Below the pieces are notes generated by a model. The model worked only from the letters and a program-made list of their open reading frames with translations. It was not told where the DNA came from and ran no database searches. Position numbers and translations under genes: made by a program. Shown in pieces: positions 1 through 64,000 of a DNA stretch of 64,000 bases (within the stretch, counting starts at the first letter, position 1; each line of letters opens with the position of its first letter). The stretch is from Tenericutes bacterium MZ-XQ (GTDB lineage: Bacteria > Bacillota_I > Bacilli_A > Acholeplasmatales > Acholeplasmataceae): positions 1,866,858 to 1,930,857 of the forward strand of contig CP017950.1 in the NCBI GenBank assembly GCA_002838205.1, in the 5' to 3' direction.

Positions 1-161
1 GCTTTTTCAGCAAGCTTTTGGATGTTTTCGTCATTATAAACTTCCCAACCAATTGCAACACACACACGATCAATTTCTTCTTGTGTATAGTTGCTGATTT
101 TTTCTTGAGCAATTCTAGCTTTTTCAATATAACTAGCTATAATTTCTTTTGATGTTTCCAT
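1..161 (-). CDS. CoA-acylating aldehyde dehydrogenase, N-terminal part only (candidate sulfoacetaldehyde dehydrogenase)
   Basis: Only the first 53 codons are visible; the gene runs off the left edge. The start ATG at 161 has a GGAGGAAG-type ribosome site just upstream, in the 12-base gap after the exporter gene. The peptide (a helix rich in Glu, Lys and Ala with KARIAQEKISNYTQEEIDRV) resembles the N-terminal helix of EutE/AdhE-type acylating aldehyde dehydrogenases. Known from the family: these enzymes turn an aldehyde plus CoA and NAD into acyl-CoA. In a sulfo-transketolase operon the expected substrate is sulfoacetaldehyde, giving sulfoacetyl-CoA (the role named SqwD). The family call rests on a short stretch, and the sulfo role is inferred from neighbours. 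Confidence 0.55.
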   Translation of the reverse strand, partial: METSKEIIASYIEKARIAQEKISNYTQEEIDRVCVAIGWEVYNDENIQKLAEK

Positions 162-173
162 GAATCTTCCTCC

Positions 174-1415
174 TTATAATATGATATTTAATGCATTCAT
201 AAACCATAGCAAAAAAGCTATAAATATGAGTGCCAAAAATGAAGCTATAAATAAATTTTTAAATAATAATTTTTTATTGACTTCTTCTGGAGAACTAGCA
301 AGTGCTAATGCTCCCATGGTTGAAAATGGACTCACTGTAACAATATGAGATGCTACTGCGATTGAAATTGTTAAAACCGTTGGTGTCACAACACTTCCTA
401 ATTCTTGAGATAATTCAACTGTTGTTGGGATTAAAGTTGGCATAACAACACCTACAGCTGATGAAAATATCGACATCACACCTGATAATATAGACATGAT
501 TGGAATAGCAGTATGCTCGTTCATCAGTGTTGCTAAAAATGTTGTTAGAAGTGAAACACCACCAACTTCATCGGCAACTCTAATTAAAACTGCAGTTCCA
601 CAAATTAATAGTATGGTAGACCAAGGCACATTAGAAATTGCTTTATGTTGATCAGCTGATTTAAATATAAATAGTATTGCAGATAAAACAAATGCTGCAA
701 ACCCAACATTTACTTTGCCAATCATAACCCATAAAACCAACACAAGTACCATAAGTAATGTAAATATTTGTTGTTTGTTAAATCGTCCTGGTTTTTTGAT
801 TTCTATTTTATCGCCTCTAAGTTTTAGCCCACCTAAAGCAATAAATACTAGTCCAGAAAATAATGTCATAGCTAAGACGTTATTAAAATAGATATGAAAT
901 CCTAATTCACCTACACCATGTAATCTAGCCAATTCTAACGCTACTATACCATTAGGAGCAAGTGGTGATAATCCGCCTGCAATTGAACCTAATATAATCA
1001 AAATACTAACCATTAAAACAGATATATTTGCTTGAAAAGCAATGATGAGTCCAATGGGTAATAATAGTGCACTTGTAGATATATTTCCAGGTCCTAACGA
1101 TGCAATAATAAGTGCTAAAAAGTAAAATATAATCGGAATTAATACTTTTTTGCCTTTACTCTGGTAAATGATGGTATTGGACAATCTTTCTAATGTCCCA
1201 TTTAATTTTGCGATACTAAATAATAAAGTAATCCCAAATGTTGTGAAAAATAAAGTCATTGGCCAATATGAAATGATTTCAGATATTGGTATGCCACCAC
1301 CGTAATAGCCTATAAATAAGGCGAAAACTAAGGCAATTAAACCAACATTTACATCTTTCCAAAACCCAATAATGATTGCTACGACAATAGCAAGTAGTGA
1401 AATAATTTCAATCAT
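174..1415 (-). CDS. MatC/SLC13-like membrane permease, candidate sulfonate exporter
   Basis: A 413-residue integral membrane protein with about 11-12 hydrophobic segments. The N-terminus (MIEIISLLAIVVAIIIGF) and the overall layout resemble the MatC dicarboxylate carrier and SLC13-type anion transporters, which include re-entrant Gly/Pro/Ser-rich loops such as LGPGNISTSALLLPIG near residue 110. It lies 29 bases after the RpiB-like gene and 12 bases before the aldehyde dehydrogenase, so it belongs to the SQ operon. The operon makes a C2 sulfonate that cannot be used further, so the likely job is to export sulfoacetate or a related anion. That substrate is inferred from position; the sequence shows only the transporter type. 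Confidence 0.7.
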   Translation of the reverse strand: MIEIISLLAIVVAIIIGFWKDVNVGLIALVFALFIGYYGGGIPISEIISYWPMTLFFTTFGITLLFSIAKLNGTLERLSNTIIYQSKGKKVLIPIIFYFLALIIASLGPGNISTSALLLPIGLIIAFQANISVLMVSILIILGSIAGGLSPLAPNGIVALELARLHGVGELGFHIYFNNVLAMTLFSGLVFIALGGLKLRGDKIEIKKPGRFNKQQIFTLLMVLVLVLWVMIGKVNVGFAAFVLSAILFIFKSADQHKAISNVPWSTILLICGTAVLIRVADEVGGVSLLTTFLATLMNEHTAIPIMSILSGVMSIFSSAVGVVMPTLIPTTVELSQELGSVVTPTVLTISIAVASHIVTVSPFSTMGALALASSPEEVNKKLLFKNLFIASFLALIFIAFLLWFMNALNIIL

Positions 1416-1444
1416 TTTATATCGACCCTCTCATATGTGATGAC

Positions 1445-1924
1445 TTACTTTTGAAAACTTCTTTTTTCGATATCTTTTACGATGACACGTGCTTTTTCTA
1501 AGTTCTTAGCACGCCAATCTTCTAAGTTCTGTGTAAAACCTGTATTTAAGAATGCTTTTGCCATCTCAACGCCCATGATTGGTGCAATAATCCATCCACC
1601 CATACATAAGACGTTTGCGTCATTGATTGCTCTACATTTTTCTGCTGCATAAACTGATTCACAAGCTGCTCCATAAACACCTTCATGTTTATTTGCAACA
1701 ATAGACATACCCATACCAGTGCCACAAATTAAAATGCCTTTTTCATAGACTTTATTTTGGATCAGTTTTGCACCCTTTTCAGCAACCTCAAAGAATGGAA
1801 ATGGTTTTTCTTCATCTAGTGTACCAATATCCTCAACTTCATAGTTATTTTCTAATAAATAGCTTTTTACAGCTTCTTTCAATTGAAATCCTGATTTATC
1901 TGAACCTATAAATAATTTTTCCAT
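1445..1924 (-). CDS. sqwI: RpiB/LacAB-family isomerase, candidate 4-deoxy-4-sulfoerythrose isomerase
   Basis: A 159-residue cytoplasmic protein of the RpiB/LacAB fold. Visible landmarks are GSDKSG near residue 8, the catalytic-Cys loop ICGTGMGMSIVANK around residues 66-79, and NDANVLCMGG near residue 101. RpiB isomerases interconvert aldose and ketose phosphates. The gene lies 12 bases after the transketolase C-subunit in an SQ operon. In the sulfo-transketolase pathway the RpiB homologue SqwI converts 4-deoxy-4-sulfoerythrose to 4-deoxy-4-sulfoerythrulose, so the ketose can enter a second transketolase round. The family call is firm; the sulfo substrate is inferred. Plain ribose-5-phosphate isomerase remains possible. 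Confidence 0.75.
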   Translation of the reverse strand: MEKLFIGSDKSGFQLKEAVKSYLLENNYEVEDIGTLDEEKPFPFFEVAEKGAKLIQNKVYEKGILICGTGMGMSIVANKHEGVYGAACESVYAAEKCRAINDANVLCMGGWIIAPIMGVEMAKAFLNTGFTQNLEDWRAKNLEKARVIVKDIEKRSFQK

Positions 1925-1936
1925 ATGCTTACTCCT

Positions 1937-2881
1937 TTATTTTTGTTTAATCACATCTAAAACTGCATCAACGATGTGATGTGCTTTTAGACCAAATTTT
2001 TCCATTAAGAAATCTTTTTTACCAACTTCACCAAAATGATCTTTAACACCAACTCTTCTCATTGGAGTTGGACAGTTTTCAGCTAATACTTCTGCAACAG
2101 CACTACCTAAACCATTAATGATGTTATGGTTTTCAGCTGTGACAACTGCTTTTGTTTTTTTAGCTTCTTCAATAATCATATCTTGATCAATTGGTTTAAT
2201 TGTATGGATATTTACCACACTTGCAGAAATACCTTGCTCACTTAGAATCTTTTGGGCATCAAGAGCTTCTTTGACCATAATACCTGAAGCAAAGATAGAT
2301 ACATCTCTACCTTCTACGATTCTAGTAGCTTTTCCTAGTTCAAAGGTTTGATCATCTTCAAAAATCGCGTCAAACTCTTGACGTAATAATCTAATATAAA
2401 CTGGACCATGATGTTTAATGATTTGCGGCATCATTGCTGCAAGTTGTACGCCATCAACTGGTTCAAATATAACCATACCAGGTAAGTTTCTCATCAGTCC
2501 AACATCTTCTAATGACATGTGTGTTCCACCGTTTAACTGAGCCATAACACCTGGATCCGAACCAACCATTTTTACATTCATTTTTGCATAGCAAACTGAA
2601 AGCGTCACTTGGTCAAAAACACGACGTGTCGCAAATGGTGTAAACGTATGTGTAAATGGTAATTTACCCATATTAGCAAGACCTGCAGCAACCCCAATCA
2701 TATTGGCTTCTTGAACACCAACATTGATAGCGCGTTCTGGATAAACATCGAAGAAAGCTGTTGATTTTAAGGCTTTCATTAAATCAGCTTCAACGATGAC
2801 TAATTCTGGATACTCTTTTGCATATTTGATGAGTAAATCAACATATATATCTCTTAATTGTCTATTTCTTAATTCGATCAT
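1937..2881 (-). CDS. sqwH: Transketolase, C-terminal subunit (pyrimidine-binding and C-terminal domains)
   Basis: 314 residues covering the second half of transketolase. An N-terminal pyrimidine-binding domain (residues about 5-165, with VEADLMKA and VGVQEANMIGVAAGLA) is followed by the C-terminal domain (about 185-305, with VTAENHNIINGLGSAVAE). It overlaps the N-terminal subunit gene by 4 bases (ATGA), as expected for a two-subunit enzyme made in equal amounts. Transketolases move a C2 ketol unit using thiamine diphosphate. In the sulfo-transketolase pathway the split enzyme SqwGH acts on 6-deoxy-6-sulfofructose and then on sulfoerythrulose with glyceraldehyde 3-phosphate as acceptor, giving xylulose 5-phosphate and finally sulfoacetaldehyde. 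The specific role is inferred from the operon. Confidence 0.85.
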   Translation of the reverse strand: MIELRNRQLRDIYVDLLIKYAKEYPELVIVEADLMKALKSTAFFDVYPERAINVGVQEANMIGVAAGLANMGKLPFTHTFTPFATRRVFDQVTLSVCYAKMNVKMVGSDPGVMAQLNGGTHMSLEDVGLMRNLPGMVIFEPVDGVQLAAMMPQIIKHHGPVYIRLLRQEFDAIFEDDQTFELGKATRIVEGRDVSIFASGIMVKEALDAQKILSEQGISASVVNIHTIKPIDQDMIIEEAKKTKAVVTAENHNIINGLGSAVAEVLAENCPTPMRRVGVKDHFGEVGKKDFLMEKFGLKAHHIVDAVLDVIKQK

Positions 2882-3693
2882 TTTTCTAACCCCTCAATTG
2901 CTTGTTTTGCTAATTCTTTTGTCACTGGCATATTATGAGATCCAGCTTGGTTTTCACAGAAGTTTGCGCCTTTACCTTTAATGGTATTGCATATAATCAT
3001 AGATGGCTTACCTTTAGTTGCTTTCGCATTTAAGATGGCTTCTTGAATAGCTATGACATCATGTCCGTCAATCACTTGCACATGCCAGTTAAATGCTTCC
3101 CATTTTTTATCAAGTGGTGACACATCATTAACTTGATCTACTGATCCATCAATTTGGAATTTGTTATAATCCGTAAATGCGATTAGATGATCTAACTTTC
3201 TACTGCCAGCAAACATTGCTGCTTCCCAAATTTGGCCTTCTTGAGACTCACCATCTCCAATAATTGCATAAACATGAAATGGTGCTTGATCCATTTGTGC
3301 AGCAGTTGCCATACCAACAGCTGCTGAGAACCCTTGTCCTAAAGATCCTGTTGTCATATCAACACCAACTGTTTTATTCATATCTGTATGCGATGGTAGG
3401 TCTGTATTTGAAATATTAAGTGTATCAAGTAATTCCATTGGGAAATATTCTTTTAATGCTAGTGTTGCATATACAGCAGGTCCACCATGTCCTTTTGATA
3501 AAACGAAACGATCTCTATTCGGTAGTTTAGGTTGCTTAGGATCAATATGCATTTGATCAAAATATAAAACTGCAAGTATATCTGCAATCGATAAACTTCC
3601 GCCGATATGACCCACGCCAAGTGTTGCGATACACCCAATCGTTAATTTTCTTATTTCTTTTGCTTTTTGTTCTAAAAATATGCGTTTTTCCAT
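2878..3693 (-). CDS. sqwG: Transketolase, N-terminal (diphosphate-binding) subunit
   Basis: 271 residues, the usual length of a stand-alone transketolase N-terminal subunit. The thiamine-diphosphate/Mg motif begins with GDGESQEGQIWEAAMFA (around residue 146) and closes with TDYNKFQIDG. Other landmarks are LSKGHGGPAVYA near residue 66 and TGSLGQGFSAAVGMA near residue 116. It pairs with the overlapping C-terminal subunit gene; together they make one transketolase. A GGAGGAGAAC site precedes the ATG. The gene follows the SQ isomerase by 9 bases. The symbol reflects the sulfo-transketolase assignment, which depends on the operon; the enzyme family itself is certain. Confidence 0.85.
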   Translation of the reverse strand: MEKRIFLEQKAKEIRKLTIGCIATLGVGHIGGSLSIADILAVLYFDQMHIDPKQPKLPNRDRFVLSKGHGGPAVYATLALKEYFPMELLDTLNISNTDLPSHTDMNKTVGVDMTTGSLGQGFSAAVGMATAAQMDQAPFHVYAIIGDGESQEGQIWEAAMFAGSRKLDHLIAFTDYNKFQIDGSVDQVNDVSPLDKKWEAFNWHVQVIDGHDVIAIQEAILNAKATKGKPSMIICNTIKGKGANFCENQAGSHNMPVTKELAKQAIEGLEK

Positions 3694-3702
3694 GTTCTCC
3701 TC

Positions 3703-5043
3703 CTAATATTGAACAATTTCTATGTTTAGCATTTCTGCAAGCATTTCTAATTTTTTAACAACATCTTTATATAATACAACAAAGTGTGGTTCCCATCCTT
3801 CTTTAACCATTTGCGTAATCATTGGTTTAACAGGTTGTTTGACTTTAACAACAACAGATGTACCTAAAAATTGTTGTGGTTTATCTAAAATCTCAGCTTT
3901 TGCAATAAAGAATCTAAATGAACCATCTGAATTCTTACCAATTCTAAATAGTGATGCTTCTTGACTTGGTTTTAGTCCAAACTCCATCGTTGGTCCAATT
4001 TTTCGATTTGGATGAACGCCAGTCGTTGCACCTAGGTCTGCTCTAGCTAGTGAACAAGCAGCTGTTCCACAATGCCAAAAAGTGATTGTGTTATCTTTTT
4101 CATCTAGGGATACTGGATCACCTAAGAATGTTGGTTCTTGAGATAACTGTCCACCAATATACATTGATAATGCACCATAAGCATCAGCTTCACATGCAGC
4201 AGCAATCTTTTGATCATTAAGAAGTCCTAACACACCACAAACAGGTGTTCCATAATCAGTAAAGAAATCTGGCCAACATCTTGAAGCTACTGCTTTGATA
4301 TTATTCTTTAATATATAATCTTTATAGACTTGATATAATCTTACAAAATCATCTTTGTTTTTCTTTAAAGTTTGCTCCAACCCTACCATTTTTTGATGGG
4401 CTTCATCTGAAGCTTCTTTAGCCTCTTCTAAAGCAAGAGCTTTTGCTTTTTGAGTCAGTTCTCTAGACTCAATCGTCATTAAATTAACGCCAAATGTTTT
4501 CATAAGTTCAACATCATTTGCTCTACCAAATCCAAAGCCTTGAGGTGTGTCACCGATCACGAGTAAATTTGTTTGTCTTAACTCAAATTTGAGTTTAGCA
4601 ACTTCATAAACATCACGAATGGTTTTTTGAACATCATCTTCTGAAGGCATCCCAAACACATATTGAATATGCTGATTTCTAATCTGATGAAAAGCATATC
4701 CTGCAGAAAATGCTCCAGTTAACGAATTCAATCTTAATCTTCCACCATCAATCACTGGTTCTCTTAATGTCCATAAAAGGACATCAGCATGTGTAAGTTT
4801 TAAGATTTCTGTCATATAGGCACTATTTGCAAATGTGATATTTTGAACAATCACCAAATCTGGTTCATGTTGATCTAAAAACGATTTTAATAAATCAAGT
4901 GATAGTAACATTTCATCTGGACAATGGATCGAATCATCAACACTCTTTAACAGTTCTATTGATGCTTCAAACAGTTTTTGTGCAGACTCCAAGTGGAATG
5001 TCCCAACACCTATTGGTAAATAACAGACATTTATTTTTCTCAT
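3703..5043 (-). CDS. L-fucose/L-arabinose isomerase-like protein, candidate sulfoquinovose isomerase
   Basis: 446 residues with the layout of the fucose/arabinose isomerase superfamily: N-terminal Rossmann-like part (1-150), central part (150-320; SRCWPDFFTDYGTPVCG near 263), and a C-terminal barrel-like part with the conserved WHCGTAACS stretch near residue 326. In sulfoglycolysis a member of this superfamily isomerises SQ to 6-deoxy-6-sulfofructose, which is the step needed between the sulfoquinovosidase and the transketolase encoded here. It is separated from the upstream binding-protein gene by 128 bases that hold a hairpin, and from the transketolase by 9 bases. Superfamily membership is seen in the sequence; the SQ substrate is inferred. 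Confidence 0.7.
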   Translation of the reverse strand: MRKINVCYLPIGVGTFHLESAQKLFEASIELLKSVDDSIHCPDEMLLSLDLLKSFLDQHEPDLVIVQNITFANSAYMTEILKLTHADVLLWTLREPVIDGGRLRLNSLTGAFSAGYAFHQIRNQHIQYVFGMPSEDDVQKTIRDVYEVAKLKFELRQTNLLVIGDTPQGFGFGRANDVELMKTFGVNLMTIESRELTQKAKALALEEAKEASDEAHQKMVGLEQTLKKNKDDFVRLYQVYKDYILKNNIKAVASRCWPDFFTDYGTPVCGVLGLLNDQKIAAACEADAYGALSMYIGGQLSQEPTFLGDPVSLDEKDNTITFWHCGTAACSLARADLGATTGVHPNRKIGPTMEFGLKPSQEASLFRIGKNSDGSFRFFIAKAEILDKPQQFLGTSVVVKVKQPVKPMITQMVKEGWEPHFVVLYKDVVKKLEMLAEMLNIEIVQY

Positions 5044-5123
5044 ATATTCTCCTTTTCTTTTCGGGTTATTTGATTAACTAAAACCCTCTTAGCTAAGCAA
5101 ATACTCCAAAAAATTAAGTCATT

Positions 5124-5146
5124 GGGTGTTACGATGTGTAACACCC
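5124..5146. terminator. Intercistronic hairpin between binding-protein and isomerase genes
   Basis: A perfect 9-base inverted repeat (GGGTGTTAC ... GTAACACCC) with a 5-base loop lies in the 128-base gap inside the SQ operon. On the minus strand it is followed, after about 10 bases, by a run of six T. It may act as a partial terminator or as an RNA-stability hairpin that keeps the solute-binding protein more abundant than the downstream enzymes, as is common for ABC operons. The T-run is too far away for a strong classical terminator. Confidence 0.5.
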
Positions 5147-5171
5147 TATGACCTTGACTACATCTTATCGA

Positions 5172-6377
5172 TTAAGGTGCAGCGTTCTTTAAAGCTGTTT
5201 CTAAATCTTGTAATAATTGTAGAGCTGTTTTATCGTTTTCTGGGTTAGCAGCATCTTCAACTAATTGGTTGATGATTGGATACATACCTGGAATCATAAC
5301 TTGAGTTAACCAGTCTTGTACATATTTTTCATCAGTTGCAGCGATTTCATCTAAGAATACTGCATATTGGTCAGCAAAATTACCATAATCAACTTCAGCA
5401 CCAAGTCTTGGAGTTAAATAAGGAACGCCACCAGTATAAGCATCGTGTTGTTCGCCTTCTGCCATCCATTCGATGAAGTCTTGAGCTCTCTTTTCAGTAC
5501 CACTGTCTCTAAATGCAGCTAGTGATTTACCACCTAAAATTGTTGCACGATTTGTGCCTTGAGGCATTGGAACTACTGTCCAATCAAATTCTAGATCTTG
5601 ATAGCCACTTACATTCCAGTTACCTGATACATGGAAACCATAAGCACCTGTGCGGAATAGTGAAGCTGAATTTTTAGTTACATAAGTATCTTCACTTAAG
5701 AAACCTTCAGTATAGAAATCCATTAACATTTGTAATGCATTAACTGCAGCAGTTGAAGTTAAATTGCTTTCTGTGTATGGAGTTTCCCATAGTTCAACAC
5801 CATGTTGATAAAGCACTGGCATGAAACGGTGAGCTTGATGGTCAAATAGACCAGGAGCTAATACGCCATCTTTACCTTTAAGTTTGTTCATTTCAGTTTC
5901 GAATTCTGCCCAAGTCCAAACTGTTTCACCAAGTTCTGGATAATTAACACCATGAGCTTCTAGTAAATCTAGATTTACAAATAAACCATTTGCAGTGATA
6001 TCCATTGGTAATGAAATAACTTCACCATCAGCGTTGTAGAATAAATTTGTGAATTTTGAAGTATCATAAACATCATCTAAAGGTATAATTTGTTCTTTAA
6101 AGTTGTTTAAGTGACCTTCAGTAACACGTGCTAATGCAGGTGCTTCTCCACCACTGATCATTGTCGCAAGTCTTGTTTCATAGTCATTATATGGAATACT
6201 AACTAATTCAATAACAATACCTGTTTCCTCTTCATAGTCATCCAGTAAACCTTGCATAACTTCACCTTCAGTACCATCACTCCACCATAGCATTTGAAGT
6301 GTTTTTTCTTCTTGGTTACAACCAACAAGCACTACAATTGACATGATGACAAACATAAAACCTAATACTTTCTTCAT
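5172..6377 (-). CDS. Sugar ABC transporter solute-binding lipoprotein (SQ or SQ-glycoside uptake)
   Basis: 401 residues. The N-terminus is a lipoprotein signal (MKKVLGFMFVIMSIVVLVGC), with the lipidated Cys at residue 20. The rest is an extracellular solute-binding protein family 1 fold (MalE/UgpB type), with LWWSDGTEGEVMQGLLDDYE as the first strand-helix unit and IEWMAEGEQHDAYTGGVPYL near the C-terminus. It lies 48 bases after the second permease gene. It should sit on the outer face of the membrane and hand substrate to the two permeases. Because a sulfoquinovosidase is in the same operon, the ligand is expected to be SQ or sulfoquinovosyl glycerol. No ATPase gene is nearby. Confidence 0.85.
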   Translation of the reverse strand: MKKVLGFMFVIMSIVVLVGCNQEEKTLQMLWWSDGTEGEVMQGLLDDYEEETGIVIELVSIPYNDYETRLATMISGGEAPALARVTEGHLNNFKEQIIPLDDVYDTSKFTNLFYNADGEVISLPMDITANGLFVNLDLLEAHGVNYPELGETVWTWAEFETEMNKLKGKDGVLAPGLFDHQAHRFMPVLYQHGVELWETPYTESNLTSTAAVNALQMLMDFYTEGFLSEDTYVTKNSASLFRTGAYGFHVSGNWNVSGYQDLEFDWTVVPMPQGTNRATILGGKSLAAFRDSGTEKRAQDFIEWMAEGEQHDAYTGGVPYLTPRLGAEVDYGNFADQYAVFLDEIAATDEKYVQDWLTQVMIPGMYPIINQLVEDAANPENDKTALQLLQDLETALKNAAP

Positions 6378-6425
6378 ACTTTCCTCCTAAAATTTTTTTA
6401 TAATTACCTGTGAAAAACACAGTGA

Positions 6426-7241
6426 TTACCCTTTCATACCTGATTGAACTGTACCTTGAACAAATTGCTTTTGGAAAATGATAAAGATGATTAACATCGG
6501 AATCATTGAGATTGCAGATACAGCTAAAATCGAATTATAATCCGTATTAAACTCACCAGTGAAATTTGCAATTGCTAATTGTAATGTATATTTTTTAGGT
6601 GAATTAATTGCGATTAACGGCCATACATAATCATTCCAACGCCACATAAATGAGAAGATTGCCAGTGTTGCAATCGCTGGTTTTGCGTTTGGTAGAATAA
6701 TGCTATAGAATATCTTCCACTCTGATGCACCATCAATACGCGCTGACTGAATGATCTCATCTGGTATAGTGAGTAAATATTGTCTCATTAAGAATATACC
6801 TGTAGGTGTCGCAGCTGGTGGAATAATCAAAGCCCATAAAGAATTATATAATCCAAAGAATTTTAAAACTGAAAATATTGGAACCATAATGATTTCAAGT
6901 GGAAGCATGATCGTTGATAAAATGATAAGCATGATCACAGAATCCCCTTTAAATCTAAACTTAGCAAGCGCATATCCTGACATTGAATTAATGACAACAG
7001 CTAATACTGTTGAAGATACCGCTACAATAAATGAGTTAAATATATATCGTCCAAAATTTCCACCTTGTAATGCTTCAACATAATTATTTGTCGTCCACTG
7101 ATTTGGGAAAAATGTCGGATTTGTTGAAAAGAGTTCATTAATTGGTTTAAATGATGAGAATATAATGTATAAAACTGGAATTAAAAATACTAAAACTAAA
7201 ATACTTGCAATTGTATACTGAGGTATGGTTGCTTTTTTCAT
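6426..7241 (-). CDS. Sugar ABC transporter permease, MalG type
   Basis: 271 residues with six hydrophobic segments and the MalG-type layout. The cytoplasmic EAA loop that docks the ATPase reads IQSARIDGASEWKIFYSIIL (around residues 180-200), with the conserved IDGA core. It overlaps the partner permease by 4 bases (ATGA) and precedes the binding protein, so it is the second half of the SQ-operon importer channel. It would work with a shared MsmX/UgpC-type ATPase encoded elsewhere. Confidence 0.9.
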   Translation of the reverse strand: MKKATIPQYTIASILVLVFLIPVLYIIFSSFKPINELFSTNPTFFPNQWTTNNYVEALQGGNFGRYIFNSFIVAVSSTVLAVVINSMSGYALAKFRFKGDSVIMLIILSTIMLPLEIIMVPIFSVLKFFGLYNSLWALIIPPAATPTGIFLMRQYLLTIPDEIIQSARIDGASEWKIFYSIILPNAKPAIATLAIFSFMWRWNDYVWPLIAINSPKKYTLQLAIANFTGEFNTDYNSILAVSAISMIPMLIIFIIFQKQFVQGTVQSGMKG

Positions 7242-8140
7242 TTATTCTCACCTCTTCTCGACATAAAGAAATTAAATGCTGTGAAAATTGTAACTATTAA
7301 AAGCATAACAACTGACATTGCACTTGCAAGTCCAACATGATAACTTTGGAATGCTGTCTCATAGATATATTGAACAGTAAATGTTGTTGCATCAAATGGT
7401 CCACCACCTGTTAAGGTTACAACAAGTGGATAAGTTTTAAATATCTCCATAGTTACTAAGATGAAAACCATAAGTCTAGCAGCTCTTAATGAAGGATATG
7501 TCACAAAAAGAAACTTTTGAACTTTTGTGGCACCATCAACTTCTGCTGCTTCATATAATGATTCAGGGATACTGAGCAATGCTGCAACAAATATAATCAT
7601 ATAATATCCTGAACGTGACCATAGTATCGCAAACACAACAGACCACCAAGCAAAATCAGGATTGATAAATGTTTGCATTGGATTTAATCCAAGTGCTTTA
7701 AGTGTTGTATTAAACAATCCAAAATCACCTGCTAAAATCCATTGCCATATAATCCCTACAACAATAGCAGAAATCATTACCGGCCAATAATAAACAGCTC
7801 TAAAAAATCCTTTAGCTTTAATCGGTTGTACGATTAAAGTTGCAATTAAAAGAGAAGCTACAAACATCAGAGGAACAGTTACTAAAACTAATTTTATCGT
7901 ATTCCACATTGCAGCAAGAAAATCTGGATCTGCAAAAATTTCCTTATAATTGGCAAGTCCTATCCAATCAGGACTACCAAAAGTAAATAATGACATATCT
8001 GTAAAGGAATAATATATCCCTATCAGTGCTGGTAAAATAATGAAAATCGAAAAAATTAATAAGTTAGGTAGTAAAAACAAATACGGTACTATCTTTTGTT
8101 TCAATATGAATGATTGATAGCTTTGTGTTTTACGCCTCAT
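7238..8140 (-). CDS. Sugar ABC transporter permease, MalF type
   Basis: 300 residues with six hydrophobic segments. The first begins YLFLLPNLLIFSIFIILPAL, typical of MalF/UgpA permeases. The EAA loop is YEAAEVDGATKVQKFLFVTY near residues 196-216. It overlaps the sulfoquinovosidase gene by 4 bases and the MalG-type gene by 4 bases, so translation is coupled along this part of the operon. Together with the next permease it forms the membrane channel for the SQ-type substrate. The short Lys/Arg-rich N-terminus fits a cytoplasmic start. Confidence 0.9.
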   Translation of the reverse strand: MRRKTQSYQSFILKQKIVPYLFLLPNLLIFSIFIILPALIGIYYSFTDMSLFTFGSPDWIGLANYKEIFADPDFLAAMWNTIKLVLVTVPLMFVASLLIATLIVQPIKAKGFFRAVYYWPVMISAIVVGIIWQWILAGDFGLFNTTLKALGLNPMQTFINPDFAWWSVVFAILWSRSGYYMIIFVAALLSIPESLYEAAEVDGATKVQKFLFVTYPSLRAARLMVFILVTMEIFKTYPLVVTLTGGGPFDATTFTVQYIYETAFQSYHVGLASAMSVVMLLIVTIFTAFNFFMSRRGENK

Positions 8141-10152
8141 ACATTTTCCTCCTGCATAAGATTTTTGTGTGTTATATTTTCAAAAAGTGTTTTGTGTTTA
8201 CTTAATGCTCTATAAAAAACTGGTGGGTATCCTATCGGACAAGAAACTGTAACAGTTTGATTACCTTCAAAATGTTTGCCAGTCCACATATGAACCCAAG
8301 TATCATTTGGCAAATATACTTCTTGATGTGTTTGCTCTGGATGAACTACTGGTTTGATTAGAATATCTTTTCCAAATAAATATTCATACTGCAAATCATA
8401 AGTTTTTTCATCATTTGGATAATGTAGAAACAATGCTCTTTGTAAAGGATATCCAAATGCATGTGCTTCATCAACTAACTCAAGGATATATGGCTTTAAG
8501 TCATATCTTATATGTGTCATTCTTGCCATTAAACTTAACGTATCTTCATCATTATAGAATTGAAAGTTTTGAAGTGGTCTATTGCCCTCATGTGTTCTCA
8601 TATATGATGTAAATACATTCATTTCTAACCAACGATCAAAAAGCTCTTTAGTTCTAATATTTCCATGTAAACTTGTATATCCGCCGATATCACTATGTGT
8701 ATATGGATTACCAATAATGCCTGTAGATAATGCTGATGGAATCACTGATGCGATACCATCATGTAATTCCCAATTAACGCTTTGATCTCCAGCCCATAAT
8801 GATGTCGCATACTGTTGTGACCCATGACCACCTGCGCGCATGAAGTAGAAAATTTTACCTAAATTATCAGTTTCTTTGACTGCTTCATAATTACATTTTG
8901 CCCATAGCACCGGCCACTCATTATGCATCAGCTTTGCGTCTTTTCCATTATGCAGCTTACAATCTACTGGTAAATACTCACCAAAATCTGCCATCCATCC
9001 TTTGATGCCTAAATCGATAATGTTGGTTTTAATGACTTCTTTGTACCAATGGAATGCTTTAGGATTTGTTAAATCAACAATACCACAATAGAACTCACCA
9101 AAATCTTCTTTATATACTTGATCATCTTGATTAAGAACTAAATGTCCTTGTTCTTTCGCACGATTAAACAGTGATTCGTTTTCTAATAAAAACGGACAAA
9201 TATATGTCAAGAAAGCTATATTTTTTTCATCTAGCTTTTTGATTTCTTGTTTTAAATTTGGATACAACTCATGGCTGACTGTCCAGTTCCAATAAAGTCT
9301 TTTCCCAAAAGATGTATAATTAATTCCAGCCCAATCTTGACACCAAAGGCCAGAAACTAAAACATCATGTTTTTTTGCTTGATCTAAATATTTCAAAACT
9401 TGATCCATGCCACCTTGAACGCCTAGGATCATGCCGTTATGTAAAAACTCAGGTAGTTTGGGTGGTCTTTTTGTATACTTTGTAAGGTTCTCAATAAGAT
9501 CCAAAAAGGTTTCTTGATAGGAAATCATGATTTGCTTTGGAACTTCCCAAAAGAAAAGTTCATGATAGTTATCATTTTTAAAATTAAAAACTGAATATGC
9601 ATAAGTATCTGCATGCAACCAATATTTTCTAGTAGATACAAATGTTGGCTCTGGATAATAGGTTGTATAGTAATCTCCACCAGCTTTATCATAAAGATCT
9701 GCATAAAATGTGGTTAAAGACTTCTTATCTCTACCTACACCTGGTTCAGATGTCCAAAGTGGATAACTTCTATGTCTTAAATTAAAATATGATGCCTGTT
9801 CTCCACAACCATAAACCTTTTCCTGTTTTTCGGCATAAAATCTTATCCAAAATCGATTATATGGTTGACTAGAATCAATCTTTATAACTAGCCTTTGTTC
9901 TTCTTCAGTAAATGTAACTCTTAACTCATTTAGGAAATAACTAAAAACAATTTGAGTATCATTAACTTTAGCATCTACCAATGGTATTTTGCTTTCTATA
10001 TCATCATGGATTTCAAAATTACCACGATAATGTTCGATTGTTTCATTTCCTTGACCAACAAAAAACGCAGGTTGTTGATCTGTGTGTTTAATTACAAGTT
10101 GCTCTTTAAAATAGACATTTAATTGATTGTCGTGTTGCTTTATCTCTATCAT
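8137..10152 (-). CDS. GH31 sulfoquinovosidase
   Basis: 671 residues, close to E. coli YihQ along almost its whole length. The catalytic nucleophile is D389 (GWMADFGEYLP) and the acid/base is D456 (SLWAGDQ). The residues that grip the sulfonate in YihQ are also present: R285 and W288 (SFGKRLYWNW) and Y492 (SDIGGYTSL). As I recall the YihQ numbering (R301, W304, D405, D472, Y508), all five sit at a constant offset of 16, which is strong support. The enzyme hydrolyses alpha-sulfoquinovosides such as sulfoquinovosyl glycerol, releasing SQ. There is no signal peptide, so it acts in the cytoplasm after import. A GAGGTTACC site precedes the ATG. Confidence 0.95.
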   Translation of the reverse strand: MIEIKQHDNQLNVYFKEQLVIKHTDQQPAFFVGQGNETIEHYRGNFEIHDDIESKIPLVDAKVNDTQIVFSYFLNELRVTFTEEEQRLVIKIDSSQPYNRFWIRFYAEKQEKVYGCGEQASYFNLRHRSYPLWTSEPGVGRDKKSLTTFYADLYDKAGGDYYTTYYPEPTFVSTRKYWLHADTYAYSVFNFKNDNYHELFFWEVPKQIMISYQETFLDLIENLTKYTKRPPKLPEFLHNGMILGVQGGMDQVLKYLDQAKKHDVLVSGLWCQDWAGINYTSFGKRLYWNWTVSHELYPNLKQEIKKLDEKNIAFLTYICPFLLENESLFNRAKEQGHLVLNQDDQVYKEDFGEFYCGIVDLTNPKAFHWYKEVIKTNIIDLGIKGWMADFGEYLPVDCKLHNGKDAKLMHNEWPVLWAKCNYEAVKETDNLGKIFYFMRAGGHGSQQYATSLWAGDQSVNWELHDGIASVIPSALSTGIIGNPYTHSDIGGYTSLHGNIRTKELFDRWLEMNVFTSYMRTHEGNRPLQNFQFYNDEDTLSLMARMTHIRYDLKPYILELVDEAHAFGYPLQRALFLHYPNDEKTYDLQYEYLFGKDILIKPVVHPEQTHQEVYLPNDTWVHMWTGKHFEGNQTVTVSCPIGYPPVFYRALSKHKTLFENITHKNLMQEENV

Positions 10153-10168
10153 GGTAACCTCTATATAT

Positions 10169-10846
10169 TTAAAATTTTATCTCTATATTTTCTCCAGTAA
10201 TGCCTATATGAGCACCTAGATCAATCATTTTTTGATGTTCATTGTGAACTAACAACCATTTATTCGTTTTGAAGAGCAATACGTCTTCTTCTGTTTTATT
10301 GTCATCAAGTTTAATGAACTCTGTGTTCGTACCCATAGGTAAGACAATGCCACACTTAAATCCTGTGGACATTGTCTTACATGGAGAAAAATGAAGCACC
10401 CTAGGGTGTAATTCAAGAACAGTACGCTCTGGTATATAAAAGGCTTTAAGACTTTTTGAATCAATGGAATGATTATTTATATCTTTGTGTAATCCTAATA
10501 GCAACACAATAGGTGATAAAGCTACAATGACTTCTGAAGATTTATGATATTCTAGAGCATTTAACTTTGTATTGTGGCCATTCACATAACCTGTCTGAAC
10601 ATCGACAAACCCAAATACGCGGGATAATATATATGTATCTTTTAATTCTTTTAAGATATTTTCTTCATGGGCTACATAAACATTATTTTGTTCAGGTATG
10701 TGCGTATGTTGGTCAAGATAATCAAAATATTCTAAAAACTCATTAGAGTCAAGGATGTTACCGTAATTTTTAAATGATTTATTGCTGATTTCAAGTAATT
10801 CAAGTGATTTATTCTTTGCTTTAAGTTTCTCTAATCGTTCGTTCAT
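10169..10846 (-). CDS. DUF4867-family protein, first gene of the SQ operon
   Basis: 225 residues with no signal peptide or membrane segment. The sequence (LKAFYIPERTVLELHPRVLH, then CKTMSTGFKCGIVLPMGTN) fits the DUF4867 family, whose members resemble cupin/ureidoglycolate-lyase folds and sit in sugar gene clusters. No function is established as far as I know. It lies 16 bases before the sulfoquinovosidase gene and is the promoter-proximal gene. A handling step on the sugar itself, such as anomer conversion or isomerisation, or a sensing role, would fit, but nothing in the sequence proves it. The ribosome site is weak (AAGAAAGCGG, about 12 bases away). Confidence 0.7.
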   Translation of the reverse strand: MNERLEKLKAKNKSLELLEISNKSFKNYGNILDSNEFLEYFDYLDQHTHIPEQNNVYVAHEENILKELKDTYILSRVFGFVDVQTGYVNGHNTKLNALEYHKSSEVIVALSPIVLLLGLHKDINNHSIDSKSLKAFYIPERTVLELHPRVLHFSPCKTMSTGFKCGIVLPMGTNTEFIKLDDNKTEEDVLLFKTNKWLLVHNEHQKMIDLGAHIGITGENIEIKF

Positions 10847-10999
10847 TTTAATGTAACCGCTTTCTTCATTGTGTTAAAAAAATAAAGCCAAAATTCCTCT
10901 GACTTCTATTGTGAAAAGGAAAAACACTGGTATGATTATTGTCAGTTCAACGTTTTTTCTCTATTTCTCTAAACGGTATATGATCATGTCTTTAAGTGT

Positions 11000-11008
11000 A
11001 TTATATCA
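11000..11008 (-). promoter_or_regulatory. Candidate promoter of the SQ operon (extended -10)
   Basis: On the minus strand the sequence reads TGATATAAT, an extended -10 box with a perfect TATAAT. No good -35 is found 17 bases upstream. Transcription would start near 10993 and leave a leader of about 145 bases before the DUF4867 gene. The 419-base gap between 10847 and 11265 otherwise holds only this site, a short palindrome ATGATCAT at 10980-10987 that could be an operator, and the divergent promoter at 11209-11237. No riboswitch was recognised. Confidence 0.45.
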
Positions 11009-11208
11009 CTTTTTTTATAATTTAAAAGAGGAAAATCATATTTTTTTACGTAAATATATTACTTTTTTTCTCGGTTAGTATAAACAAGAGACATTTATTT
11101 ATATTAATTATAAACATAAAATAAACAAAGGAATATATACAGCAAGGAATAAATCTTACTCTTTTACTTAAGAAATTGCATATTTTCCTCGTTTTTATAA
11201 AGATTACG

Positions 11209-11259
11209 TTCAAAAGTTCATAAAATTCATGTATAATAAAATTTTGGAAAAAGGAGATA
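11209..11259 (+). promoter_or_regulatory. Promoter and ribosome site of the DUF1576 gene
   Basis: TTCAAA at 11209-11214 and TATAAT at 11232-11237 are separated by 17 bases. A strong ribosome site AAAAAGGAGAT at 11248-11258 lies a few bases before the ATG at 11266. The leader is only about 20 bases. Confidence 0.6.
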
Positions 11260-11265
11260 TTATTT

Positions 11266-12525
11266 ATGAATTTACTCAAACTTAAGAAAAATATGTATTT
11301 AGCATTAATATCATCTCTACTGATGTTGACTGGTGTTTTTATAGGCTTTCAGGACGGAGGCTTTTTTAAAGGGTACTTCTCAATACTTTTTTCTTCTAGT
11401 GTTCTCCTAAGTGATTATATAACCATTGGAGGGCTCGGACCAACTTTGTTTAATGTTGGATCTTTAATGCTTCTCTCTTACTTAATCATTCGTGCTCTAA
11501 AGTTAGAAATTAATGGTCCCTTATTTGCTGGTGTATTTACTATCGGTGGCTTCGCTTTTTTTGGAAAAAACTTACTCAACGTTTCTTTAATCTATCTAGG
11601 TGTATTCTTATATGCCTATCTAAGAAAAAAGGATATACGTGAAATATTAATCATTTTTTTGTTTGCAACAGGTATCAGTCCGATTTCTAGCGTCATGATG
11701 TTTGGTTTTGGATTACCTTATGTCATTGGGATCCCATTAGGCATCTTTTTAGGTATAGCTTCAGGATTTTTGCTGGTGGAACTATCTTTTCATGTTCATA
11801 CATTTCACAAAGGATACAATTTGTACAATGTGGGATTTGCTTGTGGGATTTTAGCAATTTTCTTTACGAGTATCTTTGATTTGTTTGGTCTAGAAAGTGT
11901 TAAAAACAATGCTTTTTCTTCAGAAGCACACTGGTTCTTGTTTTCTATTTATTTAGTTTTCTGTCTATTTTACTTGATTTCTGGCTTTGTACTAAACAGC
12001 TTTTCTTTTTCTGGTATTAAAGAACTATCAGAAAAAAACCAAGAAAACACTGTCTGTTATAAAGAAAACTATTCACTTGCCATTGCAAAAATCAATGTTG
12101 GGTTAAACGGTTTAATTGTTCTATTCATTCTTTTCGCTTTTGAAATTACATTTAGTGGACCTGTTATGGGTGGATTATTTACCATCTTAGGGTTCAGCGC
12201 TTATGGTAAACATATTAGAAATACCTGGCCACCGATGATTGGTGTTTTGGTAACCATTGTATTGTTTAATGTTGAATTAGAAGTTGGTATTATTTTAGCG
12301 GTATTGTTTTCAACTGCTTTAGCACCTCTTGCTGGAACACATGGTATAATCATTGGTTTAATCTCGGGTATCGTTCATTTACCCATATTATTAAGTTTTA
12401 AGGACATACATGGAGGACTTTTACTTTATACAAACGGATTTGCTGCAGCTTTCACGGCCGTTATTGTAGATACTTTTATTAGATCTTTTAGCACAAACGA
12501 AAATAACTTAACTGATGAAATATAA
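11266..12525 (+). CDS. DUF1576-family membrane protein with two repeated halves
   Basis: 419 residues, almost all hydrophobic, with about 10-12 membrane segments. It fits the DUF1576 family of unknown function. Two halves resemble each other: INGPLFAGVFTIGGFAFFGK (near residue 82) parallels FSGPVMGGLFTILGFSAYGK (near residue 299), each followed by a similar hydrophobic run, then a Gly-rich helix and a YNxGFA-like segment (LYNVGFACGI; LYTNGFAAAF). Such an internal duplication is typical of transporters, so a transport role is a reasonable guess. It stands alone on the plus strand between divergent and convergent genes and ends at a bidirectional terminator. Confidence 0.75.
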   Translation: MNLLKLKKNMYLALISSLLMLTGVFIGFQDGGFFKGYFSILFSSSVLLSDYITIGGLGPTLFNVGSLMLLSYLIIRALKLEINGPLFAGVFTIGGFAFFGKNLLNVSLIYLGVFLYAYLRKKDIREILIIFLFATGISPISSVMMFGFGLPYVIGIPLGIFLGIASGFLLVELSFHVHTFHKGYNLYNVGFACGILAIFFTSIFDLFGLESVKNNAFSSEAHWFLFSIYLVFCLFYLISGFVLNSFSFSGIKELSEKNQENTVCYKENYSLAIAKINVGLNGLIVLFILFAFEITFSGPVMGGLFTILGFSAYGKHIRNTWPPMIGVLVTIVLFNVELEVGIILAVLFSTALAPLAGTHGIIIGLISGIVHLPILLSFKDIHGGLLLYTNGFAAAFTAVIVDTFIRSFSTNENNLTDEI

Positions 12526-12571
12526 ACTTAAATAAGTAATTGATACTTGATAAATCACAAATGAAAAAAAG

Positions 12572-12607
12572 AACCTTGTCATAAAATATTTTACGACAAG
12601 GTTTTTT
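12572..12607. terminator. Bidirectional terminator between DUF1576 and TetR genes
   Basis: A 9-base stem (AACCTTGTC at 12572-12580 with GACAAGGTT at 12595-12603) has a 14-base loop. T-runs follow on both strands (six T on the plus strand; seven on the minus strand). It serves the plus-strand DUF1576 gene and the convergent TetR gene. Confidence 0.85.
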
Positions 12608-13224
12608 CATTTTAGTTTGCACTCTTTATGTTTTTCAAGATAAAGCGGTATGCTTTCATTGAAAAATGTAATAAACGTTTTTGTAATATTCTCTAAAGAT
12701 TCTGGTAGGACACCCAAAGCTTGTTGGAGGGCAATACCATCTATCGCAGCTATAAGGATAGATGCAACACTCTTTTGACATAGACTTTCATCGATCTCAA
12801 ACGCATCTTTAAAAAGTTTTGAGACAACATCAATCATAAGCTCATAATATTTACGATACTCTTCTTTTAAAGCGTCATCTTTCTTAACTATTTCGCTTAA
12901 AATTTGAATATGAAGTTTTTGTTCTTCTGTTTTTTTAATTCTTTGTTCTACATGCTTATTGATTTCTTCGATTAAAGGCTTACCCTTTAGTTGATGTTGT
13001 CCTTTTTCTACTTCCTTATATAAAGCATTTGTAAAATATAATGATTGTTGCATCGCATCAAAAATCAAGTCATCCTTACTTTGATAAAAATGATAGATTG
13101 CTCCTGTTGTTAATCCAGCTTTTTTAGCGATTTTTCTTACCGACACTTGATCAAGAGGTAACTCTTTTAAAGTCTCAAGTGCAGCGTTTATGATATGCTG
13201 TTTTCTTTGATTGATTTGTTCCAT
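12607..13224 (-). CDS. TetR-family transcriptional regulator
   Basis: 205 residues from the ATG at 13224, which has AGGAAG 8-9 bases upstream; an in-frame ATG at 13248 lacks a ribosome site. The N-terminal helix-turn-helix is clear (VSVRKIAKKAGLTTGAIYHF around residues 22-41), followed by the usual all-helical ligand domain. The gene ends with TGA. It lies 41 bases after the DUF5692-like gene in the same direction, and a palindrome sits in that gap, so it probably represses itself and its neighbour. The ligand is unknown. Confidence 0.85.
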   Translation of the reverse strand: MEQINQRKQHIINAALETLKELPLDQVSVRKIAKKAGLTTGAIYHFYQSKDDLIFDAMQQSLYFTNALYKEVEKGQHQLKGKPLIEEINKHVEQRIKKTEEQKLHIQILSEIVKKDDALKEEYRKYYELMIDVVSKLFKDAFEIDESLCQKSVASILIAAIDGIALQQALGVLPESLENITKTFITFFNESIPLYLEKHKECKLK

Positions 13225-13248
13225 AAACTCACTTCCTATACATATCAT

Positions 13249-13265
13249 AACATATTTTATATGTT
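13249..13265. promoter_or_regulatory. Candidate TetR operator
   Basis: AACATA and TATGTT form a perfect inverted repeat around a 5-base centre (TTTTA), directly between the TetR start and the stop of the upstream gene. A related AACATATA half lies upstream of the DUF5692-like gene near 14286-14296, next to an ATAAC-4-GTTAT palindrome at 14269-14282. TetR proteins usually bind such sites near their own gene. No test is possible from sequence alone. Confidence 0.4.
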
Positions 13266-14240
13266 TTAAGCTAAAGCTTTAATCTCTTGATAAGCTTTTA
13301 AATCTATATATAGTTCATCTTTATATGGATTTCTCTTTGTCTTAACAACTTTGTAAATCATATATGCTACAACAGCGATATTTACAAGTAATGATAAGAC
13401 CCCAAAAATCGTATAAATCGTCTCGTTATATGTACTCTCTACAACAAATCTACCTTCATCTTGGAAAAGCGGAAATGTTTGTGCAAACATACACCAAATG
13501 GCAAGTGTTTGCGCACGATGTTGAAGCCATGCACCCTTACCAACTGTAAATGCACAAAGTGTCGGTGCAGCCAATAAGGCTAAACCAGCATAGAAAGAAT
13601 GTGTTGGAATTGCATTATATGTATATGTGAAATTCCATAAATCATAAGCAATGATCCAAAACCACAACATATCAGGCCATAGCATGTCTTGAGATTTGTC
13701 CTTTTTCGTTTGCTTTCTAATGACAATACCTACCCAACCGGTAATCGCAACTATATTTAAAATACCTGCAATCCCATTCATGTAATTCCAAGAACCCCCA
13801 ATAACCCCAGTAACGTCACCGGCAATTTGACCAGAAAACTGATTAAAGTAAGTGATTCCGATTTCAAAATCTCTGATGACAGCTTCTAGGATATTAATCG
13901 CTAAAATCAGTGGTGGAAATGCCAAAGCCCATTTCTTATCTCTGAGTCTCCATAAAACTTTCCCAGTTGCTTTATCCTTCTTTTCATAAAAACGTATAAA
14001 CCAAAAGCCAATACATCCTGCTAAAGATGAATAAACTTTAAGTAAATGAAACCAATCTGTATAGGTTTTATCAGATAAAACTGTAAACCACAATACTGTT
14101 AAAATCACTGGAACCACTACAAACATCGAAAAACCAATCCATTTAAATCTTCTAGTGACTTCATTTAATCCAAATAAACCCACTAGGACAAGCACCCATG
14201 CTAAAATAGCAATCCACGCGCCATGCGTAAAAACAAACAT
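13266..14240 (-). CDS. DUF5692-like integral membrane protein
   Basis: 324 residues with about eight or nine hydrophobic segments and many Trp and Tyr residues. It resembles the DUF5692 family of unknown function; I am moderately sure of this match. The start at 14240 is preferred because AAAGGAG lies 9 bases upstream, while the in-frame ATG at 14249 touches the ribosome site. The stretch LWFWIIAYDLWNFTYTYN (near residue 196) is a notable aromatic helix. It is in the same direction as the TetR gene and 41 bases before it, which suggests that TetR controls it. A role in membrane stress or efflux is possible but unsupported. Confidence 0.65.
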   Translation of the reverse strand: MFVFTHGAWIAILAWVLVLVGLFGLNEVTRRFKWIGFSMFVVVPVILTVLWFTVLSDKTYTDWFHLLKVYSSLAGCIGFWFIRFYEKKDKATGKVLWRLRDKKWALAFPPLILAINILEAVIRDFEIGITYFNQFSGQIAGDVTGVIGGSWNYMNGIAGILNIVAITGWVGIVIRKQTKKDKSQDMLWPDMLWFWIIAYDLWNFTYTYNAIPTHSFYAGLALLAAPTLCAFTVGKGAWLQHRAQTLAIWCMFAQTFPLFQDEGRFVVESTYNETIYTIFGVLSLLVNIAVVAYMIYKVVKTKRNPYKDELYIDLKAYQEIKALA

Positions 14241-14445
14241 CTTATACATCTCCTTTAGTTTTATAAAAATAACAATCGTTATGTTTCTATATATGTTATA
14301 ACACGCTTAAGATGAAAATACAATATGGATAATAAAAAAATAAAGAAATGTAGTCGTAAAGCCATATCGTTAGTATCTCTATCCTTCATGTCTTGTCTTT
14401 TAGTCTTTCCGCTTTAAAAACCTTTCTATACATATTCATAATCAT

Positions 14446-14483
14446 AAAAAAAGATGTTAGTAGATTTTTATTCCACTAACATC
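14446..14483 (-). terminator. Terminator of the 15537-14548 lipoprotein gene
   Basis: GATGTTAGT (14453-14461) and ACTAACATC (14475-14483) form a 9-base stem with a 13-base loop. On the minus strand it is followed by seven T. The rest of the 14250-14547 gap holds the promoter and operator region of the DUF5692-like gene and nothing else recognised. Confidence 0.85.
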
Positions 14484-14547
14484 TTATCTTTACTTTTAAA
14501 AAGGAAAATCGTATACATGTCTTTATGTTTCTTTGTGTAGTTATTTT

Positions 14548-15537
14548 TTAATATTCTGTTTCAAAATGATAGTCTACCGTCTCAAAATCAGCAAAATCAT
14601 AAACGAACTGGAAATCATAGTCGATATCATCATCTAAAACATGAAAATTAAATATAAGCTTGTTTTCATCTATAATCTTAATACTCATTTTGAACTCTGA
14701 ATTCATGTTTAAATCTTCAAAAGTATCATCTGGAAGAAAACCTTCTATTAAATCATTTAATGTACCAAATATATAATAATGATCATCTCGATGATGCGCA
14801 AAAAGTGTTTCAGAGAATAAAAATGATACTGAGGTAGATATACCTATCTCTTCCATAATCTCATCTATACTTAATACTTCAAAAGTTGTTTCATTATTAT
14901 CCTTATAGCGTTTGATGTATCTATGATGATCTTCCTCATAAGCATAAACTGTCAGGTCAAATGGAGTCCAGTTATAAAAATAAAATGGATCAGTTCTAAA
15001 TCCCATCTTAGAACGTATTTTAATATCTAAAACATCTAATGTATACTCAGCTGTATACATCGTTTTACCTTCAAATACTTCCAAAGCTTCATTTAAACTA
15101 TTCATATCATTTTGACTTTTATTGATTCTTAAACCATAAATATATTCAAATTGGTTTGAATAAAGAGTGCCTTCACACTCGATGACATTTCCATGAGTTT
15201 CAATACCTGAACTTCCAACTTTAATCTCATAGTATTTGTTCTCTTTAGTTAAAACAATGTCTTTTTCAACAGCGTCGTCATGATGATTTGGAAAAACTAA
15301 AATAGTTAAAGATAACTCACCTATATATCCTTCTTCATCAAGTTCATATTTAACATAGAACTTTCCATCAATATTATCTAAAGAAATGTCCATATAATCT
15401 TCATAATTATCCATATTCAACTCATAAATAAAATCATAGGCTCGTCCATTGGGATCATAATCTCCAGTCGAATCTTTACAGCCAAATAAAACTATAGACA
15501 AACTTATAGCCATCAAAAAAACACTGATCTTTTTCAT
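14548..15537 (-). CDS. Lipoprotein of unknown function
   Basis: 329 residues. It starts with a lipoprotein signal (MKKISVFLMAISLSIVLFGC) with the lipid-bearing Cys at residue 20, so it is anchored on the outside of the membrane. The mature part is acidic, rich in Asp, Glu and Tyr, and looks mainly beta-stranded, with repeated extended segments ending in aromatic residues. I recognise no family. It is a single gene with its own terminator and a GGGGAG ribosome site 9 bases before the ATG. A TATAAT box on the minus strand at 15571-15576 may be its promoter. The slipin gene diverges from it. Confidence 0.75.
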   Translation of the reverse strand: MKKISVFLMAISLSIVLFGCKDSTGDYDPNGRAYDFIYELNMDNYEDYMDISLDNIDGKFYVKYELDEEGYIGELSLTILVFPNHHDDAVEKDIVLTKENKYYEIKVGSSGIETHGNVIECEGTLYSNQFEYIYGLRINKSQNDMNSLNEALEVFEGKTMYTAEYTLDVLDIKIRSKMGFRTDPFYFYNWTPFDLTVYAYEEDHHRYIKRYKDNNETTFEVLSIDEIMEEIGISTSVSFLFSETLFAHHRDDHYYIFGTLNDLIEGFLPDDTFEDLNMNSEFKMSIKIIDENKLIFNFHVLDDDIDYDFQFVYDFADFETVDYHFETEY

Positions 15538-15659
15538 TCACATACTCCCCTGATTTGATTTATTATTCTAATTATATCTCAATAAATTGCTTTTTAAAAG
15601 ACTTCATATGGATTATACATGCTATACTATAATCAAAATACCTATAAGGGGGCATTACT

Positions 15660-16394
15660 ATGTTTAGAATCATTAGAGAATACGAAAGCGGGGTAAAATT
15701 TAGATTTGGTAAATATATCAAAAAACTAAAGCCAGGATTAAGATTAGTCATCCCAGTGATACATGAGATTAGAAAAATCGATTTAAGAACAATCACTCAA
15801 GATGTACCTCAACAAAAAACAATCACCAAAGATAACGTAACCATTACAATTAATGCAGTTGTTTACTTTAGAGTTTTCGACGCTGAAAAAGCTGTTTTAG
15901 AAGTCAAAGATTCATATTTTGCGGTCACACAACTCGCACAAACCACCTTAAGAAACTCCATAGGTGGCGTTGAACTAGATGAACTTTTATCTAATTTAAA
16001 GAAAATTTCTAAAGATATCAAGGAAATTATTGATTTAGAAACAGATCCATGGGGCATTAAAGTTGAACGCGTTGAAATCAAAGACATTAAACTGCCTGAA
16101 GATATGGAACGAGTCATCGCTAAAGTTGCTGAAGCTGAAAGAGAAAAACGTGCAATCATTGTTAAATCAGCTGGTGAAGTTGAAGCTGCACTGAAACTTT
16201 CAGAAGCTGCAAGAACCATGGCAGAAACTCCAGGTGCTATGCATTTAAGAACACTTGCTACATTAAATGATTTATCATCAGATCAGTCAAACACTATTGT
16301 ATTTGCAATGCCTGTTGAAATTCTAAGATATTTTGAATCTAAAAACCAAAATCAGTTGTCTGAACTGGTAAAAGTTATTAAAGATAACAAATAA
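15660..16394 (+). CDS. Slipin / SPFH (band 7) domain protein lacking the N-terminal membrane helix
   Basis: 244 residues. Residues 1-170 are an SPFH domain of slipin type (REYESGVKFRFGKYIKKLKP, then DLRTITQDVPQQKTITKDNV). A Glu/Ala-rich coiled segment (VAEAEREKRAIIVKSAGEVE, 159-178) and a short tail follow. Slipins normally start with a membrane helix before the REYERGV motif; here the protein begins at that motif, and a stop codon lies in frame upstream, so no helix can be added. The protein may attach to membranes only by partners. AAGGGGG precedes the ATG. SPFH proteins organise membrane domains and often work with NfeD proteins; no nfeD is adjacent. Confidence 0.85.
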   Translation: MFRIIREYESGVKFRFGKYIKKLKPGLRLVIPVIHEIRKIDLRTITQDVPQQKTITKDNVTITINAVVYFRVFDAEKAVLEVKDSYFAVTQLAQTTLRNSIGGVELDELLSNLKKISKDIKEIIDLETDPWGIKVERVEIKDIKLPEDMERVIAKVAEAEREKRAIIVKSAGEVEAALKLSEAARTMAETPGAMHLRTLATLNDLSSDQSNTIVFAMPVEILRYFESKNQNQLSELVKVIKDNK

Positions 16395-16401
16395 TTACAT
16401 C

Positions 16402-16436
16402 AAAAGCGGTAAAGGTAAAAATCCTTATCGCTTTTT
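16402..16436 (+). terminator. Terminator of the slipin gene
   Basis: AAAAGCGGTAAAGG pairs with CCTTATCGCTTTT, giving a roughly 12-base imperfect stem ending in a run of T. It lies 8 bases after the slipin stop. The rest of the 16395-16615 gap holds the promoter of the GH35-like gene. Confidence 0.7.
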
Positions 16437-16556
16437 CGTATACTGAGACTTTGAGTTATCTCTTGGTCTTTTATTTTTTAGACATTGGTAGAAAATGAAG
16501 AAATATCGAGAGACACAAAAATTCCCTTCCAATATTTATTTATTCTATAAATCAAC

Positions 16557-16610
16557 TTGTTTTAATCTATTTCACATGTTATATTTATTGTATAAATATA
16601 AAACGAGGTG
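16557..16610 (+). promoter_or_regulatory. Promoter and ribosome site of the GH35-like gene
   Basis: TTGTTT (16557-16562), a 17-base spacer and TATATT (16580-16585) with an extended TGT form a likely promoter. CGAGGTG lies about 8 bases before the ATG at 16616. No LacI-type palindrome like those at 43383 or 53830 is seen here, so this gene may be controlled separately. Confidence 0.5.
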
Positions 16611-16615
16611 TTATT

Positions 16616-19015
16616 ATGGCTTTAAAAACCTTTAAAAAACAATTACTTCTAGATGGTAAACCAAAAACATTGTTATTTGCTGAATTCCATTATTATAGAA
16701 CACCTAAGCATTTGTGGGAAAAGCGATTGGAACTCATTATAGAAGCTGGATTTGATGGTATAGCTTCATATATCCCATGGCTTATTCATGAAACAAAAGA
16801 AAATGATTTTGATTTCACAGGGAAATATCGTGGTGAGCATGATTTAGTTTCTTTTATTGAATTACTAAAAAGTCATCATCTCTTTTTTATACCAAGACCT
16901 GGCCCATTCATTATGGCTGAAATGAAAAATGATGGCATTCCATTTTGGGTATATGAAAAATACCCTGATATAAAACCAATTACATGGAATCACAAACAAG
17001 GCACTACTGTTACTGTTGATTACATGAATGAAAATTTTTTGTCTACTTCTAAAAAATACTATGAACAAATCATTCCTTTATTATCTAAATATCTATATCC
17101 AAATGGTAATATTGTAGCTATGCAATTAGATAATGAAGTTGGCATGCTTTCATGGGTGAGTAATAACCCTGAACTAAATGATTCTGTTTTAAAATCTTTT
17201 ATATCCTATCTAAAAACAACCTATAAAGATGTTAATCAGCGTTATGATTTCATTGATTCAAGTTTAGATGTTATTGCAGAAAAAGTTAGAAAACCTGAAG
17301 AGTCCTATCTTGACAAACTTCATGTAGATATTGGCTATTTTTTTAGAAAAAGATTAAGTGATTACATTGATATTTTAAAGACAATAGCTAATGAGTTGGG
17401 TTTTTCTAATCAATTAATGATTATTAATATTCATGGCTGTAGTCAAGGCAGAACCATGACATATCCCATTGGAATATCTCAACTTTATGGGACTTATTAT
17501 AAAAAATCTAATATGATTTCAGGTAGTGATGTATATATCAATGATTTTACTGTTCCTAACTTACAAGATACTTATATGGCAAATATACTTACAGATGCAA
17601 CAAATGATGAAGATCAGCCATTAACAAGTTTAGAGTTTAGCGCGGGTACAGGTGATTATGGTAATAACTTCTCACAAAGATACTCAACTTCAAGAATCGA
17701 TTTTTTAACACGATCATTTATTGCATTAGGAAATCGACTTCTTAACTATTACACATTTGTAGGTGGTAGAAATTATAGATTTGATTCCTCTTTAGGCGAT
17801 GGAAATGATCGAATTGCAACAACCGGTGAAACACATGGATATGCAGCGCCTATTGATCCATCTGGTCAAAAAAGTTATGTCTATCAAAAAACTAAAGAAG
17901 TTATCCATCTCATAAAAAATCATGGTAACTTTTTAGCAACCCAAATGCCTATATTAGATAATATCACTTATGGATTTATCCCTGATTATTTTATGACAGA
18001 ATTTCATTATCCTGATATTAAAAATGAAATTCATCAAAACTTAACTAAATACCGAGCTGGTTCATTCTGGGACGTCGTTGTAAAATCATTATTACTACTT
18101 AACTATAACTTTGATGCTACAGACTTACAAAAAAAGGAATTAGATCCAAATAAATTATGTATACTGCCATCTGCATCATATATGCCAAAAGATGTTCAAC
18201 AAAAACTTGTAGATTTCTTAAAAAAAGATGGGAAATTACTACTATATGGCGAACTTCCAAGATTTGATTTAGAAGGTGATTCTTGTACATTATTGGTAGA
18301 TTATTTCAATCTTGAGTTTATACGTAATGAAGAACATAAACGACACCCTTTTAGAACATCAATTGTTGCTCATCAATTTATAAGTGATTGTCCTGAACTG
18401 CATAGACCTTATTATCAAACATGGAAATCAAAAGAGGAAAAAGATGTTTTATTTTCAGTTTATCATTTAAATGAAGCGTGTGGGTTTTTCTTTAATGAAC
18501 CTAAAAAACATGCAGCATTGATCACAGCAGAATATCGAAGCGATCTCGATATGTTTGATCAAATCATCAAGTTATTTGGAATAGAAAAACGAATTCATAT
18601 AACTGAAAATTTATATCACGGATTGTTTGCAATTGAAACAAAAAATGAATTGGGTGAGGGTTATTTACACCTCATAAACTTAGATGACTTTGATAAGACA
18701 TTTGATATATCAACACCTACAATACAAAACAAATCCTTATATATAGAACAAAGATCAGCTTTAATGTTACCAATCAATTTAGAAATTGTAAACGGCTTAA
18801 CCATCCGTTATTCTAGTAATGAAATCCAATATTTTGATGAAGAAAAAATTATCATTTCTTTAAATGGACCAACTTTTGAATGTATGATAGACACTCATAA
18901 AGAAATCCTTTCAAATGATCCAACTGTAGAAATCGTAAGAAATGAAACTTCTATATTCATCAGAAAATCAAAACGTTATTATGGCGAAAAGACAACGGAA
19001 TTACTCATAAAATAA
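16616..19015 (+). CDS. GH35-like beta-galactosidase-type glycoside hydrolase (first copy)
   Basis: 799 residues without a signal peptide, so cytoplasmic. The N-terminal (beta/alpha)8 domain has the GH35 landmarks FAEFHYYRTPKHLWEKRLEL, SYIPWLIHE and PRPGPFIMAE. The acid/base is predicted at E174 (QLDNEVGM) and the nucleophile at E340 (LTSLEFSAG). Residues about 480-620 look like the GATase-like middle domain found in GH42 and some GH35 enzymes, followed by beta-rich domains. It shares this whole layout with the gene at 49371-47020. It probably removes a terminal beta-linked sugar; galactose is only one option. It stands alone, with an IS91-type element starting a few bases after its stop. Confidence 0.8.
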   Translation: MALKTFKKQLLLDGKPKTLLFAEFHYYRTPKHLWEKRLELIIEAGFDGIASYIPWLIHETKENDFDFTGKYRGEHDLVSFIELLKSHHLFFIPRPGPFIMAEMKNDGIPFWVYEKYPDIKPITWNHKQGTTVTVDYMNENFLSTSKKYYEQIIPLLSKYLYPNGNIVAMQLDNEVGMLSWVSNNPELNDSVLKSFISYLKTTYKDVNQRYDFIDSSLDVIAEKVRKPEESYLDKLHVDIGYFFRKRLSDYIDILKTIANELGFSNQLMIINIHGCSQGRTMTYPIGISQLYGTYYKKSNMISGSDVYINDFTVPNLQDTYMANILTDATNDEDQPLTSLEFSAGTGDYGNNFSQRYSTSRIDFLTRSFIALGNRLLNYYTFVGGRNYRFDSSLGDGNDRIATTGETHGYAAPIDPSGQKSYVYQKTKEVIHLIKNHGNFLATQMPILDNITYGFIPDYFMTEFHYPDIKNEIHQNLTKYRAGSFWDVVVKSLLLLNYNFDATDLQKKELDPNKLCILPSASYMPKDVQQKLVDFLKKDGKLLLYGELPRFDLEGDSCTLLVDYFNLEFIRNEEHKRHPFRTSIVAHQFISDCPELHRPYYQTWKSKEEKDVLFSVYHLNEACGFFFNEPKKHAALITAEYRSDLDMFDQIIKLFGIEKRIHITENLYHGLFAIETKNELGEGYLHLINLDDFDKTFDISTPTIQNKSLYIEQRSALMLPINLEIVNGLTIRYSSNEIQYFDEEKIIISLNGPTFECMIDTHKEILSNDPTVEIVRNETSIFIRKSKRYYGEKTTELLIK

Positions 19016-19084
19016 CTTAGAACAAAAGTGAATAAATTCACTAGGGGCGATAAAAATCGCCTTTTTCTTTTTAAAGTCACATTG

Positions 19085-19097
19085 TATAATAGATTTA
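19085..19097 (+). promoter_or_regulatory. -10 box giving a leaderless transposase mRNA (copy A)
   Basis: TATAAT at 19085-19090 ends six bases before the ATG at 19097, so transcription would start at or next to the A of the start codon. No ribosome site is present. Copy B has the same spacing. Confidence 0.5.
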
Positions 19098-20422
19098 TGG
19101 AACCTATAGTGATTAAGTATAAATTTAAAGATCAATTAGAACTTGCTCTTAAACATGGTGAACATGTCTTTAACAATGAGCTTGTTAAACTATCTAATTT
19201 AAAAGTATATAGAGATAACTCCATTTCCATTCAATCTATATTTGCTACCTATTGGGATTCATTTAAACTTCATTTTGAAGATAAACTACGTCCCTCAATT
19301 ATCGAAAATGTTGAAAAAATGATACATTGTCGTGATTTCAAATATGGCTACTTCTTCTATGAATGCCCAACTTGTGATAACTTTCATATCCAAGGTCTTT
19401 CTTGTCATTCAAGGTTTTGTCCTTCTTGTAATCAAAGATATCGAGAAGCTCGAACACTTGCGATTGAATCCAAATTACTTAAGTGCCCTCATAGACATTT
19501 TGTCTTTTCAGTTGCTAAAGAGATGCGTAAATTCTTTTGGCTTTATAGAGACTTATTTGATATCTTATTTCAAACTGTAAATGAAGTTCTTCATAAAGCT
19601 GTTAAGAAAACGAAGGCTGACCACCAATTAGATAGAAGACTTGGCATCATTTGTTTTCTTCACACCTATGGCAGAGATATGAAGACCAATCCTCATATCC
19701 ATGCTTTAGTTGCTGAACGCTTTATTGATGCTCATGGTCATCTATCCAACATGTCTTTCTTTCCTTTTGAGAGACTGCGTATGTTTTGGCAATATAGACT
19801 CTTAAGTAACATCTCAGCCTATTTGAAAACCCATGCGACAAATTCTATCTATAATGAGTTTAATCGCTTAAGAAGTTATCTCATTCATAAGTATAAAAAA
19901 GGCTTTTACACTTACGGGCCTCAATTAAAGAGAAAATCTAGCTTGTCTACAGCCAAAAAGATTGCTAAATACATCGCCAGATATGCTTCTCATCCAGCCA
20001 TCTCTGAATCTAGAATTGATGACTTCGATGATATCAATCACCAAGTCACTTGGCATTTTGATCCTCATGAAGATGATCAAATTTCAGATAAACATCATAA
20101 ACGAGGTACTCAAATCATCACTGATCATGTCTTTAAATTTATTGCACGTCTCATTAAACACATCCCTGATAAAGGATTTCATCTGATTCGTTATTACGGT
20201 TTTTATTCAAATCGGACAAAACGAAAAATTGCCTCTGAGTTAAAGTTAGTTAACCCTAAATCTTTGACTTATCTTAAACATCAACTTCACTTTCGAACTT
20301 TGTTGCTTAAGACTTATCACTATGACATCTTTAAATGTCAGTGTGGTTCTACTATGGTTTTAAATCTTGATGCTTCATATCTACCAAATCACCGAAAAGA
20401 GAGGTTATTTAGCGATGCCTAA
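19097..20422 (+). CDS. IS91-family HUH transposase, copy A
   Basis: 441 residues from the ATG at 19097. The N-terminal zinc finger has CPTCDNFHIQGLSCHSRFCP and one further CxxC (CNQ). The HUH metal motif is PHIHALVAE, and the two catalytic tyrosines are in KYIARYASHP (YxxxY, as in IS91). The C-terminus has a last CxCG pair (FKCQCGSTM). Known role: it nicks one strand and drives rolling-circle transposition. An earlier in-frame ATG at 19028 lies in the terminal hairpin region and would put the promoter inside the gene, so it was not used. It overlaps the next ORF by 8 bases. Confidence 0.85.
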   Translation: MEPIVIKYKFKDQLELALKHGEHVFNNELVKLSNLKVYRDNSISIQSIFATYWDSFKLHFEDKLRPSIIENVEKMIHCRDFKYGYFFYECPTCDNFHIQGLSCHSRFCPSCNQRYREARTLAIESKLLKCPHRHFVFSVAKEMRKFFWLYRDLFDILFQTVNEVLHKAVKKTKADHQLDRRLGIICFLHTYGRDMKTNPHIHALVAERFIDAHGHLSNMSFFPFERLRMFWQYRLLSNISAYLKTHATNSIYNEFNRLRSYLIHKYKKGFYTYGPQLKRKSSLSTAKKIAKYIARYASHPAISESRIDDFDDINHQVTWHFDPHEDDQISDKHHKRGTQIITDHVFKFIARLIKHIPDKGFHLIRYYGFYSNRTKRKIASELKLVNPKSLTYLKHQLHFRTLLLKTYHYDIFKCQCGSTMVLNLDASYLPNHRKERLFSDA

Positions 20423-20735
20423 ACTATTTAAAACTAAATCTGTGCATATGTCTTTTGTTCAAAAAAAGAATTTGTATGCTGAATATAAATCAGCTGTTAA
20501 GCAGGGATTCATTGCTGGCCCTGCCGCTTCATTTAATGCATTTATATCGATGCCTAATTTTGATATCATGGTTGATATGAAATGTCTGCACTGTGGATTT
20601 GAACTTACTGTCAATTTTTCTGGTTATGCTCACTTTATGGAGACTGAAGGTGCTGCTTTTCCCGTTGATGTTTGTAGTCATTGTGGTAAGTTGCAGTTTG
20701 TGCCTTTAGATATTTATCATAAACTTATTGATTAA
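20415..20735 (+). CDS. Small zinc-ribbon protein carried by IS91 copy A
   Basis: 106 residues. It overlaps the transposase stop by 8 bases (ATGCCTAA). A CxxC pair at CLHCG and another at CSHCG, about 40 residues apart, can bind one zinc ion. The C-terminal VPLDIYHKL is nearly the same in copy B (VPLDVYHK), and the N-terminus MPKLFKT matches MPKYFNT. Its presence in both related elements suggests that it is a real part of this IS group, perhaps helping the transposase or controlling it. I know of no named family. The start at 20415 matches the start of the copy B protein. Confidence 0.7.
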   Translation: MPKLFKTKSVHMSFVQKKNLYAEYKSAVKQGFIAGPAASFNAFISMPNFDIMVDMKCLHCGFELTVNFSGYAHFMETEGAAFPVDVCSHCGKLQFVPLDIYHKLID

Positions 20736-20755
20736 TTTGTTGACTCGTTTTACAG

Positions 20756-20777
20756 ACTCATTTTAGATGAGTTTTTT
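20756..20777 (+). terminator. Terminator inside IS91 copy A
   Basis: ACTCAT (20756-20761) and ATGAGT (20767-20772) with a 5-base loop and six T, 20 bases after the zinc-ribbon ORF. Confidence 0.7.
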
Positions 20778-20886
20778 CTGTTTGTTTTTATTTAAATTAT
20801 CAATTAGAATTTCCTAGTTAATGAACAAAAGTGAATAAATTCACTCAGGGCGATAAAATCGCCTTTTCTTTTTTTATCTTTCTTTT

Positions 20887-20899
20887 TATAATAGAATCA
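20887..20899 (+). promoter_or_regulatory. -10 box giving a leaderless transposase mRNA (copy B)
   Basis: TATAAT at 20887-20892 ends six bases before the ATG at 20899, exactly as in copy A. No ribosome site is visible. Confidence 0.5.
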
Positions 20900-22206
20900 T
20901 GGACCCTATCTTACTCAAATATAAGTTTAGAGATCTCTTAGCCTTCGCTGCGATGCAGGGTAAGGATGTCTATGAAAATGAACTGAATAAACTTTCAAAT
21001 TTGAAAGCCTATCGAAAGCCAAAACTAACCATTCAATCCATCTTTCAAACATACTGGCCCATATTTAAACCTTTGTTTATCGATAGACTAAGACCTGCCA
21101 TCATTTCTAATGTTGAAAAAATGATTGACTGTAAAAATTTATCTAAAGGACATCTTTTTTTCGAGTGTCCTTCTTGTGATAACTTTCATCTCCAAGGTTT
21201 ATCTTGTCATTCTAGATTTTGTGTTTCTTGTAACCAGAACTATCGTGAGAAAAGAACGATTGCTGTTCAATCAAAACTTTTAGATGTCCCTCACCGTCAC
21301 TTCGTCTTTTCTATCGCTAGAGAACTTAGAGATTACTTTAGAATTTATCGGGGGCTTTTTGATGTCTTTTTCTCATCTGTTAATGAAGCGCTTCAAGCAC
21401 TTGTCTTTTCATCAAAGATTGCAGTTAAAGAAGATCGTAGACTTGGTCTCATTGCTTTTCTTCATACCTTTGGGCGTGATCTTAAGTTTAATCCTCATAT
21501 TCACGTTTTGGTTGCTGAAAGAACGCTCGATCTCAATCAAAACTTGCGAAAGTTTTCTTACTTTCATTTTGAAAAACTTAGACTTTACTTCCAACTTGCT
21601 TTACTTAGAAATATCTCAAATTACTTAAAGGTCCACGCGAGTAAGGACATCTATAACCGCTTCAATCGTTTGAGATCTTCTCTCATCTCAAAATATAAGA
21701 AAGGCTTTTATGCACATGGTCCAAAACTTAAAGATTATGGTTTTCTGAATGCTGCGAAAAAAGTTTCTGATTATATCACACGTTATGCTTCACGTCCTGC
21801 AATTTCTGAAGAACGTATTTTGAATCTCGATACTTCTACCCATATGATCACTTGGACCTATGATCCTCATGAAGATGATGATAAATCAGAAGATGATCCT
21901 TCATTTCTTGGTAGACAAACCATCACTGAACATGTCTTTAGGTTTATTGCCAAACTCATCGTTCACATTCCAGATGAGCACTTTCACACCATTCGCTATT
22001 TTGGTTTCTATGCAAATAAATCAAAGAAATCGGTCGCTACTTTCAAAAAACTACTTTCAAATGCTTCTATTAAACTCAAACGTTCTCGCTCAAATTGGAT
22101 ACATATGCTAAAATCAATTTATAAGTATCATCCCATCTTATGTTCATGTGGCCACATCATGAAACTTAATCTAGATTATTCTTTACTAAGAGACCCCGGA
22201 GGTTAA
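20899..22206 (+). CDS. IS91-family HUH transposase, copy B
   Basis: 435 residues and clearly homologous to copy A over its full length. It has the zinc finger CPSCDNFHLQGLSCHSRFCV plus CNQ, HUH motif PHIHVLVAE, and tyrosine motif DYITRYASRP (YxxxY). The C-terminal ILCSCGHIM keeps the CxCG pair. The reading frame is intact, so the element may be active. The stop lies 4 bases before the ATG of the zinc-ribbon ORF; AGACCCCGGAGG near the end of the gene is a strong ribosome site for that next ORF. Confidence 0.85.
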   Translation: MDPILLKYKFRDLLAFAAMQGKDVYENELNKLSNLKAYRKPKLTIQSIFQTYWPIFKPLFIDRLRPAIISNVEKMIDCKNLSKGHLFFECPSCDNFHLQGLSCHSRFCVSCNQNYREKRTIAVQSKLLDVPHRHFVFSIARELRDYFRIYRGLFDVFFSSVNEALQALVFSSKIAVKEDRRLGLIAFLHTFGRDLKFNPHIHVLVAERTLDLNQNLRKFSYFHFEKLRLYFQLALLRNISNYLKVHASKDIYNRFNRLRSSLISKYKKGFYAHGPKLKDYGFLNAAKKVSDYITRYASRPAISEERILNLDTSTHMITWTYDPHEDDDKSEDDPSFLGRQTITEHVFRFIAKLIVHIPDEHFHTIRYFGFYANKSKKSVATFKKLLSNASIKLKRSRSNWIHMLKSIYKYHPILCSCGHIMKLNLDYSLLRDPGG

Positions 22207-22210
22207 ACCT

Positions 22211-22543
22211 ATGCCAAAATATTTTAATACCATCAAATTGAAAATTTCTGATGAAGAGAAAAAACTTCGCTTAGAAGACTATCGCTATGCCCTTCAAAAC
22301 GGCTTTTACTTTGGACCACCTGTTGATATCCACGATTTTATGAATAAAGATATCTTTGATGAATTCGTTCGTTTTAAATGTCTTGTTTGTGGCACTGAAC
22401 ATGTTGAGGAATATGATATCTTACTAGAAATTTGGGATGAATCTATTTCTGATTATCCTAAAATATACTGTGAAAACTGTGGGAAAGAATCTTCTGTACC
22501 ACTTGATGTTTATCATAAACAAACCTTAAAGGTTTTTAGATAA
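22211..22543 (+). CDS. Small zinc-ribbon protein carried by IS91 copy B
   Basis: 110 residues. CxxC pairs at CLVCG and CENCG lie about 40 residues apart, and VPLDVYHK is near the C-terminus, as in the copy A protein. The middle part (LLEIWDESISDYPK) is different from copy A, so the zinc-ribbon frame and the two ends are what is kept. It has its own ribosome site and follows the transposase by 4 bases. Confidence 0.7.
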   Translation: MPKYFNTIKLKISDEEKKLRLEDYRYALQNGFYFGPPVDIHDFMNKDIFDEFVRFKCLVCGTEHVEEYDILLEIWDESISDYPKIYCENCGKESSVPLDVYHKQTLKVFR

Positions 22544-22567
22544 TTGTTTTGACTTATATCTTACTCA

Positions 22568-22589
22568 CCCACATAACTGTGGGGTTTTT
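22568..22589 (+). terminator. Terminator inside IS91 copy B
   Basis: CCCACA (22568-22573) pairs with TGTGGG (22578-22583) across a 4-base loop, followed by five T. Confidence 0.75.
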
Positions 22590-22634
22590 GTCTATTTTGA
22601 TTTTTAGATTTGAAAATAGAATTTCCTATTAAGT

Positions 22635-22667
22635 AAAAAAAGACGGCTATCATTAGTGATAGCCGTC
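22635..22667 (-). terminator. Terminator of the beta-1,2-glucan operon (after the LacI gene)
   Basis: GACGGCTATC (22642-22651) and GATAGCCGTC (22658-22667) form a perfect 10-base stem with a 6-base loop. On the minus strand seven T follow. It closes the 20.6-kb operon that starts at 43277. Confidence 0.9.
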
Positions 22668-22675
22668 TTATTATA

Positions 22676-23629
22676 TTATGTGTTCCTAACTACTAACGCC
22701 ACAGGTACCTTCTTTTCTTTATCTACCTGTTCTCCTTTTAAGATACTAAGCATATCCTTAGCAACTTGAACTCCCCATGCATGATGATCTATATGAATTG
22801 TAGATAAACCACCAGCGATATATGTTGATACATCAACATCATCAAATCCTATTACATTTAAATCTTTTGGAATAGATATGCCTTTATCTTCTAGAGCTTT
22901 AATCATCCCTATTGCCATTTCATCATTTGCAGAAAAAATAGCATCAAATGGTAATTCATCATTAAGCATATCAACAATAGCTTTTCCACTTTTTTCTGTG
23001 AAATCCCCAAAGTAAACAATTGGATCCATGTTTTGGTTTTTCATGATATCTAAATATCCTTGATATCTTTCTTTGTCATCATAACTTCCAACAACACCTG
23101 ATAAATATGCAATCTTTCTTCTGCCTTTGTCTACTAAGTATTGTGTTGCAATCTTTGCGCCTTCATAAGAGTTTACGACATGTGAAAAAATTAAGTCTCC
23201 ACCTGGATTTGCTCGATCTAATAATATAGTTGGTATATTTAAACTTTCTGCAATAGTAATCACTTTTTCATCTACAATCGGACATAAAATGATTGCTGCA
23301 TCAATTTGTCTTTCAGTAATCATTTTTTTTGCATTTCTCGAAAATGATACTAATAAGTTATACTCACTACCTTCTAGTCCAGTAGCAACCCCATCATAGA
23401 TTTTATGATAAACTGGTCCACTAAAACCCGAGACAAAAAAACCTATATTATATGTTTTCTTGTTTTTTAAGTTTCTTGCAGCTGCATTAGGATAATATTT
23501 CATTTTTTTTGCAACAGCCCATATTTTATCTTTTGTTGATTGCGGAATGTTTCCTGAATCATTAAGTGCATATGATACTGTCGAAATACTATACCCTGAA
23601 GCTTTAGCTACATCTTTGATAGTGACCAT
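22676..23629 (-). CDS. LacI-family transcriptional regulator of the beta-1,2-glucan locus
   Basis: 317 residues. The N-terminal helix-turn-helix is TIKDVAKASGYSISTVSYAL (residues 3-22), with the hinge helix PNAAARNLKNKK near residue 47. A periplasmic-binding-protein-like sugar domain follows (NIGFFVSGFSG to the end). It is the last gene of the operon, 39 bases after the phosphorylase gene. LacI-type palindromes with central CG occur upstream of the first gene of this operon and of the neighbouring one, so it likely represses both and is released by an imported sugar such as sophorose. The effector is inferred. Confidence 0.85.
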   Translation of the reverse strand: MVTIKDVAKASGYSISTVSYALNDSGNIPQSTKDKIWAVAKKMKYYPNAAARNLKNKKTYNIGFFVSGFSGPVYHKIYDGVATGLEGSEYNLLVSFSRNAKKMITERQIDAAIILCPIVDEKVITIAESLNIPTILLDRANPGGDLIFSHVVNSYEGAKIATQYLVDKGRRKIAYLSGVVGSYDDKERYQGYLDIMKNQNMDPIVYFGDFTEKSGKAIVDMLNDELPFDAIFSANDEMAIGMIKALEDKGISIPKDLNVIGFDDVDVSTYIAGGLSTIHIDHHAWGVQVAKDMLSILKGEQVDKEKKVPVALVVRNT

Positions 23630-23668
23630 AATATCATCTCCTTGTGTATCTATCTTATGATAACCTAG

Positions 23669-26600
23669 TTATTCAAAATATTCAAGTGTCACGAAATCAG
23701 ATTGAAGACATAATGATGAATCTATTTTTATACCACCTGGACGATAAGATTGACTTAGTACATCAAATGGTATAGATTTACCGTTTATTTTAACTAATCT
23801 TCCATTATGATTTAAATGATAAATAATTGTAACATGAGTTTGATCTATCTTCATATTGAGCTTTAATCCATCTAATTCTTTTGGAAGTTGTGGATCAAGT
23901 ACTAAATGCTTCCCTTGAAAATCTACTCCTAAAACTTTAGATATTAATTGATTGATGTAAATACCTGGACCACTTGAATAAACACGCCATCCACCTTTAA
24001 CTTTAATATCTTCAGTAAGCAATTTATCAAAATGTTTCATCGCTTCATATCGATTTAAAAATGCACCATCGCTACTTGAGAAATAAGCATTTGCTTGTCT
24101 ATAGTCTGCATGTTTAACAACATCTTGTATCTGTATAGGGTTAATTTTCAACAAACCATCCCATGTTTCTTCTTTCTTACCTAAAGCTGCCATCGCTTCT
24201 ACAAATCGAATATGTGCATGAACATATTGCAAACTAATTTCGCGTCCAAAATTGGCTGATGTTTCAGCACGTTTAAAATAAGTATTTCTACCGCCATGAT
24301 ATGGAACTGTTTTATCCATTAATCTTACACCATCTGGATGATATAAATGTTTTTTGATTACATCATATAAATAGGAAGCTTGTTTTTGATCAAAGAGTTC
24401 AGAAATAAGACCTCTATTCATTGGTAAAAGTCTATACTTCATATGTGTGACATCATCATTAGGATGTATGATATATCTTATACCGTGATCTCCAAAATGT
24501 AAGAACCCAGCAGGTATTTTATCTTTAATGACATACTTTTGATAATCATTTTTGATCAATGCTGCTTCTTCTTTTAAAAAAGTAGCTAATACCTGATCTT
24601 TATGCTCTAATAAATGACCTAACATAAGAAATGTTTCATAAGTTAAAGCAGTTGTCCATCCACTTACCATACTTTTTCTAAGTTCAGGATTTGCTGGTTG
24701 TAATGTATCATCCCAGTCTCCATCTCCATAACTTGATAAATGTGTGTTCGGTATGTAATGCATCAAAATGGTTTGTATGGTTTTTTTTACATGATCAAGT
24801 ATTGTTTCTTTTTCTTCAGTAAATTTTGATGTGTCATAATGCGTATAAGAAACCATTTCATCTAAAATGCTATCATCTGCAGTAGCTTTCAAATAGAGTG
24901 CTAAACTTCTTATTGGCCACACAATAATGTCTCCGTGGCTTTCTTTAGCTTGAATATGGCGATAAGCATCAAACATAAACCATTGTGGCCAATCACCATT
25001 TTCAAAGAATTGTTGTCTAAAGACTTTAATTAGAATTGCTTTTGCTACATCATATTTTCTGAGCGATAAGAAATATTCAAATGGTCCTTGACACACATCT
25101 CTTGTTCCCCATGCAGCTCCACCAAACTGTTCTAATCCATGAGGCGATGCATAATGGATAAGTGCATCATGCGTATACCAATACATAATTGTATTAAATT
25201 TATCTACTTCATCATGTCGCCTATTATCTTGATCTATTGATAAACTAAAATGGTTTATATTTTCTTGATAATACTCTTGAAATAGTACCTTTTCATCTTC
25301 AAACACCAATGATTTGTGTGAAACTTTTCTATCGATTTCACCATATATATTTATGACAGCTTTATGATCCACAATATTTAAAATAAATAATGATTCTTCA
25401 AACATCTGCTCAAAAGGCTGATCAATAAGCTTTCCTTTTTCTATGTGCATATACATTTTTGAATCTGGAAAATGTTCGGACATCATTGAAGTTTGACTTG
25501 GTTCAAATATAAAAGTATGATTATCTTTATGCACTTCATAATCTAAAGCAAGTTCTTCATGTCCCATGACAACTTGTTGTGTAATCAGCATATCATAGTC
25601 AATATGATGATGACTCTTAATCTCTAAGTTAAGTTGTGGTTGTGTAAAACTTGTATAAGTTTTTATCTCTAACACATCATCATTGATTACATATAACCAT
25701 TTAGCATAATTAAATCCCATTTCATAAACTGCTGGCATACCTAATAGTTGATATTTACCATCAATATAGATATATATTCTTTGACCGTTTGCTCTTTGTA
25801 AATTTAACATGTTTCTGGAATTTGAAATAAATTTATGAAATGAGGTATTACCAATAACTAACTGCGCATTAAATACACCAGGCATAAAACTTGTTGAAGC
25901 AAGCGTTTGTTTACCAACAAAGTTATTGTTTTCACTCAATATAATATGTCCATGCATTCTTTCGACATGTCTTTCTTTTTCTTTTAAGACAACATGTTCA
26001 TGGTTTTTTGTAAAAAATGATAATAGATGATGTTTATCTTTTTCTTCAAAATAACGATTAGGATATAACTCATCTAGCATACTTGTGTTAATTGCTTTAC
26101 TTTCAAATATATCCTTTGCATAAAATCTTAACGGATGATGTTTCAAATGTTTAACTTCATTGTTTTCTATGCTTAGCTGTTTATATGAATTTTGTACCTC
26201 ATTCATAAAATGTAGTTTATCAACAGAATCATTAAACTTAGGAACAAAGTGACCATAAAATATGATATGTGTCATGTCTTGATGGATGGTTAATACTTCA
26301 CTTTGTAGTGAAGCACAAGCAAACTCATATTGATAAATTTCATTTGGCAACATATCAGAATTTAAAGCCGCTGGTTTGCCATCGAATTTTGATGATAAAC
26401 CAAAAAACTGATAACCATCAGTTGCATAACCTATGGTTTTAGTAAGTGATCCTATTTGTAAGTATTCATCATTTCCTTGGTTTTGTTTTGAACAAATAAC
26501 ATAACAATCATTATTCTTAAACACTTTATGATCGATGTACTGTGCATTATAAGCTTCATTGTTTCTAATCGCTCCACCATGCTTTATACCAATATCTTGA

Positions 26601-26965
26601 ACATAAAACACATCGACTTGTTCTTGTAGTTTTTCAGATACTAAACCAAGATCAATGAACCACTTATTATCTAATATGTGAATGATCATGTGATAAGTGA
26701 TATCTTCAAATTTTCCATGATAATATATATGAGTTTGATCATAAGAAACAGCAGAGTTACCAATAATCTTCACATATTTATATGAACCATTTTTTTTAAT
26801 TCTTAGATATATATTTGTAAACATATCTTCATGGTTTAGCATTCTTAGTTGATTAATCATCTTATCTTCATATGTGATTTGATGAATTTTTCCTGATGGT
26901 AACATATGAAATTTTAACTTGTCTTCTCCAATAGTTATTGTATCTATTTTGTGATTAACAATCAT
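23669..26965 (-). CDS. GH94 1,2-beta-oligoglucan phosphorylase (SOGP type)
   Basis: 1098 residues, the unusual length of SOGP enzymes, whereas cellobiose phosphorylases have about 800. A long N-terminal beta-sandwich (to about residue 600) leads into an (alpha/alpha)6 barrel with WGTRDVCQGPFEY and GDGDWDDTLQP. The DW(N/D)D motif is at residues 750-753, with D753 the likely general acid. Known reaction: phosphate-driven release of glucose 1-phosphate from beta-1,2-glucooligosaccharides. No signal peptide; cytoplasmic. It overlaps the GH3 gene by 4 bases; in Listeria innocua an SOGP gene also sits beside a sophorose-acting GH3. The exact linkage is inferred from family and context. Confidence 0.8.
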   Translation of the reverse strand: MIVNHKIDTITIGEDKLKFHMLPSGKIHQITYEDKMINQLRMLNHEDMFTNIYLRIKKNGSYKYVKIIGNSAVSYDQTHIYYHGKFEDITYHMIIHILDNKWFIDLGLVSEKLQEQVDVFYVQDIGIKHGGAIRNNEAYNAQYIDHKVFKNNDCYVICSKQNQGNDEYLQIGSLTKTIGYATDGYQFFGLSSKFDGKPAALNSDMLPNEIYQYEFACASLQSEVLTIHQDMTHIIFYGHFVPKFNDSVDKLHFMNEVQNSYKQLSIENNEVKHLKHHPLRFYAKDIFESKAINTSMLDELYPNRYFEEKDKHHLLSFFTKNHEHVVLKEKERHVERMHGHIILSENNNFVGKQTLASTSFMPGVFNAQLVIGNTSFHKFISNSRNMLNLQRANGQRIYIYIDGKYQLLGMPAVYEMGFNYAKWLYVINDDVLEIKTYTSFTQPQLNLEIKSHHHIDYDMLITQQVVMGHEELALDYEVHKDNHTFIFEPSQTSMMSEHFPDSKMYMHIEKGKLIDQPFEQMFEESLFILNIVDHKAVINIYGEIDRKVSHKSLVFEDEKVLFQEYYQENINHFSLSIDQDNRRHDEVDKFNTIMYWYTHDALIHYASPHGLEQFGGAAWGTRDVCQGPFEYFLSLRKYDVAKAILIKVFRQQFFENGDWPQWFMFDAYRHIQAKESHGDIIVWPIRSLALYLKATADDSILDEMVSYTHYDTSKFTEEKETILDHVKKTIQTILMHYIPNTHLSSYGDGDWDDTLQPANPELRKSMVSGWTTALTYETFLMLGHLLEHKDQVLATFLKEEAALIKNDYQKYVIKDKIPAGFLHFGDHGIRYIIHPNDDVTHMKYRLLPMNRGLISELFDQKQASYLYDVIKKHLYHPDGVRLMDKTVPYHGGRNTYFKRAETSANFGREISLQYVHAHIRFVEAMAALGKKEETWDGLLKINPIQIQDVVKHADYRQANAYFSSSDGAFLNRYEAMKHFDKLLTEDIKVKGGWRVYSSGPGIYINQLISKVLGVDFQGKHLVLDPQLPKELDGLKLNMKIDQTHVTIIYHLNHNGRLVKINGKSIPFDVLSQSYRPGGIKIDSSLCLQSDFVTLEYFE

Positions 26966-29124
26966 AAAGTCACCTTCTTTCCTAAATCTACGATTTCTTG
27001 ATAAATAATATCTATAGCGTTTCTAGCTACCTTAACAAAATATTTTTTATTTTCATGCGTCGAGATCATGTCTTTATTATAGTATGCAAAATCATCTTCT
27101 TTTAAAGTCATGGTTACATGAACTGAAGTTTTTTTAGGAACCATAACCTTCTTAAATCCTTTAAGTTCATTAACTGGTCTTGTGACTGAGAAACTTAAAG
27201 CCTCAATATATACTTGAACGATTTCATAACCATCAACTTCTGATAGATTATCAATATCTACTTGAACAAGAACTTGATGATCTTTCACGTCAATGCTGAA
27301 ATTGTTGTATTGATAATTGCTGTAGCTTAATCCATATCCAAATGGATATAGTGGTTCATTCACACTATCTAAATATCTAGATGTATAATGATTGTTTGGA
27401 TGATTTACTTGATCATATGGTCTTCCGGTTTTCATGTGATTGTAATAAATTGGAATTTGACCTACTGATCTTGGAAAAGTCATAGCTAATCTTGCAGAAG
27501 GGTTTGTTATACCAGAGATCACATCTGCAAGTGCATCGCCAGTTTCCGTACCTAAGAACCATGCATAAAGCAAGGCATCAAAATCGTCAACCACATCTGT
27601 TATGATTAAAGGTCTTCCTGAAAAGATGACACCCACCATAGGTTTATTTAACTTTCTTAATGCTTTGATGAGTTTTATTTGAGCTTGATGAATAGAAGGA
27701 TCAGTCTTGCTATGTGCTTCTCCTGATTCCCATTGATCTTCACCAACAGCAACAACAATTACATCAGCATCTTGTGCAGCTTCTAATGCATCATTTAAAT
27801 CTTTTTGATTGATTGCTTTTATATGAGCACCTTCAAAAACATCTAGCTTACTATAGACCTTTTTCATACCTTCTTCAAAAGTAATGCAATCTTCATTGCG
27901 AACTTTTCCACCCCATGGACCAACTAAATGATTCGTTTTTGCAAATGGTCCAACAAGACATAATTTTTTATGTTGATCTATAGGAAGTACTTCTAGGTTC
28001 TTCAACATCACTATGGATTGTCTAGAAACATCTAAACTTATTTTTCGATGTTCAGGAAGTAACCAATATTTTTCAAAATCCACATATATGTTTTTATATG
28101 GTTTTTCAAATAAACCAAGTTGATATTTCAAATCTAAAACACGATAACAAGCCTCATCTATTAAAGTTGCTATATGTTGATTTTTTTTACTTAAGCTTTT
28201 AAGCTCATTCATATATGTTTTAGATATGAGTTCAATATCCAAACCAGCTTCAAGGCACATACTTGCAACTTCTTCATCTGTTTCAACAATCTTATGATTG
28301 ATAATTTCTTCTGAAGACGTATAATCTGAGATTGTAACACCTTTAAATCCTAATTGACCTCTTAATACATCTCTTAACAAATACTTATTTGCAGTAACTG
28401 GTATATCTTGATACACGTTAAACGCACTCATCACCATAGAAGCACCTGCATTAACACCTGCTTCAAAAGGTTTTAGATAGACTTGTTTTAACATCCGTTC
28501 ACTTATATCAACATGATTATAATCTCTACCAGCTTCGCTTGCACCATACCCCACAAAGTGTTTCAAACAAACGCCTACATGATTCTCATGTTTAATATCG
28601 TTACCTGTCCAACCTTTGACATAACTTTCTGCCAATTGGCTTGCTAAATAAGGATCTTCGCCAGGACTTTCTACTACTCTTCCCCATCTTGGATCTCTAA
28701 CAATATCTAGCATCGGTGATAATGTCACATGCGTACCTGAATGGCTTGTTTCATATGCCATCACTCGAGCTGCTTTTTCAACTAAATCCATATCAAAAGA
28801 ACCAGCTAATGCTAAATTGACTGGAAATCCTGTTCTACAACCGTGGATAATATCATTATCAAACATTAAAGGTATACCAAGTCTTGATTTTTCAACAGCA
28901 AGCTTTTGCAACTTTAGAGTTACATGATTATCGTATGGGCCAACTAACGAACCCACTTTACCTTCTTTAATTAATTTAGTTAAATCGTTTTGCTCAAATG
29001 CTGGTCCATAATCAAACTCGCCCATAATAGCTGTTTGATATAATTGTCCAATTTTTTCTTCAATTGTCATTTGCTTCATCAAGTCAATAACAAACTGATT
29101 TTGTATGATCTTGTTGTTTTTCAT
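26962..29124 (-). CDS. GH3 beta-glucosidase (candidate sophorose-type)
   Basis: 720 residues: N-terminal (beta/alpha)8 domain with the nucleophile D267 (KGVTISDYTS), an alpha/beta sandwich with the acid/base E469 (EDQWESGEAHS), and a C-terminal fibronectin-like domain (from about 600). Other GH3 landmarks are SPMLDIVRDPRWGR and ESPGEDPYLASQLAESYVKG. It has no signal peptide. Its position between SOGP and GH144 suggests that it cleaves beta-1,2-linked glucose disaccharides or trims oligosaccharides inside the cell. It overlaps the phosphorylase gene by ATGA and starts after a GGAGACATAGC-type site 16 bases from the previous stop. Confidence 0.85.
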   Translation of the reverse strand: MKNNKIIQNQFVIDLMKQMTIEEKIGQLYQTAIMGEFDYGPAFEQNDLTKLIKEGKVGSLVGPYDNHVTLKLQKLAVEKSRLGIPLMFDNDIIHGCRTGFPVNLALAGSFDMDLVEKAARVMAYETSHSGTHVTLSPMLDIVRDPRWGRVVESPGEDPYLASQLAESYVKGWTGNDIKHENHVGVCLKHFVGYGASEAGRDYNHVDISERMLKQVYLKPFEAGVNAGASMVMSAFNVYQDIPVTANKYLLRDVLRGQLGFKGVTISDYTSSEEIINHKIVETDEEVASMCLEAGLDIELISKTYMNELKSLSKKNQHIATLIDEACYRVLDLKYQLGLFEKPYKNIYVDFEKYWLLPEHRKISLDVSRQSIVMLKNLEVLPIDQHKKLCLVGPFAKTNHLVGPWGGKVRNEDCITFEEGMKKVYSKLDVFEGAHIKAINQKDLNDALEAAQDADVIVVAVGEDQWESGEAHSKTDPSIHQAQIKLIKALRKLNKPMVGVIFSGRPLIITDVVDDFDALLYAWFLGTETGDALADVISGITNPSARLAMTFPRSVGQIPIYYNHMKTGRPYDQVNHPNNHYTSRYLDSVNEPLYPFGYGLSYSNYQYNNFSIDVKDHQVLVQVDIDNLSEVDGYEIVQVYIEALSFSVTRPVNELKGFKKVMVPKKTSVHVTMTLKEDDFAYYNKDMISTHENKKYFVKVARNAIDIIYQEIVDLGKKVTL

Positions 29125-29140
29125 GCTATGTCTCCTTAAG

Positions 29141-30436
29141 TTACTCTGGTTCTACTTCTGTAATGCCAATACGATCTAAACCATCTTGAACATACTCACT
29201 TTGCATGAAATATGTCCATATATATTCATCAAAATAATTACTAATCATCAAAAGTGTAATTCCTTTATTTATACCTATGACATCGCCTGCAATCCAAGGA
29301 GTCTCTAACTCAAAATTATAAGCATCATAATATCCGTACTTGCCTTTAAGTCCACCAATAGATTCAAAATATAATACTGCATTTTTAACAATATCTGGAG
29401 TAAACACAACACTTCCTAATGCTCCACTTGGTGGAATGGTTCCATCATTTCTGTGAGCATCATCAGTCATACCTGAAGGCTTTGAACCATAGTATCCATC
29501 ATATCCATTAGGTCCATCTGAAGCTGTCATTCCCCATGAGACACCTGTAAATGTTCGAAAAGTATCATTTGAATCAATCGCATATTGACGATTTGCAATC
29601 GTTGCATGAACACTATTTTCAAACCAATTAACACCTTGTTCATCTTCTGTATTTCTAAAATCTATGAACGCATGTGAATATTGATAAGTAAAAAGACTTC
29701 CAAACCAACTACTAATGAATGGTTCCCCTTTATAACTTGCGGTTCTTCTATTAAATGAATTATATTCAACTTTTCCAGTTCGATGTGTTTCATCTGGTGA
29801 ACCAGCGCCTAATACATATAACAACAGCTGTTCTCCATACCAATCCCAAGCACCTGCAAATCCACTTTCAGGACGATAACTCATATAAAAACGGTTTGTT
29901 GAAGGATTGACATACCAAGTCCAATCAATGCGTTCGTATAACTCGTCTGCTTTTGATTTAACTTCATCACCAAAATATTCACCAGCAGCAATCGCACCAG
30001 CAATAAATAGCGCTGTATCTATAACTGATACCTCACTTTGACCAGCTCTTTCACCTGTTGTTTTGTTCAAAAAATGATAGTAAAAACCTTCATAATGATC
30101 AAGTTCCAAAAATGTATCTAAAGTTTTACTTGCTCTTTCATAACCCTCTTCTTCAGTAATCCATTCATATTCAACCCCGACAATCAATCCTGCAAGTCCG
30201 AAACCGACACTCGCAATACTTGATAAAGAGGCATTAGAATCATAGCGATCATTAATCAGTCCATATCCACCACTTGACTCATCTGTATTTGCTAGTTCAT
30301 AAAAGAAATCGAAACTTTTTTCCATTTCTTCTAACATAGCTAATTCAGCTTCATCATAAACTCTAGGTTCTTCTTGTTCTTTTTCACATCCAAATAATAT
30401 AAATGCAAATAAAAGTATAATTAATATTTTTTTCAT
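29141..30436 (-). CDS. GH144-like endo-beta-1,2-glucanase lipoprotein
   Basis: 431 residues from the ATG at 30436, which has CAGGAGAG 7 bases upstream; a longer in-frame start at 30484 lies inside the previous gene. The signal MKKILIILLFAFILFGC puts the lipidated Cys at residue 17, so the enzyme is anchored outside. The body fits the glycoamylase-like family (PF10091) that holds GH144: SGGYGLINDRYDSN, LSSIASVGFGLAGLIVGVE, FTYQYSHAFIDFRN, SWGMTASDGPNGY. GH144 enzymes cut beta-1,2-glucan into sophorooligosaccharides. With SOGP and GH3 beside it this reading is strong. It would supply the oligosaccharides taken up by the operon's transporters. Confidence 0.8.
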   Translation of the reverse strand: MKKILIILLFAFILFGCEKEQEEPRVYDEAELAMLEEMEKSFDFFYELANTDESSGGYGLINDRYDSNASLSSIASVGFGLAGLIVGVEYEWITEEEGYERASKTLDTFLELDHYEGFYYHFLNKTTGERAGQSEVSVIDTALFIAGAIAAGEYFGDEVKSKADELYERIDWTWYVNPSTNRFYMSYRPESGFAGAWDWYGEQLLLYVLGAGSPDETHRTGKVEYNSFNRRTASYKGEPFISSWFGSLFTYQYSHAFIDFRNTEDEQGVNWFENSVHATIANRQYAIDSNDTFRTFTGVSWGMTASDGPNGYDGYYGSKPSGMTDDAHRNDGTIPPSGALGSVVFTPDIVKNAVLYFESIGGLKGKYGYYDAYNFELETPWIAGDVIGINKGITLLMISNYFDEYIWTYFMQSEYVQDGLDRIGITEVEPE

Positions 30437-30438
30437 AA

Positions 30439-32319
30439 CTACTCTCCTGTAATTCCTGATCTGTCTACACTTTCTACAAACCATTTTTGTAATCCAAAAT
30501 ATAAGACCAATAAAGGTAAAATACTTATCAATGTTCCGGCCATATAAATGGCTTCATTTAATCGATCAGTAAAATCTTCAGCATTAGGATCTACATTTCC
30601 AAACTGTTCTCTAAAGCTTGCAGCAAACCTAGATAATTGCAATGGTATGGTTTGTGCATTTTCAATGTAAATACCTGTTAAATATGTCTCATTCCAATAC
30701 CATACAAAACTAAATAAGAAGACAACAACAACAGCAGGTACAGCTAAAGGAAGGGTTACTCGTAAAAATACACGAATAGGTCCAGCACCATCAACTCTTG
30801 CTGCTTCATCTAATACTTTTGGAATTGTATTGAAAAACTGATAAAAAATCATGATAAATATTGTACTCTTTAATCCTTGACCAAATAATGCAGGATAAAT
30901 AAATGCACCAACATTTCCTAAAATACCTAAATCACGATACATTAAATACGTTGGTATCATCAATACCGGTGCAGGAATAATAAATGTAATTAGGATTAAA
31001 ACGATAACTGTTTTTTTCATTTTAAACTCAAATCTTGCCAATCCATAACCAATAAGTGCTGTTGAAAATACCTGTGCCAATGATGGTAACAACGATATTC
31101 TTATACTATCAACTAATGCATCAAAGAATCCTATGGTTTGATAAGCTTTTGAAAAATTGTCTAAATATAATGAAGATGGTATCAAACCAACAGTCGTATC
31201 GATAACATCAGCTGGTGATTGTAAAGATGTTAAAGCTAAGTAAATAAATGGATATATAAAAGTGAATCCCACTGACGCAATTAAAATATAAATAAGTCCT
31301 CTAAATAACCATCCATCAGTACCTTTTCTACCCATAAGTTTTTTCTTTATGCGTTTAGCTTTTGGATATTTTGAAAATATTGTTTCTTTTTCTTGATATC
31401 TTGTCATGTCATAAAAATATTTGTTTCTATCAATAACGATTTTGCCTTTATCTCTATTTATGGAGAATAACAAGAATAATATACCCACAATAACAGCAAT
31501 TACAACAAAATATATCCAAACCAACGCTGCAGAAAAGCCAAAGCCTGAACCTTCTCCACCTGCCTTAAACATATAATCTTTAATCAAAATGATGATTTGA
31601 TTATTTGAGAAACCAGCCAACATTACAAGGGTATAAATCATATTGATTAAAATGATTGGTTTTAAAAATGGTAAGGTAACCTTCCAAAATTGTTCCCAAG
31701 GACTGGCACCATCAATTTCTGATGCTTCATAAACTTCTTTGTTCATTTTTTGTAACATCACAAGATAAACAATAATCTGAACACCACTAAACCAAAACAT
31801 ATAAATCAAGTTATTAAAAACTTTGATGATAACATCACCAAAACCTTCACCAAAAATAGCAGTAAAGACACGGATCACATTATAATTATTGATACCTGGC
31901 AAAATAATTGCTTCATTGTTTATCAATTCTTGGATAACTGGCCCTGATACAATAACAACTGGTAAAAAGAATATAGTTCTAAAAAAACCTTTTGCTTTTA
32001 TATCCATATTCAAGATAATTGCAAAAATCATCGCAAACACATTAATGATGACCATCATTAAAACAGAGTCTTTCACAAATGTCCACAACTCTAAGATCAT
32101 TACTCTATCCACTGCGAAAGCATACTGATAGTTTGCAAATCCTATGTATGTTAATTCAATACCTGAAGATGGTATTCTAACTTGATTAAGTGATAAAAAG
32201 AATGAGTATATGATTGGGTAAAAGGTGAATAAAAAGAATCCTACAATCCACAAACTGATAAACATATATCCTAACAATGCTTCACGTTGACGATAAGTCA
32301 CTTTAAATTTCTTTTTCAT
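30439..32319 (-). CDS. Fused double permease of a sugar ABC transporter (MalF-like plus MalG-like)
   Basis: 626 residues, about twice a normal permease. Residues 1-290 are MalF-like with the EAA loop YEASEIDGASPWEQFWKVTL (near 198). Residues about 335-626 are MalG-like with a second EAA loop DEAARVDGAGPIRVFLRVTL (near 510). A charged linker (about 290-335, rich in Lys and Arg) joins them on the cytoplasmic side. The two half-channels, usually separate chains, are thus one polypeptide. No stop codon or frameshift separates them. It overlaps the DUF5696 gene by 4 bases. With a binding protein and a remote ATPase it would make a complete importer. Confidence 0.85.
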   Translation of the reverse strand: MKKKFKVTYRQREALLGYMFISLWIVGFFLFTFYPIIYSFFLSLNQVRIPSSGIELTYIGFANYQYAFAVDRVMILELWTFVKDSVLMMVIINVFAMIFAIILNMDIKAKGFFRTIFFLPVVIVSGPVIQELINNEAIILPGINNYNVIRVFTAIFGEGFGDVIIKVFNNLIYMFWFSGVQIIVYLVMLQKMNKEVYEASEIDGASPWEQFWKVTLPFLKPIILINMIYTLVMLAGFSNNQIIILIKDYMFKAGGEGSGFGFSAALVWIYFVVIAVIVGILFLLFSINRDKGKIVIDRNKYFYDMTRYQEKETIFSKYPKAKRIKKKLMGRKGTDGWLFRGLIYILIASVGFTFIYPFIYLALTSLQSPADVIDTTVGLIPSSLYLDNFSKAYQTIGFFDALVDSIRISLLPSLAQVFSTALIGYGLARFEFKMKKTVIVLILITFIIPAPVLMIPTYLMYRDLGILGNVGAFIYPALFGQGLKSTIFIMIFYQFFNTIPKVLDEAARVDGAGPIRVFLRVTLPLAVPAVVVVFLFSFVWYWNETYLTGIYIENAQTIPLQLSRFAASFREQFGNVDPNAEDFTDRLNEAIYMAGTLISILPLLVLYFGLQKWFVESVDRSGITGE

Positions 32320-34484
32320 AGGCTTACCTCACTCACTAAATATCCTAACGCAGGAATACTTATTGAACCATTGTTATATATATCATTTGAGTAGTTTACA
32401 TAAACACTATATCCATGATCATAACCAATTCTGACTACACCAACATCTAAAACCTCTCTATCTATAATCTGATGTCCAATAACTAATTCTAAAGCCTCTT
32501 TTGTTTCTTGATATGTATTTACAATATAAACTTCTAGATTATCGTAATAAGTGGCATATAAATCACTACTAATTGTCTGGTTAAGTAAATACGATGGCTC
32601 AGCTGTTATTAAATATGATGGCATCATACCAAACTCAATCATCTTAAGTGCATCAATATGTATATTTGATGAGAAGTTCAAAAATTGAGTGTATATAGGC
32701 ATTGTACCACTGAGTAAAATTTGCTCGAAAGGAACACTATCTGTAAAAAACTTAGAACGATCATGATATAGATTACTCATAAAATAGGCTTGAGTATATT
32801 TCAAATTATAATATTGAGGTCTATACATCGGCATTTTATCTGTAAAAAGTTCCTGATAAATGTCGTATATTTCGTTTCTTTTATATATGTCATTTGAGTT
32901 AAGTTCATTAGATAATCCATCTAATGCAATACCACCACGACTCATTAAAGATTCATAAGCATCACTAAATTCATCTTTAATGACATCTATATCAACAAGA
33001 TAACTATAATAATCTCCACGTGCATGTGTGATGACATATTGCCTCTTATTGACCATCTTTAATGTCGATCCAGGAATGTTGGTAGAGTAACTATACATAA
33101 TGGTTGGATCATAATAATAAGAAACATTCAAATCATCTAACCGTGAAAAACTACCTAAACGACCATCGACACCGTAGTTATCATAACTTCGATCAGAATA
33201 TCCACCATCATTATATCCACGTAATGTATATGAAATATCAGTAACATTTTGATTTAATAGTTTCTGATTAATATCTAGAAGTTGTCCAACAGTTGTCATA
33301 TTGTAGTTGTTTTTAAATAGCAACCCTTTCTCATACTCTTTCATTAATACATCCAGTTGTAAATTAACTTGTTCTGGTCCATTAGCTAAATCTAAAATAT
33401 CATTTTCAAGCAATCTTTCTTTTAAAGTTAAGGCAAATCCTACATAATTTGCATCTTCTCCATCTAATACCGTATATCTAACTTTTGGATTGTATCCTTT
33501 AATTTCAGACTCATATATCGTAATATTTTCTGAACCTGATAATGGTTGTGTATGATTTTCACGCATCAAAAAGACGACACCCTGACTATGAAATTCAGTT
33601 TGATAAGTCGGTGGTGTATAAACATATTCTGCGAATTCAGCACCTTCTTCAATTTCAGTGAACAATGCATTTTGATCAACGCCATGAACTGCCCCAAAAA
33701 CAGGATAATTTAATGCAGAATCCCTATTACTAATCACTCGATATTTATCTTGACCATAAAATCTTGCTCTATATACATTATTAATTGCTGATGTATCTTC
33801 AAAACGAATCAGTGCACCATTCCCAGATGGAATGAAATAATAACCTGGTATTTCATTGCTATAAGTTGATCCAAATGATTCATATAGATATAATTTCGTT
33901 AATCTATTATCCCCATATTCTTCAATAGAATCTCTTAATACTTCAATGACAATATCACTTTGATCAAGTTCAATTGTAAAAGCTAAAGCAATTGCTTCTT
34001 CAACAAAATCAACGTATGCAATCACTTTTCCATCAACGATTTCATAAGAAGTTTCAGCATTCTCTGGAGTTCTTCTTTTTAAAATCGATGACGAGATTGA
34101 GATATTGCTTTTATTCAAATAATCTATGGTAATAGCTGATTGAATTCTACGCTGAATAGCTCCTGTTAGAGGATAATCATTAATGTTGATTAAATCACTA
34201 GCCCAATAAAAACCTGATGTTTTATTATAAACTCTAAGTGCTAATCCTACAGGGTTCATATAAACAATAAGTGATTCATTTTCTAATACATTAACAAAAT
34301 CGGTCATATCTGGAGATGGTTGTGTGTACACTTCATAACTTTCTTTTTTTGTAAACAAATTGGATTCTAATAAAGTAGCAGTTCCACTTTCTAAAAATTC
34401 ATAAGGCTCTTCATCAGCACGTACTTGATGACTAAGCGAAAAAGTGATTAAACCAATTAATAGAAATATGAGTACTTTTTTCAT
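32316..34484 (-). CDS. DUF5696-family secreted protein, possible glycan-active enzyme
   Basis: 722 residues with a signal peptide (cut after about residue 23, HQVRA-DEEP) and no lipobox, so it is secreted or held by other means. It fits the DUF5696 family, found in Firmicutes sugar-transport clusters. The first half is beta-rich; residues about 380-640 look like a barrel with the motif GYNDGGYSDRSYDNYGVDGR, which resembles the GH101/alpha-galactosidase-like superfamily. A carbohydrate-cleaving role is possible but not proven. It shares one base with the stop of the NHL-YIP1 gene and overlaps the fused permease gene by 4 bases, so the three are translated together. Confidence 0.7.
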   Translation of the reverse strand: MKKVLIFLLIGLITFSLSHQVRADEEPYEFLESGTATLLESNLFTKKESYEVYTQPSPDMTDFVNVLENESLIVYMNPVGLALRVYNKTSGFYWASDLININDYPLTGAIQRRIQSAITIDYLNKSNISISSSILKRRTPENAETSYEIVDGKVIAYVDFVEEAIALAFTIELDQSDIVIEVLRDSIEEYGDNRLTKLYLYESFGSTYSNEIPGYYFIPSGNGALIRFEDTSAINNVYRARFYGQDKYRVISNRDSALNYPVFGAVHGVDQNALFTEIEEGAEFAEYVYTPPTYQTEFHSQGVVFLMRENHTQPLSGSENITIYESEIKGYNPKVRYTVLDGEDANYVGFALTLKERLLENDILDLANGPEQVNLQLDVLMKEYEKGLLFKNNYNMTTVGQLLDINQKLLNQNVTDISYTLRGYNDGGYSDRSYDNYGVDGRLGSFSRLDDLNVSYYYDPTIMYSYSTNIPGSTLKMVNKRQYVITHARGDYYSYLVDIDVIKDEFSDAYESLMSRGGIALDGLSNELNSNDIYKRNEIYDIYQELFTDKMPMYRPQYYNLKYTQAYFMSNLYHDRSKFFTDSVPFEQILLSGTMPIYTQFLNFSSNIHIDALKMIEFGMMPSYLITAEPSYLLNQTISSDLYATYYDNLEVYIVNTYQETKEALELVIGHQIIDREVLDVGVVRIGYDHGYSVYVNYSNDIYNNGSISIPALGYLVSEVSL

Positions 34485-36517
34485 CAGTTCATCAGCTCCT
34501 TTATGATATTTATAACAAACTCATAGAGTTGTGTCGATAAAATACTTATGATCAAATATAGAATAATCATGATAATCATGATGAAGAAGGTTAATAATAT
34601 ATTAATGATGAGTTCAGAAAGCTTAAAGTTATTTAAATCTTTTAGAATAATAAGCAACAGTAAAACCGACCAAGTGACCATAATGATATATGCAAAATTA
34701 TAAATGAATGCTTCATTATATGTTAAGAAATTACTTAATACATCTGCAGGAATCTTAAATAGGAATACAGGAACAAATGCTACTATCGTTCCAATGAAAA
34801 TATCTCTATAGAATGCTTCACCATTTTGTAAAGTACTCACTAGATAATTACCAACACTAAATAGTAATAGCGGTACTGACCACTTTAATATCTCGTAATA
34901 GAGCACCATATCTTCAACATTATTTCTAAACAAAAATCCTCTGATATAATAATTGCTCAAGATGTTAATAGCAATAAAAATAACATACATAACTGCAGCT
35001 GTTCTAACCCTAATCTTTTGTTTAAACTTAATATCATATACCGTATCGACAGGATGCTTAATCAAATTAAGCATGAGTTTAATCTCTTGAATCCATTTCT
35101 TCTGGTTTAATTTGCGATAAACGCCTTCTTTATATCCCACATAAGAGTCATAAGCCTTTGTTTTTGTAAAGATTTTATGACTTACAAAAAGCACACCAAT
35201 GGTTATACCTATCCATAATATATTTGTACTAATCCATTGATCTCTAACTTCCCAATAAGCATCAGAATAACCTTGCTTATTATTTGCAACTCGATAACTA
35301 CTAAGTGCAAGCTCAAAATCTTCATTACGTTCATAAAATTTACCGAGTCTTGAATGGGCTAATGCAAATAAACTGTTTTGACGAATAATCTCTTGAAAAT
35401 AGACAGCACTTTCATCATATCGGCCAACTCTATATAGTTCAATACCCATTAATACTGATGAAGCAAACTCAGTTTTAGAAAAAACTTGCACATTATTACC
35501 ATTGCCGTCTAAAGCCCAAATATCACCATACTTATCTACAGCGATTCCGGTTGCTCCAGCAAATTCTCCGACTCTCATACTATTTATTTCTTGTCTACCA
35601 AACTTAAATAATAGATTCCCAAAACTATCGTGAACACCAATGATACCTCTAGTATCTATGCCTTGACTGACAGTATATATATTACCATAGGCATCTACTG
35701 TGATATCTTCATATTGAGGATCCACAATATTGATTCCTTCTAATATGTTGTTTCCTTCGATATTAAGCTTTTTTAAAGGTGTTACATATTCATTTTTTAT
35801 AACCGTATACACAATACCTTGATGATCAATAGAAATATTTGTTGTTGATTTAGGTGTTAATGATGCAAATTGTTCTTTTTGTTCTGCACTCATTAATGCT
35901 CTTCTAATTAACAACTCAATAGTTATATTTACCTGATTGACACCAAAGAAACCTAAGAATGATCCTGTTTCATCAAGTTGTATGATACCATTGATACCAG
36001 ATTCACTAACGACATATATATTGCCTCTTAAATCAACAACAACTTTTCTTGGTTCATAGATTGAATTTTCACCAAAAAGCGGTTCTGTTGGTCTACCAAA
36101 TTGGTTGATAAGTACACCGTCTTCATCAAACACTAAAATCATATTACTGGTTGCATCAGCAACATATAAATGTTTATCAGCAGTGACGAAAATACCCGTA
36201 GGTTCTTTTAATAGTTCATGCGTGATTTCTCTTTCATTTGTTGTCTCGATATGATAAATATAAATTCTAGAATTACCCGTATCCGCTACATAAACTTCGT
36301 CATCTAAGATAAAAATATCTTGTGGATTAGAAAATCCTTTGTTTAAAACAAATGTCCCTTCATACGCATTAGCTGTTCTAACATAATTACCATCAAAACC
36401 TATTGTATATGTTTGGTAAGGTACATTTGTAATCGGTGTTTCTGCGTGTGATTCAATGTTGAAACCTAACATACTTATTATAAGTGTTAAAGCAATCAAT
36501 CTTTTTATCCATCTCAT
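34484..36517 (-). CDS. NHL beta-propeller - TPR - YIP1 membrane protein
   Basis: 677 residues. A signal peptide (residues 1-25) is followed by NHL-type repeats (about 35-335; for example PQDIFILDDEVYVADTGNSR and KVVVDLRGNIYVVSESG), then TPR helices (about 345-410; YRVGRYDESAVYFQEII and ALAHSRLGKFYERNEDFELA). A membrane helix near 425-445 and a YIP1-like domain with four or five membrane segments (about 480-677) end the chain. The propeller and TPR lie outside, the YIP1 part in the membrane. Its place between ABC permeases and DUF5696 suggests that it organises or docks the uptake machinery. Function unknown. Confidence 0.75.
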   Translation of the reverse strand: MRWIKRLIALTLIISMLGFNIESHAETPITNVPYQTYTIGFDGNYVRTANAYEGTFVLNKGFSNPQDIFILDDEVYVADTGNSRIYIYHIETTNEREITHELLKEPTGIFVTADKHLYVADATSNMILVFDEDGVLINQFGRPTEPLFGENSIYEPRKVVVDLRGNIYVVSESGINGIIQLDETGSFLGFFGVNQVNITIELLIRRALMSAEQKEQFASLTPKSTTNISIDHQGIVYTVIKNEYVTPLKKLNIEGNNILEGINIVDPQYEDITVDAYGNIYTVSQGIDTRGIIGVHDSFGNLLFKFGRQEINSMRVGEFAGATGIAVDKYGDIWALDGNGNNVQVFSKTEFASSVLMGIELYRVGRYDESAVYFQEIIRQNSLFALAHSRLGKFYERNEDFELALSSYRVANNKQGYSDAYWEVRDQWISTNILWIGITIGVLFVSHKIFTKTKAYDSYVGYKEGVYRKLNQKKWIQEIKLMLNLIKHPVDTVYDIKFKQKIRVRTAAVMYVIFIAINILSNYYIRGFLFRNNVEDMVLYYEILKWSVPLLLFSVGNYLVSTLQNGEAFYRDIFIGTIVAFVPVFLFKIPADVLSNFLTYNEAFIYNFAYIIMVTWSVLLLLIILKDLNNFKLSELIINILLTFFIMIIMIILYLIISILSTQLYEFVINIIKELMN

Positions 36518-36525
36518 ATGATCAC

Positions 36526-37386
36526 CTACTTCAATCCTGAGTGACTCATCGTATTCATCACTCGACTTTGCATAAGTATAAAGATGATTAAGTTAGGTAA
36601 AAACATTATTAAAGTTGCAGCAGCTCCAATACCTGCAGCAGCCACACTATTTGATATATTGGTTAGTGTTGCCATATAAAATGCAAACGTTTGTTTGATT
36701 TCATCGTTAACAAATAAATTTGATGTTTCTGTGTTATTCCAAGTTGCTTGAAAACTTAAGATTGCAACGGTTGCAATAGCTGGCATTGATAAAGGTAAAA
36801 TGATTTTAATGTAAATGTAAAAATCACCAGCTCCGTCAACTTTAGCAGCATCAATCAACTCATTTGGTATTTGATCTATAAATTGTTTGACTAAAAATAA
36901 CCCAACAGGTATGGCAATCATTGGTAAAACATGAGCTGCCATTGTATCGACAATGCCAATTTCAGTAATGACTAAAAATCTCGGAATCATAACCGCAATA
37001 GGTACAAACATAAGTGCAAGTTTATTCACTTCAAATATAAATTTTTTACCTTTGAAATTCTTTTTAGATAAAATGTATCCTGCCATTGAACTAAACAATA
37101 CACTCGATGCGACCACTAAAAATGTCACAATAAGAGAATTGACAATAAACTTCACTACAGGTAGTCCATATCCAACAAACACAAACAAATCTCTAAAATT
37201 CTTTATGGTTGGTCTTTGTACATAAAGCCTTGGTGGGAACGCAAATAGCTCATCAATTGGCTTAAATGCAGTTGCAAAAATATATAAAATTGGAAGTGCC
37301 ATAAATACAGCAAATGGTAGTAAAAACGCATAAAACTTTAATTGTGATTTATGATATTTTCTAGGATTAAAATTAATACCTAACAT
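36526..37386 (-). CDS. Sugar ABC transporter permease, MalG type
   Basis: 286 residues with six hydrophobic segments. The EAA loop is [20 protein letters not shown] near residue 186. It follows its MalF-type partner by 13 bases and precedes the NHL-YIP1 gene by 8. It is a second, separately encoded importer channel in the same operon, in addition to the fused permease. The C-terminal LSHSGLK-type end is typical of MalG proteins. Confidence 0.9.
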
Positions 37387-37399
37387 ATATGACCCCTCC

Positions 37400-38380
37400 T
37401 TAATCGTCTTCTTTTAGGATTTTTTGGAAAAATTTACTAAATCCTAAAATAAGCAATAACAATAATACTGATAAAGCAGCAGCCACACCCATTTCAGAAC
37501 GCAAAATACCATAATCTTCTATATGGTTAATGATCATCTGTCCTGAATTTTGAGGTGTAGGATTTGCCCCCGATAATGCTACCCCAATTGCACCAGCAGA
37601 AAAAGTACCTACAATACTCATGACTGCAGAAAACATCATTTGTTTTTTAATTGCTGGAATCGTAATATAAAAGATCTCTTGAAATCTATTTCTTAAACCA
37701 TCAATATATGCAGCTTCATAAAGCTCTTTATTGACATTTAGTAACCCTGCTAATATAGCTAAGAAACCTACACCCATTGAACTCCATAATGTTACTAAAA
37801 TCATGATTGGCATTAAGTAATCTGGATTTTGTAAAAACTGCATGGGTTCATTAAGAAAACTAATTCTTAATAAAAATGAGTTGATTAACCCTTGTTCATC
37901 ACCAGAGAAAATAATTCTCCAAACAACTGCAATCGCAACACCAGCAGTCATTGATGGTGAATAAATGATTAATGCTAATAATGTTCTCATTTTTGGAGTA
38001 ATTTGGGAGAGTGCCCAAGCTAACATAAAGCTTAAAGCGTATCCGCCTGGTCCAACAACAAAACTAAATAACAATGTATTAGGTAAGATGGTTTTCATGA
38101 ATATATCATCTTCAGTAATGATATATATATAATTATCTATACCATTGAATTCGGGAAACTGAATGCCATTAAAATATGTGAAACTCAATAAAAATGCTAA
38201 TAGAACCGGAATGACAATAAACGTGACAAATAATAAAACATATGGTGCTAAAAAGATAACTGTCGTTCTATTTTTTCTTTCCATGAAATTGATGAACTTT
38301 GTCAACAACATATCGAAAAAATGGAAAACTTTTGTATATATATTTTGTAATTTTCTTTGCATCGCTTTCATATCAATCAT
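37400..38380 (-). CDS. Sugar ABC transporter permease, MalF type
   Basis: 326 residues. After a basic N-terminus of about 35 residues come six membrane segments, beginning [20 protein letters not shown]. The EAA loop is [20 protein letters not shown] near residue 218. It overlaps the binding-protein fusion gene by 8 bases. It should pair with the MalG-type permease at 37386. Confidence 0.9.
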
Positions 38381-41297
38381 CCTCCATCCAAGATATTACA
38401 TCTTCTTTGGTTGTGATGATATAAGGTCTGATTTTGTTGCCATCTTGATCGATATATCCGAACTCTTTGTATTTTCTTTCGAGTTCACGATCAATTAATA
38501 CAATTGCATCATCAACAGCACTTCTGACATCAACACCGTCGAAAACTGCTCTATTCCAAACATTAGATAGTTCACGTTCTAGCTTATATCCACCTGGAAC
38601 TTTTGGAACTTCTCTTAAGTGTTGCCACTGTTCTAAGATAATATCAATATGTTCATCAGGAATTGGTAATGTTCTAAAAGCATTTATGTTTGCTGAATTC
38701 CATAAGAACCCATCACCATATGTAACCAATAAATTATAAATGAACTCTGTTTGTGTTTCGGTACTCATCCACCATTTTAAAAGTTCCCATGCTTCTTCTT
38801 TTTTATCGCTCTTTTCAAATACTAAGCTTGCTTGGGCAGCACCTGTATAATCACGATTAATAACACCTGGTTCAATTTCATATCCTGGCGCAAGTGCTAA
38901 GTCCCACTGTGTAGATATTTCAGGTGCAGCAAATGTCAATTGAACATACGTATTAAAATTACTTACTCCAATTGGAATAGATGCTTCTCTAAAAGCATTA
39001 TAAAAATTAGGTGTTTGCAAAGGTAGACTGTATATTGTATATAAGTCAACCATTGTATTAATGCCTTCTAAAGATGCTTCATTATCAATGAGCACATCAT
39101 ATCCATCTTGAGAATATAAATTACTACCAAACTGATAAATAAATGGCGCTGTTGTCGCAAATGATTTTAAAGCACTATCTGATGATAACGGTAAATAATA
39201 ATTCATGCCATATCTTTGTAATGTTGGTAAGATTTGCTTAATTTCATCATATGTTTGTGGAACGTCTAAATTTAAAGCACTCATGATATCCTTGCGATAA
39301 TAAGTCACTGTAAAATCCTGGGTCTCTGGTAAACCAAAAACTTTTTGATCGTGAATCATATTCAAAAATGATCCAGGCATCAAGTTTCCAATGACATCTT
39401 CAAACCCTTCAAATTGTCTAAGATCAGTAGCAGCTCCTCTTAGTCCCAACTCATAAGGTAACCATGCACTTACACCTAAAGCCATATCAGGTTGAGTGTT
39501 AGCTGCATTTGCTAAAATAAGTTTTTGTTCATTTGGCATCACTGCATATTTTACTTTGATGCCAGTTTCTTCTGTAAAGGTTGCATCAGTCATTTGTTGC
39601 ATCATACTGATATAATATCTAGATCGATTCACCCATACTTCAATATCATAATCGTCATCTAATTCAAAAGAACTTGCCGTTTGATATATTTGGAAATCGG
39701 CGATCCATTCTTTAATAAGTGAAGCATTAGCTTTAGGTACTTTTTCATCTGCAGAATGGATATATATCTTATCAAGTGATAATGGCTGATTGATGATTTG
39801 TGCATTAACTAAACTTAAGATCTGAGATAATGAATTTGATCCCGTCGATAGCATGAATGTACGGTGAGGAATCTTATCAATATCAGATTTTAATACTTCA
39901 AGCTTATTCAATCCAAGTTCAAGTTGTTTTAACATTTCAGTCGATTGTCTTTGATTTGAAGACATCATGGTCAATCTATTATAAATGTTAGAAAGCTCTT
40001 CATACCAACCGTCAAATAAACCTTGAGTTTCTGGCATAAAAGATGCAATATCCCATTCGCGATTTTGATCTGTCTCACCACCAGTTAATTTCTTTAAATC
40101 AATGCTATATGCAGATATTTGATCAATAATTTCTTGAATCTTTAAGTAATCCTCTTTATATGCACTGATATCCGCTTCTATTGTCAAACTATTTAACCCT
40201 TGATTAAAATAAAACTTGTATAATTGATCTTCGTTTCTTAGCGTCTCATTTTCCCATCCACTTGCATATGAAAAAGCATACCCATTCATATCTTCAAATG
40301 GTATGGTGTTATTAATGTATATATTTCTAAATGAATCTCTGTTTTCAAAAAAACTATTTCTATATTTAAAGGTTATATAATAATAACCACTTTTTTCGAC
40401 GTTAAAATAGTAGGTTAATTGGTCACCTACTTCATTAAATGTATTTCCCATGATATTTAAGTAATTTTTTTCGCTAGCAAAAGGAGAGACTGAAGGAGAC
40501 TTCACCATCTCTGGAATCATGGATATACTGTTTTTAAATGTGTACTGCTCTGCTTCTAATGTAATCAACTCATCTGATACATCTTCACTGTTTGTTACAT
40601 CTAGATAACTATCATAACTACGATATGAACTAGCTTTATATAATCTTATGTCTCCAATATAAAATTCGCCTTGTTCTCTTGTAATTTTTATAGTATTTAA
40701 CCCTTCATCAAATGTGAATGCAATCGGATATGCATCTAAGAATAATTGATCTCTCAAAAGCATTTCTTTCCAAATAAGGAAAGGTTCGTTTTGTTCATAT
40801 ACTTGATTTTTATAAGCGTCAAACACCAACTCTTGTTCATCTCTAGCCCAAGAAGTTAATAATCTTATGTTTTGGTGCTTATCTTCTTTTATACCATTAA
40901 TTGAAATCGATATTTCATCAGGTTTGACAGAGTCATCTTCTGATAAAAAATCTAATGATATATAATACGTGTCACTTTGTTCAATATCAATGGTAAATTC
41001 TATTTCATTTGAAATATCTTCTTCCCAAAAGATGACTCTACTGTCATACCCTTTATCATCGTAATATAAAGGAAACAGACTACCATTTTCTGTTATCTCT
41101 TCAGCAGAAAAACGATAATCTTCTGTCATTAAACTTGTTTCCTGAATAAAAGGATATGGGGGGTAAATCGTGTTACCCCCCATATTATCTACATTTACAT
41201 TAATAAATTGAGATAATACGAATAGTAGAGTTAACACACCAACGATTGATCCAATCAATAGAATCAAAGTTTTTTTAAGTATGTTACCAACCATCAT
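38373..41297 (-). CDS. Membrane-anchored carbohydrate-binding-like domains fused to an ABC solute-binding protein
   Basis: 974 residues. A membrane helix (about 8-32) anchors it; there is no lipobox Cys. Two beta-sandwich modules follow (about 60-225 and 245-375). Both have the pattern of carbohydrate-binding modules, with phrases such as DTYYISLDFLS and SGYYYITFKYRN. A helical linker (about 380-500) leads to a full family-1 solute-binding domain (about 540-940; VWVNRSRYYISMMQQM, WDLALAPGYEIEPG). Binding proteins are usually about 420 residues, so this is a large fusion. It probably holds polymer or long oligosaccharides near the permeases. GGAGG lies 6-7 bases before the ATG. Confidence 0.8.
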   Translation of the reverse strand: MMVGNILKKTLILLIGSIVGVLTLLFVLSQFINVNVDNMGGNTIYPPYPFIQETSLMTEDYRFSAEEITENGSLFPLYYDDKGYDSRVIFWEEDISNEIEFTIDIEQSDTYYISLDFLSEDDSVKPDEISISINGIKEDKHQNIRLLTSWARDEQELVFDAYKNQVYEQNEPFLIWKEMLLRDQLFLDAYPIAFTFDEGLNTIKITREQGEFYIGDIRLYKASSYRSYDSYLDVTNSEDVSDELITLEAEQYTFKNSISMIPEMVKSPSVSPFASEKNYLNIMGNTFNEVGDQLTYYFNVEKSGYYYITFKYRNSFFENRDSFRNIYINNTIPFEDMNGYAFSYASGWENETLRNEDQLYKFYFNQGLNSLTIEADISAYKEDYLKIQEIIDQISAYSIDLKKLTGGETDQNREWDIASFMPETQGLFDGWYEELSNIYNRLTMMSSNQRQSTEMLKQLELGLNKLEVLKSDIDKIPHRTFMLSTGSNSLSQILSLVNAQIINQPLSLDKIYIHSADEKVPKANASLIKEWIADFQIYQTASSFELDDDYDIEVWVNRSRYYISMMQQMTDATFTEETGIKVKYAVMPNEQKLILANAANTQPDMALGVSAWLPYELGLRGAATDLRQFEGFEDVIGNLMPGSFLNMIHDQKVFGLPETQDFTVTYYRKDIMSALNLDVPQTYDEIKQILPTLQRYGMNYYLPLSSDSALKSFATTAPFIYQFGSNLYSQDGYDVLIDNEASLEGINTMVDLYTIYSLPLQTPNFYNAFREASIPIGVSNFNTYVQLTFAAPEISTQWDLALAPGYEIEPGVINRDYTGAAQASLVFEKSDKKEEAWELLKWWMSTETQTEFIYNLLVTYGDGFLWNSANINAFRTLPIPDEHIDIILEQWQHLREVPKVPGGYKLERELSNVWNRAVFDGVDVRSAVDDAIVLIDRELERKYKEFGYIDQDGNKIRPYIITTKEDVISWMEDD

Positions 41298-41312
41298 ATA
41301 TATCCTCCGTTA

Positions 41313-43277
41313 TTAATCTTGCATTGCTTCGTTTAATTCTAATTGTGCTTTAACAAATTCGTAATTGATTAAGTTTTGTAATTCTTGAGTCATATAATCT
41401 GCATATACTATTGAACCAAATTGAGAATCCCATAATAGGTCTCCGATTGATAATGTTGATCCTGGATTTGCATTTGGTCTTGATATAGTTGCATCAATAC
41501 CTGTGTTATAAGTAAATCTTGCAGTAATAAAACCTGGAACGAATTTATTACCTTCGACTAATACTTCTACATCACCAGCAGCTGCAGCTTCAAATATTTC
41601 TTGAACGCCATATACTGGATAATCTTTGAACCATAAATCAATAATACTTTGTACTGTGCTAATAGGAAGGCCTGAAACGCCAAGTGAAACTTCACCATTT
41701 TCAGTATCTGGAACTGCGTTTTCAATAATATCAAACATTTCATTTAATCCATCAGTACCAAATGTCATCCATTTAGCAACTTCATAAGCAGCTTCTACAT
41801 CAGCAGCAGTTTTACTAATACCATAGAAATCTGAAACACCAACAACTTTATTACCAGGAACACCGATAAATTGTACATCAAATCCTGCTGTAACAGCATT
41901 ATCAGCTCTTGATTGAGCACTCCATGTACCATCCCATTGGAAAGCAAGTGAACCGTTATTAAATGCTACCCAGTGATTTGCACCAAATCTTGCAACTCTA
42001 TCAGATACAAGTGGACCTTCTCCATCTGGATCAGTGTTATCAAATGATTCAGAGGCCCAACCATTATCCATGATTAATTTAGCTTGAGCTAAAGCATCTT
42101 TTACAGGTTGGCTATTGTATAAGAATTCATTACCAGCTAAACCTGCATGACCAATGCCAAGAGGTGATTCTGATTCTGAATCTAGAATTGATGGTAACCA
42201 GTTAAATAGATCAGCTGGATGATTTAAACCAGCAGTTGATGTACCATCAAGTTTAGTAGTGTCAGTTGCGTTTTCTACTGCTTCAATCCAATCTGCATAT
42301 GTATAACCTAATTGTGTGAAATCAGTTAATGTACCTGTATTTTCAATTAGGTCAAGGTTAGCATAATATCCTAAGTAATTTAATGCCGCTGGAACAGCAT
42401 AAATACTACCGTTATAAGTAATCGCTTCTCTTAATGATACTGGAATATTTTGCCATTCTGGATCGTTTTCAGCTACATCAGTAATTTCACCTGCGTAACC
42501 TAAGATAATATGGTTAGGAACGTTACCTGACATAAATACATCTGGGAAAGTACCTGCAGCAGCTTGAGTTGCTAAGAATTCATCATAGTTTCCAGTGTAT
42601 TCAACGATTTGAATTTCGATAGTTTCACTTTGTTCGTTAAATGCATCAATTCTTCTACGATATAAGTTGTTTTGCTCTTCTGTACCTAAGTTCCAAGAAG
42701 CGAAAGTAACAACAGTTTTATCCCCATATTCAACTGTGATTTCTCTAGTTACTGTAGTAACATTACCTGCACTATCTTCTACTGAGTAAGTTAATGTATA
42801 AGTTCCAACAACTGCAACATTGACTGTACCTGTTACTGTAATCATAGCAGTAAGATTGCCATCTTCTTCATCTGTAGCACTAACACCATTTAATGGATTG
42901 AAAGGTACTTCAAAAGTTACTGTACGATCTGCTACACCTGAGAACACAGGTGCTTCACCAACGGTAACGGAAACAGTTCTTTCTTCTTCAGTTACGTTTT
43001 TTGCACTATCCATAACAATATATGTAATCGTATAAGTGCCTTGAGTTTGGTTATCTACTGTCCCTTGAGTTGAAATTTCATCTGTTAAGTCCCCATCCTC
43101 AGCATCAGTTGCTGTTACACCATCCATAAGATCATAAGACTCACCAATCTTGATTGTGATTGGGTCTAGACCTTCAATAACAGGAGCTTCATCTACGATT
43201 GGTTCTTCTTCATCTTGACATGCAAATAAACCGAATGCTGTAAACAAAACTAAAACTAAAACTAAGATCTTCTTCAT
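41313..43277 (-). CDS. Solute-binding lipoprotein with two Ig-like domains
   Basis: 654 residues from the ATG at 43277 (AAGGAGAAAAATA upstream); a longer frame to 43343 lacks a ribosome site. The lipoprotein signal ends at C20 (LFTAFGLFAC). Two repeated Ig-like domains of DUF5011/HYR type (about 30-108 and 109-188) share DLMDGVTATDAEDGDLT and NPLNGVSATDEEDGNLT. A family-1 solute-binding domain (about 190-650) follows, with TVVTFASWNLGTEEQNN at its start. The Ig-like part probably acts as a stalk that lifts the binding domain from the membrane. First gene of the beta-1,2-glucan operon. It differs from the second binding protein, so the operon likely serves two transporters. Confidence 0.85.
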   Translation of the reverse strand: MKKILVLVLVLFTAFGLFACQDEEEPIVDEAPVIEGLDPITIKIGESYDLMDGVTATDAEDGDLTDEISTQGTVDNQTQGTYTITYIVMDSAKNVTEEERTVSVTVGEAPVFSGVADRTVTFEVPFNPLNGVSATDEEDGNLTAMITVTGTVNVAVVGTYTLTYSVEDSAGNVTTVTREITVEYGDKTVVTFASWNLGTEEQNNLYRRRIDAFNEQSETIEIQIVEYTGNYDEFLATQAAAGTFPDVFMSGNVPNHIILGYAGEITDVAENDPEWQNIPVSLREAITYNGSIYAVPAALNYLGYYANLDLIENTGTLTDFTQLGYTYADWIEAVENATDTTKLDGTSTAGLNHPADLFNWLPSILDSESESPLGIGHAGLAGNEFLYNSQPVKDALAQAKLIMDNGWASESFDNTDPDGEGPLVSDRVARFGANHWVAFNNGSLAFQWDGTWSAQSRADNAVTAGFDVQFIGVPGNKVVGVSDFYGISKTAADVEAAYEVAKWMTFGTDGLNEMFDIIENAVPDTENGEVSLGVSGLPISTVQSIIDLWFKDYPVYGVQEIFEAAAAGDVEVLVEGNKFVPGFITARFTYNTGIDATISRPNANPGSTLSIGDLLWDSQFGSIVYADYMTQELQNLINYEFVKAQLELNEAMQD

Positions 43278-43302
43278 TATTTTTCTCCTTATAATTTTTT
43301 TT

Positions 43303-43321
43303 AAGCGAAATGTAATCGCTT
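43303..43321. promoter_or_regulatory. Candidate operator downstream of the 43277 operon promoter
   Basis: AAGCGA and TCGCTT form an inverted repeat with a 7-base centre, just after the predicted transcription start (about 43327). A protein bound here could block the polymerase. Confidence 0.35.
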
Positions 43322-43333
43322 TCTTATACTTTG

Positions 43334-43362
43334 ATTTTATCAAATGAAAAACCGACTGTCAA
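43334..43362 (-). promoter_or_regulatory. Promoter of the beta-1,2-glucan operon
   Basis: On the minus strand TTGACA (43357-43362) and TAAAAT (43334-43339) are 17 bases apart. The leader is about 50 bases. The 217-base gap 43278-43494 also holds the operators listed separately and is otherwise very AT-rich. Confidence 0.75.
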
Positions 43363-43380
43363 CAAAAAAACACGATTATA

Positions 43381-43402
43381 TTAAACGTTTCAGTAAACTG
43401 AA
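43381..43402. promoter_or_regulatory. LacI-type operator cluster upstream of the -35 box
   Basis: TTAAACGTTTCA (43381-43392) overlaps a second palindrome TTCAGT-AA-ACTGAA (43389-43402). The first occurs again as its reverse complement at 43501-43512 and, in fully symmetric form, at 53830-53841. A central CG is typical of LacI-family operators. Confidence 0.55.
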
Positions 43403-43494
43403 TAACTTTATATATTATAAATAATATATAAATATATATCATTTTTTTGCATTTTCATGAAAGAATACAATGAATTACATTTCATTTTTCAATA

Positions 43495-44292
43495 TCATAG
43501 TGAAACGTTTAATCTATATGACAATATTGCATCAAGACTTCTTTTGATTTCAACAAATGGATCTTCACCATAAAACTCATCTTGTTCAACTATAATGTAG
43601 TCAATATTGAAACCTTTCATAGCACTTAGTATGTTTTTATAATTCATATTACCGTCACCAATTGCAGCAAACTGCGCAATCGTTGTCCAATGGTCTAACA
43701 TTTTTACTTTCATATCTTTGATATGGACAATATCAATTTTATTTTGATAAGTTTCAATGAAATGAATAGGTGGTACACCGGCAAATTGCAGCCAATACAA
43801 ATCAGGTTCAATAGTAAAGTTAGAACTCATCATGTTTTGGATGATAACTTGCATCGGTAGAAATTGATTTATTTTTGCAAACTCAAAGGCATGATGATGA
43901 TACACTAATTTGATTCCATGTTCTTTAAGCAAGTTTGCATAGTGGTTTGCCTTAAATATAAATTTTTGATAATCATTTAAATTCTTGCGATCATAGCCTT
44001 CTGGCAAAGCACCTATACCTAAATACTTACATCCTAACATTTGATGATAAGCTACAATTTCATCAAATGAACTTTCGAGTTGATTAAAATCGACATGTGT
44101 TGCTACAACATCTAGTCCTAGTGCTTTTGTTATTCTGCTAAATATTTCCACTTTTTCTTTTGTAAATTTTCCAATCCCGGATAACTGTACATTTTTATAT
44201 CCTATATCTTTTACTTTGGTTAATGTTTCTAAGATATCTTCTTCTGTTTTTAGATAATTTCTTAATGAATATAACTGTAATGCAATTTTCAT
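43495..44292 (-). CDS. Sugar phosphate isomerase/epimerase (xylose-isomerase-like TIM barrel)
   Basis: 265 residues of the AP-endonuclease-2/xylose-isomerase-like barrel family. Landmarks include MKIALQLYSLRNYLKTEED at the start, KLVYHHHAFEF near 129, FTIEPDLYWLQFAG near 158 and VHIKDMKV near 192. These enzymes epimerise or isomerise sugars or their acids with a bound metal. It is the last gene of the operon that starts at 53813, 9 bases after the sulfatase gene. A LacI-type palindrome overlaps its last codons. With the two Gfo/Idh dehydrogenases upstream it fits oxidation and re-epimerisation of a sugar. Substrate unknown. Confidence 0.8.
   Translation of the reverse strand: MKIALQLYSLRNYLKTEEDILETLTKVKDIGYKNVQLSGIGKFTKEKVEIFSRITKALGLDVVATHVDFNQLESSFDEIVAYHQMLGCKYLGIGALPEGYDRKNLNDYQKFIFKANHYANLLKEHGIKLVYHHHAFEFAKINQFLPMQVIIQNMMSSNFTIEPDLYWLQFAGVPPIHFIETYQNKIDIVHIKDMKVKMLDHWTTIAQFAAIGDGNMNYKNILSAMKGFNIDYIIVEQDEFYGEDPFVEIKRSLDAILSYRLNVSL
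43501..43512. promoter_or_regulatory. LacI-type operator overlapping the end of the epimerase gene
   Basis: TGAAACGTTTAA is the exact reverse complement of the site at 43381-43392. Two copies about 120 bases apart could allow looping by a tetrameric repressor upstream of the 43277 promoter. Confidence 0.45.
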
Positions 44293-44301
44293 TGTAGCCT
44301 C

Positions 44302-45771
44302 CTATTTTTGAAATTCTTTAGGATGAATCTTTTTGTATAAATCGATGTATTTTGTACGGTTTGTTTTAACTAAATGTGTTTCACAATATCGTTGTAGATT
44401 TCCATTCGCATGAAATGGTCCGCCTTCTTTTAAAACTGTCCAAAGCGGATCTACTTTGTCTTCTGATTTCATCATTTGCTCATCAACCCAATCAAATAAT
44501 ATGCTTTCGGCGATTCTCATAATTTCAGGATGTTTCTCAGCAATATTCGTTTGTTCATATGGATCATTTTTTAAATCAAACAACATATGTTTTGGAAAAA
44601 AATGGAATCCATCATGATATGTACGAACATAAAGGAAGTTTTGAAATCTAACAGAACGCTGCACAACATGAGACATTTGCGATATAATTAAATGTTCATG
44701 ATGATTAGGTTTCCCTTCCATGATTGTTTTTGCATAACTCTTTCCATCCCAATATGGTGATTTATGTTTATATCCAATAAGTTCTGCTACAGTTGGTACT
44801 AAATCAAGATTATAATGGAACCCTGAAACTCTTGAACCAGACATACCTCCTGGCCACTTAATAATCATCGGAATATGACATGTCATTTGATCAGCAAGAC
44901 CGTGTTCTGCATAAATACCCATTTCACCTAACGTTTCACCGTGATCAGATGAAATCATAATAACAGTATCTTCGTAAACGCCTTTTTCTTTAAGGATTTT
45001 TACGATTTCACCGACTGCATCATCCGCATATTTTATACCTAAATCATATCCTTCATAAAGTTTCTTTACATCTTCTAAACTATCAAGTCTTCCCATTTGT
45101 CTAGGGAATTTATCACGATTTTCATAATCTGAGTACATACCAATTTCTTGTGCGCAATGTGGACCTGCCATTTTATAATGTTTTTTAAACACTTCTTCAT
45201 TTAACCACTCTGGTAGTTGTTCGTCTTCTATTTTACCTTCATAATCCATAGGCACTCTATAAGGTGTATGTGGATCCCAAAAATTAATGTGTAGATACCA
45301 ATCATTGTCTTTTGCTTTTTCATCTAACCATTTTTTTGCAATGGGTAGGATGTCATGTGCTGACTCGTCACCAAATTTTCCAGTATCATGTATTTCATTA
45401 AACCCTGCATAAAAATACCACGCTGAATGCCTAGAAGCGAAGGGTGTTATTCCACAAGTGTAGTAACCATGCGTTCTTAACATCCCAAAAAGACTATCTC
45501 TCTCAAATCTGTGTTTAAAATCACGTTTAGGATCAATTTTTAATTGAGAAGCTGTATTTCCGTGATTTGTTACGCCTGTGTGTATACCAAATTGACCAGA
45601 AAAAAGTGCTGTACGTGATGGTAAACAAGGTGCATCAGATGTGTAATAGTTTTCAAAAACAATCCCCTCATTTGCGATTTGGTCAATATGTGGTGATGTG
45701 TTTTTTTGATATCCATAGCATCCCAAATGATCTGGTCTCATTGTATCGATGTCAATGTATATAATTCTCAT
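44302..45771 (-). CDS. Type I sulfatase, cysteine type
   Basis: 489 residues of the alkaline-phosphatase-like sulfatase family (PF00884). The active-site motif is CLPSRTALFSG with C49 and R53, so the catalytic formylglycine must come from Cys. The N-terminal metal site is in IDIDTMRPDHLGCYG and the second in SSDHGETLGEMG. There is no signal peptide, so it acts in the cytoplasm on imported sulfated sugars. Anaerobes need a radical-SAM maturase for this step, and one is encoded at 57168-58295. It removes a sulfate ester from a sugar; the sugar is unknown. It starts after AGGGAGAAAA. Confidence 0.9.
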   Translation of the reverse strand: MRIIYIDIDTMRPDHLGCYGYQKNTSPHIDQIANEGIVFENYYTSDAPCLPSRTALFSGQFGIHTGVTNHGNTASQLKIDPKRDFKHRFERDSLFGMLRTHGYYTCGITPFASRHSAWYFYAGFNEIHDTGKFGDESAHDILPIAKKWLDEKAKDNDWYLHINFWDPHTPYRVPMDYEGKIEDEQLPEWLNEEVFKKHYKMAGPHCAQEIGMYSDYENRDKFPRQMGRLDSLEDVKKLYEGYDLGIKYADDAVGEIVKILKEKGVYEDTVIMISSDHGETLGEMGIYAEHGLADQMTCHIPMIIKWPGGMSGSRVSGFHYNLDLVPTVAELIGYKHKSPYWDGKSYAKTIMEGKPNHHEHLIISQMSHVVQRSVRFQNFLYVRTYHDGFHFFPKHMLFDLKNDPYEQTNIAEKHPEIMRIAESILFDWVDEQMMKSEDKVDPLWTVLKEGGPFHANGNLQRYCETHLVKTNRTKYIDLYKKIHPKEFQK

Positions 45772-45787
45772 TTTTCTCCCTCTTCCT

Positions 45788-47023
45788 TTATAATTTTTTA
45801 AATCCTAGTTTTTTTATAGCTTTTTGAATGAATTCACTTTGGGTTACTAAACTTAATATAGTTTGCTGTTCATAATTATCAAGCATTATAATTGTAGGTC
45901 CTTTATCAATACCTATATATGTGTTTGAATACCAAGGTTCTTCTTCAAAGTTAAAGGAATCATACAATCCATATTTACCCCACATATGAGGATCTTTTGC
46001 AAAGTGATTTAACGCATCCATTGAAATCTTTGGTGTAAACATAATAGATGACAATGATGCATATGGTGCAACAGTTCCATCAATTTTAGGACGATAGTCT
46101 ATGTCGTAAAATCCCCAAGGTGGGCCACCAACAACCATATATCCTTTTTTAGAATGCATTGCTGTCAATCCCCAATATCCTTTTTTAAATGTTTCAAACT
46201 CATCATGATCTTTACACCATTTGTAGTTTGCTAAAGTCGCATCTATAGAGTTATTAAACCAATTAAAATTTTTAGGATCAACATATTTACTAAAGTCGAT
46301 AAATGCATGAGAAAATTGATGTATAAATAATGCATTTGTATGACAATAAATATATGGCTTACCTTCATATGAGCCAATATTTCTCTGGAATCCAAAATAT
46401 AACTTTCTTGCATCAACTTCGTCTGTTTTATCTTGTCCAGCATAAAGGAAATACATCATGAGTTGTTCTGCATAATGATTCCAACTTGCCTTGTTCCAAC
46501 CATCAATAAATCTTTCTGAAGGTTCATGATAAGACATTCTAAATACTGGATAATCAGGATGAATCAACCATGCCCAATCTGCTTCTTCAAGCATCTTATC
46601 TGTAATTTTTTTAACTTCTCCTTTAAAAAACTCTGCTGCACTGATAGCTCCCATCAGCAAAATAGCTGTATCAATAGTCGAGTATTCAGATAAGCGCCCA
46701 GTAGCTTTTCCATAATTTTCAGCTGTTCTAATGTTTAAAAAATGTATGTAAAATCCGTTTTTCTTATCTACATTTTCATAAACATGCTTTAATGTTTGAT
46801 ATGTTCTAAGGTATCCTTCTTCAAATGTAATGTATCCTCTTTTTACACCAATAACATAACTACTTAAAGCAAATCCGACTGCTGCAATCGATGCCATATC
46901 ATCTCTTCTAGTTGAATCTAGAATAAGACCATATCCTTTTGATGTTTCATCTTGATTTGCCTCATGCCAAAAAAAGTCAAAACACCCTTTTATTTCTTTT
47001 TCTATAAGTTCTTTAATATTCAT
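45788..47023 (-). CDS. GH144-like (glycoamylase-family, PF10091) enzyme, cytoplasmic
   Basis: 411 residues from the ATG at 47023, which overlaps the GH35-like stop (ATGA); the longer frame to 47044 lies inside that gene. It is a clear paralogue of the lipoprotein at 30436 (KGYGLILDSTRRDDMASIAA, IHQFSHAFIDFSKY, GYWGLTAMHSKKGY) but has no signal peptide. It therefore acts on imported oligosaccharides, not on polymer outside. The family includes endo-beta-1,2-glucanases (GH144) and exo-acting or differently specific relatives, so the linkage is open. It lies between GH35-like and sulfatase genes. Confidence 0.75.
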   Translation of the reverse strand: MNIKELIEKEIKGCFDFFWHEANQDETSKGYGLILDSTRRDDMASIAAVGFALSSYVIGVKRGYITFEEGYLRTYQTLKHVYENVDKKNGFYIHFLNIRTAENYGKATGRLSEYSTIDTAILLMGAISAAEFFKGEVKKITDKMLEEADWAWLIHPDYPVFRMSYHEPSERFIDGWNKASWNHYAEQLMMYFLYAGQDKTDEVDARKLYFGFQRNIGSYEGKPYIYCHTNALFIHQFSHAFIDFSKYVDPKNFNWFNNSIDATLANYKWCKDHDEFETFKKGYWGLTAMHSKKGYMVVGGPPWGFYDIDYRPKIDGTVAPYASLSSIMFTPKISMDALNHFAKDPHMWGKYGLYDSFNFEEEPWYSNTYIGIDKGPTIIMLDNYEQQTILSLVTQSEFIQKAIKKLGFKKL

Positions 47024-49371
47024 TTTGCACTCGCTTTCGTCCATGTAATAGTTTTTTGTTGTTTGTGATTAAATACTATTTTATGCTCTTTTACGTTTAT
47101 ATCCTCATGGTTTTTGATTTGATAATCACCTTCAAATAAAACTTCATCGTGGTCTGAGTTCGGTTTAAACGATATAGTAATTTCATTTGAATTTAGATCG
47201 ACATGTGTTACCTCACAAGTTGAATACTTGATCATAAAATCTTTAGTAACCTTCCAATCCATAGGTAAAATCAATCCTCTTCTCATGGGAATAGAGAACT
47301 CAAAACCATCAAACAAGATTTCTTGATCCACTACAATCTGACTCTGTTTATCAAATTCTTCAAAATTATGAATAAAAACAAATGATCCTAACATACCACT
47401 TCTAATATATACATTTAACCACTCAGGCGATGTTTCAATCTTTGATATATTCATATCTTTTAAAATTTCATAAGTGAATTGATCAATATAATCCCAATCG
47501 CTTTTAATTGCCATACCAAAAACATAAATCATACCTTTATGAAGTGCTTTTTTAAAACCTGTTATTTTTTGATGATCTAAATCCAATGACGCAAATCCTT
47601 CTTTAACATCGTAAACTTGTGCATAATGACAGTTTACAGAATCATGTCCATTTAAATTAACTCGTTTCCCATAAGTTTTATCTAAAATTTCAACGTTGAT
47701 GAAATCCTTTAACACTGTGCACGGTTTATCGTTTAAATCTTTAGTTGGTATTTCTGGAAACAGAAATAATTTCCCACCATCTTCAACATATTTTTTCAAA
47801 GTTTTTTGAGCATCTTCTCTCATCCACTCTAATGAAAATGTAATCAAAGTAGGATGTTGCTTTGGATCTATATGATGACATCCAATCATGTCGATAGAAT
47901 CAAAAGATATGTTGTTCATAACTAAGCTTTTGCCAATACCATTATATAAATAATTTTGTCTTGCGTTGGTTAAATGATTTGCGATATGGCGGTTATATTG
48001 ATTTTGATATTCTGTCATATAATAATCAGCATCAAATGCTAATGTTGTATGTGTTTTTAATTTAGCTTTCAATAAAGCCTTCTCATATGATGAAACCACA
48101 TCAACGATGTGTTTAATCACATGATAGTGTCTACGTAAACTACCATCATAACCGATTGCAGATTGCCAATCATGTCTTCTTGAAATAATACCTATTTCTT
48201 GATAGTTTTCTCCACCTACAAACATATAGTAATTAATTGCATTCATACCTGTTGCAATTGTTAATCTAGTTTTCAAATCATGAGTAGTTGGTTGTAATCT
48301 AGGAACACCATTTTGAAATCCACCTTGAAATTCAGCACTAAACAAAGGTTGATCTTTTGGTTGGATTGCTCTTGTAAATGCATTAGCAATAACCACATCA
48401 AAAAAGTTTTCAGAAACGATGTTTCCTACATAATAATCTCCAGCAATGACAACATCTTTGATTTTACTTGTTTCATATAGTTGGGATAGACCAACAGGAT
48501 AGCGATTCCCTCGTTTTGAATAATCAATTTGAGAAAAACCATGTACATTCACAACCGGTAATGATTTAGCACCGTATGATTTTGCTATTTCGATAAGTTT
48601 TTCTAAATATGTTTTAATATATGTTCTAAAAAAAGTTTTATAAGCTTGATTGATTTCAATAGATGCTTGTTGCCCTGTTTCTTGCTTACAATATGCGCTC
48701 ATGTAATGATCAAAATCTTTATACGTGTTTAATACATCAGTAAATATTTCTTTTCTATATGTTTCTACTATGTATGCTTTAAAGTAACTGAGTGTAACAG
48801 GACTATAATCACCTTGTCCAGTAACCCAATGAAACATACCAACTTCATTATCGTACTGAATCATGATGATTGGGCCACCTTGATTGTACTCATATTGACT
48901 AAGCAAACCAAAAACTGCTTTATACCAATAATCAACGTAGCGTAAATATGTTTTGTGCATGTAGCTCACTAATCCTGTAGATTGGTGATATGACCCATCT
49001 TCCTTTTGTGCTCTTATGTCTGGATGTTTTTCAATTAACCATTCTGGGATACCTGAGTTTACTGTTTCAGCCATAACATATGGACCTGGTCTAACCAACA
49101 ACCACAACCCTATATCTTTAACTGCTTCTAAAAAAGCTTTTAAATCTCTTTCTGCACTGGTTTTTCCTTCAAGATCAATTTGGCCTTCTTCTTTTTCATG
49201 CCATATCCAAGGAATATATGTACTAACAAGATTAAAGCCCATATCTTTTATTTTTTGTAATCTATCCTTCCACTCACATTTTCTTACGCGAAAATAATGG
49301 AATTCTCCACCCCAAATAAATGTTTCTTTTTGATCGACAATAAAATTTTCATTATGATAGCTGAGCATCAT
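47020..49371 (-). CDS. GH35-like beta-galactosidase-type glycoside hydrolase (second copy)
   Basis: 783 residues, with the same layout as the gene at 16616. Landmarks are GGEFHYFRVRKCEWKDRLQK, STYIPWIWHEKEEG and LLVRPGPYVMAE. The acid/base is predicted at E176 (IQYDNEVGMF) and the nucleophile at E347 (PLFSAEFQGG). A GATase-like domain (about 475-620) and beta-rich tail follow. No signal peptide. It overlaps the GH13 gene by 20 bases and the GH144-like gene by 4, in a tight operon. It probably removes a beta-linked end sugar, but GH35 families include several specificities. Confidence 0.8.
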   Translation of the reverse strand: MMLSYHNENFIVDQKETFIWGGEFHYFRVRKCEWKDRLQKIKDMGFNLVSTYIPWIWHEKEEGQIDLEGKTSAERDLKAFLEAVKDIGLWLLVRPGPYVMAETVNSGIPEWLIEKHPDIRAQKEDGSYHQSTGLVSYMHKTYLRYVDYWYKAVFGLLSQYEYNQGGPIIMIQYDNEVGMFHWVTGQGDYSPVTLSYFKAYIVETYRKEIFTDVLNTYKDFDHYMSAYCKQETGQQASIEINQAYKTFFRTYIKTYLEKLIEIAKSYGAKSLPVVNVHGFSQIDYSKRGNRYPVGLSQLYETSKIKDVVIAGDYYVGNIVSENFFDVVIANAFTRAIQPKDQPLFSAEFQGGFQNGVPRLQPTTHDLKTRLTIATGMNAINYYMFVGGENYQEIGIISRRHDWQSAIGYDGSLRRHYHVIKHIVDVVSSYEKALLKAKLKTHTTLAFDADYYMTEYQNQYNRHIANHLTNARQNYLYNGIGKSLVMNNISFDSIDMIGCHHIDPKQHPTLITFSLEWMREDAQKTLKKYVEDGGKLFLFPEIPTKDLNDKPCTVLKDFINVEILDKTYGKRVNLNGHDSVNCHYAQVYDVKEGFASLDLDHQKITGFKKALHKGMIYVFGMAIKSDWDYIDQFTYEILKDMNISKIETSPEWLNVYIRSGMLGSFVFIHNFEEFDKQSQIVVDQEILFDGFEFSIPMRRGLILPMDWKVTKDFMIKYSTCEVTHVDLNSNEITISFKPNSDHDEVLFEGDYQIKNHEDINVKEHKIVFNHKQQKTITWTKASAK

Positions 49372-50974
49372 GATCGCCTACCTTATTTTGATAATAAACT
49401 CTAACTTCGTATGGTTTATACAGTTTTTCATTTTCAGCATAATTAGACAAAATCATACGCCCTTCTACTTCATCATTACTTGATAAATACTGATCAGTGA
49501 AATTGGCGATGACATGAATAAGTTCATCTTCTGTGCTTCTAGTGTAATGAAAGAACTGATGATCTGTTGGATTAATCAGTTCATACTTACCTTCATAAAT
49601 ACACTTAATCTCTTTTCTTAATCTAATAAGCTTTTGATAAAAGTGCAAGATTGAATCTTTATCCATCAGATCGTTTTCAACGTTAATTGTATGATAATTC
49701 TGATTCACATCAATCCATGGTTTTACATCACTAAAGCCTGCATAAGCTTGCTCGTTCCATTGCATCGGTGTTCTAGAATTATCTCTTCCTTTTTTATCAA
49801 TCGCTTCCCATATTCTAGATTGATCCCATACAAGTTCTTTTTCTTTAATCATATTTAACGTTTCTATATCTCTAAGTTGTTCTATGCGATTGAAATATGC
49901 ATTGGTCATACCAATTTCTTCACCCTGATATATATACGGTGTTCCTTGCATAAAGTGAAGGATTGCCCCAAGCATTTTTGCACTTTCAACACGATATTCT
50001 TTATCATTGCCCCATCTTGATACAATTCTCGTTTGATCATGATTATTCCAATATAAACTATTCCAACCTTGATGATACAACTTGACTTGCCAATTGGATA
50101 ATACAGCTTTTAATTCTACCAAATCTAAAGGTTTTAAATGCCATTTATCTTTCCCTTTGATTTGATCTAATCCAATATGTTGAAACTGAAAAACCATATC
50201 CAACTCATATGAGTCAATGGATGTATATAATATCGCAATCTCAGGAGTTGCCCCACCAGTTTCACCAACTGTTAACACTTTTCTTCCTTTAAAACATTGT
50301 TGATACATTTCTTTTAGATACTGATGCAGATAAGGGCCATTACCAATGATTTGTTGGTCAATATCCTTACCAATAAGATCGATAACATCCATTCTAAATC
50401 CATCGACACCCATATCTAACCAAGTATTCATCATTTTATAAATTTCTTGTCTTAATTTGGGATTTTTCCAGTTTAAATCAGGTTGTTTTTTTGAAAACAT
50501 GTGCAAATAATATGTATCACTGTTTTTGACTTGTTCCCAAGCACTACCACCAAAAAAACTATGTAATGGTTTTTTTATGTTGCGTTCTTTTCTAAAAACG
50601 TAGTAATCTCTATATGGACTATCCTCATGTTCTAATGCATTTTTAAACCATTCATGTTCATCAGATGTATGATTAACTACCAAATCCATAATTAAATACA
50701 TATCTCTTTGATGAATTTTTTCTAGTAGCTCTTTAAAATCATCCATAACTCCAAACATTGGATTAATCTCATGATAATTTGATATATCATATCCATTATC
50801 ATCCATAGGTGATTGATAAATAGGACTTAACCAAATAATATCAACACCTAAGTTTTTTAAATAATCAAGTTTGCTAATGATACCCTGAATATCCCCAATC
50901 CCATCGTGATTACTATCACAAAAACTCATAGGGTATATCTGATATACAACCGACTGTTTGTACCATCTATCCAT
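49352..50974 (-). CDS. GH13 alpha-glucosidase (oligo-1,6-glucosidase type)
   Basis: 540 residues in the GH13 order: barrel with the four conserved regions DLVVNHTSD, GFRMDVID, VGETGG and YWNNHDQ. Catalytic residues are D196 (nucleophile), E238 (acid/base) and D313. Val after the nucleophile is the residue typical of enzymes that cut alpha-1,6 bonds, while alpha-1,4 enzymes usually have Ala or Thr there. Cytoplasmic. GAGGATAAATA before the ATG lies in the end of the esterase gene. Its presence suggests that the imported glycan has alpha-glucosyl side groups, or that the operon handles a mixed substrate. Confidence 0.9.
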   Translation of the reverse strand: MDRWYKQSVVYQIYPMSFCDSNHDGIGDIQGIISKLDYLKNLGVDIIWLSPIYQSPMDDNGYDISNYHEINPMFGVMDDFKELLEKIHQRDMYLIMDLVVNHTSDEHEWFKNALEHEDSPYRDYYVFRKERNIKKPLHSFFGGSAWEQVKNSDTYYLHMFSKKQPDLNWKNPKLRQEIYKMMNTWLDMGVDGFRMDVIDLIGKDIDQQIIGNGPYLHQYLKEMYQQCFKGRKVLTVGETGGATPEIAILYTSIDSYELDMVFQFQHIGLDQIKGKDKWHLKPLDLVELKAVLSNWQVKLYHQGWNSLYWNNHDQTRIVSRWGNDKEYRVESAKMLGAILHFMQGTPYIYQGEEIGMTNAYFNRIEQLRDIETLNMIKEKELVWDQSRIWEAIDKKGRDNSRTPMQWNEQAYAGFSDVKPWIDVNQNYHTINVENDLMDKDSILHFYQKLIRLRKEIKCIYEGKYELINPTDHQFFHYTRSTEDELIHVIANFTDQYLSSNDEVEGRMILSNYAENEKLYKPYEVRVYYQNKVGDHDAQLS

Positions 50975-51670
50975 TTATTTATCCTCTATATAATTCATAA
51001 TATCCTGCATTATTTCTTCTTTTTTCTGACTCATAGTCATCACATGTTCTACATTTTCATAAGTTTTTATCTTTTTATGAATGCTACTAACGCGATCGTG
51101 GATGATTGTAGAACTATTAATGAATCGCTCATGATCGCTAAGACCCTGACAGATAAAAATAGATGAATTAATTTTGTCAAGATTTTCTCTTATTGATCGA
51201 TAAAAATTATTGATATCTAACTTCATCTTTAATAACTGTTGATATCCCTCTTCATATGATATTTCTGGATGATTTTTAATCTCTATACTTGTATGTTTAT
51301 ATAATTGCTCCTCATTAAATTCTAAAACTGGAGCTGCAATCGTAATCATTTTATATGGATTCATGTCTATGCCTATTTTGAGTGTTAATGCTCCACCTAA
51401 TGATAAACCAGCTACAATAACTTGATTGTATTGAGTACGCAACTCATTATAAAACGATAAGACATGTGCATACCATTCCTGAATACCTGTACTTAAAAAT
51501 GTTTCAAAAGATACTTTTCCATGCCCAGGATATAAAGGTACAAAAACTGTATAGTTTTTATCATGTAGCTTATGTGCAAGTTCTTTCATTTCTACGACAT
51601 TACCGTGAAAACCGTGTAACAATAAAATACCTGGTTTGGTTTGATCTCCGTATAATCTTATTGGTCCCAT
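50975..51670 (-). CDS. Alpha/beta-hydrolase, carboxylesterase type
   Basis: 231 residues of the alpha/beta-hydrolase fold. The oxyanion region is LLHGFHGNVVEM, the nucleophile is the Ser of GLSLGG (near residue 95), the acid is in GLSDHE near 178 and the His in ENVEHVMTMS near 209. The size and motifs resemble small carboxylesterases of the Est30 group. In this operon it could take acetyl or other acyl groups from imported sugars. It starts 3 bases after the previous stop, with AGAGG overlapping that end. The substrate is not known. Confidence 0.8.
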   Translation of the reverse strand: MGPIRLYGDQTKPGILLLHGFHGNVVEMKELAHKLHDKNYTVFVPLYPGHGKVSFETFLSTGIQEWYAHVLSFYNELRTQYNQVIVAGLSLGGALTLKIGIDMNPYKMITIAAPVLEFNEEQLYKHTSIEIKNHPEISYEEGYQQLLKMKLDINNFYRSIRENLDKINSSIFICQGLSDHERFINSSTIIHDRVSSIHKKIKTYENVEHVMTMSQKKEEIMQDIMNYIEDK

Positions 51671-51673
51671 GCT

Positions 51674-52699
51674 TTAATCCTCTTTCCAGTAATCTCTATC
51701 AATTGATACAGCTTCATTCGATTTAGCAGCATATATTTTTTCTATAATTTCCAAATTGACAATTGTATCAATAGCTTCGACATATGTGTCCATCTTAAAT
51801 AATAAATAATCATATAAATCATGGATTAGTTTTTCGTGTCCCGCACCAAAGTAAAACTTATTACCAGTTATACTTTGATCCTCTTCAATCAGATTTAGAA
51901 AACCTTCGGTAATATCATAAAGTTGATGTCCGATTAACTTAACTCTACCTTTTGCATATAGTACATCAAGTTCAACTGGCATATCTTTTGGATAAGCATT
52001 TGTCGCATCTAAAAATCCTATAGTGCCGCTCTTATAATTGATATGAAGATGTGCTGTATCTTCTACTTCGATATCTTTGAGTTTAACTTGATCTATAGAC
52101 CCAGAAACGTGAGATACTTCACCACCTAAGATATTCATGATATCAAGTGTATGAATAGCTTGGTTGATGAGTACACCTCCGCCTTCTTGCTTGATTGTAC
52201 CTCTCCATGAATCATTTAGGTAATAGTTCATATCTCTATGCCAATGAACTTTCCCTGTCACAGCAAGCACTTTCCCATATGCATTCGGATTGCTTAAAGC
52301 TATCATTTTTTTAGTTGTTTTATTTGTTCTATGTTGCATACATACACTTAAAGTAACTTGATGTTCGTGTGCTAGATGCACAAGATCAATTGCGTCTTGG
52401 TACTTAATCGTTAATGGTTTTTCAACAAGCACATGTATATGATTTAAAATAAGTGTCTTAGCAATTTTATAATGTGAATCGTGCGGAGTAAGCACATGAA
52501 CCACATCTAAATTCATTTGAAGTAACTCATCTAAAGTTTCAACATATGGAATATTGTAGAGTTCAGATTTATTTACTGATCTTTCTATATTTGTGTCATA
52601 CAATACGACTAAATCCGCATGTTTATAGGTCAAAATATGTTTTATATGTGTATCTGAAATGGCACCACATCCGATGATACCAACCTTAAGCTTACGCAT
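51674..52699 (-). CDS. Gfo/Idh/MocA-family NAD(P)-dependent oxidoreductase
   Basis: 341 residues from the ATG at 52699, which overlaps the previous stop (ATGCGTAA); a TTG-started longer frame to 52729 would lie inside the upstream gene. The Rossmann motif is VGIIGCGAISDTH (residues 6-18), and the EKP motif that holds the catalytic Lys is at 93-95. The C-terminal half is the usual beta-sheet substrate domain, with GGGVLINQAIHTLDIMNILG. Members oxidise or epimerise sugars and inositols. Two such genes side by side suggest a two-step oxidation and reduction, as in sugar keto-intermediate pathways. Confidence 0.85.
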   Translation of the reverse strand: MRKLKVGIIGCGAISDTHIKHILTYKHADLVVLYDTNIERSVNKSELYNIPYVETLDELLQMNLDVVHVLTPHDSHYKIAKTLILNHIHVLVEKPLTIKYQDAIDLVHLAHEHQVTLSVCMQHRTNKTTKKMIALSNPNAYGKVLAVTGKVHWHRDMNYYLNDSWRGTIKQEGGGVLINQAIHTLDIMNILGGEVSHVSGSIDQVKLKDIEVEDTAHLHINYKSGTIGFLDATNAYPKDMPVELDVLYAKGRVKLIGHQLYDITEGFLNLIEEDQSITGNKFYFGAGHEKLIHDLYDYLLFKMDTYVEAIDTIVNLEIIEKIYAAKSNEAVSIDRDYWKED

Positions 52700-53813
52700 G
52701 TTTTTTTTCCTCATTGATTCGTTTTTCAAGTTCTCTTAAAAACTGGTCATGATTAAAATCTTTTAATTGAATAGTTTTATCAGTAAATGCTGATAAATGC
52801 ATTGCATTAGAAATTGTCAAACCAAAAACACCTTCAACACCCGGAGCGATTAAAGGTTTAATTTCTATGATATGATTTACAAAATTATTTAAAACGATTT
52901 GATGTTGAACCCCCCATGCATTTTCTTTAAACTCATCAAACTCAATCATTTCATATGGTGGTTGAGCAAAAAGATTTGAATGCTTTATTTTATCAAACTC
53001 AGTTTCTTCTATTTTTAATCTATAAAAAGTCATTTTTCCTTTTTCTATAATAACTTTCCCTTTTGATCCCACAACTTCTAAACGGTTTGTCCCGGGTGCA
53101 TCTATAGTGCTTGTTATAAAAACCCCAGAACATCCAGAATCATATTCCAAATAAGATGTGACATCATTTTCTACACTAATATTTCTATAAGCACCGAATT
53201 TCATGTATGCACGAATCTTATTAGGCATACCGAACATCCACTGCAATAAGTCAAGTTGATGTGGTGCCTGATTTAATAGTACACCTCCACCTTCTTTTTC
53301 CCAAGTCGCTCTCCAAGGACTACTTTGATAATAAGCAGTTGATCTATACCAATCAGTCACTATCCAAATGATTCTTTTTATTTGTCCAATTTCATGATTG
53401 TCAATCATGGATTTCAATTTTATGTAAAGAGGATTTGTTCGTTGATTATACATGATTGAAAAAGAAAGATTAAATTGTTTCGCAACCTCATTAAGTTCAA
53501 CTACATTTTTTGTGTACACACCTACAGGTTTTTCAATAAGCAAATGTTTATGATGCAGTAAAACTTCTTTTCCTAAAGTAGGATGATCATAATGAGGTGT
53601 CGCAATAATCACCGCATCTATATTTTTATCTTCAATAAATTCTTGAAATGTCTGATAACACTTAACCTCATCAATAGCTTGATATGGCTCGAGTTTTGAA
53701 GGATCTATATCCATGACTGCAACCAGTTCGGCTTGCTCAATCTTGTTTTCTAATAAAGATGTTGCATGAAAAGATCCCATATGGCCAACACCAACAATAC
53801 CTATTTTAATCAT
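52692..53813 (-). CDS. Gfo/Idh/MocA-family NAD(P)-dependent oxidoreductase, first gene of the operon
   Basis: 373 residues. The NAD-binding motif is IGIVGVGHMGSFH (residues 4-16) and the EKP motif is at 94-96. GGGVLLNQAPHQLDLLQWMF marks the start of the substrate domain. It resembles the next gene but is not a recent copy. It is transcribed from a strong promoter at 53888-53916 and a LacI-type palindrome lies 17 bases before the ATG. It probably acts on a monosaccharide freed by the glycosidases below it. Confidence 0.85.
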   Translation of the reverse strand: MIKIGIVGVGHMGSFHATSLLENKIEQAELVAVMDIDPSKLEPYQAIDEVKCYQTFQEFIEDKNIDAVIIATPHYDHPTLGKEVLLHHKHLLIEKPVGVYTKNVVELNEVAKQFNLSFSIMYNQRTNPLYIKLKSMIDNHEIGQIKRIIWIVTDWYRSTAYYQSSPWRATWEKEGGGVLLNQAPHQLDLLQWMFGMPNKIRAYMKFGAYRNISVENDVTSYLEYDSGCSGVFITSTIDAPGTNRLEVVGSKGKVIIEKGKMTFYRLKIEETEFDKIKHSNLFAQPPYEMIEFDEFKENAWGVQHQIVLNNFVNHIIEIKPLIAPGVEGVFGLTISNAMHLSAFTDKTIQLKDFNHDQFLRELEKRINEEKKHA

Positions 53814-53829
53814 AATGAACCTCTTTAAG

Positions 53830-53841
53830 TGAAACGTTTCA
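53830..53841. promoter_or_regulatory. LacI-type operator before the 53813 operon
   Basis: TGAAACGTTTCA is a perfect 12-base palindrome just upstream of the ribosome site AAGAGG. The same core occurs at 43381-43392 and 43501-43512. A second site at 53861-53874, TGTAAGCGTTTTAT on the minus strand, resembles a CcpA cre site. Confidence 0.6.
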
Positions 53842-53887
53842 TCTTCGTCTGAAAAAAATATAAAACGCTTACAAAATTTATAAGTTC

Positions 53888-53916
53888 ATTATACTTCAAG
53901 TGAAGTATTATTTCAA
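53888..53916 (-). promoter_or_regulatory. Promoter of the 53813 operon with an embedded palindrome
   Basis: On the minus strand TTGAAA (53911-53916) and TATAAT (53888-53893) are 17 bases apart. ATACTTCA-AG-TGAAGTAT (53891-53908), with 8-base perfect arms, fills the spacer and part of the -10 box, so a protein bound there would block the polymerase. Confidence 0.75.
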
Positions 53917-53917
53917 C

Positions 53918-54769
53918 CTATTTATCTAAGTTCAGCATTTTATATAGTGCATCTAATGTTTTAAGAAAGGCCTGATAAGGACTTAAAGTAGATTTGTTTC
54001 CCTTATGCTTTTTTTCTAATGCCTTAAGTGAATCAAAATCAACTAAGTGAGGTTCCAAAGTAACATACCCTTTAAATCTATGAAAATCTATTTGAGAAAG
54101 TATATCAGAAAGATAGCCTTCTCCTTCTCCAATTAAAACGTTTCTTCCTGTTTCGTCAGCATCTTTAATATGAAATCCATGAATATAGGGCTGTAGTAAA
54201 CTATATGCTTGTTTGGTATCATCATAAACTTGTACAAAATTTGCAAAATCAAAAATCGCTTTAAACTGTTTATGTTTTATATGTTCATGAATTTGTTTGC
54301 AAAAGACAGCTTGATCACCATAAATGTCTTTTTCATTTTCATGAAGTACAATCAAATCATGTCCTTCAACCTTTGCAATCACTTCATTTAAAAAAGTTAT
54401 GACTTTATGGAAAGTTTGATCATTGTGTTCTTTTACATAAAGACTAAATACTCTTAGGTATTTTGTATCTAAGAGTTTCATAATTTTAATGAGATTATCG
54501 ATTTTATCGATTTGTTTCTTTTTTGAGATTTCATCGTCAACATGCACTTTACCTATCGGTGATCCAATCTCAGAAACTGAAATATTATATGACTTTAATA
54601 ATGGATATATTTCTTCTTTAAATTGATCATATGCGTAATCAAAGACACTTACTCCATTGATAGTTCTTAATGCTATATGATTCATATTTATTTTTTTTAG
54701 TGCTTTGAGTTGTGTTTCAAAATCACTTGATATTTCATCAGCATAACCAGATATTTTAATATTTGTCAT
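53918..54769 (-). CDS. Sugar phosphate isomerase/epimerase (TIM barrel)
   Basis: 283 residues of the same broad family as the gene at 44292 but clearly different. Landmarks are KISGYADEISSDFETQLKAL, YLRVFSLYVKEHND near 113, LIVLHENEKDIYGDQ near 140, FKAIFDFANFVQVYD near 173 and GFHIKDAD near 200. It overlaps the nuclease-family gene by 4 bases (ATGA). It sits just upstream of the main operon promoter, so it may be expressed separately with its partner. Likely role: isomerising or epimerising a sugar or keto-sugar. Substrate unknown. Confidence 0.8.
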   Translation of the reverse strand: MTNIKISGYADEISSDFETQLKALKKINMNHIALRTINGVSVFDYAYDQFKEEIYPLLKSYNISVSEIGSPIGKVHVDDEISKKKQIDKIDNLIKIMKLLDTKYLRVFSLYVKEHNDQTFHKVITFLNEVIAKVEGHDLIVLHENEKDIYGDQAVFCKQIHEHIKHKQFKAIFDFANFVQVYDDTKQAYSLLQPYIHGFHIKDADETGRNVLIGEGEGYLSDILSQIDFHRFKGYVTLEPHLVDFDSLKALEKKHKGNKSTLSPYQAFLKTLDALYKMLNLDK

Positions 54770-55503
54770 AATTTGACCTCGATTGGATAATGGTCAGATA
54801 ACATAGACTCCTTATCATAGCGAATGATATGAGAAGATTTTTGTGGTAATGTTTTATCTAGAAAGATATAATCTATCGGTTCTCCTATTTTGTTAACTCT
54901 ATAATTGTGAAAAGTTAATTGTTCATTTGAAGGTTCACGATAGCTTTGAAAGTAATACTTTTTCATATATTCTATCGTGTTTGATGATGGTGTAGCATTA
55001 AAATCCCCTAATATAACAGATTTAAAACCTATTTTTTTCTGAAGTTTATTGATATATGTGTGAAGTTTCTTAACTTGAACATGTGTAGTTAAATCACCAG
55101 AGTTATCTAAATGTATGTTAAACACACCCAACTTTCCTTGTGTGTTCGTCTCTATAATTGCATACGTTGCTATTCTTGGATAATAACTCCCATCTACCTT
55201 TGATTTTTGATGAGGGGTATCAGTTAACCATACTGTTTTGGTTTCAATAAGTTTTCCAAACCCTTTTTTGATTAGCAAAGGTATAGATTCTCCACCTTCA
55301 TCTCTAGGTTTTACAAAGAAATCATATGTATGTAGATTCATTTTTAAATATTCAAGCATATTTGGATTGGCTTCTTGAAGTGCTAAAATATCTGGTGATT
55401 GTTCATTAATAAAACATATCACCTTATCTCTTCTGTTAGACCACTGATAAATACCATCACCTTTGACATCTACGCGTATATTAAAACTCATTATATGGAT
55501 CAA
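54766..55503 (-). CDS. Endonuclease/exonuclease/phosphatase-family hydrolase
   Basis: About 245 residues. Motifs of the Mg-dependent EEP fold are present: MSFNIR, ALQEANP, GDFNATP, DYIFLD and the final SDHYPI with the catalytic His. Sugar-locus members of this family are often phosphodiesterases or phosphatases rather than DNA nucleases. The TTG at 55503 is taken as the start because GAGGAG lies 7 bases upstream; an ATG at 55518 has no ribosome site, and a further ATG is at 55491. It overlaps the isomerase gene by 4 bases. The IS110-type element lies just upstream and may have separated it from a former promoter. Confidence 0.75.
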   Translation of the reverse strand: MIHIMSFNIRVDVKGDGIYQWSNRRDKVICFINEQSPDILALQEANPNMLEYLKMNLHTYDFFVKPRDEGGESIPLLIKKGFGKLIETKTVWLTDTPHQKSKVDGSYYPRIATYAIIETNTQGKLGVFNIHLDNSGDLTTHVQVKKLHTYINKLQKKIGFKSVILGDFNATPSSNTIEYMKKYYFQSYREPSNEQLTFHNYRVNKIGEPIDYIFLDKTLPQKSSHIIRYDKESMLSDHYPIEVKL

Positions 55504-55619
55504 GTAATCACTCCTCATATAATATGTAGTGTAGATTTAGGTTGATGCCTTACTACATATCATTATTTATAAGTTTGAAGTCCTAGTGTTATAATTAAAT
55601 CAAGATGTAACCAGAAGAA

Positions 55620-55811
55620 TCTGCTTCCACTCCTTGCACATCATGGTGCTATTTAAGCGTGCAAACCTGCTTGATTGGCTTATCTGCTAACCGGTTGTTG
55701 TTACCCGTTAGATTTCACTCAACTTCTATGTCTAACGGTGGTTTCTTATTGGCGAGGCTGCAGTTGTCTTTCAAGGCTAGGACTTCTCTTATATCTATTT
55801 TCCCTTGAAAG
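55620..55811 (+). ncRNA. Candidate bridge RNA region of the IS110 element
   Basis: About 190-230 bases without an ORF precede the transposase and can fold strongly: GCAC/GTGC at 55636-55649, CCGTTAGA (55705-55712) with TCTAACGG (55731-55738), and CTTTCAAGG (55768-55776) with CCTTGAAAG (55803-55811). In IS110-type elements of the IS621 kind the left non-coding end makes a bridge RNA with two loops that pair to target and donor DNA. The position and folding fit; the loops cannot be assigned without the exact ends. Confidence 0.5.
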
Positions 55812-55822
55812 AAGGTGTTCTT

Positions 55823-57049
55823 TTGAATCATACTTTATGTGTTGGTATTGACGTTGCTAAACTGTCCAATCACGTTTATGCACTTAACTTTAATCGTGAT
55901 AAACTTTTATCTGTCAATATTCCTAATACCCAAGATGGTGCGAACTTAATTGAAACGCATATTTTAAAACTTCTTGATAAACATCATCTCTCTAAAGTCA
56001 TTGTCATCTTAGAGTCAACTGGTGTTTACTCCGGTCATCTTGCGACCTACTTATCAGCTTCTAAGTTTTTGAGTGTTTTCGATATCAAAGTTTATCTCAT
56101 CAATCCTAAAATTTCTAAAAATTATAGAAAAAGTTTTGCTGATATGGATAAAACTGATCCTAAAGATGCTTACATCTTAGCTGATATTGCTAGAGTTGGA
56201 AGAACCGATGAGTTAACTCCCTTTAAAGGTGGTCAAAGACTTGCTTTAGAAAGACTCACAAGGCATAGACTTCATATTGCTGAAAAACTATCCAATGAGA
56301 AGGTTTATGCCCTTAATAACGTGTTTATAAAGTTTTCTAACTTTGAAACTATATTTTCTAATAACTTTGGATCAACTGCTGTTGATCTCTTATTAGATTA
56401 TAAAACCATTGATGATATTATCGATTCATCTTTAGAAGATTTATCTGACTTTGTTGCTAAATCAAGTAAAAATCGCTTTGATAATTCACTTGATATCGCT
56501 GCTAAGATCCAAAAAGCTGCTAGAGATTCTTATCGTCTTGATAAAGTTTCTTATGATCCTATTAATACAGCTCTCGCCTCATCCATAAATGTCATTAAAT
56601 GTTATGAACATGAAATGAAAGATATTGATAAAGCCATTTTGCGACAAGTCGCTGGGTTTAATCATGATCACTATCAAATCTTAACGTCTATACCTGGTAT
56701 TGGTAAAGTTTATGCAGCCGGTATCTTAGCTGAGATTGTTGATATTAGTCAGTTTGAATCCAATGATGCACTTGCTAAATATGCAGGTATTACCTGGCGT
56801 AAAAATCAATCCGGGAAATTCACCGCTGATGAGACTTACATGACTAAAACTGGAAATAAATATTTGCGCTACTTTTTAATCCAAGCAGCCAACATGGCTA
56901 GAATTCATATACCTGAGTATCGTGATTTTTATCATAAGAAATATGATGAAGTCACGACTCATCAACACAAACGTGCACTCGCCTTAACTGCTAGAAAACT
57001 TATTCGTCTTATCTATGGTTTGTTGAGTACCAATAGACTTTATAAGTAA
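55823..57049 (+). CDS. IS110-family transposase (DEDD/RuvC-like)
   Basis: 408 residues from TTG at 55823, which has AAGAAGGTG about 8 bases upstream; an earlier TTG at 55805 lies in the hairpin. The N-terminal RuvC-like domain shows the acidic residues in VGIDVAKLSNHVY, ILESTGVYS and DPKDAYILADIAR. The C-terminal Tnp_20 domain begins LTSIPGIGKVYAAGILAEI, which carries the Ser expected to be catalytic. The frame is intact, so the element may be mobile. It would act with a bridge RNA to join DNA without a target duplication. Confidence 0.9.
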   Translation: MNHTLCVGIDVAKLSNHVYALNFNRDKLLSVNIPNTQDGANLIETHILKLLDKHHLSKVIVILESTGVYSGHLATYLSASKFLSVFDIKVYLINPKISKNYRKSFADMDKTDPKDAYILADIARVGRTDELTPFKGGQRLALERLTRHRLHIAEKLSNEKVYALNNVFIKFSNFETIFSNNFGSTAVDLLLDYKTIDDIIDSSLEDLSDFVAKSSKNRFDNSLDIAAKIQKAARDSYRLDKVSYDPINTALASSINVIKCYEHEMKDIDKAILRQVAGFNHDHYQILTSIPGIGKVYAAGILAEIVDISQFESNDALAKYAGITWRKNQSGKFTADETYMTKTGNKYLRYFLIQAANMARIHIPEYRDFYHKKYDEVTTHQHKRALALTARKLIRLIYGLLSTNRLYK

Positions 57050-57087
57050 AACTTAATTAGATTAATTCTTATAACTTTTACTTTTTT

Positions 57088-57113
57088 AAGCATGTCTTTA
57101 AATGATGCTTTTT
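57088..57113 (+). terminator. Terminator of the IS110 transposase gene
   Basis: AAGCAT (57088-57093) pairs with ATGCTT (57105-57110), followed by T residues, 39 bases after the stop. Confidence 0.6.
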
Positions 57114-57167
57114 ATTAAATTTTACTCGCTTTTTTAATTTTTAGTGCTTGACATCTTTACCGGTTGC

Positions 57168-58295
57168 TTATATTTTATTCTTAATAAAAAATCTTTGTGC
57201 CAAATTAAATACATTTTCATAATTTCTATCAAAAAAGTAAGTATAGGCATCACAAAATTGATCCATCCCAATTGGTGTATGGATATCTTTTTGTCTATGT
57301 CTCTTACACCCACCTAAACAAAGCGGATAATATTTACAAGAAAGACATTGGTCGGTTTTTTTCATAGATGACTCAATAAATAACTGTGTCTTCTTGTGGT
57401 TTATAATGTCTTTGAAACTATGTTCGTTTATGTTGCCGATCAACCATTGATCGAGGACATAATAATCACATGGATACACATTACCATTGCTTTCAATCAC
57501 TAAATTTAATGTGCATTTTCCTTGTTGTTCACAAGCTTGTGCTTTAAAACCCATTGCCATCATAACAAGATTATCAAAAAAACGAATACTTATTTTTTTA
57601 CCATGTAAAACATCATCTTGCCATTTCTTATAAACTTCATCTAAAAAAACACCATAAGTTTTAGAGTCAACAGCTAAGAAATGATTGTTTTGATCTTCTC
57701 CAAATGGTGCTATCGCTGGTATAAATTGAATATATTTGAAATCACATTTTTTATAATGTTCATATATTTCAGTTCCATAATTCACAGTTTCTTTGTTAAC
57801 TACTGTCAAAACATTAAACTCAACATCATACTTCTTCAACAATTGAACACCTTTTATAACTTTTTGATATGTACCTTTATGTTGATGATCAAATCTATGT
57901 ATATCATGTACAGTTTCATACCCGTCAATTGATATACCTACAAGAAAATTGTGTTTTTTAAAAAACATAACGAACTCATCATCCAATAAAGTTCCATTTG
58001 TTTGTATTGCATAATTCACTTGTGTATGATGTTGATTAAAAGTAGAAACTAATTCTACAAATTTTTCAAAATAAGCAAGCCCAGCGAGTGTTGGTTCGCC
58101 ACCTTGAAAAGCGAATATCACTGCCTTTTTAGCTTCAAGAAATGCTTTTTCAATCAAATGCATCATTGTTTCTTCATTCATAATACCAAAAGATTTTGAT
58201 AATCTGTGATTTGATACATCATGATAAAAACAGTATGTACATCTAAGATTACAAAGGCTAGATGCTGGTTTTATTAACAAACTTATTACGTCCAT
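57168..58295 (-). CDS. Anaerobic sulfatase-maturating enzyme (radical SAM, SPASM domain)
   Basis: 375 residues from the ATG at 58295, which gives the usual anSME start (MDVISLLIKPASS); an ATG at 58313 is also in frame. The radical SAM cluster motif is CNLRCTYC (Cys 15, 19 and 22), followed by FAFQGGEPTLAG. The C-terminal SPASM part has C-rich segments CEQQGKCTLN, VYPCDYYV, CLSCKYYPLCLGGCKRH and QFCDAY for two further iron-sulfur clusters. It converts the Cys of a sulfatase to formylglycine without oxygen. The sulfatase at 45771-44302 carries a fitting CLPSR site. The IS110 element separates the two loci. Confidence 0.9.
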   Translation of the reverse strand: MDVISLLIKPASSLCNLRCTYCFYHDVSNHRLSKSFGIMNEETMMHLIEKAFLEAKKAVIFAFQGGEPTLAGLAYFEKFVELVSTFNQHHTQVNYAIQTNGTLLDDEFVMFFKKHNFLVGISIDGYETVHDIHRFDHQHKGTYQKVIKGVQLLKKYDVEFNVLTVVNKETVNYGTEIYEHYKKCDFKYIQFIPAIAPFGEDQNNHFLAVDSKTYGVFLDEVYKKWQDDVLHGKKISIRFFDNLVMMAMGFKAQACEQQGKCTLNLVIESNGNVYPCDYYVLDQWLIGNINEHSFKDIINHKKTQLFIESSMKKTDQCLSCKYYPLCLGGCKRHRQKDIHTPIGMDQFCDAYTYFFDRNYENVFNLAQRFFIKNKI

Positions 58296-58365
58296 TTTTC
58301 TTTTGAATACCATATTTTATATGCATAAAAATAGTGTCCATACTCCTTTCTTTAGTTTCTCATTG

Positions 58366-58377
58366 ATGCATATGCAT
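58366..58377. promoter_or_regulatory. 12-base palindrome upstream of the maturase gene
   Basis: ATGCATATGCAT is a perfect palindrome about 70 bases before the gene, and an ATGCAT half recurs at 58321 (tATGCATaaa). It could be an operator for an unknown regulator. The 58314-58463 gap holds no gene. Confidence 0.3.
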
Positions 58378-58463
58378 ACTTATATTAAACCATATTTTTT
58401 TAATGTCAACTAAAAATCTTTGTTTTAAATCATAAAATAAAAAAGCTCACCCAAATGGATGAA

Positions 58464-59258
58464 CTATAATTTATTAAAGATATGTTTTACTATTGCTTTA
58501 GTGAAACCATCATGTTCATATGTATCAGTCACATCATCAGCAACTTTTTTTAATTCAATATGCCCGTTGCCCATTGCGATACCCATTCCAGCAGTTTGAA
58601 TCATTTGGATATCATTTTCTTGATCACCAATCGCAAGTACATCTTCTATGTTTACATCAAGTAGTTTTACTAAGTGTTTTATCGTATTTCCTTTGTTCGT
58701 GTCCTTATGTCCAATATCCAAGAAGATTGGTCTACTTTGTACTATTGAGATATCTTCTTGATGCTTTAATTCTTTTTTGATTTGCATCAGTTTTTCATGT
58801 TTATCGTCGATTGCTAGTATTTTAAAAACACCAATATCAATATAGTCTTTTAACTGTTCTTGATTGACAACATGTGTATCAAAATATCCGATTTGAGCAT
58901 GAATCTTTTCTTTAGCTTCTAAAGTGGATACAACATACTTTGTTGTATACATCAAAAATGAGACTTGATGAAAAAAACATAAATCCATAATCTGTTCAAC
59001 AGTCCTTGGATCAAGTACTTCTTTACGAATAATCTCATCTTTCTTGTAATCATAGATAATCGCACCATTTCCACAAATCACAGGCAAATCAACTTCTAGA
59101 GTTTCTGCCAATGCTTTGGTTGCTACCATATGTCTACCAGTAGCTATCGTAAACAAATATCCTTGTTCTTTTAGTTTTTTAATTGTATTTAATGTCGCTT
59201 TAGATACCTGTTTTTTTTCTACAAGTGTTCCATCCAAATCAGCTATAATTAATCTCAT
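58464..59258 (-). CDS. HAD-superfamily (Cof-type) sugar phosphatase
   Basis: 264 residues. Motif I is ADLDGTLV (D7 and D9), motif II is in FTIATGRHM near residue 36, and the last metal-binding motif is AIGDQENDIQM near 209. A C2-type cap lies between. Cof proteins remove phosphate from sugar phosphates and other small molecules in the cytoplasm. Nothing in the neighbourhood fixes the substrate. It is a separate transcript after the DUF445 gene (25-base gap). Confidence 0.85.
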   Translation of the reverse strand: MRLIIADLDGTLVEKKQVSKATLNTIKKLKEQGYLFTIATGRHMVATKALAETLEVDLPVICGNGAIIYDYKKDEIIRKEVLDPRTVEQIMDLCFFHQVSFLMYTTKYVVSTLEAKEKIHAQIGYFDTHVVNQEQLKDYIDIGVFKILAIDDKHEKLMQIKKELKHQEDISIVQSRPIFLDIGHKDTNKGNTIKHLVKLLDVNIEDVLAIGDQENDIQMIQTAGMGIAMGNGHIELKKVADDVTDTYEHDGFTKAIVKHIFNKL

Positions 59259-59283
59259 ATTATTCTCCTAAAATTCCTATTGA

Positions 59284-59886
59284 TTAAGTCAGTAAAAATA
59301 GTGTAATGATATATTGGATTGCCCCAATCATTGCACCTAAAAATAGTCCTACAACTTCTACAAATCGTAATTCTTTATTCATCAATCCAAAAATAATTTT
59401 TTCAAATTCTACAAAATCTAACTCATCAATTCTATTTTTAACAATACTATAAATATCTAAATTCTCTAAACTTGTGTCTTTAAACTCATTAAGCATTTGT
59501 TCAAAAATAACATCTCCATGCTTATCCAAATATTTACCAACCAAACCTTTTACATCTCCACCCATAAACATAGAGATTGCTGGTGGAATAGCTTTAGCAA
59601 GTTGCTCTATAATCACTTGTTTTAGTTTTTCTTTAATCGCTTCTTTTTTCTCATCACCTAATAACTGATCCATCATCACTTCTTTTGAAAGTAATTCTTG
59701 TTCAATGATATCAGCTAGAGATTTTGCAATTTGGTCTTTCCTTCTTGGAAACACACCTTGAAATCTTATGCCTAAAATCTTATGAGGATTAATCGGTCTA
59801 AAAAGCATTTTAATCGCAATCTTGTTTGTTAACCATCCAATCAAACCACCAATTAAGATAAATAATATTAGTTTTTCTATTTCCAT
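59284..59886 (-). CDS. DUF445-family membrane protein
   Basis: 200 residues from the ATG at 59886 (AGAGGTG 6 bases upstream); longer starts at 59889 and 59907 are in frame but have poorer spacing. A membrane helix at the N-terminus (LILFILIGGLIGWLTNKIAI) has the DUF445 signature TNKIAIKMLFRP, and a second helix ends the protein. The middle is helical and charged (about 45-170). DUF445 proteins are widespread in Firmicutes (YheB type) and their function is unclear. It lies after the terminator of the vWA operon. Confidence 0.85.
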   Translation of the reverse strand: MEIEKLILFILIGGLIGWLTNKIAIKMLFRPINPHKILGIRFQGVFPRRKDQIAKSLADIIEQELLSKEVMMDQLLGDEKKEAIKEKLKQVIIEQLAKAIPPAISMFMGGDVKGLVGKYLDKHGDVIFEQMLNEFKDTSLENLDIYSIVKNRIDELDFVEFEKIIFGLMNKELRFVEVVGLFLGAMIGAIQYIITLFLLT

Positions 59887-59973
59887 CATACACCTCTTCA
59901 TTATCATTAATTTTATAGTATGTTTCTCACATATTATAGCATATAATATGGTTTTATTTGATACATGATCAAC

Positions 59974-60008
59974 AAAAAAAAGGTATAGATTTCATATCCA
60001 TACCTTTT
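59974..60008 (-). terminator. Terminator of the TetR-vWA operon
   Basis: AAAAAGGTAT (59977-59986) pairs with ATACCTTTTT (59999-60008) in a hairpin with extra pairing inside the loop. Eight T follow on the minus strand. Confidence 0.85.
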
Positions 60009-61540
60009 TGAATGCATCTTACATTTATCTTCTACTCATCAATCTTTCTGCAATTTCAACAAGTTCTACAAATTCATCTCTATATCCATACTCATCATCT
60101 CCGAGATTTGCGTTTGCTCTTGAAATGATTTGATCAAAATTAGCTTCATATTTATAAGCAGAATCTCTAAGTAATAATCCAAATTCAACAACAGCGCTTG
60201 CAAAATTAAATGTTTCACTTGTTTCTAATGAATAATCGCTTTCATATGTTTGATATTCGATTAATTCTGAAATATCACTATTTGGATCTTTGTATCTAAT
60301 TGCTAAATACATAAGTTCATCTTGATAATTTTCACCTGTATATCTTAACTCTGAGATTTCATCAAATGTTTGCTCATCAATTGTTTCTTCTGAATCAGCT
60401 GGTATGATCTCATAAAAAGCAATAACTACATGTCCAGCTCCCATATCTCCAGCATCCTTTTGGTCATCATCAAAGTCCTCATAATTTAAAACCCTATTTT
60501 CATAACCAATGAGTCTATAGCCTTTAACATGCACTGGATTAAACTCTATTTGAAGTTTAACATCTTTAGCAACGGTTACCATAGATGCGCCTAATTCATT
60601 TAAAAATACTTTTTCTGCTTCTTTATAACTATCAATATAAAAGTACACACCATTTCCGTGATCTGCAAGAGACTCTAAAACATCATCTCTTAAATTACCT
60701 GTCCCAAATCCTAAAACACTTAGGAATACACCTGTATCTCTTTTTTCAGATATCAAATCTTCTAATTGATCTACATCAGATATACCTACATTAAAATCAC
60801 CATCAGTAGCTATTATGATTCTATTATTACCACCTTCAATGAAATTTCTTTCCGCAACCTTATATGCAAGTTCAATACCTTCTCCACCTGCAGTTGATCC
60901 ACCAGCTTGTAGATCATCAAGTGCATCATAGATTTCTCTTTTATTAGAACTATCCCCACCTTCTAAAACAACACCTGCAGCTCCTGCATAAACAACAATA
61001 GAGATTCTGTCTTTAGGTCTAAGGTTATCCACAAGTAATCCAAAAGCTCTTTTTAATAATGGTAGTTTATCATTTGATCCCATCGATCCTGAAACATCAA
61101 TTAAGAATACTAAATTCATACCATCAGTATCTTCAAACACAACTTCTTCGGCTTTTAATCCAACCATAAGCAGATGATGATCATGATTCCATGGTGCTTG
61201 ACTATACTCAGTAAAAATATTAATAACTTCATCATTTGATGCTTCTAAATCATAATCGAAATAGTTGATCATCTCTTCAATACGAACTGCATTAGGATCT
61301 GGTAGATACCCATCTTCGATCATACGTCTCACATTTGCATAAGATGCAGTATCTACATCTGTTGAAAATGTAGAAACAGGCATATCTTCTGTTCTTATAA
61401 ATTCATTCTCAACAATCTCAGCATATGTTTCACCCTCTTGATAATACTCAGTTGCGTATGGTTCAGACTCAACATTCATATCATACATACTAGAACAATG
61501 CTTTTATGTCAATAAAGTGGACACGATAAGTGAGAATTTC

Positions 61541-62344
61541 TTACTTTGAGTAATACACTTGATAAGGTGTTCGATAATCAATGGAACTATGGATTCTTTT
61601 ACGATTATAAAACCCTTCAATATATTCAAAGATGACCATTTTGGCTTCTTCGAATGTTTTTAAAACCATACGACTTAAACGTTCTCTCTTGATGATAGAA
61701 TGAAATGTTTCGATCGGTGCGTTATCATAAGGCGTACCTTTTCTCGAATATGAGTGAATCATTTCATAATTATCGATGAACTGTTCGACATCATAACTTA
61801 AATACTGACTACCTAAATCCGATTGAACAATAATCCCTTTTGTTTGTTTTGTCTTATAAACAGCCTGGCGTAAAGACTCAAGGACGATTTCCTGTTTCAT
61901 GTGACGTTGATAACTATAGCCAATGATCATCTTTGAATGAAGATCCATGACGGATGCTAGATATGTCCAACCATCATAGACGGTCCAGATATAGGTGATA
62001 TCCATCACCCATTTCTGATTCGGATAAAGGGTTTTAAAGTCTTGATTCATGATATTTTCTTTATCATCAGGCGCTTTAGAAGTTGACCCAGGTTTATATT
62101 TTTTAGTAATGATAGATCTAAGCTCTAATCGCCTCATATAGACGCTGACGCGCTTAAGTGAAGCGTAGTAGCCCTGTTTTATTAGCTCCCTACGAATCTT
62201 TGGTGCACCGTAGATGCTATCAAACTCATTATAGATTTCAATAATCTTGGATTCGAGTTCTAATCGTCTGATTTCTCTATCAGACATCTTGTGTTTGAAT
62301 ATCTTATAGACTGTGCTGCGGTTTAGATGAAGCACTTTACACAT
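61541..62344 (-). CDS. IS3-family transposase OrfB (DDE integrase)
   Basis: 267 residues as an independent ORF, but the frame is open upstream to the frameshift site, so the active protein is OrfAB. The N-terminal HTH_21 region (YGAPKIRRELIKQGY) is followed by the rve integrase core with the DDE residues: D in WVMDITYIW, D in IVQSDLGSQY, and E in NAPIETFHSIIKRE. It ends YNRKRIHSSIDYRTPYQVYY as usual for IS150/IS3 proteins. Confidence 0.9.
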   Translation of the reverse strand: MCKVLHLNRSTVYKIFKHKMSDREIRRLELESKIIEIYNEFDSIYGAPKIRRELIKQGYYASLKRVSVYMRRLELRSIITKKYKPGSTSKAPDDKENIMNQDFKTLYPNQKWVMDITYIWTVYDGWTYLASVMDLHSKMIIGYSYQRHMKQEIVLESLRQAVYKTKQTKGIIVQSDLGSQYLSYDVEQFIDNYEMIHSYSRKGTPYDNAPIETFHSIIKRERLSRMVLKTFEEAKMVIFEYIEGFYNRKRIHSSIDYRTPYQVYYSK

Positions 62345-62397
62345 TATCTTAATTGGATAGATATGCTTGAATAATTTGATAAAGTCGACTTTTTCTT

Positions 62398-62673
62398 TTA
62401 GGGTTTTCGTGCGAATATGGCGGTCGCTTTTTTTAGGATTTCATTTTCCATTTCAAGTTCCCTAATTCTCTTTTCTAATGCTTTTACTTCTTTAGGTGTA
62501 ACAGTCTTACCATCCTCAGTGATCACAGGTGTAAGTTCTTTTGTCCATTTATAGATTGTCCCGGTGGGTATGCCATACTCACGGGACAACTTAGATACTG
62601 ATTGCCCGCTTTGAAATAATTCGACGATTTGTTGTTTAAATTCGTTTGAATAACGATTGCCTGTTGAAGACAT
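62398..62673 (-). CDS. IS3-family OrfA (helix-turn-helix)
   Basis: 91 residues from the ATG at 62673, which has AAGGAAGGAG 8 bases upstream; the longer frame to 62703 lacks this. It contains a HTH_Tnp_1 domain (YSNEFKQQIVELFQSGQSVS, then REYGIPTGTIYKW) and a leucine-zipper-like end (LEKRIRELEMENEILKKA). The T-run at 62428-62434 is A7G on the coding strand, a typical slippage site for a -1 shift into OrfB. Confidence 0.9.
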   Translation of the reverse strand: MSSTGNRYSNEFKQQIVELFQSGQSVSKLSREYGIPTGTIYKWTKELTPVITEDGKTVTPKEVKALEKRIRELEMENEILKKATAIFARKP

Positions 62674-62801
62674 GAGATCAACTCCTTCCTTATATTCTAT
62701 CATAAGAAGGATTCTTACTCTTTGTGTCTACTGTTCTATATTAACAGCACAAGCACTTAAAGTAAACAATCCTACAACCATCCATAACACTAACATTTTT
62801 C

Positions 62802-62876
62802 TCATACATTTTCCCTCACTATAGATAACAATGCAATCAGTAATGTTATGATAATAATACTTTTTTTTATTTCCAT
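62802..62876 (-). CDS. 24-residue membrane peptide, coupled to the vWA gene
   Basis: MEIKKSIIIITLLIALLSIV is one membrane helix with two Lys at its start and RENV at its end. The ATG follows the previous stop directly (TAAATG), with GAGAGGG as ribosome site, and its TGA overlaps the vWA start (ATGA). Too short for most gene finders. It may be a true small protein, or a translational link that couples the genes. No homologue is known to me. Confidence 0.5.
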   Translation of the reverse strand: MEIKKSIIIITLLIALLSIVRENV

Positions 62877-63319
62877 TTAAGAACCCTCTCCTTCTACTAC
62901 TTGTTGATTAATAGTGATACTTCCAGATGTATAGTCTCCAACCATTTTTATTCGATATTCACCTATGATTGTGGAGATCTTATTGATACCATTTGTTAAA
63001 TCGATAATTTGATTATTTGGATCAATTAATACGACTTTAAAACGACCTTGTTTGATTTGAATACTCAAATCTATCTCAATCCGGATCCATCAGCAAATGA
63101 ATCTAATAAGTACGTCCCACTAAATTTTTCAAACTGTAATTGATCATCACTTCCTGTTTTACTAAAGAAACTAAATGAAGTCCCTTCTGCGATGATATAC
63201 TGATCATCATCAAATAACTTACCTTTATCATCAATTTTTAAACTAAGTCTTATGACTGCAGATATTGCTAAGATGAAAATAATGGCAACACCCATGATAA
63301 TTATTACTTTATTTCTCAT
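62877..63319 (-). pseudogene. Small membrane-anchored beta-sandwich protein with a frameshift
   Basis: The first part (63319-63071, 82 residues) has an N-terminal membrane helix (VIIIMGVAIIFILAISAVI) and then a beta-rich segment ending DSFADGSGLR. The second part (to 62877) continues the beta-rich pattern in another frame: IEIDLSIQIKQGRFKVVLID and on to GDYTSGSITINQQ. One added base between 63073 and 63092 would restore a single frame of about 147 residues. No slippery run is present there, so this is more likely a mutation or sequence error than programmed frameshifting. Family unknown; lies between TetR and the vWA gene. Confidence 0.65.
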
Positions 63320-63350
63320 ACTTGTTCCTTTTGTTTTACTTAATTAGTAT

Positions 63351-63911
63351 TTAATTCAGTTTCAATACATTATCTACAATTTGCTTAATAATATCTGCTC
63401 TTTTTTCTTTATCAAACAAGTCAGTAAATAAAAACTCATTGTATGTATCACTATTAAGAAAAATCACCTGTAATGGAGTAATTATTTGCAAAGCATATAG
63501 TTTTAACTCCGTATCGCTTTTTTTACCTTTAAAAAACTCGTTTAACACTGGTAAAATTAATGAAATTGTATCTGTGCTACCACGTTTCATCTCATTTGAT
63601 ACGCCTATTACAGATAGATGATAAGTACCAAAAACAAAATCTCCAATATCAGTCATGGTCTTTAGTAAACGGTCATAAGCTGACATTCCTGTCAAATCAT
63701 CTGATGTCATATGTAATTGATTTGTAATATGATCTAAAATATTTCCTGTGGCAATGTAAATTAGGTTTTCTTTTGAACCAAAATGATAGTTAATCAGTGC
63801 AAGATTCACTTTTGCTTTTTCTGCAATATCTCTTACTGTAATTTGTTCGGGATCCATATGATTGTTTAACATCTTCATAGTTACTTCTAAAATTTTATCT
63901 TTTGCCTTCAT
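63351..63911 (-). CDS. TetR-family regulator of the vWA operon
   Basis: 186 residues from the ATG at 63911, with GGAGG 5 bases upstream; an ATG at 63923 overlaps that ribosome site and is less likely. The N-terminal helix-turn-helix reads ITVRDIAEKAKVNLALINYH followed by FGSKENLIY (residues about 24-52). It is the first gene of the operon with the small membrane proteins and the vWA lipoprotein. Two copies of a matching palindrome flank its promoter, which suggests that it represses its own operon. The ligand is unknown; an envelope signal would fit the neighbours. Confidence 0.85.
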   Translation of the reverse strand: MKAKDKILEVTMKMLNNHMDPEQITVRDIAEKAKVNLALINYHFGSKENLIYIATGNILDHITNQLHMTSDDLTGMSAYDRLLKTMTDIGDFVFGTYHLSVIGVSNEMKRGSTDTISLILPVLNEFFKGKKSDTELKLYALQIITPLQVIFLNSDTYNEFLFTDLFDKEKRADIIKQIVDNVLKLN

Positions 63912-63926
63912 AATATCCTCCATTTT

Positions 63927-63940
63927 TTAAACGTGTTTAA
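63927..63940. promoter_or_regulatory. TetR operator, copy 1
   Basis: TTAAAC-GT-GTTTAA is a perfect inverted repeat just downstream of the -10 box. A second copy begins at 63989 and is cut by the window end after TTAAACGTGTTT. Confidence 0.6.
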
Positions 63941-63951
63941 CCTTTAAACTT

Positions 63952-63981
63952 ATTATATCATAGTAAACTTATATATGTCAA
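63952..63981 (-). promoter_or_regulatory. Promoter of the TetR-vWA operon
   Basis: On the minus strand TTGACA (63976-63981) and TATAAT (63952-63957) are 18 bases apart, with an extended TGA before the -10. The two TTAAACGTGTTTAA palindromes lie on either side. Confidence 0.8.
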
Positions 63982-64000
63982 TATTTTTTTAAACGTGTTT

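Follow-up and report, generated by a model that had tools for sequence, protein, structure and literature searches.

In silico analysis of the 64-kb window, by which the whole stretch of DNA analysed is meant, revealed a cassette of eight genes spanning positions 30439 to about 43343. The genes are arranged in the order (SBP)–large SBP–permease a–permease b–N–D–permease c–permease d–(SBP), where N denotes the NHL-TPR-YIP1 protein, D the DUF5696 protein, L the large SBP and a–d the permease modules. The first-pass annotation had singled out positions 32316–36517; both of its genes do lie there on the minus strand, but the interval is merely the middle of the feature. Its proposal that N and D are translated together agrees with an AAAGGAG ribosome-binding site and a TGATG stop/start overlap, and the ABC permeases that it had placed beside them are found on both sides of the pair, one as a fused double permease. 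The features of the locus are as follows.

22676–23629, minus strand: LacI-family regulator
23669–26965, minus strand: ORF beside the GH3 beta-glucosidase gene (Pfam)
26962–29124, minus strand: GH3 beta-glucosidase (Pfam)
29141–30484, minus strand: PF10091 (GH144-like) lipoprotein enzyme
30439–32319, minus strand: permeases c and d as one fused ORF, 626 aa, with an EAA-type motif in each half
32316–34484, minus strand: D, secreted or signal-anchored DUF5696 protein with a GH129-type fold, predicted non-catalytic, 722 aa (Pfam, model at pLDDT 90.6)
34482–34502, minus strand: signals coupling N to D, with the ribosome-binding site at 34496–34502
34484–36517, minus strand: N, signal-anchored NHL propeller with TPR helices, one TM and a YIP1-like membrane domain, 677 aa (Pfam, model at pLDDT 90.2, structure match)
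36526–37386, minus strand: permease b, UgpE/MalG-like, cassette-specific group
37400–38380, minus strand: permease a, UgpA-like, cassette-specific group
38373–41297, minus strand: large SBP, 974 aa, with an N-terminal membrane anchor, a CBM35-like region and a C-terminal SBP domain closest to Lin1841
41313–43343, minus strand: second SBP, a lipoprotein with Ig-like domains, its true start probably an internal ATG
45788–47044, minus strand: second PF10091 (GH144-like) enzyme
47020–49371, minus strand: GH35-type enzyme

No Rfam element was found in the 64-kb window. A further sugar permease pair, of the ordinary kind, is located beside a GH31 enzyme at 6426–10152, where the N–D pair is missing.

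The NHL region of N is recognised by Pfam (E 1e-13, 50.7 bits against a cut-off of 20), as are the TPR repeats, and the confident model of the protein contains a propeller that matches NHL structures (Thin NHL) at Z 30 over 264 residues. The protein is built successively from an N-terminal hydrophobic segment, the NHL propeller, the TPR helices, one TM, a basic stretch after it, and the membrane domain; from hydropathy and charge only, this order of segments places the propeller, as a prediction, outside the cell. The fusion described in the first-pass annotation is thus confirmed by Pfam in its NHL and TPR parts, while the YIP1 part of the window copy (PF04893) lies below Pfam detection; it aligns with sister copies in the host genome, which match PF04893 at 37.9–47.5 bits (cut-off 28.6). 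At one host locus, L011 (9109–11212), the NHL-TPR and YIP1 parts occupy an ORF each, in unchanged gene order. Such split forms are frequent (also L166–L169, L171, L172, L185–L187, L190, L192 and L195) and are mostly paired with long DUF5696 proteins of about 830–1045 aa. Assignment of N to the scytonemin/ScyF-type enzymes was rejected (52.9 bits against a 350-bit cut-off).

D is a full-length DUF5696 protein, as first annotated (PF18952, E 5e-105, 352.7 bits, model positions 9–612 of 612). Its confident structural model (pLDDT 90.6, pTM 0.91) displays the overall GH129 fold, composed of a beta-sandwich, a TIM barrel and a C-terminal domain. The closest structures are ZgGH129 (5opq; Z 27.1 over 562 residues) and NagBb (Z 25.4–25.6), with the next group at about 16, and the Foldseek comparison with the GH129 fold gives E 4e-33. 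Sequence profiles identify D as a remote homologue (hhalign probability 98.8%), with about 14–17% identity to NagBb and the ZgGH129-like DagB. On the strength of these profiles and of its model, D is a diverged GH129-fold protein. In contrast to these enzymes it is tied to ABC permeases, and it escapes the Pfam Glyco_hydro_129 profile, DUF5696 being the only Pfam match of the window protein at E ≤ 0.01.

The position of NagBb Asp330, which we take to be the catalytic partner residue in GH129, is occupied by S430 in the window protein and is never acidic among 56 D proteins (T in 22, S in 20, Y in 9). The equivalent of NagBb Asp435, a catalytic residue conserved as Asp486 in ZgGH129 (PMC5698469), depends on the alignment: hhalign leads to D522, acidic in 31 of the 56 proteins and thus in at most 55%, whereas HMMER leads to N526, acidic in three. 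Columns with D/E in at least 90% of sequences are absent from the D set and number 4–18 in the GH35, PF10091 and GH3 proteins of the same loci, a comparison in which the D set is the more divergent (31% against 42–47% mean identity); a D subset at 44% mean identity has one D/E column at 95% and five at 90%. With no acidic residue at the Asp330 position in any of these proteins and no D/E column kept throughout the family, D is predicted to be a non-catalytic glycan-binding subunit, or pseudo-glycosidase, a role that we consider probable. The outside enzyme of the first-pass annotation is accordingly probably no enzyme, D being a protein of GH129 fold that lacks conserved catalytic acids. As an ordinary GH, D was rejected on the acid columns.

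A different reading takes D for an extracellular glycosidase that is active and belongs to a new GH129-related family; it would trim polysaccharide at the membrane prior to import, with N merely as its anchor. The full GH129/GH101-type fold, the hhalign pairing of Asp435 with D522, the mostly acidic positions D582 and D459 among the 56 proteins, and the activity of ZgGH129, which retains a single member of the NagBb catalytic pair (PMC5698469), are in its favour; we nevertheless judge it unlikely, given S/T/Y at the Asp330 position, the contrast in acid columns with the active GH families, and the dedicated endo-enzymes (PF10091, GH16) which the loci already hold. Some cassette D proteins could still be enzymes, in view of the alignment-dependent Asp435 equivalent. 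PF18952 also catches true homologues of the GH129 alpha-N-acetylgalactosaminidase, namely those at L173 (6233–8056; E 4e-147 to NagBb), L174 (7050–8900) and L175 (6227–8020), so proteins of about 600 aa annotated as DUF5696 may hide GH129 enzymes.

Instead of the single importer assumed at first, the cassette encodes two permease pairs and two SBPs. The pairs are of BPD_transp_1 type with the EAA motif and, together with the two SBPs, have the make-up of type I (CUT1-like) importers. EAA-type motifs are present in all four permease modules at nearly all loci, so that both pairs could in principle dock an ATPase; no ATPase gene was found among the cassette ORFs, and a UgpC-type ATPase is encoded elsewhere in the host genome. 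That the cassette serves the import of complex sugars is very likely. The C-terminal domain of the large SBP has its best PDB match in Lin1841, a sophorooligosaccharide binder, and the middle region leads to a CBM35, although the Pfam CBM35 match of the window copy remains below cut-off. The second SBP gene stands before L or after permease d, depending on the locus, and this variable place suggests that its product pairs with permeases c/d. Fusion of c and d into an ORF of about 630 aa was observed solely in the window (30439–32319) and its closest relatives L086, L088 and L089.

Permeases a and b (36526–38380; homologues at L086–L165) are the most conserved of the cassette proteins despite differing substrates. 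Over the same loci the mean identity is 66% for a and 63% for b, compared to 49% for c, 52% for d and 34–42% for L, N and D, and both a and b score far above the non-cassette permeases of the locus DNA compared. They are likewise conserved between the three cassettes of the host genome, whose enzymes differ. Such conservation may mean that a/b do not contact the variable substrate, and it lends some weight to the idea that N, D and permeases a/b form, instead of a second importer, a sensor that reads transport flux or ligand occupancy and controls the locus or the other importer. We regard this as improbable, since each pair has an SBP partner and carries EAA motifs that could receive an ATPase, a LacI regulator is already present at the window locus, and Pfam detected no signalling domain in N or D. 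Pairwise distances of all seven cassette proteins correlate at 0.87–0.97, as joint inheritance would give.

The substrate of the window cassette is probably beta-1,2-glucan oligosaccharides, because of the surrounding enzymes and the Lin1841-like SBP. GH144-type, GH94, GH3 and GH35 enzymes together with such an SBP constitute a known signature of beta-1,2-glucan use, according to PMC8861115 and PMC12369401, and a GH35 beta-1,2-glucosyltransferase is known from a cluster of beta-1,2-glucan type (PMC8861115). At 43495–45771, next to the genes for beta-1,2-glucan use, a sulfatase (PF00884) and a TIM barrel protein of xylose-isomerase-like type are encoded, a hint that the glucan may be substituted. 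Other cassettes adjoin GH16, NamZ or GH43/GH51. Near the 83 loci, PF10091, SOGP, GH35 or GH94 enzymes occur in 45 and GH43/GH51 in 13, with GH16, GH2 or GH123 at others; these proportions are biased, because similarity to the window decided the ranking of the 80 named loci.

The host assembly is a complete contig of 2.16 Mb with three DUF5696 genes, and all three loci have the same order: small SBP, SBP of ~970–1020 aa, a, b, N, D, c and d. Their enzyme sets are (i) SOGP GH94, GH3, PF10091 and GH35 in the window; (ii) GH16 at L012; (iii) NamZ, GH3 and a BadF-type protein at L011. No PBP transpeptidase match and one Mur-ligase-type match were obtained in the host genome; the missing transpeptidase makes it very probable that the host lacks a cell wall and is Acholeplasma-like. 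The Gram-positive setting proposed by the first-pass annotation consequently holds for the cassettes of walled Firmicutes and fails for this host, and the cassette occurs in Chloroflexi as well. At L011 (host genome 2079001–2099000; 347–3969) the N–D cassette lies beside the NamZ exo-muramidase, GH3 and BadF-type ATPase/kinase genes, a set which in a wall-less host suggests scavenging of peptidoglycan sugars of other bacteria. Prophage origin was rejected, as no PHROGs match was found, and a search of viral contigs with D gave no match.

Profile searches of 392 related genomes identified D in 52; N is present in 47, every one of which carries D (Fisher 2e-55, shared ancestry ignored). N is located directly upstream of D at 85 of the 100 D places of this sample. 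Seven full-length D places seemingly devoid of N all carry it on closer reading, plus permeases where the contig extends; the apparent absences arose because the search scores three candidates at most in each genome. The weak D matches of three genomes without N (G176, G344, G358) lie outside any cassette, that of G176 being the GH129 enzyme of L173, and in genome G098 a truncated D accompanies c and d, with no N recognised. Among 291 genomes of another class, D is present in 71, N in 62 and both in 61, so that N without D is found in one genome among about 680 sampled.

A scan of named genomes added 80 loci from Bacillaceae, Paenibacillaceae, Acholeplasmataceae, Haloplasmataceae, Lachnospiraceae, Oscillospiraceae and Anaerolineae; it was queried with N and is biased towards it, a bias of which the 392- and 291-genome searches are free. 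The N and D ORFs overlap in 79 of 80 loci. With the three host loci included, the complete string L-a-b-N-D-c-d is present in 66 of 83 loci (Bacillaceae, Paenibacillaceae, Acholeplasmataceae, Lachnospiraceae and Anaerolineae), the remaining ones being mostly cut by contig ends or affected by crude ORF calling, and it encloses each of the ten D copies of Paenibacillus castaneae. The cassette order is fixed across Bacillota and Chloroflexota. The recurrence of such sets in Firmicutes sugar loci, which the first-pass annotation had asserted and proposed to check by co-occurrence over genomes, is therefore borne out and exceeds chance by far, and the association of N, D and permeases is near-obligate. 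This makes the scaffold idea plausible, although co-occurrence is equally expected for proteins acting in sequence without contact. Two ordinary importers sharing an operon, with N and D as quality-control or membrane-homeostasis factors lacking a direct sugar role, would fit the YIP1 proteins that control searches found in other bacterial contexts and the capacity of co-transcription alone to hold genes together, but this is very improbable with N lacking D in that single genome and the same order kept by many lineages and by ten paralogous loci.

Comparison with described systems shows partial likeness. The gpPULs (Sheridan et al. 2016, PMC5320581) unite polysaccharide-degrading enzymes, an ABC transporter and a regulator, and the window locus likewise holds degrading enzymes (PF10091, GH3, GH94), permeases with SBPs and a LacI regulator; the term, however, covers any transporter, and NHL, tetratricopeptide and Yip1 are absent from that paper. 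Listeria innocua lin1839–1841 has SOGP GH94, GH3 and a Sop-n-binding SBP in common with the window, Lin1841 resembling the C-terminal domain of the large SBP, whereas the passages of PMC12369401 considered here describe an SBP/ABC transporter with Lin1839 and Lin1840 and make no mention of N, D, a CBM-fused SBP or a second permease pair. By analogy, the nearest functional precedent for N is YknW of Bacillus, a YIP1 protein modulating the assembly of the YknXYZ ABC transporter (PMC4887032), as is proposed for N; YknXYZ, in contrast, is a MacAB-type exporter, and neither an NHL propeller nor TPR is reported for YknW in that paper. The literature searched, with most subscription journals outside it, yielded no published description of the cassette, of DUF5696 or of NHL/YIP1 sugar loci, nor of a double importer with an N–D pair. 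The cassette is real and widespread, and apparently undescribed so far.

The whole is best explained, with a probability of about 60%, as a double ABC importer of oligosaccharides that has its own module for capture at the surface and for assembly. N, with propeller and TPR turned outwards and the YIP1 domain in the membrane, would hold permeases and surface proteins together in the manner of YknW and YknXYZ; for this predicted role as assembly scaffold we see even chances. D would bind glycan chains as a pseudo-glycosidase and, jointly with the CBM-bearing large SBP, would present oligosaccharides to both permease pairs; one UgpC/MsmX-type ATPase, with its gene elsewhere, would energise the two pairs alike. 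More tentatively, all these proteins may assemble into a single supercomplex at the outer surface of the cytoplasmic membrane, in which N bridges two ABC importers and the pseudo-glycosidase and CBM-tethered SBP provide a glycan-capturing platform.

To our knowledge, the capture of large glycans and their hand-over to ABC importers in bacteria without an outer membrane are poorly understood. The Sus-like systems of Bacteroidota also combine surface glycan capture with a dedicated importer in substrate-specific loci. This likeness is one of analogy only: transport relies on a TonB-dependent SusC there and on ABC permeases here, and no cassette protein has a Pfam match to the TonB-dependent SusC or SusD families. 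If the supercomplex exists, it would be the monoderm functional counterpart of Sus-like complexes, put to modular use for many glycans. Two unstudied families stand at the centre of a widespread ordered cassette, present in up to ten copies per genome and paired with different enzymes; DUF5696 thereby gains a fold and a candidate role, and NHL-YIP1 genes may serve as a marker for complex-glycan import loci.
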